From positions 151,670,352 through 151,734,351 of the forward strand of contig OZ038381.1 in the NCBI GenBank assembly GCA_964036045.1: a DNA stretch of 64,000 nucleotides, in the 5' to 3' direction. Every line of letters begins with the position of its first letter. Within the stretch, counting starts at the first letter, position 1. A program made the translations under genes and the position numbers. Of this stretch, positions 1 to 64,000 are shown piece by piece. Origin of the DNA: Eutreptiella sp. 'Long Island Sound 2002' (Eukaryota; Euglenozoa; Euglenophyceae; Eutreptiales; Eutreptiaceae). The notes under the pieces were generated by a model. That model did not search any database, had not been told where the DNA came from, and worked only from the letters and a program-made list of their open reading frames with translations.

Positions 1-382
1 GGCGACACCGAGGGGCCCTTGCTCCTCATGCTCCCCACCGACATTGCAGCCGCGCTGCGCCAGGAGCTGGACGGCTGGGAAGGGCTGCGAGTGGGATGGG
101 AGGCAGTCGCGGACGGCACCCTACTGGCCCTCCTCCACGGGGACGCCGCGAACGGGTGCCAATGGGATGCGCTGACTCCCCACCTCACCGGGCGGCACGT
201 GTACATGGCAACCCCCCTCCCAGGGGCACCCCCGCCCGGCGTGGGACGACCTCATCGCAGCCTTCAGCGACCACAGAATTCTGCCTGAAAACACGTGGCG
301 GGATTTGCAGCAGAAGACGCTCGGCAGGGACTACTGGCGCCGCGTCCGCGCCCGCCTGCTGGAGATCCGGGACCCCCTCTGA
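1..382 (+). pseudogene. 3' end of an unrecognised protein-coding region, frameshifted
   Basis: The reading frame is open from the first base and enters from outside the window. It reads as ordinary protein, with a balanced composition rich in Leu, Ala, Asp and Trp, up to a C-rich stretch near 220-241. From 242 the +1 frame continues equally protein-like (begins WDDLIAAFSDHRILPENTW) and ends at the TGA at 380-382. The two halves look like one C-terminal region broken by a single indel in the C-rich run. An intron there is possible but I see no good splice pair. No family is recognised. The frame switch is visible in the sequence; that the halves belong together is inference. Confidence 0.45.
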
Positions 383-434
383 CAGAGGTGGGGCTCTGCC
401 ATCTCGACCCTTGGTCGCCACCCTCCCACCTGCC

Positions 435-570
435 ACACACCTGCCGGCTGTGCGGGGAATGTGACACGGTGTCCTCCGCAGCGTCAACAGGCGCCAACAG
501 GTGCGCGCGGTGCGCCCAGGTGGCTGCATGCCCCTGGCCCGAACCTCCCGCAGGCCAGCGCAGGCGCACA
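435..570 (+). other. Cysteine-rich coding-like segment
   Basis: Within an open frame (295-720) there is a short cluster with Cys spacing CRLCGEC followed about 17 residues later by CARCAQVAAC, which could bind zinc. The surrounding frame is proline- and arginine-rich and may be chance in this GC-rich DNA. A pyrimidine-rich tract ending in CAG lies just downstream (near 760) and another near 480, both like 3' splice sites. I cannot tell whether this is a real exon. Confidence 0.2.
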
Positions 571-759
571 GAGGAGGAGGCCCTGCACCGGCGCATCGGG
601 GGGGCACACGTCCCCTCACACGAACGCGCGGGCCCCGCAGGCGCTGCCCTTCTGTGGATCCACGTGCACCTGCGGGACCCCACATCCGTTGCGCACCTGT
701 CGCACGTGTTCGCGCCCTGACCGCCACCTGCCGCCGCCCTTTGCAGAGCCCGCAGTACC

Positions 760-1068
760 ATGCCTCGCCAACGGGGGGATGGGCCGGGACACGCCAGGGC
801 CCGCTGCAAAGCGCAGGAGGCGACTGTCCGGGGCCTGGTGGCGGACGCGGTGGCGGAGGCGCACGAGGCGCACGCTGCCGCACAGCGTGACCTGACGGGC
901 AGTGCGAGGGCTTTCATCAACGAGACCGCCCTCCAGGCCGTCCGCGCCCTGAACGGAGCAGGGGCCCCTACGCTGCTCGCGGCGATGCACCGGATCGTGA
1001 ACGCTGTCCAGCCGGGGCTCATCAGCCAGGAGGCGGCCCTCTACGGGCACTGGATGGAGTCGCACTAG
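760..1068 (+). CDS. Hypothetical 102-residue protein
   Basis: ATG at 760 follows a good 3' splice-site-like tract (CCGCCGCCCTTTGCAG) and the frame closes with TAG at 1066-1068. The product is Ala-rich and mostly helical in appearance: a basic first 15 residues, then a heptad-like helix around residues 20-50, then a more hydrophobic half with AFINETALQAVRALNGAG. No known domain is recognised. It lies between two other broken coding stretches in the same direction. Composition is much more protein-like than the overlapping frames. It may be one exon of a longer gene. Confidence 0.4.
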   Translation: MPRQRGDGPGHARARCKAQEATVRGLVADAVAEAHEAHAAAQRDLTGSARAFINETALQAVRALNGAGAPTLLAAMHRIVNAVQPGLISQEAALYGHWMESH

Positions 1069-1134
1069 TCCAACCAGTCGGGCCGGCCCCTGTCCATGGA
1101 GGATACCCTGCGGCTGACGTGAGCCGGGTCTGCC

Positions 1135-1480
1135 ATGTCCCTCCGCAGCAGCGCCCGAGCCCTGCTGCACGCCCTCAGAACGCGCTACCCCGGGGACTAG
1201 GCCCCGTACCTGAACCAGGCGCGGGCCACATACCCGGGGGGAGTGTCCGAGCTCGATGCGGCGCTCCACCTTCTACACCCAGCGGACGAGGACCTGGAGG
1301 TGGGCGAGATCACGATGTTCGTGGAAGGCGCGGCCGACCAACCCGGTGTACGACGGCACCAGGCCGACCCCCCGTACGCCATCGTAAGCGAGGCGTTCCC
1401 CAGGGAGGCCACCTGGTGCCCCGCCCTCCCGCCGGCGACGCGCGCGCCCCGCGACTGGGCCAACCCAGACCTGTCCCCCC
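1135..1480 (+). pseudogene. Unrecognised coding stretch with in-frame TAG
   Basis: One frame runs from ATG at 1135 through a short helix-like segment (MSLRSSARALLHALRTRYPG), meets a TAG at 1198-1200, and continues in the same frame with convincing protein (ATYPGGVSELDAALHLLHPA, then an acidic segment DEDLEVGEITMFVEGAAD). After about 1,480 the frame degenerates into proline- and arginine-rich sequence. A single nonsense change in a decayed gene is the simplest reading. No family is recognised. Confidence 0.35.
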
Positions 1481-1938
1481 CCCTCTCCAGAACCAGGGGT
1501 GCCCACCACAGGGGGAAGGTCCTCTGGCAAGAGTGCCCTGGCACCCCCCTGCTCCTCCTCGTCGTCGCAACCCGCGGTGACCCGGAACGGGTACTGGGGA
1601 TCACCCCCACCCACCCCTATGGGGCAGCACCCGTACCCCGCCCCCCCCCTCTCGGGGCCTGCGGCGTGGGACGGGGTACACACCTTCCTTCGAACACGGA
1701 AGGTCACCACCATTACGGGGGTCCACCTAGTGCGGGTCCCCCCGGCACCACCCGAGGACCCCAGGGAGCACATGGCCCTGGGCCCCGCCCGAGACTGGGA
1801 GCTGTGGCGCGACGCGTGGGCCGCGTGGCTCCCCCGCCCCCCCTCCCAATGCCGATGGATTACTGCCGGCCCCCGCCCGTGCGAAGCTGATGCCACAGCC
1901 GGCCCCCCACCCCCTCCCCCCCTCCCCCCCGCAGAGCA

Positions 1939-2727
1939 ATGCACGGCACTGCCCACGGCACGGCACTGATGCACCAGGAGGTAGTGCGAAGGGCGGACCT
2001 GTCACCAGACATGCCTACCAGGATAACAGTGATGGCAGACTCCGATGGCTCCCCCCAGCGGGACGACCGCCACCACCGCTGGTCCCGCTCCCGCTCCCCC
2101 GTCTCCCCGGAGTGGACAGGGGAGACCCCCGCGGAGCGCGAGGTGCGGAGGCTGGCGGAGGCGGCGGTGCTGGTCGGGCCGCCTCCGCCAGCCCGGGAGC
2201 CTGAGCCAGCCGAGGTGACCGCCCCCGCCGCCAGAGCAGCAAGCCCTGCCGCCCCGCCCCGGGAGGGGGCCCCAGACGCGCGGGAAGCGGAGACCGCAGC
2301 CCCAGCGAGCCACGCCACGGCCCCGACCGCGGCACCCGGCACGCCGCGGACACGGGGGGTAGCCCCGGCGCAGGAACCGGGCGCATCGCCGAGGGCTGCC
2401 GCAGCCGCAGAGGGGAGCGGGGAGGGCGCGCGAGGGGTTGCGACCGCGGCCCTGGCGAGCCGCACCATCGCTGCGGTCGGCCACGCCGCGGCCCCCAGCA
2501 CGCCCCGAAAGCGGGGGAAGGACCCCGCACGGGCCACAGGCGCCTCGTCGGCGGCCGCTGCAGCAGCAGCAGTGGGCAGGGAGAGCGCGAAATCCCCCCA
2601 AGCCGTTCCCCCCCAAGCCCTTCACTCCCGGGGCGGGCGCGGCACGTACGCCCCCCGGCGCCCGAGCGCTCGCCGCCGGGCGTCACGCTGTCGCAGCTGC
2701 AAAGACAGCGGGACGCCCGGCACGTGA
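1939..2727 (+). CDS. Low-complexity Ala/Pro/Arg-rich ORF, doubtful
   Basis: An open frame of 262 codons begins after a pyrimidine tract ending CCCCGCAG at 1,920-1,932. An inner ATG at 2,032 starts a more protein-like segment with an RS-like run (RWSRSRSPVSPEW) and an acidic helix, followed by about 150 residues of Ala/Pro/Glu/Arg low complexity. The frame ends CRSCKDSGTPGT. In DNA this GC-rich, long frames arise by chance on both strands, so support is weak. No domain is recognised. Confidence 0.25.
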   Translation: MHGTAHGTALMHQEVVRRADLSPDMPTRITVMADSDGSPQRDDRHHRWSRSRSPVSPEWTGETPAEREVRRLAEAAVLVGPPPPAREPEPAEVTAPAARAASPAAPPREGAPDAREAETAAPASHATAPTAAPGTPRTRGVAPAQEPGASPRAAAAAEGSGEGARGVATAALASRTIAAVGHAAAPSTPRKRGKDPARATGASSAAAAAAAVGRESAKSPQAVPPQALHSRGGRGTYAPRRPSARRRASRCRSCKDSGTPGT

Positions 2728-3388
2728 TCCAGGAAGGAGGGGACAGCGCGCAGGCAGAGCTGCGTGCCAGCCACGGGGGCGCGGAGCGGGGGACAGGAGG
2801 CGACAGGGGGAGTGCCCAGGAGCGCGCGCAAGGAGCAGGCCAGGGCACGCGTGGCAGGGAGCAAGGGCGCAGCAGTGGAGGAGGACAGAGCGCAGGCAGC
2901 GGACGGCGCGACTCAGGGCAGGGGGCTGGGAAGGGGCCAGGGCACGGGAAGAGCGCGCAGGGGCGCGGGCAGGGCGCCCAGGTGCAGGGAGCGGGGCGAG
3001 GGACGGTGGACGAGCGGGCAGGCCAGGGCGTTGGGGACAGGGGGCGGGACCCACGGCACGGGCAGGGGGCCAGTAGGGGGCCCAAGGGCAAGGGCAAGGG
3101 CGCCACAGGCCCCAAGGGACAGACGGGACGGGGCATGGGAGCCCAGGGGAGAGGGCGGGCCGAAGAGAGGGGGGGGGGGCGGGCCGCCCCCGCAGCCGGA
3201 CGTGCAGCCGGTGAGGTGCATCCCCCCCGGCATCCAACAGATGCCGGCGCACCACACCCACCACCACCGCCACCACCACCACCACCTCTACAACATCGAC
3301 CCCGGCGCCGGCGAGCTCATCCCCCCCAAACCCCCACGACCCCAGCACCAGCCAGCCCCCCCCCGCGCCGAGAGCGGAGCCGGCGCGG

Positions 3389-3907
3389 ATGGCCTCGGCG
3401 CGGGGGGGGTGGGGCGCGGCATCGGCGCCGCGGGCACAGGGGCAGCGGGGGGAGCTGGCGCGAGGGGCGGAGGGGGCCCGGCCCTGGGACCGGGACTGGG
3501 GCACGGTCCCCGACCCTCAGGGGGATGAGGCCCTCCCCCTGGTGGGGGAGGTGTACGGGTGGTTGTGCTGGGCCAACCAGGGGACCACCAGGGGGTAGAG
3601 GAACCGGCTCTTCGATGCCCTGCTCCTCCGGAGGGACGGAGGAAACCAAGAGGTACCCCCGAGGGGATGGGCAGCCCCAGAAGACCACGAGAGGGTCCTC
3701 AGGTCAGTGATCAAGGCGGCGTGGCCCGACAGGGAGCCGACGTGGCCGGCCTTTCTGGAAGGGGGGGCGGTACTCCGCATCACGGATGTCGATGCCAACA
3801 ACTGGCTCCCCCAGGCCTTGCGCAGCGCCCTCGCCCACTGGTGCTACCGCCGGCGCAACCCGCCGCCGCCACAGCCCCAGCCCCCACACAAGCAACGGCG
3901 CAGGTGA
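3389..3907 (+). pseudogene. Unrecognised coding stretch with in-frame TAG
   Basis: A frame open from 3,389 becomes protein-like at about 3,480 (WDRDWGTVPDPQGDEALPLV), meets a TAG at 3,596-3,598, and resumes in the same frame with equally good protein (RNRLFDALLLRRDGG, then AAWPDREPTWPAFLEGGAVL and ALRSALAHWCYRRRN), ending at TGA at 3,905-3,907. This is the second GC-rich coding stretch here interrupted by exactly one TAG. Family unknown; a structural or accessory protein of a mobile element is possible but unproven. Confidence 0.4.
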
Positions 3908-6728
3908 CGGCCCAGACGGCGGACGCGGGAAAGTGGGGGGGGGAGCTTGGCCCCCCGACCCACGCCCCCCCAACGGTACGGCGTGATGAAGGAGCGCGCG
4001 CCGCCTCCTGCGGGAGGGAGGGCGGAGACAACGAGCGCGGGGGGAAACCTACTGCCCCGCAGCCCGCTCACCGCTGACCGCTAACCCTCACGGCCGCCCC
4101 CGGCTGGCCAGCGCCACGCGACGACGGCGGCAGGGACGAGGGGCCCCAGCGAGTGCCTGCACGAGGGTTCGGCTCTAGGTAGAGGGGGGTGGGGGAAGGG
4201 TGCGACCCCCCAGCCGATGGCTGGCCCCCGGGGCCGGAACCGCCATGCCGCGCCCCCCTCGGCCATCACGAGGCGGCGCCAGGGGACCAGAGGGCCCCTT
4301 CCACACCCCCCCCCCCTCCCTTTCAGACCCAAGAGCGGACGGAGGCAGACCGAAGAAACGGCGGCCCCGCACCCCCCCCGAAGAGGCCGCTGCACCCAGG
4401 TTGCGGGGGCACCACGGCCAAGGCAGGCGCCCGCACGCCCTGCCCGCTGCCGGCCGACGGCGGACCGGCGGCGCCCAGGACGGTGCAAACGGAGCGGCCC
4501 TTTCAGAGGGCGGCCCGGGGAAGACAGGGGCGCGAACCAGGGCGGGGGTGTTCCCCCCCCCTCCCCCCCCCCGGCCGCACTGACCCGTTGGCGGCCGACC
4601 GGACCGCGCCCCACGCCCGCGGCCGTCCGGCAACCCCCACGGCACGAGTATACCCCGGGGCGGCACGCCAGAGACAACAGATGGCAGGCCGACGCCCGAC
4701 AGACCGGGGGGGCGGGGGGGGCGCCCCCCCCCCTCGTCCCCCCCCCCCAGCTCGGGAGCCACAGGAGCGACCCTCCGCCCCCCTAGGAGCCGAGGGGGCG
4801 CCCCCCCTTCCCCATAAGGGACCGCGACGCGAGGGGGGGGGATGCGGCTGGACCTGCACACCGCGCGCCCCAGCGCCCCCAGCCGCCTGCTCCCGTGGGG
4901 GTCGCGGCCGACAGGCAAGCCCACACCAGCGCGCCGGAGCAACGCGCGGACCAAGCTTGGGGGCGGCGCACGGCAGCGCACCAGAACAGTAAGGAGGCCG
5001 CGCCCCCAATGACCCTCCCATGACCACAGCTCACTCAGAGAGGGCAGAGGGGGGGTTCAGGTCTGCAGGGCCCCCCGGGGGAGCGGTCCACGGGCCGCCC
5101 TCATCCCCCCCCACCCCGGGGCGGGCCCGCGACCCCAACCGCACGCGCACGCCAGAGGGGAGTGCGCCGACGGCACGAGGGGGGCCAGGATGGGGTACCG
5201 CGGGCCGCCACCCAGAGGGGGAGCATGGAGGCCGCGGGCCGACCCCCCCCCCCCCACCCCACCCACCGGCCCGCAAGCCGCGAGGGCCCTGGCCCCACCC
5301 CTCGAGGCAGGGGGGACGGTCCCCCCTCCCCCCGCCCGAGAGAGGAGCCGGAGCGTGGCCCTCCCCCCTGCCCCAGCCGCCAGCTCCTACAGGAACCGTG
5401 GAGAACAAGCGAGCCCGCGCCAACGCGCGGGGACGCCGCAAGAATCGCGCCCAGTGAAGGCGGGCTAGCACGAACCGGAGTGATATGGGGGGCCACACCC
5501 CCCATGGACAGAACGACGCCAGTGACGCCCGCTTTGTTGCCTGCCAAGGGAAGGCAGAGGGACGGAACGAGGCAGAGCGACCCCCCGCCCTACAGGCCCC
5601 CCCCGGCCGCGCAAACGGGGGGCACGGCACACGCCCCCCCCCCCTCAGCCCGCCCCCCGGCACACGAACGCCGCGGACCTGCTCCGCAGCACGCAGCCCC
5701 CACAGGGCGTGCAGGCCAAGGCCACAGAGTAGGGCCCCCACACCCGCACGCCCGCGCCCACAGCACGTGGATAGCGGACCCCAACAGCCCGCCCAGTGGG
5801 CGGGCAGTCGGGGGAGGGGGAGCGCCTGACCCCATACGCCCCTCGCGACAGTGGAAGGCACCCCCCCCGGGGACGCCCTTCCACCACCCCCACAACCCCA
5901 AGCCAAGTAGGGGGGAACCGGGACCGGACCGCCCCCCCCCAAGCACGCCAGACGGAGCAAGGGACCGGCGCAGGACACGCGGAGGGGCACGGACCACGTG
6001 GAACGGCCCTACCAGCGCCCAGTGCCGGGACCGCGCGAGGTGCGCACGCCACACCACCCAGGGGGGGGGGGAGCGGACGCCGCGGGAGCGCGAGCGCACA
6101 CACACGGAAAGGGCACGCGGGGACTACCAGAAGGGCAACCGGACTGAGCACGCAGAACGCACAGACCGCGTGGAATGGCGTACCAGCGAGCGAGGGTAAG
6201 GGACACCCGGACGGGACGGCCTGCCACACGCAGCGCGGGACACGCCGGGCGGGAAGGGGGAAACGGGAGAGACACAACACCAGGTACCGGCCCGAACCCC
6301 CCAAACCGGCCGCGAGCGCCGCGCACACACGGACAGGGCACTGCACCCGCGAAGGCAGTAGTGGCGCACTGCACCACGCCCCAACCCCTAGGCTAGTTGG
6401 CCTCCGCGCCAGCCCAAGGGGGTCCCACTGGCGACAAGCCAGTAGCACGGGCCCGGCAGCGCCGGCGCCCCAGGCGACCACGCATTAGGGGGGCGACGCA
6501 GTGGGTAAGCGCCGGCAGCCACGGCTGCGAATTGATGCACTGACCGGGGAGTGGCGAAACGGGGAAGTTGGGGAACGACGGGGCTCGAAGCCCTGTGAAC
6601 CCGGGGGATTCTGCCACCGGGCAGGAGGTGCGTCTTGGAGGGCCCCCCACTAGGACCCGGTGGGGAGGATATCACCTGGCCCGACCAGGTGGCCCTCCGC
6701 GGCCGAAAGGCGTCTAGTACCCGAAAAA
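3908..6728. other. GC-rich DNA with poly-C/poly-G runs, no gene supported
   Basis: This stretch is dominated by runs of 6-10 C or G and proline/arginine/glycine-coding low complexity in all frames. Long frames occur on both strands with no family resemblance, so none is called. Pyrimidine tracts ending in AG (for example CCCTCCCTTTCAG near 4,325) recur. From about 6,390 the composition becomes more balanced. It ends against element C sequence at the TCAAACC repeats. Confidence 0.5.
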
Positions 6729-6749
6729 TCAAACCTCAAACCTCAAACC
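6729..6749 (+). repeat. Three TCAAACC units
   Basis: Three exact copies of the heptamer TCAAACC follow a short A-run (AAAAA). They sit exactly where GC-rich DNA changes to element C sequence. Short heptamer tails after an A-run are typical of the 3' ends of some non-LTR retrotransposons, so the GC-rich segment could be an insertion whose 3' end is here; no reverse transcriptase was seen in it. Confidence 0.5.
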
Positions 6750-8083
6750 TTGTGTCGTGTCTCCGTGAACGAGTCTTGTAGCAGCACAAAAATACGATAG
6801 AGGGCGAGATTAGAAAAATTGCAGATGATTGGAGGTGATATTAGGGAAAAGAAAGATGACCTTCGGCCAGGGAGTGGTTGTCACAGGGGTCTAACGGTCC
6901 TGCCCTGCGGTGCAATGCCGGGCAACCGTGACAACTGCTCTTACACACCAACCTCCCTTTTTTGTAGCACTGATTAGAATGTACACACGCGTGCATAAAC
7001 GCTTGCTTTGCTTGTGTCTCGTTTCTGCTCTCCCTTGCTTCGCTCTCCAGCAGTATGTAAGGTGAGTAAGCCCAGGAGGGGCCACCCCCTGGTGGAGTTC
7101 GTGATCGTGGTATGGATTGTGGGTAAGATTAGGATAAAAAGAAAGGTAGGTCGCAAACTCGTGCATGCTCGTTCATTCACACACACATTATAGGGTAGGC
7201 CACGCGTTACCCAGGGGCTCCTCGGTACGTTCTTGAAGAGAACCTGAGGAGTCTCTTAACGCTTGCTTGCTTGACAGGGGTGTTTGAGGACAGCGTATTA
7301 TAGGTCACACTGAGAAGCGTGTAAGACGTGGAGTGTGGCTTGGTTCCTCAGCCGCAAACACCCCTTCATTGGCCTTTGCTTTACAGGTGAGCAGGTAGGG
7401 TGATTGGTGCAGTCCCTTGAGCCGTGCTAAAATATACGGCGCTGATCACACAAACAATTAACTGCGCCTCAGCCAGGAGCGGCGAAGGCAGTTCGACTCC
7501 ATCGACATCCACACTGTGCACGCATAAAGAGCACCCCTTCCCTCAAAGCCCTAGCAGGGAAACGCGTTGTGGCGTCCCTGTTAGGCCACAGTTGCTTAGC
7601 AGCGCTGTGTTCTCTTGTCTTCTTCACAGGAGGGTCATTAGGACCCACGACTTTGTTCTTCAACAACACCCAGTAGAGCGTGACTGTAGGAGTGGTAATC
7701 CTGAGTGGGGGCTTGAGCCAGTTGCAGAAGTGCTCGCCCACCAGGATGGTGCCACTGTAGGTAGGGTGTGTAGAGTAGTGGTGTCTCCTGTCCCACGTGC
7801 TTTTCCTCGTGGGCAGGGGAGTGCGTTACCTTTTTTCCTTAAGCAGAAATGGGCGTTTTGTATGCCCTTAGCACACTTGGCACCCCTCCCCTCTAGTAAG
7901 TAGGGCTTTTGCCGTCTTCCCCCAAGGATAGGCGCCGGCACAGAAATTGGGTGCCATAGGAGTGGTACTAGTAACTGACTAGGACCTTCGGTCCGACATC
8001 AGTGAAGCCTGTTGATTCGGGAGCCACGCCCGGGAGAGAAGTGAGACACACACAGACATACGTAGCACAATTAGGGGTAAGGT
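6750..8083 (-). other. 3' non-pol region of element C
   Basis: This lies downstream of the chromodomain of element C and is collinear with 29,700-31,139 of element D, which proves it is element sequence. It contains two stem-loops that covary with D (7,218-7,251 and 7,276-7,365) and a 75-nt block identical to D (7,574-7,648). Splice-like signals lie on the plus strand, for example AAGGTGAGTAAG near 7,060. The left LTR expected beyond it is absent, because the element is cut at about 6,750 by the GC-rich segment. Confidence 0.7.
7218..7365 (-). ncRNA. Conserved structured RNA region, element C copy
   Basis: The first hairpin has outer arms CTCCTCGG (7,218-7,225) and CTGAGGAG (7,244-7,251), a conserved TAC bulge, and an inner stem GTTCT/AGAAC. 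The second has arms AGGGGTGTTTG (7,276-7,286) and CAAACACCCCT (7,355-7,365), enclosing nested CACACT/AGTGTG and AGGA/TCCT pairs. In element D the arms have different sequences yet still pair. Either strand could be the active RNA; element sense is minus. Confidence 0.6.
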
Positions 8084-9235
8084 TCAGTCCCTAGCTTTAG
8101 TCTCGGAGGCCAGCGTCTCAGCGAGCCTCAGCAACCCACCAAAGTTGTTCTGGGACAAGTAGTCAACCAGAACTGAGTTTAGGCGTCCCTCAGGTAGAAC
8201 AAACGCAGAGAAGGGCTCCCAGGTGGCCTCTTCGACTCCAAACCCTTCCAAGTGAATGAGGAAGCGCCAACCCTGGCGATAGCGGTGGCGTAGGACAGAC
8301 TTCACCAGGTAGAAGCCCTCCTTAGCCATCTCCACGGCGTTGATGTCGGGGAGTTCCCCTTCAACTTCCATCGGGCTGGCAGCGCCTTGTAGGTCTAGGG
8401 CGGCGATTTCCTCGTCGTTCAGCTCCCACTCCTCCCCACATAGGTCTTCAGGATCATGGTAGCGCTTCAGATGTTGAGCCGCGCACACCAGGGTCCCCCC
8501 TAGACGGGGAGAACACCGCACGGTGATACGGTGTCCATCCACAGATAGAATCTTGTAGGGCCCGAAGTATGGGTTGTCGCTGGTAGAGCGTGGCCAGGTG
8601 GGTAGTCGGCTGTGATGCACCAGCACCCAGTCCCCCTCTCGGTAGGTGGCCGGTACTCGGTGCTTGTTCTTCTTGTTCCACTGACGCTCCCTCACTCTCT
8701 GGAGCATAGCCTTGGCCTTGTCCACCTTCGCTTGTTGCTCTTGGACCCATTCACCCACAGAAGAATGGGTGTCCTCTGGATAGGGGGCATGTAGGAACCA
8801 CGCCGGGCGCCCTAGGAATAGCTCATGGGGCGAGTAGCCAGTAGCTGAACTCTCTTGGGAGTTCATCATCAAGGATATGACTGGGACTAGTCTCACCCAG
8901 TCTCTGGTGCGTTCAGTTTTGCACCATATCCTTACATTCTCCTTGAAGACACGGATCTGTTGCTCACATAGCGGGTTGCTCGTGTGCGAGTAGGGGGTCC
9001 CCGTAGACACCTGGACATTGAGGGACCTCAGGACCCTCTTGTACCAGCCGGTATCTGAGCGTACTCGTACGTCCTCATCGGAGTTGATCTCCTTGGGCGC
9101 CCCAGAGACACAAAACCACTCCTCCAGGAGTATCTTGATAGTCTCCTCCCCGGTAATGTGCTTGGTACATGGGAACACCCGGGTAAACCTGGTCAACCCA
9201 CAGGTTACAACAAGGGCGAAGTCATAGCCCCCGAA
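8084..9235 (-). pseudogene. Element C integrase C-terminal half plus chromodomain
   Basis: The frame carries the second half of a Ty3/gypsy integrase core. The second catalytic Asp is in INSDEDVRVRS, and the third-residue region is NPLCEQQIRVFKEN. Next come the usual SGYSPHELF-type segment (here TGYSPHELFLGR), a basic C-terminal domain with DNPYFGPYKILSV, and, at about residues 285-350, a chromodomain (EGFYLVKSVLRHRYRQGWRF, then EEATWEPFSAF). A chromodomain of this kind tethers the integration complex to modified histones. Upstream the same frame is interrupted by TAG at 9,236-9,238, where element D has Lys, so this is a private nonsense lesion. Stops with TAG/TAA-type closure at 8,084. Confidence 0.85.
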
Positions 9236-9988
9236 CTACGGCATCTCCGTGTAGTCCACGTATAGAACACTGTTAGCACAGTGAGGGATGGGCAGGGTCG
9301 AGTAGAAACCTCTGTCCCTGATATCCCCTGGTTTGCAGGACCTGCACGGGCACTTGTCCACGATTGGCTGGAGGGTTTTCTGCAGTTGGTCGTCAGTCCA
9401 CGTAGTGTGGAACCACTGCTTGAATAGCCTCAGGGTACGGTCAGCACCCACATGACCGCTGGACTCATGGGTCCACTTCAGCAGCGCTGGGACTCTGTCA
9501 CTAGGTACCACGATGCAGTTCTCGTGCCAGAGGTAGCTCTCGTCCCTCTTCCACTGATCTTGGTTGACCAGGAGGGGTTCAAGGCGTTTCACCAGCCGCT
9601 TGTAGATATCCCCAAACTCCTTCAGGTACTCCGATTGTTGGAGTCCATCCAGGGGGCGTATCATAGTCCTCTTGAGGTTGAAGTGGACGTCCATACGGCT
9701 GAACGCCTCCTTAGCCAGCGCTTCAGACCGGGCACCAATCAGGGTGTCGAAGCTGTTGCGGCTGATGTAGTCTGCACACTCGTTCTTCACTCCCTGGATA
9801 TGGTGTACCGTCAGCCGTAGTTGACTGAGGTAGGTCCACCAGCGCCGTAGCGTGGCCTTCTCAGGTGGGGGGCCCTTCTGGAAAGTGCGGAACGGCTCTT
9901 GGTCGCACAGCCAGACCACAGGGTTACTCCCCAACAGTCGTGATTGTGATGATAGTACTAGCATATTCCGCGAGCAATTCCTGCTCAT
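9236..9988 (-). pseudogene. Element C RNase H end and integrase zinc domain
   Basis: The first part matches the C-terminal half of a Ty3 RNase H (SSQSRLLGSNPVVWLCDQEP, RRWWTYLSQ, HIQGVKNECADYISR). The second is the integrase HHCC domain (THESSGHVGADRTLRLFKQW, then CPCRSC) and the start of the catalytic core with the first Asp in LYVDYTEMP. The frame ends at TAG 9,236-9,238 and continues in frame into the next integrase half. At its upstream end a frameshift near 10,000 separates it from the RNase H N-terminus. Confidence 0.8.
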
Positions 9989-10016
9989 AGGTGGAGTAGT
10001 TCCCCCTGGCCTGGTT

Positions 10017-10337
10017 TTACTTCCAGTTCCAGTGGCCCAGAGGTACTAGGACCCACTTGCCGTCAGGGTAGCTGTGCTTGAGGGTTCCTTCCGTCCCCCA
10101 TTGGGAAATGGCCGAGTCAAACTCCTCCTTCTCTAGTGCTTGCCATTGGAACAACGTTCCACCACCGCCCACATTGCTGGCGTCGGTCACCAGGATAATC
10201 TCCCCTTGTGCCCTAGGCACGCCGAAGCACTTAGCGTTGGCCACCTTGTCTTTGAGCTCGTCAAACGCTTGTTGCTCTTGTGGGCCCCAGCGGCAAGTAG
10301 TACTCTTCTTGATCAAGTCCGTCAGAATGGCGCTGGT
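10017..10337 (-). pseudogene. Element C RNase H N-terminal part
   Basis: This continues in the RT frame after a TAG at 10,338-10,340. It shows the RT connection (TCRWGPQEQQAFDELKDKV) and the first RNase H catalytic Asp in ILVTDASNVGGGG, ending with PLGHWNWK at a stop near 10,017. Element D has the same module with its own different breaks. Confidence 0.75.
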
Positions 10338-11617
10338 CTAGGTGAAGTTTTTGATATGGCGGCGATAGAAGTTGCACGCCCCAATGAAACTGCGTACATC
10401 ATGAAGTCCTTTCTTGGGGTCTTCGTGTCGTACCTTAGCAACCATCAGGGGTTTGGCCTTAGAGGCCGCTGGGGTCCACCACCCATAGCCAACGTCAAAC
10501 CCCAGGTACTGCATGGTCTCCTGCATGAACTCACACTTCTCCAGCTTGAGTCGTGTGTGGATCTCCTGGCAGACCGCAAAGAACTCACCCAAGAGGATTA
10601 GGTGGTCCTCCTGGGTATTGGTCCCGAGGCATACATCGTTGATGTGTGCTTCCATCTGCGCCCCACGGGATATAAGTTCCTGCACCTTAGGTCTCCTTCG
10701 TAGGATGGACAAGATCTTGTTCATCAGCTCTTGGAATAGAGCGGGTGCGTTGGCCACGCTAAATCGCATGACCTTCCACTTGAACACCCTCCCCTGAGGG
10801 GTGATGAAGGCCAGTAGCTCCCGAGCGTTGGGCGTCAGGTCCACTTGCCAGAATCTGCTTCTCTTGTCCATCTTGGTCTTGTAGCGACAGGAGGCTATCT
10901 TCTGAAGGGTAGACTCCATATTAGGAATGGACCCTGAGTGGTTCAGCGTTTTCTTGTTCAGCTGTCCGTAGTCCACTACCAGCCGTTTGGCTGGAGACCC
11001 AGGTTTAGCCACCAGGAAACAGGGGCTGCAGTGTTCCGGGTAGTCCCCGTCCTTGTACTCCAGGACTAGGCCAGCGTCGATACATTCTTGTATCTGTCGC
11101 TCAATCTCGTCCGCCTGCTCTTTAGCAGCTGGATAGGGTCTCCTCCGGATCTTGTGACCCACGAACTCAGGTTTCAGCTTGAGGTCCATCTGTACCAGCT
11201 TGTCACATGAAGCTGGAGGGGGTGGTTCTCCGAAAACCTCCGGATAGGTCCTTATAAGGTTCTGCACCCGCGGGTCTAATAGCTTGATCTTGTCCTCCAT
11301 GTCCTCGTCAGAGTGTAAGTTGCTTGCCCCCTGAGTAATAGACGTCGGGAGGTGATCCACCACCGACTCTTCGCCCTTGGTAGTGTCCTTCAACCCTTGG
11401 TAGGCATATAGGAGGTCTTGTTCAACCATCTCCGATGGACGATGGCAACATAGGCACGCTGGAGGGGGTTCACATACACATTCCTCCGAGAGGTCGTCCT
11501 CCTCTGGCGTCCTCACATGGGCGCCCCACACGCTCTTCATGAGCTTGAGATCTACCTCCCTTTGCCAGGTGGTGATCTTCTGTTCGAGGTCCTCCTTCAA
11601 TTTGGATAGATCTCCCA
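10338..11617 (-). pseudogene. Element C reverse transcriptase
   Basis: A Ty3/gypsy reverse transcriptase with clear blocks: RRPYPAAKEQADEIERQIQE, AKRLVVDYGQLNKKT, KTKMDKRSRFWQVDL (first catalytic Asp), KVMRFSVANAPALFQELMN, the active-site box AHINDVCLG, QYLGFDVGYGWW and DVRSFIGACNFYRRHI. The active-site box should be x-D-D; element D has HIDD, whereas here the first Asp is Asn, which would abolish polymerisation. The coding DNA stops at the inverted-repeat end of the 9.9-kb insertion (11,618); residues read beyond that are transposon sequence. The N-terminal linker has a Cys-rich patch ECVCEPPPACLCCHRPSE. A TAG ends the frame before RNase H. Confidence 0.9.
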
Positions 11618-11652
11618 CACCTATGATTTTAGCAGCTGTTTTTTCCCAAATT
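11618..11652 (+). repeat. Left terminal inverted repeat
   Basis: Begins CACCTATGATTTTAGCAGCT and continues with a T-run and CCCAAATTTCC. It pairs with 21,489-21,522, differing by the T-run length and one A. Confidence 0.75.
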
Positions 11653-11659
11653 TCCAAGT

Positions 11660-12160
11660 CATGCATTTTCAGAAGAGCGATATCATCGGTACACAGTAGT
11701 ACTGTTGTTTTTGTGTTTTCTCAAATTTTCAACAAAATTATGCTGTCGCTGGAGCTGGAGCCGCAGATCAACTGTCGACAACTGCCGCGTACGCGAGTTT
11801 CAGATTCCCGACCGCCGTGCGCAATAGAAAATCGCCAAAAAGTCCACTTTTTTTCGCAGTTGGAAGCAAAGTAAAGGCATGAGCGTGTCCCCGAGATGAA
11901 TACCTTGCTGCTGACCTAAAAAGATCCAGATTAGCAGGCACAGATTTTGAGAAATTCACACTTTTCAAGCCAAAAACCACTCTTTTTCATGGTTTTAGGG
12001 TCTATGGAGGCCATGTAGAGGGCCTTACAGGGCTGGAAGAGGTGGTATAGAGGTGATATATGAACAAACTGTCATCACCATTGGTAGAAGCCTACATGAC
12101 AAGCGATGTGTTGCCTTTATTCTAGGCTATTCATCCCTTTCTCATGCACCATGGGGCCCA
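11660..12160. other. Unique sequence inside the insertion
   Basis: AT-richer, apparently single-copy DNA between the left inverted repeat and the first satellite. I see no coding potential or known element in it. Confidence 0.4.
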
Positions 12161-12163
12161 ATA

Positions 12164-13495
12164 TCCATATGGTTCATAGGTAGGGTTTTGATCACCTATC
12201 AGCGTCCACACACATGTTTGGGGCTTGGGTTGGTATTGTATGCATTTGAATGATAAGAACTACATAAAATATGATACTATGTGCATAAGAATGGGATGAA
12301 CGATGAACATTTGAGGTGTTTTTGGCCCTATTTTGCACCGTTTGTGGTCCATTTCCATATGGTTCATAGGTAGGCTTTTGCGTGCCTATCACTGTACACA
12401 CACATGTTTGGGGCTTAGGTTGTTATTGTAAGCATTTGTATGATAGGTGCTACATATAATATGATAGTATGTGCATAAGAATGGGACGCACGATGAACAT
12501 TTGAGGTGTTTTTGGCCCTATTTTGCACCGTTTGTGGTCCAAAATCCATATGGTTCATAGGTAGGGTTTTGATCACCTATCACCGTCCACACACATGTTT
12601 GGGGCTTGGGTTGGTATTGTATGCATTTGAATGATAATAACTACATAAAATATGATAGTATGTGCATAAGGATGGGATGAACGATGTAGATTTGAGCTGT
12701 TTTTGGCCCTATTTTGCACCGTTTGTGGTCCATTTCCATATGGTTCATAGGTGGGTTTTTGCGTGCCTATCACCGTACACACACATGTTTGGGGCTTAGG
12801 TTGTTATTGTAAGCATTTGTATGAAAGGTGCTACATATAATATGATAGTATGTGCATAAGAATGGGATGAACAATGTAGTTTTGAGGTGTTTTTGGCCCG
12901 TTTTTGCACCATTTGCGCTCCATATCCATATGGTTCATAGGTAGGGTTTTGATCACCTATCACCGTCCACACACATGTTTGGGGCTTGGGTTGGTATTGT
13001 ATGCATTTGAATGATAAGAACTACATAAACTCTGATACTACGGGCATAAGAATGGGATGAACGATGTACATTTGAGGTGTTTTTGGCCCGTCTTTGCACC
13101 TTTTGCGCTCCATATCCATATGGTTCATAGGTAGGGTTTTGATCACCTATCACCGTCCACACACATGTTTGGGGCATAGGATGGTATTATAAGTATTTGA
13201 ATGCTGGGTAAGAAATAAAATATGATACTACGGGCACAAGCATGGGATGAACAATGTAGTTTTGAGGTGTTTTTGGCCCGTTTTTGCACCATTTGTGCTC
13301 CATATCCATATGGTTCATAGGTAGGGTTTTGATCACCTATCACCGTCCACACACATGTTTGGGGCATAAGATGGTATTATAAGTATTTGAATGCTAGGTA
13401 ATAAATGAAATATGATACTATGTGCACAGGAGTGGGTTGAACAATGTAGATTTGAGGTGTTCTCGGCCCATTTTTGCACCTTTTGTGGTCCATAT
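12164..13495 (+). repeat. 190-bp satellite, seven units
   Basis: CCATATGGTTCATAGGTAGG recurs at about 12,164, 12,355, 12,546, 12,736, 12,926, 13,116 and 13,306, a period of 190-191 bp. The first four units alternate between two variants (TTTTGATCACCTATCA versus TTTTGCGTGCCTATCA), giving a 380-bp higher-order dimer; the last three are all of the GATCACC kind. Short frames on the minus strand (MCTVIGTQKPTYEPYG-type) simply follow the repeat and are not genes. Confidence 0.9.
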
Positions 13496-13540
13496 CCACG
13501 GTGGACAAGTATTGCAAATTTCTTGTCATACCTGACGTTG

Positions 13541-13850
13541 TTCCACACCACATATAATCATATACAAAGATTGTCTCACTGCCTTCATGCCATTGTTGCG
13601 TGCTTTGTGTGCAAAGAGGAGGTATTTCCTGTGTATTACGCCTTCCGAGGTAGGGTGAGCGAAGGGTGAAAAGACGGTGATCGAACATGACATTGCTCCA
13701 CACCACATATTCTAATATACAAAGATTGTCTCACTGCCTTCATGCCCTTGTTGCGTGCTTTTTGTGCCAAGAGGAGGCTTAGACTTGTCCTGTGTATTAC
13801 ACCTTCCTAGGTAGGGTGAGCAAAGAGTGAAAAGACAGTGAACTAAGGGT
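13541..13850 (+). repeat. Direct duplication of about 160 bp
   Basis: Two similar copies, each containing CAAAGATTGTCTCACTGCCT and CTGTGTATTAC followed by TAGGGTGAGC, start near 13,545 and 13,705. They follow directly on the 190-bp satellite. Confidence 0.7.
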
Positions 13851-15040
13851 GAACGAATGGTCAAAAGACAGTGAGGGAATAGTGAATTGCGAGCATGCAT
13901 GGCAACCAAATGTGATTTCCCTTTGGTACAACCCACAGGGCTAAGCAATGGCTCCTATGCTGACGTAGATGAGGCAGTTTGAGAAGATTGCCTGGCTTTG
14001 TGTTTGCGCTGCCATTGCTTCATTGCCCACATCGCACTCATATCATGTTTGTGACCTAACGAGGTATGGGGGAAATTTCATCCGGTTTCAAATTGGATGG
14101 TTGCCCATGTCATGTGTCTCGTTATGGGCAGATGAAATATCACACACGCAACACACACCACACGCACTCAGTGGAATGTACCAATGTGCATTGCAACGCG
14201 CGTTGCATGGCAACCCAAAGAGCCGGCTTAGGCAATGTCCTAGAAACACTTGGTGGCAACAATCTCCCAAACAGCTGTATTTGCACTTTTGAACCCACAA
14301 TGGTTGATTTCATTGCTGTCGCTGTGCTTCCGTGTGATTTGGCATTGATGAAATTTTTCCCTGGAGCTCGGTTAGGCTTGCCAAGCAACAAATTGTGACC
14401 CTACATGCCTTTTACTCAAGATTATCTTCCGGAGGGTGCAAAAAGTGCCCCTGAATAGCCATATTTGCACTTTTGAAGCCACAAATGTGGATTAGAGTGA
14501 TTTCGTTGTGATTTCGTCGTGATTACCAACCTGAGTAATTTGTGGAACCCAACAAGATAACTCCATGCATGCACACACATTTGCATTTGCATATTGATGG
14601 TATGTTGGGTGAATTGTATGGGAATGCTTAAATTCGACCCAGTGGTGGAGGACAGAAGCAACCGTCAGGGAGCTTGTGGGTCCATGCTTGAAATATCATA
14701 GTTGAAATATCGCAGAGGAAATATCACAGTTGTGTCGGTTATTTTTTGCCCGCCTGTCCCATCTCTCCATTCAAGTGGTGGTTTGGCTTGCCGTTGTGGT
14801 GGTTGATAATTCCGCTGCGGTTGCAATCCATGATGCATGATGCATGATGCTCCACTTCTCTTCTCAAAGCAATGTTGTCTATCCCGCAAATTGGCGGTAC
14901 TCTTCCAGTGTTGGCAAGGGAGCAACTGTGCATGTGGCTGCTGTGTTGGAGTTCCTGAGCAATGAGATGTTGGAGCTTGCGGCCAACGCATCAAGAGAAA
15001 ACAAGAAGTAGCAACGTATCACGCCTCGGCTCTTGATGGT
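13851..15040. other. No gene seen
   Basis: Mixed-composition DNA. A short motif TTTGCACTTTTGAA..CCACAA occurs twice (near 14,278 and 14,470). No supportable coding region or known element. Confidence 0.4.
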
Positions 15041-15640
15041 ATGCACTGTGTGCCCCGTGCACATCCCATGTTGCACGCACGCACCAACTGTGCACATTGC
15101 GCGCACGCATTGTGCACACTGCATGCACGCACGCATGCACAATATCAGTGTATCACAATATTAGTGCCTTCTGTCTACTAAGAGTTTCAGCGAAAATCTC
15201 TGGGTCTGGGTGACAGAACACCTTCGCTGTTTGTCCGTTCCCGACTCAGTTTATGTCTTTTTGACACTGTGGAGCTTTTGCTCGTGCCTTTGGCATTGCG
15301 TTTTGCACTGTGCACACTGCACGCACACATTGTGCACGCTGCACGCACGCGGCAGAGGTGGGGCATGCATGCGTTGTGCGTGCCCTGTGCATGCTTTGTG
15401 CATGTTGGGGGGGCTTCGGGGCACAGGGCGGGTGTGTATCCAAGCATTCCGAAATGATGCCATGAACGACGCCAGCCAAGTGGCCCTGCACGACCTTGAA
15501 ATGGAGAGAGATGGGATAGGGTTTTAGGGATGGGTTAAGGAAGCCAAAACTTTCCTCGAGTACACGAAGTATGCACGCACGCACGGTGCACACTGCACGC
15601 ACGCATTGTGCACACTGCGCGCATCTTGTTCTCTTGGCCA
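15041..15640 (+). repeat. Scattered 22-bp minisatellite patches
   Basis: Three short patches of the GCACGCACGCATTGTGCACACT-type unit lie at about 15,055-15,145, 15,305-15,350 and 15,570-15,625, separated by non-repetitive DNA. They are the same unit as the longer arrays at 16,797, 17,617 and 18,437. Confidence 0.8.
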
Positions 15641-16157
15641 TCGCCTCTTAACCCATTTTTTTTTGTGGGGTGGACTCGATGCAAGGCATGCTGGAACGGC
15701 GCGTTCTGGACTGCAGATGCAGCAAATTCTGCGATCGCTTTGCGATAAATAGGGTGCGACGTGGGGGCGAAGACACTCGTTCAAGTCATCCTCCAAAACC
15801 TGACCCACTGTGAGCACTCCTGCCCGAATGAGCGCTGGCGCAAAAGGAAAGTTGAAGTCTGTTCATTGCGAAAGGCGGCATTGTGACAGACACGCTGATG
15901 AGCTTTGCATCCCCTTCTGTGCATCACACAGGGCCAGTCGCCGATACATGTTGCCGTTGGTTCATATGCCGCCGTCGAGGCGTTGAGGCCGGATGACGCC
16001 TTGGTATTGAGGATGCAAGAGGCCTTGGCTCCCCCTCCTGTTCAAGGTGCCGCGTGTCCAAGATACAACATGTGCATGTACCGCATTTTTTTGGGACCTG
16101 GCTACAAGGGTACTGTTTCATGGGAATCAGTAACATCAAGAGTGTGCTGAAGCTGCA
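15641..16157. other. Non-repetitive DNA before the triplicated unit
   Basis: A frame at 15,905-16,150 is open but shows no family. The segment ends with CTGAAG immediately before the first permease exon copy, which would serve as a 3' splice site (AAG/CTGCATTT). Confidence 0.3.
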
Positions 16158-16365
16158 TTTGACGCTCTCTGGATTGCAATCCTTGGATTCATGACACTGG
16201 TGCTGTTGGCAGACACAGAGAGGGAGCCCCTGCTGGAGCACCTTGAGTGGGGCACCCTCTTGTTCTTTGCAGCACTCTTTGTGCTCATGCACTTCTCATG
16301 CACGTCTCGAAAAGCTTGGGCTCATTGAGTGGATTGGAAATGTTGTGGTTACGATCATTGAAGCG
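16158..16365 (+). pseudogene. P-protein/ArsB-type permease exon a (copy 1)
   Basis: The frame from 16,158 reads [20 protein letters not shown], then [17 protein letters not shown]. The OCA2 P-protein and related NhaD/ArsB ion permeases carry the same pair of motifs (WIAILG, LAD, [16 protein letters not shown]). A +1 frame then gives [17 protein letters not shown], the next part of the same family, so the exon is frameshifted between about 16,281 and 16,314. It ends at a consensus donor (GCG/GTACGT at 16,366). Family members are membrane transporters of 12 or so helices; this is only about two of them. Copies 2 and 3 start at 16,978 and 17,798 and have VEWDTLLFF and VERDTLLFF. Confidence 0.7.
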
Positions 16366-16648
16366 GTACGTTGTTGCATTGCGCATTGGTTATCAAGGCA
16401 GTAGGAATACGTAATGCCACCGCATGCAGGGATTCCATTTCATGCGAAAAAGTTGCATGGCCGCAACACATGACAGAATACAGTGATCAGTCTGTGGGTC
16501 TCACTGTTTTTTGAATTTGGTTTTGTGCAAGCAGGAATCCAGTTTCTGCCACCCTCGGTACCTACCCCCTGTGATGCGCGGTCGCTGGCATGGCGGTAAG
16601 TGAGTCCCTCACTGCCTCTCACAACACATTCCAACTTTTCATCCCTAG

Positions 16649-16745
16649 GAAAAGCGATGGCGGCAGTGGTTGCTATCATGGCAACCATTATGACAGCTTT
16701 TTTGATATTTGGGCAAATGGTTACGGCAGCGTCGATTGCAGGGTG
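16649..16745 (+). pseudogene. Permease exon b (copy 1)
   Basis: After a 283-nt intron-like gap that ends in a pyrimidine tract and TTTTCATCCCTAG, the frame reads KAMAAVVAIMATIMTAFLIF, a membrane helix. It falls at the place where P-proteins have their next helix (the RLAAAIVLIVWVSALASS type), but the family's Asp-Asn pair after it is Gly-Gln here. Copies lie at 17,469 and 18,289. Assignment rests on order, splice sites and hydrophobicity; sequence similarity is weak. Confidence 0.45.
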
Positions 16746-16796
16746 GCGTTAAAGCAACCAAATGGGGAATGGGGGCTTGATGAAAATGTTTGTAGT

Positions 16797-16978
16797 GTGC
16801 ACGCACGCATTGTGCACGCTGCACGCCCGCATTGTGCAAACTGCACGCACGCACTGTGCACGCTGGACGCACGCATTGTGCACGCTGCACGCCCGCATTG
16901 TGCACGCTGCACACACGCATTGTGGACACTGCACGCACGCACTGTGCACGCTGCACGCACGCACTGTGCACGCTGCAT
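16797..16978 (+). repeat. 22-bp minisatellite block 1
   Basis: About eight units of GCACGCACGCATTGTGCACGCT with variants, period exactly 22 bp. Because 22 is not a multiple of 3, all frames on both strands stay open and produce repetitive Cys/His or CVQRAQ-type frames; these are artefacts. Confidence 0.9.
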
Positions 16979-17616
16979 TTGACACTCTCTGGATTGCAAT
17001 CCTTGGATTCATGACACTGGTGCTGCTGGCAGACACAGAGAGGGAGCCCCTGCTGGAGCACGTTGAGTGGGACACCCTCTTGTTCTTTGCAGCACTCTTT
17101 GTGCTCATGCACTTCTCATGCACGTCTCGAAAAGCTTGGGCTCATTGAGTGGATTGGAAATGTTGTGGTTACGATCATTGAAGCGGTACGTTGTTGCATT
17201 GCGCATTGGTTATCAAGGCAGTAGGAATACGTAGTGCCACCACATGCAGGGATTCAATTTCATGCGAAAAAGTTGCATGGCCGCAACACATGACAGAATA
17301 CAGTGATCAGTCTGTGGGTCTCACTGTTTTTTGAATTTTGTTTTGTGCAAGCAGGAATCCAGTTTCTGCCACCCTCGGTACCTACCCCCTGTGATGCGCG
17401 GTCGCTGGTATGGCGGTAAGTGAGTCCCTCACCGCCTCTCACAACACATTCCAACTTTTCATCCCTAGGAAAAGCGATGGCGGCAGTGGTTGCTATCATG
17501 GCAACCATTATGACAGCTTTTTTGATATTTGGGCAAATGGTTACGGCAGCGTCGATTGCAGGGTGCCGTTAACGCAACCAAATGGGGGATGGGGGCTTGA
17601 TGAAAATGTTTGTAGT

Positions 17617-17798
17617 GTGCACGCACGCATTGTGCACGCTGCACGCCCGCATTGTGCAAACTGCACGCACGCACTGTGCACGCTGCACGCACGCATTGTG
17701 CACGCTGCACGCCCGCATTGTGCACGCTGCACGCACGCATTGTGGACACTGCACGCACGCACTGTGCACGCTGCACGCACGCACTGTGCACGCTGCAT
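17617..17798 (+). repeat. 22-bp minisatellite block 2
   Basis: Same array as in copy 1 of the 820-bp unit, with one or two substitutions. Confidence 0.9.
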
Positions 17799-18436
17799 TT
17801 GACACTCTCTGGATTGCAATCCTTGGATTCATGACACTGGTGCTGCTGGCAGACACAGAGAGGGAGCCCCTGCTGGAGCACGTTGAGCGGGACACCCTCT
17901 TGTTCTTTGCAGCACTCTTTGTGCTCATGCACTTCTCATGCACGTCTCGAAAAGCTTGGGCTCATTGAGTGGATTGGAAATGTTGTGGTTACGATCATTG
18001 AAGCGGTACGTTGTTGCATTGCGCATTGGTTATCAAGGCAGTAGGAATACGTAGTGCCACCGCATGCAGGGATTCCATTTCATGCGAAAAAGTTGCATGG
18101 CCGCAACACATGACAGAATACAGTGATCAGTCTGTGGGTCTCACTGTTTTTTGAATTTTGTTTTGTGCAAGCAGGAATCCAGTTTCTGCCACCCTCGGTA
18201 CCTACCCCCTGTGATGCGCGGTCGCTGGCATGGCGGTAAGTGAGTCCCTCACTGCCTCTCACAACACATTCCAACTTTTCATCCCTAGGAAAAGCGATGG
18301 CGGCAGTGGTTGCTATCATGGCAACCATTATGACAGCTTTTTTGATATTTGGGCAAATGGTTACGGCAGCGTCGATTGCAGGGTGGCGTTAACGCAACCA
18401 AATGGGGGATGGGGGCTTGATGAAAATGTTTGTAGT

Positions 18437-18870
18437 GTGCACGCACGCATTGTGCACGCTGCACGCCCGCATTGTGCAAACTGCACGCACGCACTGTGCA
18501 CGCTGCACGCCCGCATTGTGCAAACTGGACGCACGCACTGTGCACACTGCACGCACGCACTGTGCACACTGCACGCACGTATTGTGCAAACTGCACGCAT
18601 GCGTTGTGCACGCTGCACACACGCATTGTGCACACTGCACGCACGCATTGTGCACGCTACACGCACGCATTGTGCACGCTGCACGCACGCATTGTACACA
18701 CTGCACGCACTCATCGTCGCCCGCATTGTGCACACTGCACGCACACACTGTGAACATTTGCACTGTGCGCATGCACGCATTCCGCACACTTCACACACGC
18801 ACTGTGAACATGCGCACTGTGCACACCGTACGCATGCACTGTGCACACTGCACCGTCTTTTGGCAGGACC
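18437..18870 (+). repeat. 22-bp minisatellite block 3, expanded
   Basis: About twenty units of the same 22-bp repeat, increasingly degenerate to the right (GTGAACATTTGCACTGTGCGC forms near 18,755). It ends at a pyrimidine tract and GGCAG near 18,867 that resembles a 3' splice site. Confidence 0.9.
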
Positions 18871-19440
18871 TCTGTATTTACTGATTTTTGTTGGCCATAC
18901 CTGGGAACATTCTCTATGGGGCATCCGTTCTGGTCTACTCCATGGAGGCCTCCTGGATCTGAAAACAAATCCCACTCCTATTTGGGAGCATGGAGACCGT
19001 GGTCTTTAATTTAATTCTGGTGTTTCAGATCATCTTGTTTGGCAAGCCGTCGAGCAAACCTCTGCTAGCCAGTGCATACAGTCCAATGCAGTATGAGTAT
19101 TGGCCTTGGGTGCAAGAATGCTGTGCTCTATGGAGGAGGGAGGGACCCCATGGGGCAAATGCATTACTCAGTGCAGGCACTGCTCAGTGCACAATTTGGC
19201 CCTGAATTTCATGCTCAAGTTGTTGCTCTTTCCAAATGTCCTCAAATGATCAGTCAACATGTGCGGACCATGGTGCACACAGGGATGGATGCAGGTTCTG
19301 TCTTTCTCAAGGTCGTCCCCTTCTCCACAAGGAAGACGTCTTGGGCATCATTTGTTGCGTTTGAAAAAAAGATTATCCCTAGCCCCCTCCCCCCATATTT
19401 CAGGCTGTACCATGGGTCCAAAATGTTGCCTTTGCCCCCT
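18871..19440. other. Non-repetitive DNA after the minisatellite
   Basis: A frame beginning GPLYLLIFVGHTWEHSLWGI follows the splice-site-like CAG. It is hydrophobic at first but I cannot match it to the permease family. Nothing else is supported. Confidence 0.3.
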
Positions 19441-19462
19441 GAACAACAGGTCAGGGACCCCC

Positions 19463-20790
19463 CTCCCCTATTTTGAGGGTGCTGGATGCGAAAAAACAGA
19501 TTGTAGGGACACACAGATTGTGACTCACACAACTTGCAACATCCGTATGCACCAAAATCTGCCGTTTTTCCATGAAAAAACGGCCAAAAATGGCCGTTTT
19601 TTGGTCAAAAATTGAGTTTGTTGGCCTCAGACAAGCAGTTGAAGACCCCCCCCTATTTTGAGGGTGCTGGATGTGAAAAAGCAAGTTGTAGTCACACACA
19701 GATCACGCAAACACAATTTACAGCATCCGTATGCACCAAAATTTGCCGTTTTTCATGAAAAAACGGCCAACAATGGCCATTTTTGGGTCAAAAGTTGGGA
19801 TTTTTGGGCTCTTCCCTATTTTGAGGGCGCTGGATGCGAAAAAGCAGATTGTAGGGAGACACAGATCACGCAAACACAATTTACAGCATCCGTACGCACC
19901 AAAATATGCCATTTTTCATGAAAACCGGCCAAAAATGGCCGTTTTTTTTATCAAATATTGATTTTTTGGCTTTGTACAAGCAGTTGAAGGACCCCCCCCC
20001 CTATTTGGAGGGTGCTGGATGCAAAAAAGCAAGTTGTGGTCACACAAAGATCACGAAAACACATTTTGTAGCATCCGTATGCACCACAATTTGCCATTTC
20101 TGATGGAAAAAACGGCTAAAAATGGCCATTTCTTGGTCAAAAAATGATTTTTTTTGGCCTCAGAAAAGCGGTTGAAGACTGCCCCCCTTTTTTGACAGTG
20201 CTGGATACGAAAAAGCAGATTGTAGGGACACACAGATCACGCAAACACAATTTACAGCATCCGTACGCACCAAAATTTGCCGTTTTTCACGAAAAAAAAC
20301 GGCCACAAATGGCCCTTTTCTGGTCACATATTGATTTTCTTTGGCTTCGTACAAGCAGTTGAAGGATCCCCCCCCTATTTTGAGGGTGCTGGATGCAACA
20401 TAGCAAGTTGTATGCACGCACGGATTACGAAAGCACAATCTACAGCATTTGTATGCACCAAAATTTGCTATTTTTCATGGAAAAACTGCCAAAAATGGCC
20501 GTTTCTTGGTCAAAAATTGAGTATTTTGGCCTCAGACAGGCAGTTGCAGAGCCCCCCCCCCCCCATTTTGAGGGTGCTGGATGCAAAAAAGCATGCTGTG
20601 TGGACACACCGGTTGCCCAAACACAATTTACAGCATTCTTATGCCACAAAATCTGCCATTTTTCAACAAAATCGGCGAAAAATAGCCATTTTTTTATCAA
20701 AAATTGTTTGTTTTTTTTAGCCTGAAACAAGCAGTTGAACCAGCCCCCCTCCCGATTGGAGGGTGCTCGTTGCAAAAAAGCGAAATACGC
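19463..20790 (+). repeat. About 187-bp satellite with internal palindrome, eight units
   Basis: C-run followed by TATTTTGAGGGTGCTGGATG recurs at about 19,463, 19,650, 19,808, 19,995, 20,185, 20,372, 20,558 and 20,745. Most spacings are 186-190 bp, with one of about 158. Each unit holds an inverted repeat AAAACGGCCAAAAATGGCCG plus T-run, able to form a hairpin, and a conserved GCATCCGTATGCACCAAAAT. Copies are 80-90% alike by eye. Confidence 0.85.
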
Positions 20791-20794
20791 CAAA

Positions 20795-20965
20795 GAACTA
20801 CATAAAATATGATAGTATGTGCATAAGAATGGGATGAGCGATGAACATTTGAGGTGTTTTTGGCCCTATTTTGCACCGTTTGTGGTCCGTTTCCATATGG
20901 TTCATAGGTAGGCTTTTGCGTGCCTATCACCGTACACACACATGTTTGGGGCTTAGGTCGTTATT
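20795..20965 (+). repeat. Detached unit of the 190-bp satellite
   Basis: Carries the GCGTGCC variant of the 12,164 satellite (CATATGGTTCATAGGTAGGC then TTTTGCGTGCCTATCACCGT). It lies about 7 kb from the main array, so both belonged to one insertion. Confidence 0.9.
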
Positions 20966-21100
20966 TTTGGGGAACAATGGGGTAGGAGGAACCCCCCCCC
21001 CCCTGCTATTCGGGGTATAATTAAAACAAATGGTTACTTTTGGTCTTTTTGGGTACAAAACCTATTTTCATGTTTTTTCGTGCCTATATTATACTATACA

Positions 21101-21480
21101 GGTACACCGGTGTGCAGCACTGTTCTGCTGCACCAACCCAGAGCAGACAAAAATACTCCAAAATAGGCCGAATTCCAGGGTTTTTGATGGTTTGGGAGAA
21201 AGCTCGGGTGGAAGGAACCCCCCCATCCCTATTTTGGGGCCAGAGAATCCAAAGAAAATTGGAATTTCTGTCGAAAATCCTCTATAGGCAGGTACACTGG
21301 TGTGCAGCACTGTTCTGCAGGACCAGCCCAGAGCAGGCAAAAATACCCCAAAATAGGCCAAATTTCAGGGTTTTTAATTTTTTTGGACACAATTCGGGTA
21401 GGTGGACCCCCCCCCCCTATTTTGGGGCCGTAGAAACCAAAAAAATTGGTCATTTCTCGCGAAAAACCCCTTTTTGCTGA
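21101..21480 (+). repeat. Two-unit 190-bp repeat next to the right inverted end
   Basis: GGTACACYGGTGTGCAGCAC starts two units at about 21,101 and 21,291. Each ends in a C-run plus CTATTTTGGGGCC, recalling the C-run/TATTTTGAGGGTGC start of the 187-bp satellite. The second unit runs into the terminal inverted repeat. Confidence 0.85.
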
Positions 21481-21488
21481 CTTTTTGA

Positions 21489-21522
21489 ATTTTGGGAAAA
21501 ACAGCTGCTAAAATCATAGGTG
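21489..21522 (-). repeat. Right terminal inverted repeat
   Basis: On the minus strand it reads CACCTATGATTTTAGCAGCT followed by a T-run and CCCAAAATTC, mirroring the left end at 11,618. Flanks are TCCCA on the left and ATACG on the right, so no target-site duplication is apparent. Confidence 0.75.
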
Positions 21523-22345
21523 ATACGTCCTTGCTTCAGTGACCATGAGCTGCGGGTAGGCTTAGCGTAGCATAGTTTTTTGGCCACCAAATTCCCCTTG
21601 GAGTCCACATACTCCCTTAGCCTGCATCGAGGGTCCAGCTCTTTGTCCACGGGGTCTTCCACCCTCATGGAGAGTAGGGGTTTCAGAGGGGCGACGTACT
21701 CGGCGTTTTCCACTTCCTCCACACAGGTCTGCACGAAGAAGGCGTTGTGCTCAGTTTCCTCATCTGAGTGGATAGAGCTAGGTAGCTCGGATAGTCCACA
21801 CTCAGAGACTCGATCAGCAACAGGTACATGGCAGGGAGAGCTGGGGGCGTTGGTGTTAGTCAGAACGTATTCATCTCCTCCGGGTGTAGTCTCAATAGTA
21901 TCTTGAGGTCGCAGTCTATCTTTCAAGTCACCCAAGGCGAGTCCATCGCTTTCTCGTTGTATAGCCTGGACCAGAGTCGGGTCCAGATCCTCCCAGGTGA
22001 TGGAGGTAAGACCTCCGTCCACCACGCTGAGCAGACTCCCCAATCCGGGGTTCCCAATAGGCGTCTTACGCCCCAGAGGCACGTAGATGGCCTCATCAGG
22101 TAAACGAACAGAGCTGATAGTCAGCCTGTCAAGGAGGTTTCGCCAGTACTCGTTGCCCCCATAGGCTCCCCAATCGGGGGAGCACAGGACCATACAGGAA
22201 CGTTCAAAGGCCACCTTGGTCAGGACCTTCCCCAGTTCACTGAACCTGGGGTTCCCTAGGCCATCCCGAAAGAGTGCCAGTGAAATTTGTAGCTGCAGTT
22301 CTTCTCCTTGCTGCAGTAAAGGTCGAGGACATGCTGCTAGTCGCT
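21523..22345 (-). pseudogene. Element C methyltransferase-like domain and linker
   Basis: Read with element D as guide, this piece has AELFASD, a TAG, QHVLDLYCSKEKN, a frameshifted stretch in which NPRFSEL corresponds to D's NPPFSQL, then VLTKVAFERSCMVLCSPDW and EYWRNLLDRL. The conserved pattern (LFAS ... YCS ... NPPF ... VxLCxPDW) is the one seen in the Dam-like domain of DIRS-type retroelements. It sits between protease and RT. The nonsense codon and frameshift make it non-functional. A long acidic linker follows, cut by the inverted-repeat insertion at 21,522. Confidence 0.6.
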
Positions 22346-22549
22346 GGCGAACAACTCGGCACTCAGGTCTTCTCTAGAGTAACCCAACCCCTCCAGACCT
22401 TGGTCTAGGACTTCCTCCACTAGTTGATAGTTCTCAGCTTTGGAGGCCGCCATCATGTTCGAGGGATCCTCTTTTGATATCCTCAGGTAGCTCGAGGTAT
22501 GTTCTGACTGCTCCAGTGGCAGAGACTCTCTGCCACTGCCGTGGTCCAC
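22346..22549 (-). pseudogene. Element C pre-methyltransferase linker
   Basis: Same frame as the protease after a stop near 22,580. Contains KAENYQLVEEVLDQGLEGLG, which corresponds to D's TENYQLVRPVLENGLAALQL, leading into LFAS. It connects protease and methyltransferase-like domain. Confidence 0.6.
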
Positions 22550-22582
22550 GTACAGGAGGTAGGGCGCTTGAAGCGTCAGGGA

Positions 22583-22876
22583 TTATATCTGGGAGTGCTG
22601 CACGAAGAAGTCAGTCCCCAATACAAAGTCGAAGGCCTCAGTGTCCATCACATACAACCGATGGGCGATAGTCCGGGAGCCCATAGGTACCTCTACTTCA
22701 CAGTCCCCGCAGCTGTGCACCACTTGTCCATCCCCCATTTGTATAGCCGTGGTGGTCATGGTGTTCTTCAGGCTCCCACAAGGTAACATTTTCTTGGCCA
22801 CTATAGATATGGTGGCGCCAGTATCCAATACCCCCAGGTATTCACGTCTCTCTAGTCGGATACGTACCCAAAACAC
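22583..22876 (-). pseudogene. Element C aspartic protease
   Basis: A retroviral-type protease of about 98 residues: FWVRIRLERREYLGVLDTGA with the catalytic DTGA, a flap-like MGDGQVVHSCGDCEVEV, and DFVLGTDFF (the usual ILG-type motif). It would act as a dimer to cut the polyprotein. It is closed by an in-frame stop just after SQI, and the region between it and gag contains further stops, so processing from this copy is unlikely. Confidence 0.8.
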
Positions 22877-23004
22877 CAGGTCCTGGGCGGCAGCGGAGCG
22901 TCCCCGTCAGAACTCCGCAAGACAGGTCACCTGGAACCCCTTGTTCCGCAGCTTGCAGGCAATCGTCATGAAACGGCTTCTCTTCTCAGCGTTGCCGTCA
23001 TCAC

Positions 23005-23577
23005 CTAGGCCTGCGTTTGTGAGCGTGTGGTCGGACCAGACTGCCCTCCAGAGGGCTCGGAGTTCCCCCCTGGATTAGGGTTGGGGTTGCCTCCGTTCTT
23101 GTGCGTATTCTTGTTGTCCTTGTCTGGCTGGCGGTTAGCGCCTCCTCCTCGTCCACCTTGACTCTTGTCTTGCCCTTGTCCACGTCCTTTCGACTTGCCC
23201 TTGCGGGAGTCGTTGCCTTTGCCTTTGCCTCCACCTTTGCCAGAGCCTTTGCCAGGATCCTCACCCTTCAGCTTCGCCGACAGGCGCTGCTTGTGGTAGC
23301 AGTGATCCTCGTAGTGCTTCCTCTTCCCACAGAAGGCACACGTGATGGTGCACCTGTAGTGATCCGGCAGCTGCTTCTTCGCGCCGGTGTTGGTCTCCTG
23401 CTGCTTCTCTTTGACTACGAAGCAGTCTCGCTGCTCGCAGTCATGGGCGTGCTGCAGGTGGCCCTGCTCGTCTCTGGCATCACACCAGAAGAGCTCCTTG
23501 ACATTTTTCATGATACGGGCGTGTTTGGGGGTAGTCCCCCGCCCAGGTCTGGATCCTTGGTACCCTTTGCCATGGCC
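23005..23577 (-). pseudogene. Element C gag, nucleocapsid part
   Basis: Has two Cys/His clusters. The first is FWCDARDE..HLQHAHDCEQRDC and the second a standard zinc knuckle CAFCGKRKHYEDHC (C-x2-C-x4-H-x4-C). A long basic, Gly/Lys-rich tail follows. Both clusters are conserved in element D. It is in frame with the capsid part but separated by a TGA at about 23,578. Role: genomic RNA binding. Confidence 0.85.
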
Positions 23578-24519
23578 TCAAGAGCCTCCACCTCCAGGAC
23601 GGTAGTTGTTCAGGTGCTGGTCGCTTTCTTTCTCCAGCGCCAGCTCCAGGAGTAGTGCACATAGATCCTCGTAGTGGAGGGCTCTAGCCTTGCGCTCTGC
23701 CGTTGAACGGCACTCGTCCCACAGCTGCCAAGGGAGCTTAGCCACCAACCAGAAAAGCAGGTCGTCGCTGCTGTAGGAACCGGGCGTCAATCGTCCTGCC
23801 CAGTGATCCAGGTCAGCCAACAGCTCAGAGACCCTGCCAGGTTTGGGGTTGTTGGGTAGCACGGCCAGGTTCTGGATCTCGGCCCTGATGGAGAGGTCGG
23901 TTTCATTGGTCGAGTACTGCCTCTCCAAGGCAACCAACACATCGGCAAAGGTGGCGGACTTAGTCACGATCTGTCTGACCTGCTTCTCCAGGTACTTGGT
24001 CTTGCAACACTGCAGGAGCAGATCGCACTTGACCCGTCCACTAGCGTGGGTTTGGCCGGTCAATCGGAGAAACCGGCCAAAATTCTCAGCGAGCTCGCTG
24101 AGGTACTTGCCTGTGAACTCAGGCAGGTTCACCACGATCTTGGAGGTGGCAATAGCCTTAGCCTCCTGAGACCTGCGTCCCTCAGGGCGTCGGGTCTTCC
24201 TCTTCTTCTTCTTCTTCTTCCCACTTGGGTTCTCGGGGTCCTCTGGGTCGTCGTCCTCCGAGAGCGAAGCAGAAGTCATCGACGGCGGCTCATCATCGGA
24301 GGGGTCTCCGCCTAGATTACTAGAGCCATAGGGTTCCATGTCAACCATTGCCCTCAGGGCTGTCAGCCCCAGCCGGTCCAGCTCGGCTCTCGTAGAATTC
24401 ACCATGTTACTGTAGGGTGGCTGGGCCGTCCTCGGCACGAAAGAGCTTCTAGGTATCACTGCAGGGGTCGGCATCGGTCGGCTCCTGAGGCTCCCGGGGG
24501 TGTTTGTCAGCCCTGCCAC
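23578..24519 (-). pseudogene. Element C gag, capsid part
   Basis: After a Ser/Pro-rich N-terminus and a run of Lys (KKKKKKRKTRR), a Ty3-type capsid region runs from about residue 125: VVNLPEFTGKYLSELAENF, FRLTGQTHASGRVKCDLL, LERQYSTNETDLSIRAEIQN, DDLLFWLVAKLPWQLWDECR and ALLLELALEKESDQHLNNY. Element D has the same order. The frame overlaps the end of ORF1 by 13 nt; no ATG lies at the overlap (GTG), so the true start may be further in or depend on frameshifting. It ends in a TGA with the nucleocapsid continuing in frame. Confidence 0.8.
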
Positions 24520-25361
24520 CAGGTGGTTTGCCTGTACTCAATGGGGTGACATTCCCACCGTGGTAGGTAACGCTGGGGCGGTATCAGGGGCTCCAGTTTC
24601 TCTCGAATCTCTTGAGTGAGGTCGCCAACAATTTTAGAGGTGGCTCCTCGGAGCACCTCGCTGATCTCCGACCGCGTCAGGGACCTGTTGGAGGATCTCC
24701 CCGATCCTCTACTCCTGCTCCTGCATGACTCAGGTCCTCTCCCCAACCCACTGAAGGTTGCATACCCAGGAACATCCACAGAGGCTCCCGTAGTGGGTAG
24801 AGGATGGTGATAGTCAGCCGCATACCATCGCAGCGCAGAACTGGAGGTCACCGGCTCACTGGTAGTAGTTGCCTCAGGAAAAGCAGTGGTAGGTGGGTTC
24901 ACACCATAGGCAGGGTAAGTAGGCATACCAGTAACGCCTGTGCCCTCAGCCATAGGCGGGTTGGTTATGGGTGTGGATGTTGCAGCAGCTGGGTCTGGAA
25001 TTGGGAGTGTGGTGGTTATAGGTGAGGCTGCTGCGTGGAGGCCAGAAGCGCTTGGTGCGCCTTCGAAGGTAGGATCATTCGTCGGGTCGTGCCCTTGGTC
25101 TGCTCCTTCGTCTGCTATGCTTTCTCCAGCATCCTTCTCGCTCTCTCTCTTTCTCTTCACAGGATGGGTGTCCACCTCCTCGACTGAGAGGGCCCCGAAG
25201 GCCGACTGAAGTACTTCCATCGAATCCTCCGCCACGTCCACTGGCCCATGTAAGGGATCCGAAGGTACAGCGCTGGGTCCAGGTCGAGGTTCACCAGGTG
25301 CTGGCATTGCTGGTGCCTCAGGCGCCGTCTTCACGTCGGTGTCCTCTCTCTCGGTGTCCAT
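24507..25361 (-). CDS. Element C ORF1 (pre-gag protein)
   Basis: 284 residues from ATG at 25,361. Acidic and Pro/Thr/Ser-rich first two thirds (MDTEREDTDVKTAPEAPAMP), an RS-rich patch (SCRSRSRGSGRSSNRSLTRS), then a helical segment (EISEVLRGATSKIVGDLTQE) ending WWQG. It lies 90 nt downstream of the tRNA primer site and overlaps gag by 13 nt. It is unbroken. Function unknown. Position and charge resemble a matrix-like or Gag N-terminal part, perhaps joined to capsid by frameshifting. Confidence 0.6.
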   Translation of the reverse strand: MDTEREDTDVKTAPEAPAMPAPGEPRPGPSAVPSDPLHGPVDVAEDSMEVLQSAFGALSVEEVDTHPVKRKRESEKDAGESIADEGADQGHDPTNDPTFEGAPSASGLHAAASPITTTLPIPDPAAATSTPITNPPMAEGTGVTGMPTYPAYGVNPPTTAFPEATTTSEPVTSSSALRWYAADYHHPLPTTGASVDVPGYATFSGLGRGPESCRSRSRGSGRSSNRSLTRSEISEVLRGATSKIVGDLTQEIREKLEPLIPPQRYLPRWECHPIEYRQTTWWQG

Positions 25362-25450
25362 ATTCGTTCGCCCCTCTTGCTTATATATGACTGATCTTGG
25401 CGCACTGGATGTACGGCACGGGGTTGCTGCCGGTACGCAGAGACAGTCTG

Positions 25451-25463
25451 CCTCTTGCTACCA
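25451..25463 (-). promoter_or_regulatory. Element C primer-binding site
   Basis: On the minus strand TGGTAGCAAGAGG, the same as the E and D site (TGGTAGCAGAGG) except for one inserted A. Complementary to the CCTCTGCTACCA 3' end of eukaryotic initiator tRNA-Met. It lies directly after the LTR. Confidence 0.75.
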
Positions 25464-26170
25464 GAAGGTTTTATAGTGATTTCAACACTGTGTGTTTGTT
25501 GTGCCTCTCCTGCTGCATGCTGCTGGTGTAAGGTTTCCTGCTGCTTGTTTTTGATGAGGAAAATGTTTTATTGCTGAAATACAACCAATCCAGGATATCC
25601 CAAAGCCAGAGATAAGCAAGTAGAAGACAATCAGGATCAAAGCATGAAGGGCTGCAGTGTAAACAGTGAAAGATGTAAGAATATTCACAGAAACTGCGAC
25701 TCAAGGCAAATCGGATCGCATATTCACAAAGGTAGTTGAAATGTTTTGGGAAAAGAGTTGGAAAACTGCCCCATAGTCACTCAATCTCCATAGTGCCATC
25801 TCAGGAGATGTGCACTCTTTGTTTTTGGTCCCATATATGCTGTGGTGGCAGGGCATGTGGCGATGAGGTCACTGCCATGTCACATGGGATCTTCCTACTT
25901 AGCTAGGCTGACCAGGAATTGAACCCAGGACCTCTCAAAAAGAGGTGCCCAGCCCCCTAGGGTGCAAACCCCTAGGATGGCTAAGAATTCATGAGAAAAC
26001 ATAGATAAATTCATAGGCTCTGCCCTGGATATGTCAGATCTCAGTCAACTCAGGAAAAGATGAATAGCCTCACATTGATAGGGGATTAAGGGGTCCACTC
26101 CATATCCCAATTTAGTGTTTGGTTCCATAGGTCAAAATGTGTTATCACCACTTTTGGTTGGGCCAATACT
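25464..26170 (-). repeat. Element C 5' LTR (outer end approximate)
   Basis: Bounded on the left by the primer site. It aligns loosely with the D LTR (shared ATCAGGATCAAAG and the small hydrophobic ORF). The outer end is placed at CCAATACT by analogy with D's ...TACT end and is uncertain. It holds a small membrane-segment ORF and a tRNA-like B-box sequence (GGTTCAATTCC, minus strand, near 25,925). Its partner LTR at the left end of C is missing. Confidence 0.55.
25482..25688 (-). CDS. LTR-encoded small membrane peptide, C version
   Basis: 68 codons inside the LTR. A single hydrophobic segment (HALILIVFYLLISGFGISWI) is followed by a basic/Gln tail (HFPHQKQAAGN). D and E have the equivalent in the same place: one predicted membrane helix, a polar tail, and an end close to the primer site. 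Similarity between families is low apart from this plan. Confidence 0.4.
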   Translation of the reverse strand: MNILTSFTVYTAALHALILIVFYLLISGFGISWIGCISAIKHFPHQKQAAGNLTPAACSRRGTTNTQC

Positions 26171-26560
26171 AGGATAGAAATGCCTATGTGCTTAGAGCAC
26201 CTCTAATACAACTAAAGTATACCCTAAAGCATTGGAAAAGCACTCTTTCTTATTCGAGTGATGCATGCCAATATAGCGTACAATCAGGTAGGAAAATGAG
26301 TTTCAGGTTTTCGATGTCTAGAATCAGAGTTGCATTTTGTTTGCTGTTGATGTGTGTGGACGTGCGTGCTAAGTCGCAACATGCGGGACTTTTTCAACAT
26401 TACCTTTTCGGTGCAACATAGAGCGGTCGTTGTGTGGAATTTGGAGAACCGTTGCAGAGATTTGCCATTTGGAAATTAGTCTTCCGGTCAGTGCGTCAGG
26501 TTCTTGCTTTGGTCTGATTTGAGTCTGTTTGTAGTGGTCGGTATATACCTATGCGCTAGT
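26171..26560. other. No feature seen
   Basis: AT-richer DNA between element C's LTR and remnant E. No gene or repeat recognised. Confidence 0.4.
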
Positions 26561-27301
26561 TGTGATTGTGCAAGCGTTATTATCGTTATCGTTATCTTTT
26601 TTGTCCTTCCGCACGTGAGGGCATTGCCGTTCGATCCTGAATGTCTTGGTGACACACTCAGCCGCTATGGAGAAACAGAAACGGTGGACCAACAAGACGG
26701 CTTTGTGGCCCTCTAGCTGCACGTTTTGTCCACCCATGAGGTTTATCCTTACCAGTCAAGTGAGCAGAGGTATCTTCCTTCATGGAGGTAATATCAAATA
26801 AAACTAGGCACTTCATGCCTTTTTGCTAAAAGGTTAAGCCTTTGTGGTCTCCCACATCAGGACCCAGATACTCATATGTTTCACATGTTTCATTCCGTAA
26901 CTGTTTTTGAAATCAGTTGCTTGGCCAAGATTGCCGGGCAATATCCTTTGTCTGGCCCAGCCTACGTGCCCCAGGTTCCTAACCAACTCCATCGCATCCC
27001 AAACTGTGCACGCGAAGTGCTATTGGGCGGGTCTTATGCCAGTCTTCACTATAAATTCAATTGCTTTGCTTATAAAAGATTGAAACTTTGTCCTTCAGCC
27101 TGCATTCTTCATTGTGCAGCCTATGTTTGCCACTCAAGCTTTCATTAGGCAGGAGAAGATCCTGAGCTTGATTCGATCTAGCGCTTGGATTGCCCTGCTC
27201 TACTTTGTTGTGACCATTATTTTGCACTTAGTAAAATCATCAAGGTCTTCTTCATCAAAAAGCAGGGATAAAGACAGCAAGGTTGTACCAGGAACATGAT
27301 C
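26560..27301 (+). repeat. Remnant E LTR (left end approximate)
   Basis: From about 26,735 it aligns with the reverse complement of the D LTRs: GAGGTATCTTCCTTCATGGA, AAATAAAACTAGGCACTTCA (includes a polyadenylation-like AATAAA) and CAGTTGCTTGGCCAAG. It ends at the primer site at 27,302. The left boundary is set from the D LTR length and is not seen directly. Confidence 0.6.
27114..27299 (+). CDS. LTR-encoded small membrane peptide, E version
   Basis: 61 codons starting MQPMFATQAFIRQEK (D: MQPLFAYNALIWKN), then a hydrophobic segment (AWIALLYFVVTIILHLV) and a basic/Ser tail. The stop overlaps the last bases before the primer site, as in D. Conservation of the MQP[LM]FA start and the helix in a divergent LTR suggests it is a real product. 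Confidence 0.5.
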   Translation: MQPMFATQAFIRQEKILSLIRSSAWIALLYFVVTIILHLVKSSRSSSSKSRDKDSKVVPGT

Positions 27302-27313
27302 TGGTAGCAGAGG
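27302..27313 (+). promoter_or_regulatory. Remnant E primer-binding site
   Basis: TGGTAGCAGAGG, an exact complement of the CCTCTGCTACCA end of initiator tRNA-Met, identical to D. Confidence 0.85.
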
Positions 27314-27409
27314 TAGCCCCAGGTGCAGGCTAGAGCATCCAGAAGCAAACCATGCTTGAGCATGTCTATGGCACTCAGTGGCAACACGTTACCCATCAAA
27401 TGAAGGAAA

Positions 27410-27871
27410 ATGGGTGAAGCTGCAGGGCCGTCTAGGCCACTATCCCTAAGTGGCAGAGGATCTACAACTAGAATCACCCCCGGAGGTGCTGGGCCTCATG
27501 GAGAGCATGCAGCAAGACGGGTGGAAGAAGAACATATTGACCCTGAACTCTGTGCAAACGTAGGGGCCGCCACGTTAACGTTGGAGAGCCTCGAGGGACA
27601 GTGGAGCAGGGACCTTATGGCGGCAGAATTGGCTTCCATGGTTGCCAGGTCTACAAACTCCTCCTTTCTCCCCTCAGCCACTGGTCCCGATGTTGCACAT
27701 GCGAGATTGCCGAAGACGGAAGGAAAGGAATGGAGAGGAAAAGGAATGCAGAAAGTGATGGCTGGGACCATTACGACGTGGGGAGAAGGATGGGAAGTAC
27801 CTTACGATGAAAATCTTGCTGCAGTCCACACGTTGAAGCGGTACCCAGGACCTCCGTGGCCCATAGGGTGA
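27410..27871 (+). pseudogene. Remnant E ORF1 (pre-gag), truncated
   Basis: 153 residues matching D ORF1: AGPSRPLSLSGRGSTT (D AGPSRAMSLSGRDDT), a helical middle, KEWRGKGMQKVMAG and TTWGEGWEVPYDE (D TTWGEGFEAPYGE). It starts about 100 nt after the primer site. The copy stops just before the D LTR begins at 27,932; nothing of E is seen on the other side of D. Confidence 0.75.
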
Positions 27872-27898
27872 ATGTCTGTCTTTCCCCGTCACCTACAC

Positions 27899-28150
27899 CT
27901 ATTCCCCGTCCTGTTTGTCCGGATATTTTAAGAAAGAGTTTCTGGTATCCCTTGCTTGTTGTTGATATTGAAAACCTTGATTGCTTTTCAAAAGATGTTT
28001 CCCGGGAACTGCAAAAAGGTAAAGTCCACGAGCAAGGAACACCACAAACAGGATCAAAGTCAGAATTGTGATAGTATTCTTCCAAATCAAAGCATTGTAA
28101 GCAAAGAGGGGCTGCATATAGACAAATGAGGAATCAAATGTGCAACTCAA
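27899..28150 (-). CDS. LTR-encoded small membrane peptide, D left-LTR copy
   Basis: Starts MSCTFDSSFVYMQPLFAYNA, with hydrophobic TLILFVVFLARGLYLFAV and a tail ending in QQQARDTRNS. It differs from the right-LTR copy at about eight residues but stays open; it runs past the LTR end into flanking DNA because the primer-site stop is absent at this side. Confidence 0.45.
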   Translation of the reverse strand: MSCTFDSSFVYMQPLFAYNALIWKNTITILTLILFVVFLARGLYLFAVPGKHLLKSNQGFQYQQQARDTRNSFLKYPDKQDGE

Positions 28151-28666
28151 ATGGTTTTATAAACAAAACAAATGATTTTATGTGAAAGCTGGCATGACTC
28201 AGGCCTCCATGATAGCACCAAGCACTTCATGTGCACTCTTTTGGATGACATGGAGTTGGTCAGGAATCTGGGGCATAGGAGTTAGGCCAGACACAGGAAA
28301 TGACTTGGCGAAGCAACTGAATTCAGAAACAGTTACAATCTGGAACCACAATAAGTAGTAGAAACTTTTGAGTATAGGGGTCCTGAGCTGGGAGACCACT
28401 AGGCTTAACCTACAAGGCCCAAGGCATGAAGTGCCTACTTTATTTCGGTATAACCTCCATGAGGGATGATACCTCCGCTCCCTTGAGTGGCAGGGGTGAA
28501 CTTCTTGGGGGTGCTAGGGTTATAACCGTAGTTGCTGAGAAAGTGTACTTAAAGCTTCATGAGGGAAACAAAAATGTGTTAGTCTCAGTACCTCCTTAGG
28601 CAAAAAAGGGGGCTGTAGCCTGGATCAAGTACCCCAAGAAAGACATGGTAGTGACTTTTTCTTACT
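27932..28666 (-). repeat. Element D left LTR (3' LTR)
   Basis: 735 bp, collinear end to end with 38,352-39,086 with roughly 5% differences by eye. Sense-strand ends are AGTAAGAAAAAG and CTCTTTC; they are not the usual TG...CA. Inner end abuts a purine tract. Contains AATAAA on the sense strand. Neighbouring left flank (ATTTTA) and right flank beyond 39,086 (TCTTTC) do not match, so no target-site duplication is seen. Confidence 0.9.
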
Positions 28667-28675
28667 CCCCCCTGG
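28667..28675 (-). promoter_or_regulatory. Element D polypurine tract
   Basis: Sense strand CCAGGGGGG immediately before the LTR start AGTAAG, the expected plus-strand primer. Confidence 0.7.
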
Positions 28676-28904
28676 AGTACTAGTTAGCTAAGCTAGTAGG
28701 ACCAAGGAAAAAGGCTCAAATTACCCTGAAATTACCTCAGAAAATGGTGTAAACCTTCACAAAACCTCCTCATCAGTCCATATAAACTGTTCACACTGCT
28801 GGCACCCTTTAGAAACAGCGTGATGTACCGTGAATGATGTCCCTTCGAAGGGGCATTCCTCAAAAGTAGCTGGCTCGAGCGTAAACGTTTGGAAAAACAG
28901 TTTG

Positions 28905-28990
28905 GGGGCAGTGGGGTTTGAACCCATGACCTCCTCCCTAGAGTCTGCATTGCTACCCACTAGGGTATGATCGAACGCTCTAATGCGGAC
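28905..28990 (-). repeat. tRNA-like sequence, possibly SINE-derived
   Basis: On the minus strand an A-box-like CCTAGTGGGTAGCAATGC is followed by a B-box-like GGGTTCAAACCCC and CACTGCCCCC. The acceptor and anticodon stems do not pair, so it is not a functional tRNA. A similar B-box lies in the C LTR. Confidence 0.35.
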
Positions 28991-30002
28991 GGTCATTGCT
29001 GTATAAGGAACGTATTTCAGTAATTGTCCTGACCAACGGCCAGGGCGGAGCAATACTCCTGATGGAGCCCACAAAACTCCAGGAGCTGAAAAAAATAGAA
29101 ATGAGGACCAACAGGGAGTGAATCCTGTGGTTTAGCGAAAGGTTGAGCGACCTAACAAGTCAAAACGCTAAAAACTGACGCTAAGACGTTAGAAATCGTC
29201 ATTTATAGGCCCAGACTCAAAGTCGCAGACAAGCGCAACAGAGCCGCGCCCAGGAAAGGGGTTAACGGCACTACAAGGCACTCGAGTAGGGAGGTGTGTG
29301 CCGTGCCTTGACAGAGAGAAACCAAACGATTCTCCATGGTTGCATCAAAACTTTTAGAAAACATAGGGACGAACCTCAAAAACACAAACAAAAGGAAGAG
29401 GAGGCGAAATTTAGCCTCTCAGGTATGCCAGTGTCATGACACACGTATGCATTATGTTCGTCGTGGTTGTTTCGTTAAAATGTTAGGCTTGTCTCCGTTG
29501 TGTCTCTGGGGGGTTCGGCGACTCCTGCATTCCCCCTGCACAGGTAAAAACAAGGTTGAAAGGTATGCTCGACGAATGGTGCACGTAGTGCGCACGTAGG
29601 GTCAGAGAAGATGTAGTGCTCGCGATGCATGTGCCGGATTCCGACATACACACGTTGCCACGCTTCCTTGTGCATGCATCTACCTTCCCTTCCCTTCACA
29701 GGTCCAAAGGAGTAGTGTGTGCTCGTGTTTGCGTCGTTTGTGCGTTAAAGTAGGGTTGTTTAAACGCTTAGGTTTGTTTTGCGTTCCATTCACTTCGGCA
29801 TTCACACGATGCATGGTGAGTAAGGTAGGTAAGCCCAGGAGGAGCTCACCTTCTGGTTGAGTCAGTGTGGTTACAATCGTTTTGGTCTCGCCTCCCTTCC
29901 CTGCATGCGTGCACACGATGCATTAAAGGGATTTGACAGTAGACCACGCGCTGTGCACGCGGTATGAACCCTTGTGAAGGTCAGTTGCCAGGTTACCGAG
30001 GC

Positions 30003-30146
30003 CTTCGCCCTACGTTCCATAAGGGAACGGGCGAAGTCCTTAAGCTTGCTTGCTTGCAACTGGGTTCAGGAACAGTGTATTATAGGGCACACTAAGAAGC
30101 GCATAATACGTGGAGTGTGTCTTGGTTCCTCCGTCTTGAACCCAGT
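30003..30146 (-). ncRNA. Conserved structured RNA region, element D copy
   Basis: Hairpin 1 has perfect arms CTTCGCCC (30,003-30,010) and GGGCGAAG (30,029-30,036), a TAC bulge, and an inner stem GTTCC/GGAAC. Hairpin 2 has arms ACTGGGTTCA (30,059-30,068) and TGAACCCAGT (30,137-30,146) around nested AGGAAC/GTTCCT and CACACT/AGTGTG. Arms differ from element C but pairing is preserved. Confidence 0.65.
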
Positions 30147-31139
30147 CCATTGGCCTCTGTTGTACAGGTGGGAGAGGTACAGGGTGATTGGTGCACGCGG
30201 CAGCTGCCTTCGGCGGCTATCCCATTTTTCTGCCCCAGCTAAACAGGGGAGCTGATCACACAATCAATTGACTGCGCCTCAGCCAGGAGTGGCTAGGGCA
30301 GTTTGACTCCATCGACATCCGCCCTGTGCATGCCACCTGTGCGCCCTTCCCCTCCAAGCCCTAGTAGGGAAACGTGTTGTGATGTCCCTGTTAGGCCACA
30401 GTTGCTTAGCAGCGCTGTGTTCTCTTGTCTTCTTCACAGGAGGGTCATTAGGACCCACAACCTTATCTTCAACACCACCCGGTAGAGCGTGCGTGTAGGA
30501 GTGGTAGTCCTGCGTGGGGGCTTGAGCCAAGTGGAGTAGCGCTCGCCCACCAAGATGGTGCCACTGTAGGGTATGTAGGACCTGTAGTGCGTGTGTCACA
30601 GTCCCACCTGTTTCCTGCAATTTTAGCAGGGTTGGTGGGCTGTGGCAGTGGTTAGGTCAACGTTTTGGCCGCTTAGCAAAATGGCGTTTTCATGCCTTCA
30701 TAGCTTTTGGCCACCGCTCCCTTTAGTAGTCAGGTAGGTAGAGAAAACAATACCTGGATTAGTACGCTGGGTATTCCCCCAAGGTTTTGCGCCAGCACAG
30801 AAATTGGGCGCAGGGGGGAGGGGAGACCCGGGGCGTACCCCGTGGCATCAATAAGACAACCCTCCGCGTTTAGCAAGCGTGCAGACCTGGGTATAATTAG
30901 GACACCACTTCTGCAACTTGCTCAGCTTCAGCACACTTCAGCACACTCACACATACCTAGGCAGACATGTATAGCGACCAGGTTAGGAAGGGTAGAACCC
31001 CATGGGTCTGAACCAGTTAGGGGTCCTAACTGTGGGCACGCTTGTCCCCAAGGAGGGTGAACACACCTTGCTTGTCATTCCCCCCTGGTCATTAGAATAG
31101 CAAGCCACCGTTCATCGTTGGCTCCCCAAAATCATAACA

Positions 31140-31643
31140 TCAGGGCAGGTCCCATAGCACACATGGTCGACACTCGCTGGTTGGCTGCACACCAGATAAG
31201 CGGCCATCTGGCTCACGCTGGTAACCATAGGCATGGGACTGCAGGGCACAGCCACGGTTGGTGCAGTGCTCAGAGTGCTCACCGACCCTGGGAGGTTGGT
31301 TCCTCTTCTTACGCTGTGACAGGGTCTCAGCACGGGTTAGCAACTGCCCCTCGTTGTCCTCAAGGAGGTAGGAGCAAAAGATGGGGTTGATACTCCCATC
31401 CGGCTGTATGAAGGCTGACATAGGCTCCCAGGTAGCCTTCGATAGCCCATAGCCATCCCACAGGGTCAGGAATTTCCAGCCCTGTTTATACTCGTGGCCT
31501 GCAATACGTGCAACCACGTAGTAGCCATCGACTGCCATTTCCTCGGCAGTCATCTCCTCGAGTTCGTCTGCCTCCTCAGGGGTGGCAGCGTTCTCCAGGT
31601 CGATACGCTCGACTTCACAGTCAGGCAAGCGCCACTCATCCCA
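31140..31643 (-). pseudogene. Element D chromodomain and C-terminal tail
   Basis: In frame with the integrase after a TAG at 31,644-31,646 (element C has a sense codon at the aligned place). Acidic linker, then a chromodomain around residues 35-90: DGYYVVARIAGHEYKQGWKF, SKATWEPMSAFIQ. A Cys-containing tail follows (HCTNRGCALQSHAYGYQ), longer than in C. Confidence 0.8.
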
Positions 31644-33365
31644 CTATAGTTCATCAGGGGAGTGGTAGTGTCTGAGCTGCTTAGGAGCACACAGCAGCTC
31701 CCCACCTAGAAGAGGGCTGCACGTCACATGGATCCTGGATCCATCTATCCTGATAATACGATAGGGCCCAAAGTAGGGGTCCTGCAAACACTTGCGGGGC
31801 CATGTGGGCAATCGTGAGTGGTGTACAAGCACCAGGTCTCCTACCTTGAGACTGGCAGGACGTCTCGTGCGGTTACGCCGGGATAGTTCGCGTTCTTGAA
31901 CGCGTTTCAGGTTAGCTCTGGCCCTGTTAGCCAGGTCCTGCCGGTGCTCCAGCCAGTCCCCAACTGGGCTCTTATAGTCCCCGGGGAAAGGGGTTTCGAA
32001 AAACCACGGAGGACGCCCCCCATGGAACAGTTCGTGGGGGGTATAGCCGGTTGAAGAACTCTCTTGAGAGTTCATGGCCAGAACGGCCCAGGGCAACAGG
32101 CGTACCCAATCTTTGGTGCGCTCCTGATTCATCAGAATCCTCAGATTCTGCTCCACCACACGATTCTGTCTCTCACAAAGAGGGTTGGACGTGTGCGTGT
32201 AAGGTACACCTGTGGCTACCTGGACGTTCAGGGCGTCCAGCACTCGCTTGTACCAACCGGTATAACTCCGGATGCGTACATCTTCATCGGAGTGGATCTC
32301 CTTAGGCGCCCCATAGGGCTCAAACCACTCCTCCACCAGAATCTTCACAGTCTGCTCTCCTGTGATCTTCTTGTTGAAGGGGATAGCAACCGTGAAGCGG
32401 GTTAGAACAAAGGTGACCACCAAACAACTACCGTAGCCACCAAACTTAGGCAGAATGTGGATGAAATCTGCGTACAACAGGGAGTTAGCACAGTAGGGTA
32501 TGGGGAGACTGGAGACCAGTCCTCTGTCACGTGAGTCGCTCTGTTTGCTGGCGTGACAGTCACAGGAGTCCACTATGGACTGCATACAGGCACGTAGTTC
32601 AGACTGGGTTAGTCGGCAGTGGAAACGCTCACTGAAGAAAGCAGCAGACCGGTTGCACCCTGTGTGCCCGGAGCTGTGGTGTGCCAACTGCAGACAGCCG
32701 TCCAGTCGTGCCTCAGGCGGATCTATGCGGTCCTCATAGTATAGGTACTGGTTATCTTTATACCAGCGGTCGCCATCTATTAGGCGTGCCTCTAGGCCAT
32801 CACTGAGGGTACTGAGTACACATTGGTACTCAGCCTGGTAGTCTCCCAGGCTCCAGCCCTCCAGTACACCTGCTGTACGCATGGATAGGTCCAGCTGGAC
32901 ATCCATACGTTGGAACGCCTCTTTGGCCAACGATTCAGAGCTCTCGCCTAGGAGGGTGTCGAAGTTATTACGCGAGATGTAGTCAGCCATCTCGTTCTTT
33001 ATACCTGGTATATGATGGACAGTCAACCTGAACTGACTCAGGTATGTCCACCATCGTTTTAGTTTCGCTTTTTCAGGAGGCGAGCGCTTCTGAAATGTCT
33101 TCACGGGCTCTTGGTCACAGAGCCATACAACAGGGTTAGTACCTAGAAGACGGGATTCGGAAGAGAGCGCGAGCATCCCAGCCAGGAGTTCCTGGTCGTA
33201 GGTACTGTAGTTGGATTGTGCTTGATTCCACTTCCAGTTCCAGTGCCCCAGAGGCACCAGACGCCATTCATTGGCGGAATCGTCATGCTTCAGGGTTTCA
33301 TCGCGGTTCAGACCTGAAGTGTGAAGCTGGCAGTGCGACAACTCATTGGGGTAAGCTCCTGCCAC
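31644..33365 (-). pseudogene. Element D RNase H C-part and integrase
   Basis: 573 open codons. RNase H end: NYSTYDQELLAGMLAL (catalytic Glu region), VVWLCDQEP, HHIPGIKNEMADYISR. Integrase: HHCC domain HHSSGHTGCNRSAAFF ... CDCHASK; catalytic Asp in LLYADFIHIL, Asp in IHSDEDVRIRS, Glu in NPLCERQNRVVEQN; then TGYTPHELFHGGRPPW and a basic C-terminal domain with DPYFGPYRIIRIDG. All three catalytic residues are visible and the frame is unbroken, so the integrase itself could be active, but its chromodomain is cut off by a TAG. The upstream join to RNase H is frameshifted. Confidence 0.85.
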
Positions 33366-33581
33366 TGGTATAGGGTACCACCCCTCCCTACGTCACACGC
33401 ATCCGTGACGAGTATTATCTCGCCCTTAGGGCGGGGCACCCCCAGGGCAGTTGGTGGAAGATATTTTCCTCTTCAACTCTTGGAAACAGGCCTCCTCCTT
33501 GTCGGTCCACCGCCAAGGGTTGGTCTTCTTTATAAGGTCAGTAAGGGGGGCTGATGAATACGTAAAATTGTGGATATGGCG
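33366..33581 (-). pseudogene. Element D RT-RNase H junction, broken
   Basis: After the TGA that closes the RT frame at 33,582 the sequence still codes for NFTYSSAPLTDLIKK, the connection WRWTDKEEACFQELK, and an RNase H start with LVTDACDVGRGG, but in shifted frames. The lesion separates RT from RNase H in this copy. Confidence 0.65.
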
Positions 33582-35972
33582 TCAGTAAAAATTGCAGCCG
33601 CCAATAAAGCTCCGCACATCGTGTAGACCCTTCTTAGGGCCGTCACATATCTGCATGTCCTGTAGGGGCTGCATCTTAGACGCGGCTGGTTTCCACCAGC
33701 CAAACCCCACGTCAAACCCTAGGTACTCCATCTCCTCTCGCATAAACTCACACTTCTCGAGTTTGATGCGGAGATGGTTTTCCTGACAGACGGTGAAAAA
33801 CTCTTGCAGGAGGAGGATATGATCCTCTTGGGTATTAGTACCCAGGCTCACATCGTCGATGTGGGCCTCCATCTCAGCCCCGCGGGAAAACAGTTCCTGC
33901 ACAAGGGGTCTGCGTCTCAGGATATATGAGTTTTTGTTCATCAGCTCCGGAAAGAGAGCAGGGGCATTCGCGACACCAAAGGGCAGGACCTTCCAGCGGA
34001 AGACACGGCTCTTAGGGGTTACAAAGGCGAGCAGTTCCTGAGCTGCTCGGGTTAGGTCTACTTGCCAGAAGCCACTGCGCTTATCCATCTTGGTCTTGAA
34101 TCGACACTTAGCAATTCTTCCCAGGGTGTTCTCCATGTTGGGGATACTCCCTGAGTGGTTCTGGGTCTTTTTATTGACCTCCCCATAGTCAACGACCAAG
34201 CGCATAGCAGTGGACCCAGGTTTAGCAACCAGATAACAAGGGCTACAATGGCGGGGGTAGTCCCCGTGCTTATACTCCTGGAGGATGCCAGCACCTATAC
34301 ACTCTTGGATCTGGCGTTCGATCTCGTCGATTTGGTCTTGTAGGGCGGCGTATGGACGCCGCCTCACTACCGACCCTTCAAACTCTGGTTCGAGTTTGAG
34401 GTCCATGTGGACCAGTTTCTTACAAGACAGGGGTGGGGGCAACGCTCCAAAAACCTCCTGATACTTGTGGATGAGCTTAGTGAGACGGGGGTCGAGTTTC
34501 ATGCTCTCCACTTTCTCGGAAAAATCGTCCTCAGCGCGGAGGTTACTCTTCCCTTTATCCTGCTTTTTTCTACGCCCCACTGTTTCGGGGGGCAACTCAT
34601 CCTCCCAGTCCTGGCGTTCCTGGGCATAGTGGAGGGAGTATACTAGAGGGGTCTCAGGATCGGGGAGAGTGGTCTCTTCATCATCCTCCTCGGACCAAAG
34701 AGAGGTTTTCCAGGTCTCCTTGAGGAGGTCCTGGCGGGTCCGTCGCTCGATACCCTCAGCCTTAGCCCACAGGACCTGCTGTAGTTCCTGCACGTCATAC
34801 CAAGAGACGGGCATGTTATTGGGTGAGGGTTTAGCGCCAGGTACCTGACCTGAGGGGCCATCAGTGGCTCTCAAAGAGAAAACGGCGTGATCATTAGACC
34901 CAGCAGGGGCGAACTCGCCGAGATCCACCTCTTCCATAAGCAACTGCGCTAGGAAAGCGCTATGCTTCAGTGTCACAACCTCCGGGTCGCCTGGGGGTAT
35001 TACACTGGTGATATCGCTCAGGCGGTCGTCAGCATCAGCCAGCGGAGTAGAGACTGCTGGTGTCTCCTGCTCATCGGGGCACTCACCACTCGTAGTGGTA
35101 ACCGAGGAGTACTCCAATCTCTTCTTGAGATCATGGATGGTAAGGCCCTTGTTTTTGGCCATCAACTCCTTGAGTACAACCTGATCAAGGTCACTCACAG
35201 GCACGGGGTTTAGAGCACCATCTACGATGGATAGGAAACTGCCCCATTCAGGGGCGGTCATGGTCTCCTGAGAGTCCTCAGGGACGTAGATGGGACCGTT
35301 GGGCAGTTCAGTCCTTCCCACGGTCATACAGTCCAAGAGGCGCCTCCAATAGGCGTGTTCACCTGTGGTACCCCAGTCGGGGGTGCACAGGACCACTCTC
35401 GCTCCTTCGAGGGCGATTTTGGTAATCACCTTGGCGAGCTGGGAGAAAGGGGGGTTTGCGTACCACAACCCCATTGATTTGCAGTAAAAGCGGTACTCAT
35501 TGTTTAGGTTCCGCGAGCAGTAGAGCTGCATCAGATGCTGCTCTTTACTCGCGAACAGTTCTACCTGAATTTCATTCAGGTCCAGCTGCAGGGCGGCCAG
35601 TCCATTTTCCAACACTGGCCGCACCAACTGATAGTTCTCAGTTCTGTAAGACCGGTTCACGTAACGTAGACCGGATTCTTTCAGGGCTGACAGCTCCAGA
35701 GGGACAGAGTATAGACCCCTGCTAAAATCGCAGTGAAGCAACTTGAAGCGCAGAAAGTCAGTGCCAATGACAATGTCAAAGGCGTCCGTGTCAAGCACTT
35801 TGCAGTGCTGCGTCACCTCCACATCGCCTACACATACAGTCACATCAACCCCCCCCAGAGAATGGATGGTCCGACCATCCCCTACCCTTATGGCCACTGT
35901 TTTGGTTTCCCGGATCTTGGCTTGTTTTAGCAATCTGCGGGCCACGATTGAGAGCGAGGTGCCCGTGTCCAA
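33582..35972 (-). CDS. Element D protease, methyltransferase-like domain and reverse transcriptase
   Basis: 796 codons without a stop, the longest frame of the C/D family. Residues 1-75 are the protease from its catalytic DTGTSLSIV to IVIGTDFL; a few residues upstream lie in another frame across an A6 run. Residues 115-235 form a Dam-like methyltransferase-type domain: VELFASKEQHLMQLYCS (137-152), YANPPFSQLAKVI (171-183) and ARVVLCTPDW (191-200). After a 300-residue acidic linker comes RT: LVVDYG (592), MDKRSGF (630), FGVANAP (about 665), and the active-site HIDD at 704-707, followed by YLGFDVGFGWW. RT motifs are complete. The methyltransferase assignment is inference from motif pattern; NPPF is the catalytic-type motif of adenine-N6 enzymes. 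Confidence 0.85.
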   Translation of the reverse strand: MDTGTSLSIVARRLLKQAKIRETKTVAIRVGDGRTIHSLGGVDVTVCVGDVEVTQHCKVLDTDAFDIVIGTDFLRFKLLHCDFSRGLYSVPLELSALKESGLRYVNRSYRTENYQLVRPVLENGLAALQLDLNEIQVELFASKEQHLMQLYCSRNLNNEYRFYCKSMGLWYANPPFSQLAKVITKIALEGARVVLCTPDWGTTGEHAYWRRLLDCMTVGRTELPNGPIYVPEDSQETMTAPEWGSFLSIVDGALNPVPVSDLDQVVLKELMAKNKGLTIHDLKKRLEYSSVTTTSGECPDEQETPAVSTPLADADDRLSDITSVIPPGDPEVVTLKHSAFLAQLLMEEVDLGEFAPAGSNDHAVFSLRATDGPSGQVPGAKPSPNNMPVSWYDVQELQQVLWAKAEGIERRTRQDLLKETWKTSLWSEEDDEETTLPDPETPLVYSLHYAQERQDWEDELPPETVGRRKKQDKGKSNLRAEDDFSEKVESMKLDPRLTKLIHKYQEVFGALPPPLSCKKLVHMDLKLEPEFEGSVVRRRPYAALQDQIDEIERQIQECIGAGILQEYKHGDYPRHCSPCYLVAKPGSTAMRLVVDYGEVNKKTQNHSGSIPNMENTLGRIAKCRFKTKMDKRSGFWQVDLTRAAQELLAFVTPKSRVFRWKVLPFGVANAPALFPELMNKNSYILRRRPLVQELFSRGAEMEAHIDDVSLGTNTQEDHILLLQEFFTVCQENHLRIKLEKCEFMREEMEYLGFDVGFGWWKPAASKMQPLQDMQICDGPKKGLHDVRSFIGGCNFY

Positions 35973-36095
35973 GACCGCTTTGTAAACCTGATCACCTTTT
36001 TTGACGTGACCCGGAAAATGAAATCTTCCTCCTCGGAGCCGCGCCCCTATTCCCCCTCAGGGAAATTCACTTCAGAGCCCGCCGCCTGCAGGCAC

Positions 36096-36689
36096 TTAGA
36101 CTGCCAGTTGAGGCGGCGCTTCTTGGCGTTCTCGTTTCCCTTGTACGGTTCGCTTCTCCCCAGGCTGCTCACCCTTGGGGGTGGGGCCTGGTATTCCACC
36201 TGTGGGGGGTGCGGAGTTTCCTTGCCCCCCTCCAGGGTTACCTCCACCGGGAGTTCCCCCAGGGGTACTGCTTCCCCCCCCCTTACCGGCGTACTTACGC
36301 CGTTCTTCCTCGGCCTTCTTTAGCTTCTCGGACTCGAGGCGTTTTATGTGGCACTCATCCTCGTAGTGCCTCCTCTTGCCGCAGTAGCCACACGTGATAG
36401 TGCAGCGGAAGTGGTCCTGGTGTTTGACCTCCTGACCATCCTTGGTCTTCTGCGTCCGCCGCAACTGGAGCATACAAGAGCTGCGTCCATCGCAGTCAGG
36501 GGCGTGACATGGTCCCCCTTCGTCGTGCGTAGGCTGGCAATAAAAAAGATATGGGGCTCCCTTGCCTTTAGCGGGGGGGGTCTTCTTCATATGCTTCAGT
36601 TGCCCTCCCTTACCCTTCCCAGGGTTAGAGTGGGGTTTTGGGGACCTCCCTCCCTGAGGTTCGTCAGCAAGGGCCTCCCTCCGCAGATG
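36096..36689 (-). pseudogene. Element D gag, nucleocapsid part
   Basis: In frame with capsid after a TAA near 36,690. Two zinc-binding clusters as in C: FYCQPTHDEGG..HAPDCDGRSSC and CGYCGKRRHYEDEC (C-x2-C-x4-H-x4-C). Then a basic helix and a Gly/Pro-rich tail. The protease frame starts about 120 nt downstream. Confidence 0.85.
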
Positions 36690-37172
36690 TTAGCGCAGGT
36701 ATTTATCCATGTGAGAGTCATTTTCTCTCTCCATGGCGAGTTCGATCAGAAGATCGACCAACTCATCGTAGGAATGAGTCTGGGATTTCCTCTCGGACGT
36801 CTCCTTACAATTCTCCCAAGTCCTGGGAGGAATTTTACCCACGAGCCACAGATGAGGCTCGGTAGGCCCGTATGAGGAGGGGTTCATCCTCCCCATTAGC
36901 TCCTCCAGCTGCGCCACGAAGTCAGAAATACGGGCAGCTGTGGGGAACTCAGGAAGTGGGGGTAGTTCCTCTATCTCCGTACGGACACTCAGGTCCGTTT
37001 CGTAGACTGGGTACATTTGTTCCAGTCTTTTAAAAAAGTCTTCCCAACTGAAGCTCTTCCTGATGGCAGTTTTCACCTGCGGCTGAAGGAACCTTTTCTT
37101 GCACAACTTCTTGATGAGCGTGCACTTGGTCCGGACATCAGCATGTTGCTGTCCGGTGAGGAGTAGAAACTC
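36690..37172 (-). pseudogene. Element D gag, capsid C-part
   Basis: EFLLLTGQQHADVRTKCTLI, LEQMYPVYETDLSVRTEIEE, EPHLWLVGKIPPRTWENCKE and LIELAMERENDSHMDKYLR align with the C capsid. It lies between a TAA near 37,173 and a TAA at 36,690, both in the same frame as the flanking gag pieces. Confidence 0.8.
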
Positions 37173-37655
37173 TTAAACCTCTTCGGCCCATTCGGGCAAG
37201 TTTTTAGGATCGAACTCAGGGAGCTCGATCTGAAGGTTCGCTGTGGCGATGCCCTTCGTTCCCCGACCCTGTACGGCAGTGTCACCCTTTCCACCTGAGG
37301 GGGGCGAGGGGTAGACAGTGGCAAGTGGCGCCAGTACTGCCAGCCCATAGCCCTCCATCTCAGCCCCAGTAGAATCCTCAATAGTGCATACAGGAACAGT
37401 CCTCACACAAGGATGGAAAGGGCTTGGACAAGTGTCCAAGGGGGTGCTGCGGATCCCTCTGCAGCTTTTCACGCCCCGGGTCAGGAGTTCAACACCCGGG
37501 GACATGGTCGAGAAGGGCTTCTTCAGTTCAGACAGGCCCAGTTTAGCCTTGAGTGCTGCAGACAGTGCACTCAAATCAGGATCTTCATCCCCAGCCCCCA
37601 GAACCCGGGAAAGGAGTTCCATGGTCTCATCCAGAGCGAGTTTAGGGGCAGCCAT
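37173..37655 (-). pseudogene. Element D gag, N-part
   Basis: ATG at 37,655 (MAAPKLALDETMELLSRVLG) overlaps the stop of ORF1 by 14 nt, which makes it a plausible gag start. It runs through LQIELPEFDPKNLPEWAEEV, the same position as C's VVNLPEFTGKYLSELAENF, then hits TAA. The frame is open further upstream, so initiation inside the ORF1 overlap is inferred. Confidence 0.65.
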
Positions 37656-38289
37656 ACGTGAAGGTAAACCTCTTTCCAACGCGCACGGGCTCGGGGCACA
37701 CCCCACGAGGCGAAGGTGGTCTTGGCCTCGAAGGTAACGACGGGGTAGGCTCTCTAGATATCCAGTCCTCCTCCCATTCCGAGAAGTTGTTGGACGTCGT
37801 GGCGGATATTTCCCCATAAGGTGCTTCGAACCCCTCACCCCACGTGGTGCCGAACATGGGATACGCCTTCATCGGTTCTTTCTCCTGCTCCTTCCTTCCC
37901 GCTTTTCTCCAGGCTTTCACTTTGGCGGAGGTGACCTTCTCCATCGCAGCCTGGGCTTCCTTAGCGGCTAAAGAATCAGGATCAGGGGCATCCTCAGAAG
38001 GAGGAAAGGAAGATACCACAGACAGGAGGGCAGCCGCCATTGGATCCCTCCCTTCGAGGCTTCTGAGGCGTTCCTGGGTTAACACAGGCGCCTCAGGGGC
38101 TTCTCTCATATATTGTTCTTCCGCCCCTCTTGCTTGGTTCTCTCCGCGCCAGCCAGTAGTGTCCACAACGACTGTATCATCTCTTCCGCTCAGGGACATA
38201 GCCCTGGAAGGTCCTGCTACAGGCCTCCCCGTTGGCTGGGACCTGTTTGGCAGGGTCTTGGCGCTCAGTGTAACTGATGGACGTGACAT
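37642..38289 (-). CDS. Element D ORF1 (pre-gag protein)
   Basis: 215 unbroken codons starting about 50 nt after the primer site. N-terminal PTGRPVAGPSRAMSLSGRDD, helical Ala/Lys-rich middle (KEAQAAMEKVTSAKVKAWRK), then the motif TTWGEGFEAPYGE shared with remnant E, and a basic Pro/Arg end. Overlaps the gag ATG. Function unknown; likely the N-terminal Gag or matrix-like product. Confidence 0.65.
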   Translation of the reverse strand: MSRPSVTLSAKTLPNRSQPTGRPVAGPSRAMSLSGRDDTVVVDTTGWRGENQARGAEEQYMREAPEAPVLTQERLRSLEGRDPMAAALLSVVSSFPPSEDAPDPDSLAAKEAQAAMEKVTSAKVKAWRKAGRKEQEKEPMKAYPMFGTTWGEGFEAPYGEISATTSNNFSEWEEDWISREPTPSLPSRPRPPSPRGVCPEPVRVGKRFTFTYGCP

Positions 38290-38339
38290 TGCTCAATACG
38301 CTGTGGATTTCTTGTGCTTTAGCTTGGCGAGTGTGTAAG

Positions 38340-38351
38340 CCTCTGCTACCA
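38340..38351 (-). promoter_or_regulatory. Element D primer-binding site
   Basis: Minus strand TGGTAGCAGAGG, adjacent to the LTR end (CTCTTTC). Complementary to the 3' end of initiator tRNA-Met. The TAG inside it is the stop codon of the LTR-encoded peptide. Confidence 0.9.
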
Positions 38352-38570
38352 GAAAGAGTTTCTGGTATCCCTGGCTTGTTGTTTATATTGAAAACCTTGA
38401 ATGCTTTTCAAAAGATGTTCCCCCAAAACAGCAAAAAGGTAAAGTCCACGGACAAGGAACACCACAAACAGGATCAAAGTCAGATTTGTGATGGTATTCT
38501 TCCAAATCAAAGCATTGTAAGCAAAAAGGGGCTGCATATAGACAAATGAGGAATCAAATACGCAACTCAA
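38346..38570 (-). CDS. LTR-encoded small membrane peptide, D right-LTR copy
   Basis: 74 codons: MSCVFDSSFVYMQPLFAYNA, a 20-residue hydrophobic stretch (LTLILFVVFLVRGLYLFAVL), and a polar tail ending ARDTRNSFW. The stop codon is the TAG within the primer site. One membrane segment is predicted by eye. Transcribed only if the start lies in the 5' LTR upstream of it. Confidence 0.5.
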   Translation of the reverse strand: MSCVFDSSFVYMQPLFAYNALIWKNTITNLTLILFVVFLVRGLYLFAVLGEHLLKSIQGFQYKQQARDTRNSFW

Positions 38571-39086
38571 ATGGTTTTATAAACAAAACAAATGATTTTA
38601 TGTGAAAACTGGCATGACTCAGGCCTCGAAGATAGCACCAAGCACTTCATGTGCACTCTTTTGGATGAAATGGAGTTGGTTAGGAATCTGGGGCATAGGA
38701 GTTTGGCCAGACACAGGAAATGACTTGGCCAAGCAACTGACTTCAGAAACAGTTACAATCTGCAACCACAATAGGTAGTAAAAACTTTCAAGTATAGGGG
38801 TCCTGAGGTGGGAGACCACTAGGGTTAACCTACAAGGCCCAAGGCATGAAATGCCTACTTTATTTTGGTATAACCTCCATGAGGGATGATACCTCCGCTC
38901 CCTTGAGTGGTAGGGGTGAACTTCATTGGGGTGCTAGGTTTATAACCCTAGTTGCTGAGAAAGTGTAGTTAAAGCTTCATGAGAGAAACAAAAATGTGTT
39001 AGTCTCAGTACCTCCTTAGGCAAAAAAAGGGGCTGTAGCCTGGATCAAGTACCCAAAGAAGGACATGGTAGTGACTTTTTCCTACT
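38352..39086 (-). repeat. Element D right LTR (5' LTR)
   Basis: 735 bp, partner of 27,932-28,666. Promoter activity is expected here on the minus strand. The outer end abuts element B's LTR at 39,087. Confidence 0.9.
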
Positions 39087-41810
39087 TCTTTCCTCCAGTC
39101 CACGGCATCGGACCGATCCTGTCCCTAACCTTCCCAATCGATGAAATCAATCAGGAGTTCTTATACGCTCAATTTAATTACCGAATCTTGCGGGAAATCG
39201 ATTAATTGATTGATTATTCTGACCCGATTTTCAGCCACAGTGAAAATGCCGCCCGTCGTCACCTGCGCGCGTGCTGGTGGCGTGTCTCCGTGGCGAGCTT
39301 TGTCTTGACTTTTTTTCCTGTACCTTTGAGGCTGGAAGGGACGTTAAGAGATGGATCTGTAGGGCTTTTCATGTACTTTCATCTGGTATGCTCACCGGAA
39401 TTTTGCGCCGTCGCGTCTTGGAGAGAACCGACGCGCAAGCCTTTCCGTCAACGGACCAAACTGACGGTTTGCATAGACTATTAGTTTGTAGGGAACTCGA
39501 CATTCCTCCCCTTCGCCTTCGTTTCGTGCCCCTTCCACATGGGCATATCGCTCCCCTCTGGGAAGTGGCTCATAGGGGTGTTTTGGGACACGCATGGGTG
39601 TGAAAAACCCAAGTCAAAATCGTGCGCAAACGCTAACTTTGTGTACCTGCCAGCATGAACGTAAATAATTTGACGCTTAATGCTCATAAGACCAATAGGC
39701 CGAGGCCATTTTCCATTTTGGAGCTAACTCAACGATGGCTCCACGCAATTGATTGCGTAACAAAACATGGTCGTTTGCAAGGACGACCTTTCCTCTAAAA
39801 TTTGGCGAAAATTGCCATGGCGCCAAGGCTCGTTCTCGAAGCCAAGGGCTATATGAGCCTCCACCTAAGACAATATGGAACGTAGAGAGCAGGAAGGACA
39901 TCCTGTATGGCTTCTTTGATTTTTGGAAATACATCTACTATTTTATATAATGTTGCCTTGTGAGCACCCGCGCCTATTCTGCCTTTTGCACATGTGCTCA
40001 TATACATGCATGATTGCCTTGGGATCCAAGGGAGGACTTGACCCGTAGTACGTATGTTTGTAAACACTTATTATGGGTCCTTCAATTTGGGCATATGCCA
40101 TATTATATGGGCTTCGGTGTTCCATCCGTACATATGTCCCAATATTGGCATTTTGGCCATTTTTCCCACTTTTGGTGTGCTCCAAGGGCCGAATTTTCAA
40201 AAATGGTTTTCTTGTGCTTCGGACCCGAACCAATGTTAACAAAGGGACTTAAGGCTTTGGGTTGCTGCCATGCAAAATTCTAAAGTCCATCTCCATTGGG
40301 AACCGGAAATTCAATATTTGGAGTAAACACCTTTGGGACTACTAACCCTCTTTTTGGCATGAATGGCACCCAACCCCGTCTCCCCCTTAATGTCCGCCCC
40401 TGAGTTCTATGCGCCCTTTGTCGAAGGCTAAGGGCAATATGGAAAGGGGACATAAAACCCCCTTGGAATAGGGTGTGTTTCATTGTATCCTCTTCTTGGG
40501 ATGGGAGAGCTATGGGTGGCTCAATATGGGGTATGCTACCATTTGCCATTTTTCGTGTACCATTTTTCTGCTAAGGGGACAAATGGATGGAGGCGACCTG
40601 GAGGGTTCACACCGGGCACATATTGGGACCTAAGTCTCATGTGTCTCTGGCAATTTGGGGTAGATGATTGCTCGCTGTGGCCATGGAGATATGGGATCGT
40701 GGGTGTCGGCCGTTTCGGCCAATTTTTGCTTTTTGTCCCATTTTAAGCCAAGTGGGGAATACTATATCTCCATCGGATGGGGGACCTAGCCAGGAACGAG
40801 TTACGATTCTTGTAGCAGATGACCAAGGGTCAATTGCCCTACAGGTTTGTATTTGCTGCTCAGGACCTTGCCGGAGTTATGCAACTCACGGTGCATGCCA
40901 CGTTTCCAAAATTTGCCTTTCTTGCTGTCTTCTGCCCCGTCGCGTGACCATCCCCTCGGGGAACAGCAAGCAGCCAACGTGACAGCAACCAAACCCCGAT
41001 GCAGAGGACCAAAGGGGACATCCAGGCCCCTGAATCAGGGCTTGGCTTGACAGGATCGCCATGAACGCCAACCCTGGCCGGCCACCTGAGATGGCTGACT
41101 TTGCCAGGTTTGGTATCCTGACCCCACTTGGCGACCTCGTGGCGCCGGGATACCAAGGAATCCGGGGGAACCGAGTTGCATAGGGCCTCTAGGGAGTGTC
41201 TGATCGAAGGGTGCAGGGTTGATTGCTTAGTCCCTGCCCTCGTGTGGCCCGGCTGAGGGGTCACTTCTGGACTTTTTTGAGCCAAAGTCAGGATGGGCTG
41301 AAACAGCCCATTTTCAGGTTCCAACTCCTAGGTGATAATGGCGGGGCCATATCTCTGGCTCAGAAGCGAGTTGGGACCGGCCATCAGAGGAATGTGGGAG
41401 GTCACTGTTGGCTGCCCTTGGAGTGCATTGGATCCCAGAAACGCGCCCCTGGCTGGTCGTGAGGCTTCTCCCTTGGCAGGGATCTAGGGTCCAGTTTTGA
41501 CAGGTCGGCGGGTTGTGTTTGAACACCCGTAGCCGCATGCCACTGAAGGGTTGGGACCTAGGGATGGGCTATGGCTGGGGACTCACTGTTCTTTGCCCTG
41601 AGGCGCCCCTACCCAACTCCATCGCTTAACCGACTTGTGTACATACCCTGATGTGTTTTTGTACATACCTCTGTTTTGTTTCAGAGTGATGAGGATCCTG
41701 GAACGCTTTGTTCTATGAGGATGCCACTGTGAGTGCAGTGTTCTCCTTGCGTGCTTGCTTGTGTGTCCGCTGCAGCGTGCCGTGGCCAGGCCCCCCCACG
41801 GGAACGCATC
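39087..41810 (+). repeat. Element B 5' LTR, giant, 5'-truncated
   Basis: About 2.7 kb. Its right end (TGCCGTGGCCAGGC ... GGGAACGCATCA at 41,810) matches the reverse complement of both A LTRs. Its left part (CCTGTCCCTAACC, GTGAAAATGCCGCCCGTCGT) resembles 51,700-51,920 of the A left LTR in reverse. About 80 bp of LTR 5' end seem missing or unrecognisable. More diverged from A than the two A LTRs are from each other. Confidence 0.65.
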
Positions 41811-44800
41811 AAAAGCGTTCCACCGCCGCTGAGGTACCCAATCCCAGCGTGTTACTCGGGGCCGTCGCGGAGACCAACGAGTACCCCGACCCCGGGGACC
41901 TCAAGTTCATTGCAGATTGCCGAAGAGGACTCTCACATCAACGAGCCCTTGCAGCATCCGCATCAACAGTAGGAGGATTCCGACATCAACGAGTCCTTGC
42001 AGCTTCCGCAGCTACAACCACACCCACAGCCACAGCAAAGCCCCATGGCCAGCCCCAAGAACTTGCGTCGGCAGCCCAGCTAGGCCATCATCCGCAGCCT
42101 CGTGCGGGGGCTGGAGTGCGACCAGGAGTACAGCCACTCTCGGGCCCAGGGGGAAACTGCCCCCCAGTACGTGGAGATCCGCGACAGTGTGAACCATCAT
42201 CGCGCGATGGAAATGGAGCTCCAAGCCCTGGGCTACGAGTACCCTTGGCAGCGGCAGTGGTGGCGCATCTGGCGTGACAGCCATTACATCGCCAACTTTA
42301 GCCCCGACCTCCACCAAGAGGACCGGCCGGCTGAAGAGCCAAGCGCGCCCACCCCGGGCAAGGGCAGCGCCAAAGCGAGAGCCGCCACCCTGGGCGACTT
42401 TATGGAGGTCGCTCGAAGGTCCAAGGCCGATCCTGCCCTTCCGTTGCACCTGAAGCGCTTAGGCCCAAGCAGCGACGTGGAGTAGACCCATCGGGGAGCG
42501 CAACCCCGCCCAGCACCGTCCGCCAGCAGCAGCAGTAGTGTGGCTCAAACCTTAGCTGCCCCTCAGCGAGGCGAAGTTGCCCGCGCGTGCGAGCGCGCCT
42601 GCGGGGTGCCCTGCAATCTTTGCGTTACCCGAGACCAGGCCACGCAGCAGAACGCTGCGGTGGACGGAGCCGTTGTGATCGCCCAGAAGGAGGCTGCCCA
42701 CTGGTACCACGGCATGGCAATCCACTCCTCGGCAGTTGCGGCCATCTGGGACGCACTTACAGCCGCAGCCGCGGGGAAAGCGGCGGTTGCCCCTGAAAGG
42801 CGTGAGGCGGAGGCAGCTGCGCAGGAAGCGGCGGCTGGTCACGAATCCTGCCCCGCCAAGGAGGCCATGGCCAAGAAGGAGGCGGAGGTGAAGGCCTTGT
42901 AGCAGGCCCTAGCCCGAGAGAGGGCACGGATGGAGGCGGAGATGAAGGCCCAAGCAGACGCGGCGATGCGGGAGGCCATGGAGACTGCGGGATGGAAGGT
43001 CGCCGAGGAGAAGGCCAAGACAAAGGCAGAGCTCAGGACCCTGGAGGCGGACAAGGCTCGGCGGCAGCAGCAGCGGGAACGGGAGGACGTGCCTGCCCAG
43101 GAAGAGGCCGAGAAGCGTGCAGCAGAGGCAACTGCCGCGGCTACGGAGAACGCCGAGAGGAAGATCCGCCGCGAGACGCCCCCGGGAGGGTCCCGGGTGG
43201 ACACCCTAAGGAGGTTCTTCGACAAGGACCCTGTCTCCAGGATGAAAATGGACCTGGAGGCGGGGGACTCTCTGAACAGCGAGCGCAGCGGACCCGCTGC
43301 CTGTCCCCGCCGCAACGGCAGGGGGAAGACCCCAGAAAGACCACGGTAGCCTGCCGAGCCGCATCCCCACGACTCCAACCCCTTCGTCACCTGCAGCGAG
43401 CCAACGGGCTGCAAGTTAGGAGTGCCCGGAGCCGGCGGCGGAAGAGGCGGTGATAAACCGCCGAGCTCAGGTGGAGAGGTTCCCCCACCTCCCTACCGCA
43501 GCAGGAAAAGCACCCCCGGGCGACCCCTGCCGAGATCTGGACACCGATGGGGAGACATGAACACTGATGATGACATGGCATTCGGCCCAGATGCGGACCC
43601 ATCTGGCGGCGGAGGATCCCCGGATGGCAGTCTGCCTGGACCTCCAAACCTCGAGGATTGCTGGGAGGAGGCCCACCTGGTGGACCACCAAACAGAGCCC
43701 CCCCTGACAGTGGATCCCCTGGAGGGCCACCAGGCGAAGACCCTCCCGACGAACCGCCGGGAGTGTACATCCCCGAGAATATCTAGGGATGGATCGTGTA
43801 CCTCAAGAGGAAGATCTGGAAATGGGAGCGCGAGGCGCAGGTCAACAAGATGGAGATCGGCAAGAGCGTCAACGTCGCTGCCAAGGCGTAGAAGGAGCTG
43901 GACATCGCCAAGTTCGAGGCCGGGAACCTGAGCGGCGTGGTCACCAAGCTGCAGAGGAGGCTGGACAGGCTGGACGACCTGAGGAGCGACAAAGCGACCA
44001 GCCGCCCCCTCTGGAGTTGGGCTCCAACCACAGCTTGAAACCTGGACCAGATCCAGGCAGGCCCCTCGGAGTGACCACGCGCTCCCCACCCGTGGAAGCG
44101 CCCGACGGCGCAACCTCATGCCCCAGCGGCGCAGCAGAGAAGAGGAGCGGGATGAATGGCTGAGTGCGGACTACTGCCGACGCCGTGACCCCCTCCGCGA
44201 CCTTGCTCAGCCCAAGCCGCCGAAGCACGCCCCGGAGCCAGCCCCACCGGCGTATGCCGAATACGCAGCGCTGCGGGACGAGGTCCCCAAAGAGGACATG
44301 GAGTGGGACATCGAGGGTCCCGATGGACACCGCATGGAGGACCTCGGGATTAGCCCACCCGTGGGATCAGCCAGCCGGAGCCAACGGTAATGCGAAGGGG
44401 AAGAGTACATGGAAGGCGTACACCGAGGAGTCCTCAGAGGAGCGTATGTGGAGGAACCGCAGCGCAGCTGCTTGGACTTCAAGGAGGAGATGGACGTGGC
44501 AGTCATGCGAAAGCACGGGGGACGCCAGTTGGAACCTCGGTCGACCTCGCGACCATCGTTTATGGTCTCCAAGGCGGTGGACGCCGCTGTTTGGGGAAGC
44601 CTGAAGGACATCAGGCCCCCCATGCACCATGGGAACCCCCTCAGCCTCGGCCGCTTCTTTGAGTAGCTGCACGATAGGGGGATGATCGTCTCTGAAGACA
44701 TGGACCCTGTCGCGGCGGAGTAATATGTCTTCAAACGGTTCACGTTGGCACCTACCGGAGGTGCTCCAGAAATCTGTACTTCGTGGCGGCCAGGGAGGAG

Positions 44801-46049
44801 AAGCTCACGACCCACAAGGAGGCCAAGAAGTGGCTCAACGAGCAGCAGCGGGTGGGCGCCCCGCAGGTCGCCGCCAAGAGGTGGAGAGCTATCAAGCTTC
44901 AGCATGATGGCCCGGAGATCCGCCTGCGGGATTGGCGGGGCTTCCGAGGACAATACGTCCTGTTCCGCCGGAACGTGGAGGACTGGAACGAAGGTGATGA
45001 GCAGTCACGCCTGCTCAATCTCCTCCCGGACGCCTGGGTGAAGCGGGTCACGGAGGAGGAAGCGAAGAGGGCCAAGAGCAACCACATAGTCAAGATGATA
45101 TTCAACAAGGAGCACCGCAAGAAGGTGGTGAACCGGACAAGAGCCAAAGTTGCCCGGGAGTTCAAGAAGCAATCCCTGCGGAACGCCCCCCTCATCAGCG
45201 TTTCAGGGGATCGCAAGAAGGCAGCAATGTGGCGCCTGGACGAGTATCAGGTGGGCGGCCAGACAATCTGTTCGCAGGCCGTGCCTGCGCTGATGAGCTG
45301 CAATGACGTGCTGGAGTGGGTCAAAGAGGACGTACTCAAGGAGTACAAGAACCTCGCCCACAACCGCGGATTTTAGGGAGCCAACTGCAGCGTCCACCAG
45401 GTGGGCGCAGGGTGTGACGGGGAAGCCGTCATGGACCCAGCGGGGGCCGGAGGCGGCGGAGGTCTCGACGATGATGACGACGCGGAGAACCAGCTGAGAA
45501 CGCCCTCGGCGCCTTTGTTGCCAACAACCTGCACAAGGGAAGCACTCCAGGAAGCTGGAAGCCCCTTCAGCAGGGTTGGAAGAAGAGGGAGAAGAAGCAG
45601 CCCCGCCGAGTCGGCCACCCGCGACTGTCCTTTAGGGAGTTCATTCGAACGCCTCTTCAGGGCTGCTTCGTCTGGTACGGGCGGTACTCCCCCTTCCAAC
45701 ATGATCACCGGACGTGCCCCATCCACAAGGCCTACACGGAGGCGTACAGGAAGGCGCACGGGACCAAGAAGCGTACGTCAGCCAACATCCGGGAAGCCAA
45801 AGTGGAGCTGTCCAAGGAAGACCTCTCCAAGCTGATGATGGTTGGGACGGAACTGGCGAAGGAGATTCAGGAGATCATGAGAGCTTAGGGATCTACGCCG
45901 GACAAGGACAAGGACAAGGACAAAGACAAGAAGGGCAAGAGCCGGTGGAGGAAGAAAGGAGACATGGTGAGCGAGGTTTCTGCGGAGGAGGACATCCCAA
46001 CCACCGACGCCCCTTAGCGGAGCCCCAGCAGCCAAGGGCCCCAGCTAGG
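41811..46049 (+). pseudogene. Element B gag-like polyprotein, decayed
   Basis: Collinear with A's polyprotein from the leader to its end. Recognisable pieces: 42,102-42,485 (GDFMEVARRSKADPALPLHL), 42,540-42,902 (ACERACGVPCNLCVTRDQAT), 42,930-43,349 (Ala/Glu/Lys coiled coil), 43,480 (VPPPPYRS), 44,118-44,390, 44,783-45,376 (WLNEQQRVGAPQVAAKRWRA, FRRNVEDWNEGDEQSRLL) and 45,650-46,020 (YGRYSPFQHDHRTCP, REAKVELSKEDLSKLM). Stops at 42,483 (TAG), 42,900 (TAG) and 45,374 (TAG), plus several frameshifts, are absent at the aligned A positions. The copy ends at CCCAGCTAGGGCGGT, where A continues into pol. Confidence 0.8.
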
Positions 46050-46210
46050 GCGGTTGGAGGCAGAGGGGTGGTCTACAGAGTCTACAGTGGCACCATGATA
46101 GTAACCGTATACCTGTATACAGGTTTACAGGTATACAGTGTCTACAGAGAGTCTACAGGGTCTACAGTGTGGTTTACACGTCTACAGGTATATAAGGAGT
46201 CTACAGACAG
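46050..46210 (+). repeat. TCTACAG-type short repeats
   Basis: Irregular direct repeats of GTCTACAG with GTATAC palindromes (GTATACCTGTATACAGG). They sit exactly at the 3' break of element B. Confidence 0.75.
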
Positions 46211-46975
46211 TATACATGCTGAATTTTGGCGTGGGAATCGTTGCGTGTTCTATTTTTCCGAGGATTTGTCGGCTTGCCAGTATTGTGAGGCATGTCAAAT
46301 ATTCAATAACGCTTTCGGGGTGTCCCCACTCATCATGCATGTGTGTAATCAAGGTGCAATACATGGCTACATGTGCTAAGGCCGGATGAAAGTAGATTTC
46401 TGTTTTGTGTAAATCTAAGTAAGTGTGTTGTATCGTACCGTTCCGATACACAATATGTTTTGTAATGTATCATATTCGCCCCGAACTCATGGGTCCAATT
46501 GAGTATCCTTTTCAAGATAGTCAAAAGATTCCAATGAAGGAATACCATGACTTGTCTTTGCTAAACCAATCCCATTCCTCTAAAACAGACCATACCCATG
46601 GCAACTTTAGAACACCCTCCTGCAACAAGTTTGAAGAACCTGCAAAAGGTCTCCCAACCTAGGCAAAAATTCTGCATTGGTTTTCAAAACCTGCAGTGTG
46701 GCGTGCCTGTGCCTGTGCCTGTGCTTGTAAATGAGTGGTGTGCTTGTGTGGAGTGCTGGTGCATATTTAGTGAGAGAGGTGCAAAACTGGTGAGGGAGGT
46801 TCCACCTCAAAACTCCGAAACAAGGGTTCGCAATCAAAGGACAGGGTCAACCCTGGCAAGCATGGGACAAAGAAAACAGGTACAGACTAGGGTTCTGGGA
46901 ACAACAAGTAAGAAACCATGTAACTGGGTACTGAGAAGCTCAGAGCCCAGTGGGGCCGCAATGGACAGAGCACTC
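46211..46975. other. No gene seen
   Basis: Non-repetitive DNA except four GTGCCT units near 46,700. No supportable coding region or element. Confidence 0.4.
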
Positions 46976-47318
46976 AAAAGAAGCTCACAGCACGTGCGAA
47001 CACTCAGATAACAGTCACAGCACGCGCCGACACTCAAATGACACTAACAGCACGCGCCGACACTCAAATGACACTCACAGCACGCGCGAAAACTCAAATG
47101 ACACTCAAAGGCACGCGCCGCCACTCAAATGACACTCACAGCACGCGTGAAGACTCAAATGACACTCACAGCACGCGTTGACACTCAAATGACACTCACA
47201 GCACGCGCAAAGACTGAAATGACACTCAGAGCGCGGCCTGACACTCAAATGACACTGACAGCACGCGCCGACACTTAAATCACACTCACAGCACGCGCGA
47301 ACACTCAAATGACACTCA
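46976..47318 (+). repeat. 30-bp minisatellite, about 11 units
   Basis: Unit ACTCAAATGACACTCACAGC plus ACGCGCCGAC, period 30 bp (one copy 31). Because 30 is divisible by 3, frames stay open along it; they are not genes. Confidence 0.9.
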
Positions 47319-47770
47319 CTTATACTGTGTGCACAGCGCGTGGCCTACAGCCCTTGAATGCATCATGTGTATGCAGAGAAGGGAGGCGAACAACAAAATT
47401 TTTTTTATTTCCTCAAATTAACCCAATTTATCCAATCACCACGAAACTCAACCAGGAGGTGAGCTCCTCCGGGGCTTACTTACCATACTCACCATGCATC
47501 ATGTGTATGCCGAAGGACATCCAACGCAAGGGCAACCCTAAGCGTTTAAACAACCCAACGGCGAATTCTAAAAGTCCCTAAGCGATTAATGCATCGTGCG
47601 TATCATGCATGCACTTCTCACCTTGCTTCCTATGGGAGAAAGAGAGGGAACACCGAGCAACTGCACAGCGCAAAACGAAGCCTAGGCGTTTTATCCAACC
47701 CTATAGTAACGCTACGGCGAGGCAGGCACGAGCAAGCAGTTTCCTTTTTGACGTGTGAGAAAAACAGAAG
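47319..47770 (+). repeat. Fragment of the C/D-family 3' region
   Basis: Matches the reverse complement of element D 29,690-29,950: TGTGCACAGCGCGTGG, GGTGAGCTCCTCC, CTTACTTACC and CCTAAGCGTTTAAACAACCC. It stops just short of the structured RNA region. Shows a third copy of the family with this end. Confidence 0.8.
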
Positions 47771-49031
47771 TGTGGATGGATGCACAGGGAAAGCGCAACG
47801 AACTGTGGATGTCTAGATTTGACACATGCATCGCCAGCAGATCGCATATTCTACCCCTACGTGCACGCTGCGGCCACCTACCTGGGGGTCCAACAAGCGG
47901 CCACCGCCAGCAGGGTCAACCTACCACCAAACCTGATACGGCAGATGACGTGGACACTATTCATAGCACGCATTGTGGCACTCTCCACCCAGGCCCTGAC
48001 GTACTTCCTACGAGCCGTGCTCAACGCAGCTATAGGGTTCCAGGCCCTGCACCTAACGCACCCCCAAGAAATGCTACAGGAGGCCACTACCACGCTAGGG
48101 CGAGTGTGTACCATCCACGGCCACCGACTCACGTCACTACCCGCGGCTATACGCGCGGCGTCGCTACCATACTACGGGGACAACACCGACCACCTCGTCA
48201 ACAATGGGTACACAGCTCACACTGCGACCCACCTGCACCGTCTCATGCACAATCATACCCCAGAGGTGAGGGAAGTCTTCACGCTGACAATACAAGAGGC
48301 CCAGTACCAGCGCAACACCTGCCCCCAGTACATACTTCACCAGCGGGTGCTCCCCACCAAGGTAGGGACCTGCATATGGGACCACCTACAACTCCTGCTA
48401 CCCCACCACCAACATGTCATCCAAACGAACCATCCATGCAGGGAGACCGGCCCTGTGGCGGTCGTACACACCGATGTGGGTGGTGGACCGACGGGAAGCA
48501 CCACCACTCTGGACCTGGTGGGTACCACCCTACACCTCGTACGAGTCACCCCGAACCTGATGTGGGCCCTCAAACGGGTGGGCACACACCACGTCTCCTC
48601 CCTACAGCACCCGGAGTGGCCCAACAAATCGGTCCTGGAAGGTCACATGCGCAACGCGGCCGCACAAACCGGACACCAACAGCCGACCGATGGGGAAGTA
48701 CGTGGGGCATACAACCTGTTTTGGAGCACGCACAAACGGCCGCTATCACAGGCCCCACCCCGCGGGAACCAAGCCCACCACGGGCCGCCGGAACAAGTGG
48801 AGTATGTGCCAGGCGCCACGGTGCCAGCGGTACTCCTCCTGGCACCCAACGGACTCAAAACCACTTTGCGACCTGGCAGAGCGCGCAGCAACTTGTGGAT
48901 GCTACCGCTGCCCAGGGCAGGCAACTTCTGTCCGCCACCGCTGTCGCAGGGCAAGCTGACACGCACCCCCACCACTTGCCAGAGATGTAGGCTCCAAGCA
49001 CTAGCCACCCCATGGCCCCTCCTCCAACTAC
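47756..49031 (+). pseudogene. Probable non-LTR retrotransposon RT C-terminal region
   Basis: Open for over 420 codons. Near the start: YLGVQQAATASRVNLPPN, then STQALTYFLRAVLNAAIGFQ, the kind of thumb region that follows the palm of LINE-type reverse transcriptases. Further on VAVVHTDVGGGPTGSTTTLD looks like the first strand of an RNase H. A CQRC pair lies near the end. No palm motifs are present upstream, so it is 5'-truncated; its 3' side is cut by the A LTR at 49,032 (the frame then runs 44 nt into the LTR). Identification is by pattern only. Confidence 0.4.
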
Positions 49032-51989
49032 TGACGCGTTCCCGTGGGGGGCCCGGCCACGGGACGCTGCGGTGACACGCACAAGCAAGCAGGCAGGCAA
49101 AGCACTGCGCTCACTGGGGCATCAATACGCTCGTGTCATGTGACAAAGCGTTTCAGGATCCTTGCCACTCTGAAACAAGGTAACAAAAGTATGTACAGCA
49201 ACACATCAGGATATGTACACATGGGGTTAAGACTGGACTGGGATAAGGGCATCACAGGACAATAGACACTCAGTCCCAACTTGTATCCCAATCCCAGGTC
49301 CGACCCTCTCAGTGGCTGGTCGGGGCGGGGGCTCAAACACAACCCATGCCCTGCTCAGTCCGGACCCTGAAACCCTGCCATCAGGAGGGGTGTCCCGCCC
49401 AGCCAGAGGCGAGTCTCTGGGAACCAAGATGCTGCAAGGCCAACCAACAGTAGCTCCCCATGCTCCCTTAACAGCGGGTCCCAACTTTTCTTCTGAGTGA
49501 GAGGAATGGCCCCGCCATTATCCCCTAGGAGTTGGTAGCTGAAAATGGGCTGTTTCAGCCCAAACTGACATTAGCTCAAAAATCTCCAAAACCGGCCCCT
49601 GGTCCGGACGTGCCAGAGGTAGGGACGAGGCAATTGACCCTATGCCCTTTGAGTGTGAACTTACTGGGGCCCTCACCCAACCTGGTTCCCTCTGAGGTCC
49701 CCGCATCAGGGCACCACGGGTTCGGCAAGTGGGGTCATGATGCCAAAATCACCAAATTTGGCGTCATTCCCACGCGTGGCTCGCCCGGCCAGGGCAAGGT
49801 CAATGGCTCACAGGACAGGAGGGGGGACCTAGGACCTTATACTGAGTGTACAACGTGGAATTAGGTCCGGGCTCCCTGTGGGCAAAAAGATATGGGGCCG
49901 CCAGTTGACCACACGGGGGGGGTGAAATTGGGGTCCAAAAAGGGGGTCATTTTGGCCAGTCAAAATGAGCCAAAATTTGGGGGTGCTCCCAATAGTATAT
50001 CTCCACGCCGGCTTGGAGATCGGATCCGCCATGTCATACGCGATTCCACCAGGAGTCCAATCCAGACTCCCATGCCCTTGGCTCTCACAGATCTCCACGC
50101 CACTCGGCGTGGTGACAATCCCAATTGGGTCCACAAATGCCAAAATGGCAAAATTGTCCACACTCACTTTGGGCTAGCACCCTAACGAAGGTTGCTCCGC
50201 TTCGCCCACGTGGTGTGTGAACCATGCTGACCAATGTCCATAATACCCATGTCATATATGGTCTATTGGTCCATGAGTCTGGCGTGCACGAGGGTGCTGA
50301 ACATGGTGCACGGCGGGCAGAAAATGTGGAAAATTGCCCAAAATGGCCGAAAATGCGCACACTCATGCTTGGGGCAAATGAGGCACATGCCCGACTTGGA
50401 GTGGAGTGTGCCATAGAATTGGTATCAAGTCATATGTGTCCAACATATCTTTTGGGCGTCGCCCAACTCCTCCGGTTTTCAGAATGGCAGGGTCGCCAAG
50501 TGAGCCCATGATTTGGGAGGGTCCCAAATCGCCAACATGGCGGCCTTGGTACGCCAGGTCCAAGAGGAGTTATTCGCCGGGTCCAACATATGTTGGGCAG
50601 CCAAGTATGTACCCACATGATATACTTGGGTCATGATGTCAATTGGGCGCAACGTTGAGATACACCGTCGCCACTTGACATCATGACGGGCAAAAAACAG
50701 CAAGATTGGCGAAAAAACACCCAAAAGTGCCTTGAAAGGCGCACAAATATATTATAATACCTTCGGCTTGGATTGAGTAATTGACCAATTCTTCTAAACA
50801 CAATGACTTGACACCAATGACCTCCGACTCCACATATGTGCCCCACTTGGGGCGCTTTGGAAGGTCGCGCGCGCTGCCTCCCAAGTGGGCACATGCAAAA
50901 ATGAAATTTTGCAAAAAACACACCTTGCTCGCAACGCATCGCTTCGGGAACGCTCCACAAGCGTCCCGTCACGAAGGTTAGTCTCGCGAGTGTTGGTTGG
51001 GAGTACAATGAAGGGCCTCGTGCGATATGAGGTCCATTGTCGGCTTAGTCTTGGAATGGTGCACCCGCCCAATGGGCACGCGATATGACACCAAATATGG
51101 CATATAACCCTACCCAATCCTTCTACACCCAACCTAGTGGCCTAGAACCAAAGTATGCCTATATTCTAATGTAACTTTGGTCCCTTAACACGCGTACAAG
51201 TGTTTTGGTCGAAAATGGACCTCCTTTCGGAAAGCAGAATTTTAGCATGCACGCAAAATATATTGCCAATATGTATATGGCGATCATATATGCACTATCC
51301 GGGGAAGACAAGTGACATGCCCCAGATGTAGAGGCAAGCAAGGGTGGGACAAACGCGAACTCAACATACTTCTACACGTGCTTGGACGCCAAGTACGTGA
51401 AAAAGTGCACTTCTTGGAGAACACTCAAAATGAATAACCCTTTGGGCCTATTGAGTTGGGATCCTTTGGCCTCGTCCTATGCCTATGGGGGGTAAAACCT
51501 CATACACAGTGCCTATGAGGCACGTTAGTTCGCCCTTGGGCGCTTGAACGCTCGTAACCCTTGTTATACCCCTTGGGGGTTCAAAGCGCCTTCGGCTGCC
51601 CAGATTTTCTGGGAAAAATCTGGGACGTGATCCGTTATATCAAGGAAAAAATTACGGATCACTCGAAGACTGTTTCAGTCTTAACTTCAAGAGAAATCGT
51701 ATTATGGATTTATCTAATGCAGTCCACGGAACAGGCGACGACAGGCGGCGCGACTGCGGCGATTTCACGACAATTGGAAATCGCGGTAGAAATCGGGTAT
51801 TTCACCGATTTCCGACTGAGAGTCGCCTAAGACAATAAAGTTATGGTAATTCTACATTGATTTAATGGTTAGAAATCGGGTTCCAGATCTCGCGGGTTAG
51901 AGAACAGGGATATCCCGCTGACAGCCGGTGTCAACGGCTTTCGCACGGGTGTGACGGCTCATGGGCCATAGGTTCTGGGTACCGCTTCA
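49032..51989 (-). repeat. Element A left LTR (3' LTR), 2,958 bp
   Basis: The right edge is fixed by the polypurine tract: sense strand TGAAGCGGTACCC begins the LTR. The left edge is where similarity with the right LTR and with B stops (sense ...GGGAACGCGTCA). Ends are TG...CA with near-inverted TGAAGCG/CGCGTCA. 49,032-50,145 aligns with 62,891-64,000 with about 4% differences in the part I compared. It interrupts the LINE-like frame to its left. Confidence 0.8.
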
Positions 51990-52000
51990 CCCCCCTCCTT
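51990..52000 (-). promoter_or_regulatory. Element A polypurine tract
   Basis: Sense strand AAGGAGGGGGG directly before the LTR's TGAAGCGG. Confidence 0.75.
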
Positions 52001-53453
52001 AGAGCAAACCCTGGGGGGGGCTCGATAATACCCAAGCATGGGAGCGGGTACCGAGGACCATCCCCTGAAGGGGGGGGCATGTGTCACATCCTCACTTCAG
52101 AGCGATTGGTGGGTTAGGCGCCCAAATCCCACAGTAAGACAGGTAAGGTGCTGTAGCTGTCAGTAGCTGCAAGTATAGTATCAAGTATCAAGTCTCGGGT
52201 CCTGGCGGCGATTGTTCGGCATCCAAAAGACCCGTTAACCCATACCAGGCGCACTGGGTGCCGGCTGCTACGGTCACCACCACAGTGGCAGTGGCATACA
52301 CGGCCAACATAGGCGTCACACGACGACCGAGGTGGTCCCACAGGTCGAAAGCGACCACAACGATCCATCAGGCTACCCCAAGCTTCCCAAGGCCCGCCGG
52401 CTGGGGGAGAGTCCCCACGGGTCCTTCCTCGGGCGCACCATGTCCATATCCACGACGCGAGTCCAGAGTGGTACAGCCGAACGAGCTCCTCCTTAAGGGA
52501 TCGGGCATCAAGGCCGTCTTTTCCCTCGCCCCATTACCACGAAGGCCATACATGAGGGAGTCCTCATGCAGTGTGGGCGGAGGCGTCGACTCCTCAAACC
52601 ACCAGTTTCCCAGGCAGACTGACCGAGGTCAGGAGCACCGGAGGGCGCCATCCGACTGCAAGTGCGTCTGCGAGTCGGTAGGCTCACACTGGGACTGATG
52701 ATGGCGGACCGCGGACAACTGGGCTTCCCGCCTGGCGCCATCAGGATCTCCACATCACAGCGAATAGGGCACACAGTATCACGGGCACTCAAACAGAAGA
52801 ATGTACTTAGGTACTGGTCCAGTCTGGACCTTAAGTATAAGTATGTAAACGGCGACTCAGGGCGCCTTCGTATGCCGTTTCGCATCCCTAGGGGGGGAAA
52901 AACAGTCCACATCTCAGTGATGGGCCGATAACACTTAACATACAGACGCACATATCCTGGGGAACAGAAAAACAAGCAATAAGCGGGGTAAATAGGCGTG
53001 TAAACACACTCTGGATAGAGCGCCAAACCATGCCCAGTTTAGGATAAGGCATGTGCAGGAGGATGGAAAACGCCTGAGTTCAGGCCATATATAGGCGCGA
53101 CACACGTAGACTGGTCTGGATCCCACAAGTGCCATGGGACCAGACCACACACTCAAAAATCGCAATGCCGATGACAGCGGCATCCGTTGCGCAACGTCGT
53201 ATGGGCTTCAAGGCCCCAAAAGCTCAGGAAAAAGACGTCAGTCGCCCTACGTGGTTTCCGAAGGATTCAGCAGGGGGGGGGTGACTAATAGAAGTGAAAG
53301 AGAGGGGCCATCCTCCTCTGAATTCAGCAGGGGGGGGTAAATGGCCACTCTGATGGCAGGTAACCGAAAGATGTAAGAGAGCAAGCAAGTGAGGGACGAT
53401 CCGTCGACGACACAAGCGCTCAAACTGCATCAGAGGAGAGATCAGGGCGCTGA
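52001..53453 (-). other. Element A 3' non-pol region
   Basis: 1.45 kb downstream of the chromodomain. A 172-codon sense frame (52,508-53,026, begins MALYPECVYTPIYPAYCLFF) has a hydrophobic, Cys/Tyr-rich start but no family resemblance and an Arg/Ser-rich end; I do not call it a gene. A duplicated ATTCAGCAGGGGGGG occurs near 53,268 and 53,320. Confidence 0.4.
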
Positions 53454-54740
53454 TCAGGCACCCCTGGCTGCAATCGCCCGGGTGAGTGCTGCCAAGTTCG
53501 AGACGTGGATCTTGGTCTTGTGCCTGCGGATGTACTCTATGGAGGGAGTGTTAACCCGCGGCACGAACGGGGAGACGGGTTCCCAGGTGTCCTGGGACGA
53601 TCCATAGCCTCGCCAACGAACCTTGAACTCCAGGCCCCCGGATGCTGAGGCGTTCGGACGCTGAGCCAGGATCATCTCGACAGTATAGTCGTCCTGCTCA
53701 GCATAGTCGTCGTCCGAGTCAGCCTCGGGTTCCCGCACACGGAGCTGACTCTCGTGTCGCTCCCGGAACTGACCGTGACCCACCTTGATGCGATAGGTGT
53801 CCTCACCAATCCTGCGGACCACCTCTCCGGGTGTGAACCAGGTTTTGGTGCGGTGGGTGCCCATAGGGCGGGGTCTGAACACCCACACCGGGTCTCCCAC
53901 CATAAACCTTTGCGCTGTCGAGCTCAGGGCGGACTTCTGACGCTCAGCATGCTCCTTCTCGAGCTGCTGGCTGATGTCCCGCGCCGTTTGCTCTTGCCGC
54001 GCAAAGAATTCCTTGGCGTCCATAGCCATGCCATCACTAGACAAGGGAAGTCCCCGACCCAGGGGGTCCCTGCCGAACAGAATCTGGTGAGGGGACAAAC
54101 CACCCGGAGTGGGGGTGTCATGATGGGCCTTCAGAGCGGGCCACATCTCCTCAAACCAGTTCCGACGTGGATTGGTGATGTGAATCTTGCGCAGCTTCTC
54201 GAACAGCTGCCGTCCAGCCACTTCAGCCCGGCCGTTAGACCGGCTGAGATAGGCGACGCTCTTGGCATGACGTATTCCCATAAGGGAACACATAGCCTTG
54301 AACCAGCCTCCAGTAAACTTGGGCCCTCGGTCACTGCAAATGGTGCGGGGGATGTCAAAGACGGTCAGCCAATGACGAATCATCACGACTGCCACTTCCT
54401 TGGCAAGCAACCCCTTTTTGCGTGCCGGAACAGCTACTAAGTAGCCACTGTGGCGATACACACAAAGAACCACACAGTCAAAGGTCTCCTTGCCAATGTG
54501 CACTTCGGGCATGGAGAAGACGTCCATGGCCACGCTCTCCATGGACTGGTCAGGAACCGGGCTCCATTGGGCTTCCCCCTTGACGTTCCTGTTATCGCGA
54601 TTGCAGGCCTGACAGACCGAGCAACCCTTCCTGACCTTCTTGATGGCGGTGTAGAGACCGATATGGTCGATCTCGAACCGGCGTTGCATGTCCAGGGCTT
54701 GCTTCTTGACCCCTGGGTGCAGCATGGGGTAGCTCGAGCA
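53454..54740 (-). pseudogene. Element A integrase with chromodomain
   Basis: Integrase: zinc domain HPGVKKQALDMQRRFEIDHI ... CSVCQAC, catalytic Asp in ESVAMDVFSM, Asp in ICSDRGPKFTGG, Glu in SRSNGRAEVAGRQL. Then LSPHQILFGRDPL, a GDPVWVFRPRP-type C-terminal domain, and a chromodomain at the end (VEMILAQRPNASASGGLEFK, SSQDTWEPVSPFV). All catalytic residues are present. A frameshift near 54,740 separates it from the upstream pol frame. Confidence 0.9.
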
Positions 54741-55179
54741 CTCGGGACTCTGGTATTGGCAGCTTACCGTTCCGGTAAAGCTTGCCATCTTCCTCAGTCA
54801 GCCCCTTTGGCCACTTCTGCCCGTCATCAGGGTCGGTCACAGCCCTATACTCGGCCGCAAAGGCCTCAGACTTGGCGTAGTCGTCGGTCCAGTCGTCCTG
54901 GAGGCAACATTCCGGGAAGAGGTGCTTGTCGGACTCAGCTCCATCAGGGGCGAGTACTCTGACCGCTCTGCCCATCCTCATTCCGAGGGGGGCATCCGCA
55001 GCCATAACGACGAAGCATTTAACACCCTCCTCCTCCATCAGGCGCTCCATTTCAATGATCCTCTTGGCTTCAGCAGTCTCAGTTTCATCGCCATGGGCAG
55101 AGATATCCGTCATGCCCTTGCTGGCGGGATAGGCCCACCTGCTGAGACAGTCCGCCACGGTGTTATCCTTCCCAGGAAT
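54741..55179 (-). pseudogene. Element A RNase H end and pre-integrase linker
   Basis: After a TAA at about 55,180 the pol frame goes on with IPGKDNTVADCLSRWAYPAS, the last RNase H motif, and a linker to TEEDGKLYRNGKLPIPESR, which precedes the integrase zinc domain. It then leaves frame. Confidence 0.75.
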
Positions 55180-55518
55180 TTACACAACCGTGAGGTCGAA
55201 CTTGGACAAGGTCTCATGCCATCTTGCCCGTCGGGAGGCGGGACCAGAGGGGTTGTCCACGTGCTCTCTTTGCCACGACTGCAGACTCTGATGGTCGGTG
55301 CAGACGGTGACGGGATGGAGGGCTATGTACCCAGCCCATTTCCTGAGATCCATGACGATGGCATACGCCTCCTTTTCTCGGGGCGTCCACGTCCGTCTCT
55401 GGCCTTCCGCCAGGACTCGGCTCCAGACGGCCACGGGCACGTGCCTCCCATCGTCAAGCACTTGCTCCAACACAGCGCCAACGGCGTAGTCGGAAGCGTC
55501 GATGCGCAGGACGAACCC
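55180..55518 (-). pseudogene. Element A RNase H
   Basis: GFVLRIDASDYAVGAVLEQV (catalytic Asp), WTPREKEAYAIVMDLRKW (Glu), VTVCTDHQSLQSW (Asp) and TLSKFDLTVV. In frame with RT but separated from it by TGA at 55,519-55,521, and from its own last motif by TAA. Confidence 0.85.
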
Positions 55519-57693
55519 TCAGTCGGGATCCACGAGGTGCAGACCCACTGCGGATAGCAGCGCCTGCTTCATCCCCTCAAAGGCACGGTCGGAATCAGCA
55601 ACCCAGACCAGAGCCTTCTTGGACCCCTTCTCTCGGTTGTCCTTGAGCATGGCGGTCATGGGGGCTGCATACTCGGCATACATTTTGACATACCCCGAGT
55701 AGTAGTTGCAGAACCCCAGATACACCCGTAGCTCAGAGACCGTCTTGGGCTTTTCCCAGTGCTCAATGGCAGCCACCTTGCCAGGTATGGGCTTTCGCTG
55801 CCCGTTCCCAACTACGTGGCCAGCGAAGACCACCTCGCTTACCGCAATGGTGGCCTTGTCACTGCTGCCCGTGAGTCTGTGCCGAACCAGAAGGTCCAGC
55901 ACTCGAGTGACGTCCCTCTCATGTGCCTCCAGGAGCTCCTCGTAGCTCATAGTGGGGTCCCCGGACGCGATGATCACGTCGTCCACGAAGGGGTCCGCAC
56001 AGTCACGCACCGGTTCAAGCAGGTTTTGCAGCATCCGCTGAACAGCCGCATTGCCGTTGGTGACGCCCATGGGCATCACCTTCCACTGGAGAGGTCCAAG
56101 TGGAGTGCTCATGGCTGTGCAGGCACGGGACTCCTCGGCGAGAGGCATCTGATGATAACCTTGGTTCAGGTCAATCACCGTGAAGATCCTCCGCCGGTGT
56201 TGTTTTTGCAGCATGTCCTCAATGAGGGGCAGCGTATAGCTGTCGTGCTGCGTTTGGGCGTTTAGGCCGCGGTAGTCGACCACGAGCCGCCACTCACCGG
56301 CCACCTTCTTGGAGACGACGAAGCACGGAGAGGCCCACCCGGAGTGGCACGGCTCAAGCCAGCCTCTCTCGATGAAGTCACGGAGGATCTTCTCCATGGC
56401 CTCCTTCCTCTCGCCCCTCAGGGCAAACTCCCGGTGCCGATAAACACGGGGGTCCTGCTTCAGTCGTATCTTGGCCTCGCCATACGGTCCACGAACTGGT
56501 GGGGGAAACACAGGCTTTCCGCTGAAGAAGGTATCACCATACTTCTGCTTCAGTCTGGCCCTCAATGCCTGGATCTTGGGGCAATCATCGGACTCCGCCT
56601 TTGCTTTTCCGGGCACCTGGACCACTGAGCTTACTTGTGGGGTAGCGACCCCGCTCGGTTTTGGCTCAGGCGGTCTTCCCAGGTGGCCCAAAGGGCCATC
56701 TCTGGTCTTGCCTCGGAATAGATCGCCGTAGGTGGGTGGGTTACCGCCAGGCGGCTCGTCCTGGCTGGACATGTGATCCAGCACCCTCTGTACCAAGGTA
56801 TTCCCATCATAGGAACCGGAGACGATGGAGTCCACTTCCCACCGGGCTTTGTCCTGGCCTTTGTCCTCACGCTGGCTTCCCCGGTCGTGAAAGGGCTGAT
56901 CCATAAACCCCTGAATCAGATCCAACTCCTCTTCCGTGAGGGGGTCTTTCGATTCTCCGATGTCAAGAGGGGGAACCGCAAAGCATTGCCGCCAGGGCTC
57001 CGCTATGATGCGGTTGACCCACACGAGATCCGTGGCGTCGGCCTGATCAAGGCCCCCATCCACATAGTGGAATTCCGTTGGCCATCTCTGGGGTGGCATG
57101 GGCTGTCCCTTAGCGTCCTGATAGACACTCTCTCCAGCCGGTAGGACGACCTTGTTTAAGGTCATGTTGGTCAACGAGACCACCCAATGTCGGGTACTTT
57201 CCTCCTCGGTGCATCCCATAGGAACGACCAGCACTGCCTTGGAGCGGTCCTTGCGGATCTTCGCTACCGCTCTTGGAATGTCCCAACGGGGGCAATGGAT
57301 CCACATCAATCCCTGATGCGGACCCCAGTGCTTCTTCCACGCGGAGTCCTGTGCGCTCCAGTACTTCTCACAAACCCACAGATGGGCGGAGGTTCCTGAA
57401 GAGAACGCATCCAGGGCCAGATCCGAAGCTCCCAGGTCCGCAACAACTCGGCTCGCCACTTCCGGTATTACGCCGTACTCCTGGTTTGCTGGCCCAGTTG
57501 GCTCAGTGTCCAGCGCGGCCACTTCGAGCTGATTGCGTTCCGGCTGGATCCATTGGCATTCCACATGTTGCTCAGGTGACGATAGCCACGAGAGCTGGTC
57601 GTCCTGGTACAGGGTCATCGAGGCCTGGGCCGGGAGAACACCGGAGTCCTTCTCCATCATGAAGTCGTACCCAACGATCATGTCCCAGTCCAT
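55519..57693 (-). pseudogene. Element A protease end, methyltransferase-like domain and RT
   Basis: 724 open codons beginning MDWDMIVGYDFM, the last motif of the protease. Residues 85-185 match the D methyltransferase-like domain: LALDAFSSG (92-100), WIHCPRWDI (131-139, where D has YANPPFSQL), VLVVPMG (154-160), RHWVVSLTNM. The catalytic-type NPPF is lost. RT follows: KQDPRVYRHREFALRGERKE, WRLVVDYRGLNAQT, FTVIDLNQGYHQMPL, MPMGVTNGNAAVQRML, FVDD (569-572), AGHVV, YLGFCNYYSGYV. Motifs are intact. The protease active-site Asp is upstream in another frame and not clearly recognisable. Confidence 0.9.
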
Positions 57694-58135
57694 CTCGGCC
57701 TCGTAGAAGCGACCTTGCAGGAGGATTTCATTGCCGAGGTCTGGGCCTTAAGGTGCAACTTCCGCTCACGTCCCACTCGGCGCACGACGTGCAAGCTCAG
57801 GATGTCCGGCCGTTCCAGAAGGTCAACAAGCGACTGGTGCAGGTCGTGGACAATGGGCTCAGGCTGCCCATCTGCAGCATCCAGCTGCGGTCCGGGTGAT
57901 CCTCTGATACTCTCGGATAGATCTTGAAGTACGTCAAACACATTCTTGGTCGCGAATGAAGGTCGGGTGCAAGGGTTCGTGCCTTCACTTGCCCTCACCC
58001 CGCCACCGCGACTGTCGGGTGCCGTACCGCGGCATTCCCTTTGTGCTTACCGACTTCCGATTGGGATGGTGTGGCGCTTCCAACGACAGCATCCTGCTAC
58101 CGCCCTAGCTGGGGCCCTTGGCTGCAGGGGCTCCG
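57694..58135 (-). pseudogene. Element A gag-pol junction and protease N-part, broken
   Basis: A frame from 57,998 to about 57,750 carries SESIRGSPGPQLDAADGQPE and ILSLHVVRRVGRERKL, then a frame change leads to EILLQGRFYEAEMDWDM. This position and pattern suit the protease, but no DTG/DSG is visible. Several stops separate it from the gag end at 58,136. Confidence 0.5.
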
Positions 58136-59401
58136 CTAGGGGGCGTCGGTTGTGGAAGTAGGGGTATTCTCCTCCGCATCAACCTCGTTGACACCCTTCT
58201 TCCTCCTATTCCTAGGCTTCTTGTCCTTGTCCCTGTTCTGGCCGTTCTGGTTGTTCTCCTTGTTCTCGTTTACCGACCTGGGGACCCAGTTCCTCTTGAT
58301 CTCCTGGATCTCCTTGGCTAACTCGGTCCCCTGCGACATCAGCTTCGAGAGCTCGTCCTTGTCCACCTCCACTTTGGCCTCCCGGATACCCGCAGGTGCA
58401 CGCTTCTTCGACCCGTGCGCCTTCTTGTAGGCCTCCGTGTCAGCCTGGTGGGTGGGGCATGTTCGGTGGTCATGGTTGAAGCCTTTCTTCCTCCCATAAC
58501 ACACGAAACAGCCCTGAGGCTGAGCTGATATGAACTCCCCAAAGGACAGCGGAGGGTCGCCAATATGCCGGGGGTCCCTCTTCTCCTTCTTCTTCCAACC
58601 CGGCTGCAGGGGCTTCCAGCTTCCCCGGTTGCTCCCCGCGCCGTTGTCGGCCACGAAGGCACAAACGGCCATCTCGGCAGGCTCATCGTCGTCGTCATCG
58701 TCGACGAGAGCGTCATCGCCATCGGCTCCCGCTGGGACCATGGCAGCTTCCCCGCCAGGCACCTCGCCAATGTAGTTGACGTCGCGGTCGCCGGGCCTCA
58801 ACCCGCGGGTGTGGTGGAGGTTCCGGTACTCCTTGAGTACTTCCTCTCCAACCCACTCCAGGATCTCGTCGCAGCTCATCCGCGCCGGGATGGCCTGCAG
58901 ACGGATGGTCTGGCCGCTCACGTCACACCCGTCAAGGCGCCACATCGCGGTCTTCTCGCGATCGCCCGAGACGGTGATGAGGAGAGCGTTCCGCAGGGAG
59001 TGCCGTTTGACATCCCGGGCCACGTTCTTCCTCGTCCAAGCCACCACGTTCGTATGATACTCTTTGGGGAGCATCATCTTGACCGTGTGGTTGGATTTAG
59101 CCCGTCTGGCTTCCTCCTTGGTGACTCTCTTGATCCATGCCTCCGGCAGCATGGAGAGCAGGCGAGCCTGCTCGTCACCCTCGTTCCAGTCCTCAACGTT
59201 GCGACGGAAGAGGGTGTATTGCCCTCGGAAGTCTCGCCAGTCTTGTAGGCGGATCTCCCGTCCATCATGCTGAGGCTTGATGGACTTCCACCGCTTGGCA
59301 GCCACCTGCGGAGCGTCCACCCGCTCCTGCTCGTTGAGCCACTTCTTGGCTTCCTTGAGGGTTTTGATCTTCCCCTCCTTGGTTGCCACGAAGTATAGCT
59401 T
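58136..59401 (-). pseudogene. Element A gag, capsid and nucleocapsid part
   Basis: 417 open codons. Capsid-like region: WLNEQERVDAPQVAAKRWKS, FRGQYTLFRRNVEDWNEGDE, ARLLSMLPEAWIKRVTKEEA, CDEILEWVGEEVLKEYRN. An acidic run (Asp-rich) follows, then a zinc knuckle with unusual spacing CFVCYGRKKGFNHDHRTC (C-x2-C-x8-H-x-H-x2-C), and a Lys/Asn-rich basic tail. In frame with the preceding piece after TAA at 59,402-59,404, where element B has CAG. Confidence 0.8.
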
Positions 59402-60265
59402 TTAGAGCACTTCCGGCAGGCGGTACCTGAACCGTCTGAAGACATATTTCTCCGCATCTGCAGGATCCATGTCTTCAGTAACGGTCACCCCCCAATCGTC
59501 CAGCTTCTCCAAGAAGCGGTCGAGGTTGAGGGGGTTGCCATCGTACATGGGGGGCTTGATGTCCTTCAAGTCTTCCCACACGGCGGCATCCGCGGCCTTA
59601 GAGACCATGAACGCCGGCCGCGAGGTCGACCGAGGTTCCCATCGGCCTCGCCCAGGGACCCCCACGGCCGCCACGTCCATCTCCTCCATGGAATCCCTGT
59701 GGCTACGCAGCGGTTCCTCCATGTACGCTGAACCCAGATGTTCACGCCGTACCCCTTCCATGTATGCCTCCTCATCACGGCGCCGGCGGCTGCGTTCAGC
59801 AGCCTCCCGTCGTACACCACGCGGCGGGCTGATGTCGAACTCCTCCAGGTCTTGCTCCGCCAACATCCCGACATCCCACTCCACGTCTCCTCCGGGGACC
59901 TCATCGCTGAGTCCACCATAACGTCCGCCAGCCATTGGGATTGGCTCCGGGGCTGGCGCCGGGCGTCGGGGGCGTACCAGTGTCCGCGGTGGAGCACGAC
60001 GGTTGTGGTAGTCCGAACTGAGCCACTCATCACGCCAATCCCCACTGCCACTGCCGGGCGGCACACGCTCGTTGCGGCAGCCCGCGCTGTGGTGAGAGGG
60101 GGCGGTGAGAGAGGGGGCACTGGCGCTGGGGCGACTCCTGGGGGCTCTGCCGGGGGCGTGGGGTCTGCCTGGACCTGGTCCGGGTCCCCGGCCGTCGTCC
60201 GACGAGCCAGACTCCAGCGGTGGGTGGTCGCTTCCAACGCTCCCACGGGCTTCCAGCGCGTCCAG
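59402..60265 (-). pseudogene. Element A gag, middle part
   Basis: Same frame, between TAG at 60,266-60,268 (AGG in B) and TAA at 59,402-59,404. Pro-rich start, then GDWRDEWLSSDYHNRRAPPR, acidic GGDVEWDVGMLAEQDLEEFD, an Arg-rich helix, and PMYDGNPLNLDRFLEKLDDW, the usual entry of a Ty3 capsid N-terminal domain. Conserved in B. Confidence 0.75.
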
Positions 60266-60892
60266 CTACTGCTGCAGGCCGCTGATGACCTTGTTCACCG
60301 ACCTGGTCTGGCCCCTGGCGATGTCCAGCAGCTTCTGGGTGGCGGTGGCGACGCTGGCGCTCTTGACCATCTCGATCCTGGCGATGTCCAGCTCTCTCTG
60401 CGCGCGCGCGGCGACCCTGGCGATGCGAGTCATCTCGCCCTTGCCCGTGTCTACCTTGCGCTTCAGGGACTGGACCCTCCTGCGGAGGTAGACAATCCAC
60501 CGCCAGGTGGTATCCGGGTCGCGGTTCCCTGGTGGGTCGTCGGGGTCCCCAGGGGGTCCTCCAGGAGGGCCTCCGCCGTGTCCGCCCGGTCCAGGGGGTC
60601 CTCCCCCGCCCGGTGGTCCGCCTCCAGGGGGTCCACTTGGTGGGCGTCCTCCAGTGGGTCCTGTTGGTCCTCCGCCAGGGGGTCCCGATGGTCCTCCGTT
60701 AGGGGGTCCCGGTGGGTCCGAGGATCGGGGCCTTTTTGTGTAGTCAAAGTCTATGTCATCATCCTCGTCCATGTCGCCCCACCTGGGCGTCTCGGTCTCG
60801 GAAGACTCCGAGCTCCGGTAGGGAGGAGGGGGATCCTCATCCCCACCTTCCGGGTCCATGAGGACGTCTCCGCCTCCTCCGCCAGCCACTCC
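60266..60892 (-). pseudogene. Element A gag, PPPPY and Gly/Pro-rich part
   Basis: Same frame, after TGA at 60,893-60,895 (sense codon in B). Contains DEDPPPPYRSSES near the start, a long Gly/Pro-rich low-complexity run, and a helix VYLRRRVQSLKRKVDTGKGE. PPxY in Gag proteins is known as a late-domain motif that recruits WW-domain ubiquitin ligases; B has VPPPPYRS at the same place. Confidence 0.7.
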
Positions 60893-62710
60893 TCAGCGAT
60901 GTCGGCGGCCTCGTTCATCCCCGTCGCTCGCGTTGAAGAAGGGGTCCCTGTCTTGGGGGTGTCCGCCCGCTGGCCTCTGTGGCCTCTCGGGGTTCTTCCC
61001 CTTACCCTTCCTCCGTCGGTAGGCAGTGGGGCCACTGCTCCCACTGCTGCCCGTGTCGGCCTCGTCGAGCGTCATCTTGGAGGAGGCGTCCCCTTCGAAA
61101 AGCTTTCGAAGCGTCTCCACTCGTGATCCTCTCAGGAGAGTCTCGCGGCGGAGTTTGGCCTGTGCCTCCTCCATTGCGGCGGCGGTGGCTGCAGCAGCTC
61201 GCCCTTCGGCTTCCTCTCGGGCACGAGCCGCTTCGGCTTCCCGGGCCTGCTGCAGCCAAGCCTTCTCCGCTTCCAACGCCGCCAACTCCGCCTCCGTCTT
61301 GGCCCTCTCCTCAGCGACCTTCCGTCGCGCGGCCTCGATGGCGTCCTTCTTGGCGGCATCCGCCTGGGCCTTAGCCGTCGCTTCGGCGTGGGCCCTTTTC
61401 TCCGCCTCCTTCTTTGCCCTCTCTTGGGCCAGCGCCTCTTCCAGCGCCTTCACCTCAGCCTCCTTGCAGGCAATGGCCTCCTGCGTCAGGCGGGCTTCCT
61501 CGTCGGCTGCCGCCACCTCACGCTTGACCTCGGCAATCGCTGCCTGATGGGCGGCTGCGGCTGTGAGTCCGGCCGCAATGGCTGCCACGGTCGCAGCGTG
61601 GATGGCCATGCCATGCGCCCACTCCGCAGCATCCTGCTGGGCGATGCCGACGGCGCCCTCCACGGCAGCTTTCTGCTGCGTGGCCCGTTGCCGGGCAACC
61701 TGAAGGTTGCAGGGCACCCCACAGGCACGCTCACAGGCGCGCGCCACATCCCTTTGGTCGGGAGCGACGCTGCTGCTGGAGCTGGCCTGGTCCGCCGACA
61801 TCCTCCCGCGGTGGGCCGACTCGGCGTCGCTGCTGGGGCCTGACTTCCTCAGGTGCAGCTGACGGGGCTTGGCCTTGGCAGGTTTGGCGACTTGGAGGAA
61901 GTCACCAAGGGTGGTGTCGCCGGGGTGGTGACCGCCACTGGCCCGTTGGGGGCTGGGGGCTGGGGTTCCGCCCTTGGCGCCTTGGGCGGCTTCGGCGGCC
62001 AGTGATTCCTGGTACTCCCGCCACTTCTGGTCCCGCTTCCTGTCCCCGGCAGACCGCTTCTCCTTCCCCGGAGACGCGCTGCTGCTGCTGCCCTGCAGCC
62101 TGCGCTCGCTCCTCGGTTCCGGGAAGTTCTTCTCGATCATGTCCCACATGGAGACGTTGATCGAGGCGCCCGACGGGTACTCGTTGGGCTTCTCGTCCTC
62201 CTCAATCCCGTCGGGGCGCAGCCCTTTGCCGGGGCTGTCCGGCCGCGTCCAGACCCTCCAGCGCCTCTGCTGGAAGCGGAAGGCAAACCCTTCCACCCGC
62301 AGCCAGTCTTCGACTGCCTGCAGGCGGTCGGGGCCCATGTCCTGGCGGAGCTCGAAGCTCCCGGGCATGCCGCCTTCGCACTGGGGGTGGCTGTGGCGGT
62401 AGTGCTGTTCCCAAACCAACCCACGCAGTAGGCGCACTGCATGGGGGTGGGGCCGCGGCCACGTCTTGCCCGCTTCTTGCCAGTTTACCATGGCAGCGGG
62501 GAGCGTATTTGGTCTTGAAGTCCTTCGTGGGCTCTCGTTCCGCTCAACGGACTGGTCCTGGTGGTGGTTGTTGGAGCGGTTGACGTAGCACTGGACTGGG
62601 AGTGCGGCCGGTGCTGGTCGGCCGTCGGTTGTTGAGGTGGTTGACGCAACTGGGTGTGCGGCCTTGCTGGTCGGCCGATAGGACTCGCTGATGAGGGAGT
62701 TTTGGTCCAT
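60893..62710 (-). pseudogene. Element A gag, N-terminal coiled-coil protein
   Basis: 605 open codons from ATG at 62,710. A possible inner start is MVNWQEAGKTWPRPHPHAVR. Residues 100-200 are a Trp/Arg-rich globular part (GFAFRFQQRRWRVWTRPDSP). Around residues 330-350 lie the paired Cys RACERACGVPCNLQ. Residues 380-545 are a very long Ala/Glu/Lys coiled coil (KKEAEKRAHAEATAKAQADA type). The frame ends in a TGA that B lacks. A and B agree along the whole length. Likely a structural Gag N-domain; far longer than usual in Ty3/gypsy. Confidence 0.75.
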
Positions 62711-62890
62711 CCACCTCCTTCACGGTCGCGGCGCTTCCGTGGTCGCTCAGGTCGATGCTCTGGGCGACGCTGCGGGCCGCCGCGCTGCGCTGCAAGCTGC
62801 GAGCTGCGAGCTGCTGCGCCGCGCTGCTCGGGGTTGGTGGCCCCGAGTGGCACACGAGGGATGGGTAACCCCGCGGCGGTGGAACGTTTT

Positions 62891-64000
62891 CGACGCGTCC
62901 CTGTGGGGGGCCTGGCCACGGGACGCTGCGGTGACACGCACAAGCAAGCAGGCAGGCAAAGCACTCCGCTCACAGGGGCATCAATACGCTCGTGTCATGT
63001 GACAAAGCGTTTCAGGATCCGTGCCACTCTGAAACAAGGGAACAAAAGTATGTACAGCAACACATCAGGATATGTACACATGGGGTTAAGACTGGACTGG
63101 GGTAAGGGCATCACAGGAGAATAGACACTCAGTCCCAACTCGTATCCGAATCCCAGGTCGGACCCTCTCAGTGGCTGGTGGGGGCGGGGGCTCAAACACA
63201 AGCCATGCCCTGCTCAGTCCGGACCCTGAAACCCTGCCAATAGGGGGGGTGTCTCGCCCAGCCAGAGGCGAGTTCCTAGGAACCAAGAAGCACCAGGGCC
63301 AACTGACGCTGGCTCCCGATGCTCCCGTAACGGCAGGTCCCAACTCCCCTCTGTGTGAGAGAAATGGCCCCGCCAATATCCCCTAGGAGTTGGTAGCTGA
63401 AAATGGGCTGTTTCAGCCCAAACTGACATTAGCTCAAAAATCTCCACAATTGACCCCTCCTGCGGACCCGCCAGAGGTAGGAACGAGACAATTGACCCTA
63501 TGCCCTTTGAGTGTGAACTCACTGGAGCCCTCACCAAACCTGGTTCCCTCTGAGGTCCCGGCATCAGGGCACCACTGGTTCGTCAAGTGGGGTCATGATG
63601 CCAAAATCACCAAATTTGGCGTCATTCCCACGCGTCGCTTGCCCGGCCAGGGCAAGGCCAATAGCTCACAGGACAGGAGGCAGGACCTAGGACCCTTTAT
63701 CTGAGTGTACAACGTGGAATTAGGTCCGGGCTCCCTGTGGGCATAGAGATATGGGGCCGCCAATGGACCACACGGGGGGGGGGGTGAAAAATTTTGGTCC
63801 CAAAATGGGGGTCATTCTGGCCACTCAAAATGAGCCAAAATTCAGGGGTGCTCCCAATAGTATATCTCCACGCCGGCTTGGAGATCGGATCTGCCATTAC
63901 ATACGTGATCGACAGGGAGTCCGACCGAGACTACCATGCCCTTGGCCCTCAGAGATCTCCATGCCACTCGGTGTGGTGACCAACCCAATTGGGTCCACAA
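62891..64000 (-). repeat. Element A right LTR (5' LTR), partial
   Basis: Begins CGACGCGTCCC (left LTR TGACGCGTTCCC; the terminal T is mutated) and runs off the window. Partner of 49,032-50,145. The leader after its inner end (AAAACGTTCCACCGCC in sense) has no obvious tRNA complement, so A's priming is not identified. Confidence 0.85.

Follow-up and report, generated by a model that had tools for sequence, protein, structure and literature searches.

Dam-like domains are already known in retroelements from DIRS elements, whose Pol protein carries a Pfam Dam-family domain; fungal DIRS elements match this family, and the order given in the available parts of two studies is RT, RNase H and then MT, in elements with a tyrosine recombinase and without a protease or a DDE integrase (PMC3783388, PMC3266345). 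The function of this domain is described as unknown in the accessible text of one of them (PMC3266345). A literature passage available in excerpt assigns DAM to DIRS and DCM to both Ty3/Gypsy and DIRS, and PMC6681497, as far as its accessible text goes, treats tyrosine-recombinase elements. Cytosine methyltransferases occur in the retrotransposon Pol of KnitGypsy-Dnmt3 and SymbioDIRS-Dnmt3, one of which is an LTR Gypsy element, and the same partial text describes Dnmt3-type cytosine methyltransferases as structurally unrelated to Dam-like ones (PMC5890265). Other mobile elements carry related chemistry. According to the parts available, orchid Ty3/gypsy elements encode an ALKBH5-like m6A demethylase (PMC9289625), and Ectocarpus Sola1-type DNA transposons have a ParB–DNA methyltransferase gene with predicted N4-cytosine or N6-adenine specificity (PMC12477816).

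Here we describe Ty3/gypsy elements with a Dam-like domain between protease and reverse transcriptase (RT), found in a stretch of 64,000 nucleotides of Eutreptiella DNA (the window) and elsewhere in the same genome. They resemble DIRS elements in joining a retroelement Pol to a Dam-family domain, a likeness based on the shared Pfam family and not on a direct comparison of proteins, but they differ in that the domain lies upstream of RT and in that they have LTRs along with a protease, an integrase and a chromodomain, the last clear in one element. As far as the partial sources allow comparison, they share with KnitGypsy-Dnmt3 and SymbioDIRS-Dnmt3 a nucleic-acid methyltransferase inside a retrotransposon Pol, although those enzymes act on cytosine and ours are Dam-like. 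On the same partial basis, the orchid elements also bring accessory adenine-N6 chemistry into Ty3/gypsy, but as a demethylase encoded by an extra reading frame, and the Ectocarpus Sola1 elements are likewise methyltransferase-bearing mobile elements, but DNA transposons with a separate opposite-strand gene and no Pol domain. Our literature search, which had partial texts at its disposal and did not extend to most subscription journals, bioRxiv or Repbase Reports, found no description of the order protease, Dam-like domain, RT in Ty3/gypsy.

The clearest carrier in the window is element D, which lies on the minus strand and has a frame at 33585–36056 open for 824 codons (Table 1). Within this frame an aspartic protease is followed by the Dam-like block, a linker and an RT whose best matches among solved sequences are to Ty3. 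RNase H and integrase sit in another frame, and the D frame is broken between RT and RNase H. The gag frames gave no match in a Pfam scan, and inspection by eye revealed no clear target-site duplication. Where its 5' LTR meets the interior of the element, D has TGGTAGCAGAGGC, a stretch that may resemble the end of a tRNA. Because of its direct LTRs, its order of protease, RT, RNase H and integrase and its Ty3-like RT, D is a Ty3/gypsy element, and it is probably chromovirus-like. The initial annotation had noticed LFAS, YCS, NPPF and VxLCxPDW motifs between protease and RT in D, and all four are found in the one open frame, although the range it gave for the domain, 33900–35972, was too wide. 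It had also recognized the pattern of a DIRS-type methyltransferase. The shared Pfam Dam family agrees with this, as far as the partial DIRS source goes (PMC3783388); the DIRS position after RNase H does not apply, since D has protease and integrase and its domain lies upstream of RT rather than downstream of RNase H.

Table 1. Positions of the features of elements D, C and E in the window (LTR, long terminal repeat; E-values are from Pfam).
Element	Feature	Position	Strand	Remarks
D	Dam-like methyltransferase domain	35127-35744	minus	residues 105-310 of the 824-codon frame
D	TENYQ	35628-35642	minus	motif of the Dam-like block
D	VELFAS	35547-35564	minus	motif of the Dam-like block
D	LYCS	35514-35525	minus	motif of the Dam-like block
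D	NPPF	35445-35456	minus	motif of the Dam-like block
D	VVLCTPDW	35373-35396	minus	motif of the Dam-like block
D	Aspartic protease	35745-36011	minus	gag-asp_proteas 1.1e-7, residues 22-103
D	Protease DTG	35958-35975	minus	motif
D	Linker, Dam-like domain to RT	34422-35129	minus	also found in homologues
D	Ty3-type reverse transcriptase	33585-34421	minus	RVT_1 7.2e-26, residues 611-782
D	RT RLVVDY	34185-34202	minus	motif
D	RT HIDD	33852-33863	minus	motif
D	RNase H and DDE integrase core	31647-33392	minus	RT_RNaseH 3e-9; rve 3.8e-6, below cut-off
D	Chromodomain-like stretch, 3' of integrase	31416-31520	minus	Chromo 9e-4, below cut-off
D	Gag zinc knuckle CX2CX4HX4C	36351-36392	minus	pattern only
D	5' LTR, 736 bp	38351-39086	minus	94.2% identical to 27931-28666, ungapped
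D	3' LTR, 736 bp	27931-28666	minus	pair of 38351-39086
D	TGGTAGCAGAGGC, primer-binding-site-like	38339-38351	minus	inner edge of 5' LTR
C	Dam-like domain, broken	21924-22558	minus	43% identical to D, best stretch 111 residues
C	LFAS	within 22343-22360	minus	motif
C	NPRF, replaces NPPF	22242-22253	minus	as in most crops of C's family
C	Aspartic protease, upstream of Dam-like domain	22586-22906	minus	gag-asp_proteas 6.8e-6, below cut-off; RVP 2.9e-5, above
E	Diverged Dam-like domain, upstream of RT	57166-57420	minus	Dam 0.017, below cut-off
E	LDAFSS	57397-57414	minus	motif
E	WIHCPRW, in place of NPPF	57283-57303	minus	motif
E	Protease tail	57661-57684	minus	by eye only; without Pfam protease match
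E	Integrase core and chromodomain	53457-54797	minus	rve 3.6e-4, below cut-off; Chromo 1.6e-8, above
E	Direct repeat, probable 3' LTR	49033-50136	minus	90.7% identical to 62892-64000

Three elements in the window carry the Dam-like domain, each with a different form of the central motif: D (NPPF), C (NPRF) and E (HCPRW). Element E, at 55.5–57.7 kb, was missing from the initial annotation. Its RT matches Pfam RVT_1 at 4.5e-22, and the second copy of its direct repeat (62892–64000) runs to the end of the window.

The sequence evidence for Dam homology is weak from D alone and strong through D's relatives. Against Pfam Dam (PF05869; curated cut-off 28.1 bits), D itself scored 14.3 bits; the frame matched over residues 155–215 with E 0.25 and the isolated block with E 0.033, both below the cut-off, and the block matched nothing else in Pfam. 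In a set of 56 sequences, made up of 55 of the 98 homologues described below and D itself, 34 matched Dam at E ≤ 0.1 (best 8.5e-5). For the same set, the sole PHROGs model at E ≤ 0.1 was a phage DNA methyltransferase (2 of 56, best 0.0086), and a phage DNA methyltransferase was one of five NCBIfam models matched (4 of 56, best 0.0093). When the whole 2.28-Gb genome was searched with the Dam model, 150 of 3,814 candidates received a score, with a best E-value of 8.2e-9; by our count, 103 of the 150 exceeded the cut-off, or 109 if joint passes with frame neighbours are included. Related families of the same genome reached 37.8, 29.9 and 40.2 bits, all above the cut-off.

Profile–profile comparison points in the same direction. 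A single hhalign comparison set nine retroelement sequences, namely P0222 and eight that we assign to seven families, against nine phage proteins. Of the phage proteins, eight bear the annotation DNA or adenine methyltransferase or methylase, and the ninth is listed as hypothetical. The two sets aligned with a probability of 98.5% and an E-value of 1.5e-15. The motifs followed the same order over 133 columns at 17% identity, and the score was 97.4, whereas none of 150 column shuffles scored above 22.7. Eight of these nine retroelement sequences have a Pfam Dam match at E ≤ 1, the best of them at 5.7e-12. With D and the second family only, the result was weaker: five sequences against the nine phage Dams gave 82.7% (81.4% without gappy columns), and 63 sequences gave 33.4% with gappy columns and 64.9% without. 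In a first shuffle control that kept the gappy columns, 3 of 192 shuffles reached or exceeded the observed 25.5, the largest scoring 128; gapped columns or old output files are the probable source of these high scores. In the repeat with both removed, the observed scores were 39.7 and 35.8 and the largest of 150 shuffles 25.1 and 20.6. Other routes lent no support. Dam was not set apart from other T1 proteins when single T1 proteins served as targets, tblastn of a family member against 50,697 phage records gave no match even at E 10, and a search of viral contigs turned up no relative. A sequence profile found no methyltransferase among PDB sequences; its best rows there (eIF3L, 0.047) look like chance. 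Judged by sequence, the D block is homologous to the phage N6-adenine methyltransferases of the Dam family, such as T1 Dam. The phage enzymes are free-standing genes, and in the elements the region of the phage WxTP motif reads TENYQ or KTEAY.

An AlphaFold model of the domain, built from an alignment that included 14 phage Dams, reached a pLDDT of 74.5 and a pTM of 0.75; prediction on 83 sequences without phage Dams gave a pLDDT of 42. Six PDB entries matched the model at E ≤ 0.001, all of them cap-specific adenosine methyltransferases. The cap enzyme led with 9.3, ahead of KsgA-type rRNA enzymes (8.7), TaqI (7.0) and T4 Dam (6.9). Thus the predicted fold, modelled with phage Dams in the alignment, matches adenosine-N6 methyltransferases most closely. 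PCIF1/CAPAM offers the closest solved fold and shares the NPPF motif, but it is a cellular RNA enzyme without a sequence match to the domain.

The block is no chance pattern. At E ≤ 0.01, 98 of 739 candidate proteins carry the D block or part of it, at 65–91% identity, and one 90% cluster among these homologues represents 5,370 sequences. Among 76 homologues trimmed to the domain, the motif is ANPPF in 46 and differs in 14, and the pattern missed the other 16. In the genome, the family of D itself comprises 55 scored matches to the D frame among 55,814 candidates, nearly all of which cover protease to RT; those other than D are 88–93% identical to it. Nineteen of the 55, spread over many contigs, are free of stops, and the frame around four of the stop-free matches is open for 1,595 codons. 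NPPF is present in 29 of 30 genomic copies of this family, counting D, and NSPF in the remaining one. D departs from its family in having C for W before NPPF (FYC for FYW), and it has E for D ahead of LFAS.

Other families vary more at this motif. In the second family, that of element C, 44 of 62 crops read NPRF, 7 read otherwise and 11 were missed by the pattern. The third family, picked from the top Dam matches of the genome search, reads NAPF in all 15 frames in which the pattern found the motif, from 30 loci. Its member L070 has Dam, RT, RNase H and integrase in order within one frame of 1,774 codons; a protease-like stretch without a Pfam match can be seen by eye ahead of the domain in this family. 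Both families are numerous. Three further lineages, with one or two members read in each, keep NPPF or NPPW. The first has NPPF, and its relative P0220 has Dam and then RT; in L074, NPPF lies downstream of a protease-like frame without a Pfam match; and L075 has NPPW and 27.2 bits to Pfam Dam, just below the cut-off (1.6 kb was read of each of the last two). P0222, which comes from a contig of 1,172 bases, hints that such domains occur more widely. The elements fall into two deep groups, one with D, P0014 and the second family and the other with the NAPF family, P0221 and element E. Between them RT is 23–33% identical and the Dam-like domain 17–26%, which fits an old shared domain. Because the groups share so little in either region, the domain may be old in these Ty3/gypsy elements or may have been acquired more than once.

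The order protease, Dam-like block, RT is real and present in many copies. The initial annotation had proposed this order for D, and it recurs in many D-family copies, with the domain followed by RT in further families. The survey of related Ty3 elements that it called for, run here within one genome, likewise places the domain before RT in several families. Its reading of the block as a methyltransferase is borne out by the Pfam matches of relatives and by profile–profile comparison, and the profile and structure checks it suggested returned a methyltransferase fold and no other, the usable model having phage Dams in its alignment. It had treated catalysis in D, with NPPF intact, as merely possible, and this caution was apt, as other families in the window and the genome have lost NPPF.

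Patterns of substitution suggest that the domain has been maintained. Across 30 D-family copies, summed dN over summed dS was 0.30 for the domain, 0.35 for the protease, 0.37 for the linker and 0.39 for RT, counting pairs with dS above 0.02, which are not independent of one another. For a stop-free set of 16 copies (four copies that share both stops with a fifth were dropped), the per-site N/S ratio of variants carried by at least two copies was 0.09 for the domain (6 N, 23 S), 0.14 for the protease (4 N, 10 S), 0.17 for the linker (18 N, 32 S) and 0.16 for RT (13 N, 23 S). Singletons, which arose mostly after insertion, gave 0.50, 0.54, 0.57 and 0.47, respectively. Among all 26 non-duplicate copies the shared-variant ratios were 0.21, 0.16, 0.28 and 0.27. 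Intact copies are favoured, because the sample consists of the best matches to D. These values come from small counts and tentatively suggest purifying selection on the D-family domain about as strong as on RT. The domain thus seems to have been kept as a protein while the family spread, about as strictly as RT.

We regard the Dam homology, the domain order and the occurrence in several diverged Ty3/gypsy families as established. The best overall explanation, which we consider probable, is that these elements carry an accessory Dam-family domain in Pol, between protease and RT, that methylates the element's nucleic acid; we infer the adenine-N6 methyltransferase activity and the substrate of the NPPF and NPPW domains. 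In these families the domain would transfer a methyl group from AdoMet to adenine N6 in the element's cDNA or genomic RNA. The reaction would take place inside the particle, with the domain adjacent to RT in Pol, and would mark or protect the element copy before or at integration. In the NPRF or HCPRW families, enzyme function would be gone and the domain would persist in a binding or structural role. In these enzymes the target amino group is held in part by the motif's second proline, and catalysis has therefore probably been lost where the motif reads NPRF or HCPRW. The NAPF family may or may not be enzymatic; it could be active, because it keeps the second proline and KsgA/Erm-type enzymes use NIPY or NLPY, according to the available part of PMC8868631. 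As at least two families have an altered motif and D itself has FYC for FYW, catalysis in any copy is only predicted.

These altered motifs are also what favours an account in which every one of these elements carries the domain as a Dam-derived pseudoenzyme, its fold serving nucleic-acid binding, protease–RT spacing or particle assembly with no methylation. The prevalence of NPRF in the second family, the uniform NAPF of the third, the large size of both, HCPRW in element E and the two substitutions in D all agree with it. We nevertheless think it rather unlikely, given the near-constant NPPF of the D family, the NPPF or NPPW of three further, thinly read lineages and the purifying selection indicated by shared variants, and given that NAPF need not be dead by the KsgA/Erm comparison. 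The choice of substrate divides the evidence differently. Phage relatives favour DNA, whereas the cap-enzyme likeness of the model and the orchid element with its m6A demethylase, the latter known to us from a partial text (PMC9289625), favour RNA. An enzyme that methylates transcript adenosines, as m6A or cap m6Am, for protection, packaging or translation timing is a doubtful alternative, since by sequence the domain lies nearest to families of phage DNA methyltransferases and the cap enzyme leads the KsgA-type enzymes by little, with TaqI and T4 Dam close behind. It would go beyond the preferred explanation, and we find it improbable, that an entire radiation of such elements marks its own cDNA or RNA with N6-methyladenine and that altered-motif families are inactive partners or decoys; METTL14 is such an inactive partner, of METTL3. 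Finally, a DIRS element or bacterial gene inserted or misassembled into a gypsy element has next to no probability. In the 19 stop-free copies, from many contigs, protease, domain and RT share one frame, and the domain is likewise in frame in other families, as in L070; the seven D frames scanned gave no match to a tyrosine recombinase (Phage_integrase); the many in-frame copies rule this artefact out.

In summary, a domain known from DIRS elements is present in a second superfamily, at another place in Pol, so that the question of its function becomes testable by comparison. A single genome offers natural families that look active and families that look inactive, with the domain apparently under selection. 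Our work bears both on the route by which adenine methylation entered the mobile elements of eukaryotes and on the question whether retrotransposons account for part of the N6-methyladenine in some eukaryotes.

The Dam-like domain upstream of RT in element E, a large element flanked by direct repeats, reads HCPRW where NPPF, the catalytic motif of the minus-strand Ty3/gypsy element D, would be expected, and the chromodomain of the element E Pol is clear. A gypsy element remnant also lies in the window, and tblastn with the protease and methyltransferase parts of element D as queries found no match in it. Two further regions are termed gag-like from their position and a zinc-knuckle-like motif recognized by eye; neither had a Pfam match.

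Features of the window
Feature	Position	Details
Gypsy element remnant	8084-11720	RT 74% identical to element D
Tandem array 1	12145-13498	unit about 380 bp
Tandem array 2	16152-18617	unit about 820 bp
Tandem array 3	19440-20781	unit about 180 bp
Repeated piece of array 1	20793-20965
Element E	49033-64000	direct repeats about 1.1 kb, 90.7% identical
Gag-like region, two copies	44147-46060 and 58093-60035	opposite strands; 73% identical

The tandem arrays start at 12145, beyond the remnant. Positions 1-8000 differ from most of the window: GC content is 68-74%, AT skew is strong, and the open frames are long and overlap one another.

Among the homologous proteins, P0222 carries NPPF and is just 37% identical to locus L073; its source contig is very short (1,172 bases), and it may come from another organism. 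Before reading into the element, the frame of P0026 passes through NLTLTLTLTLT, the kind of peptide expected from translation of a telomere-like repeat with a six-base unit; the element may have inserted near such repeats. Five copies of the element D family (L022, L024 and L031 on contig C13, L026 on C226 and L027 on C1388) have two stop codons in common, at frame positions 585 and 670; the element therefore seems to be carried within duplicated segments.
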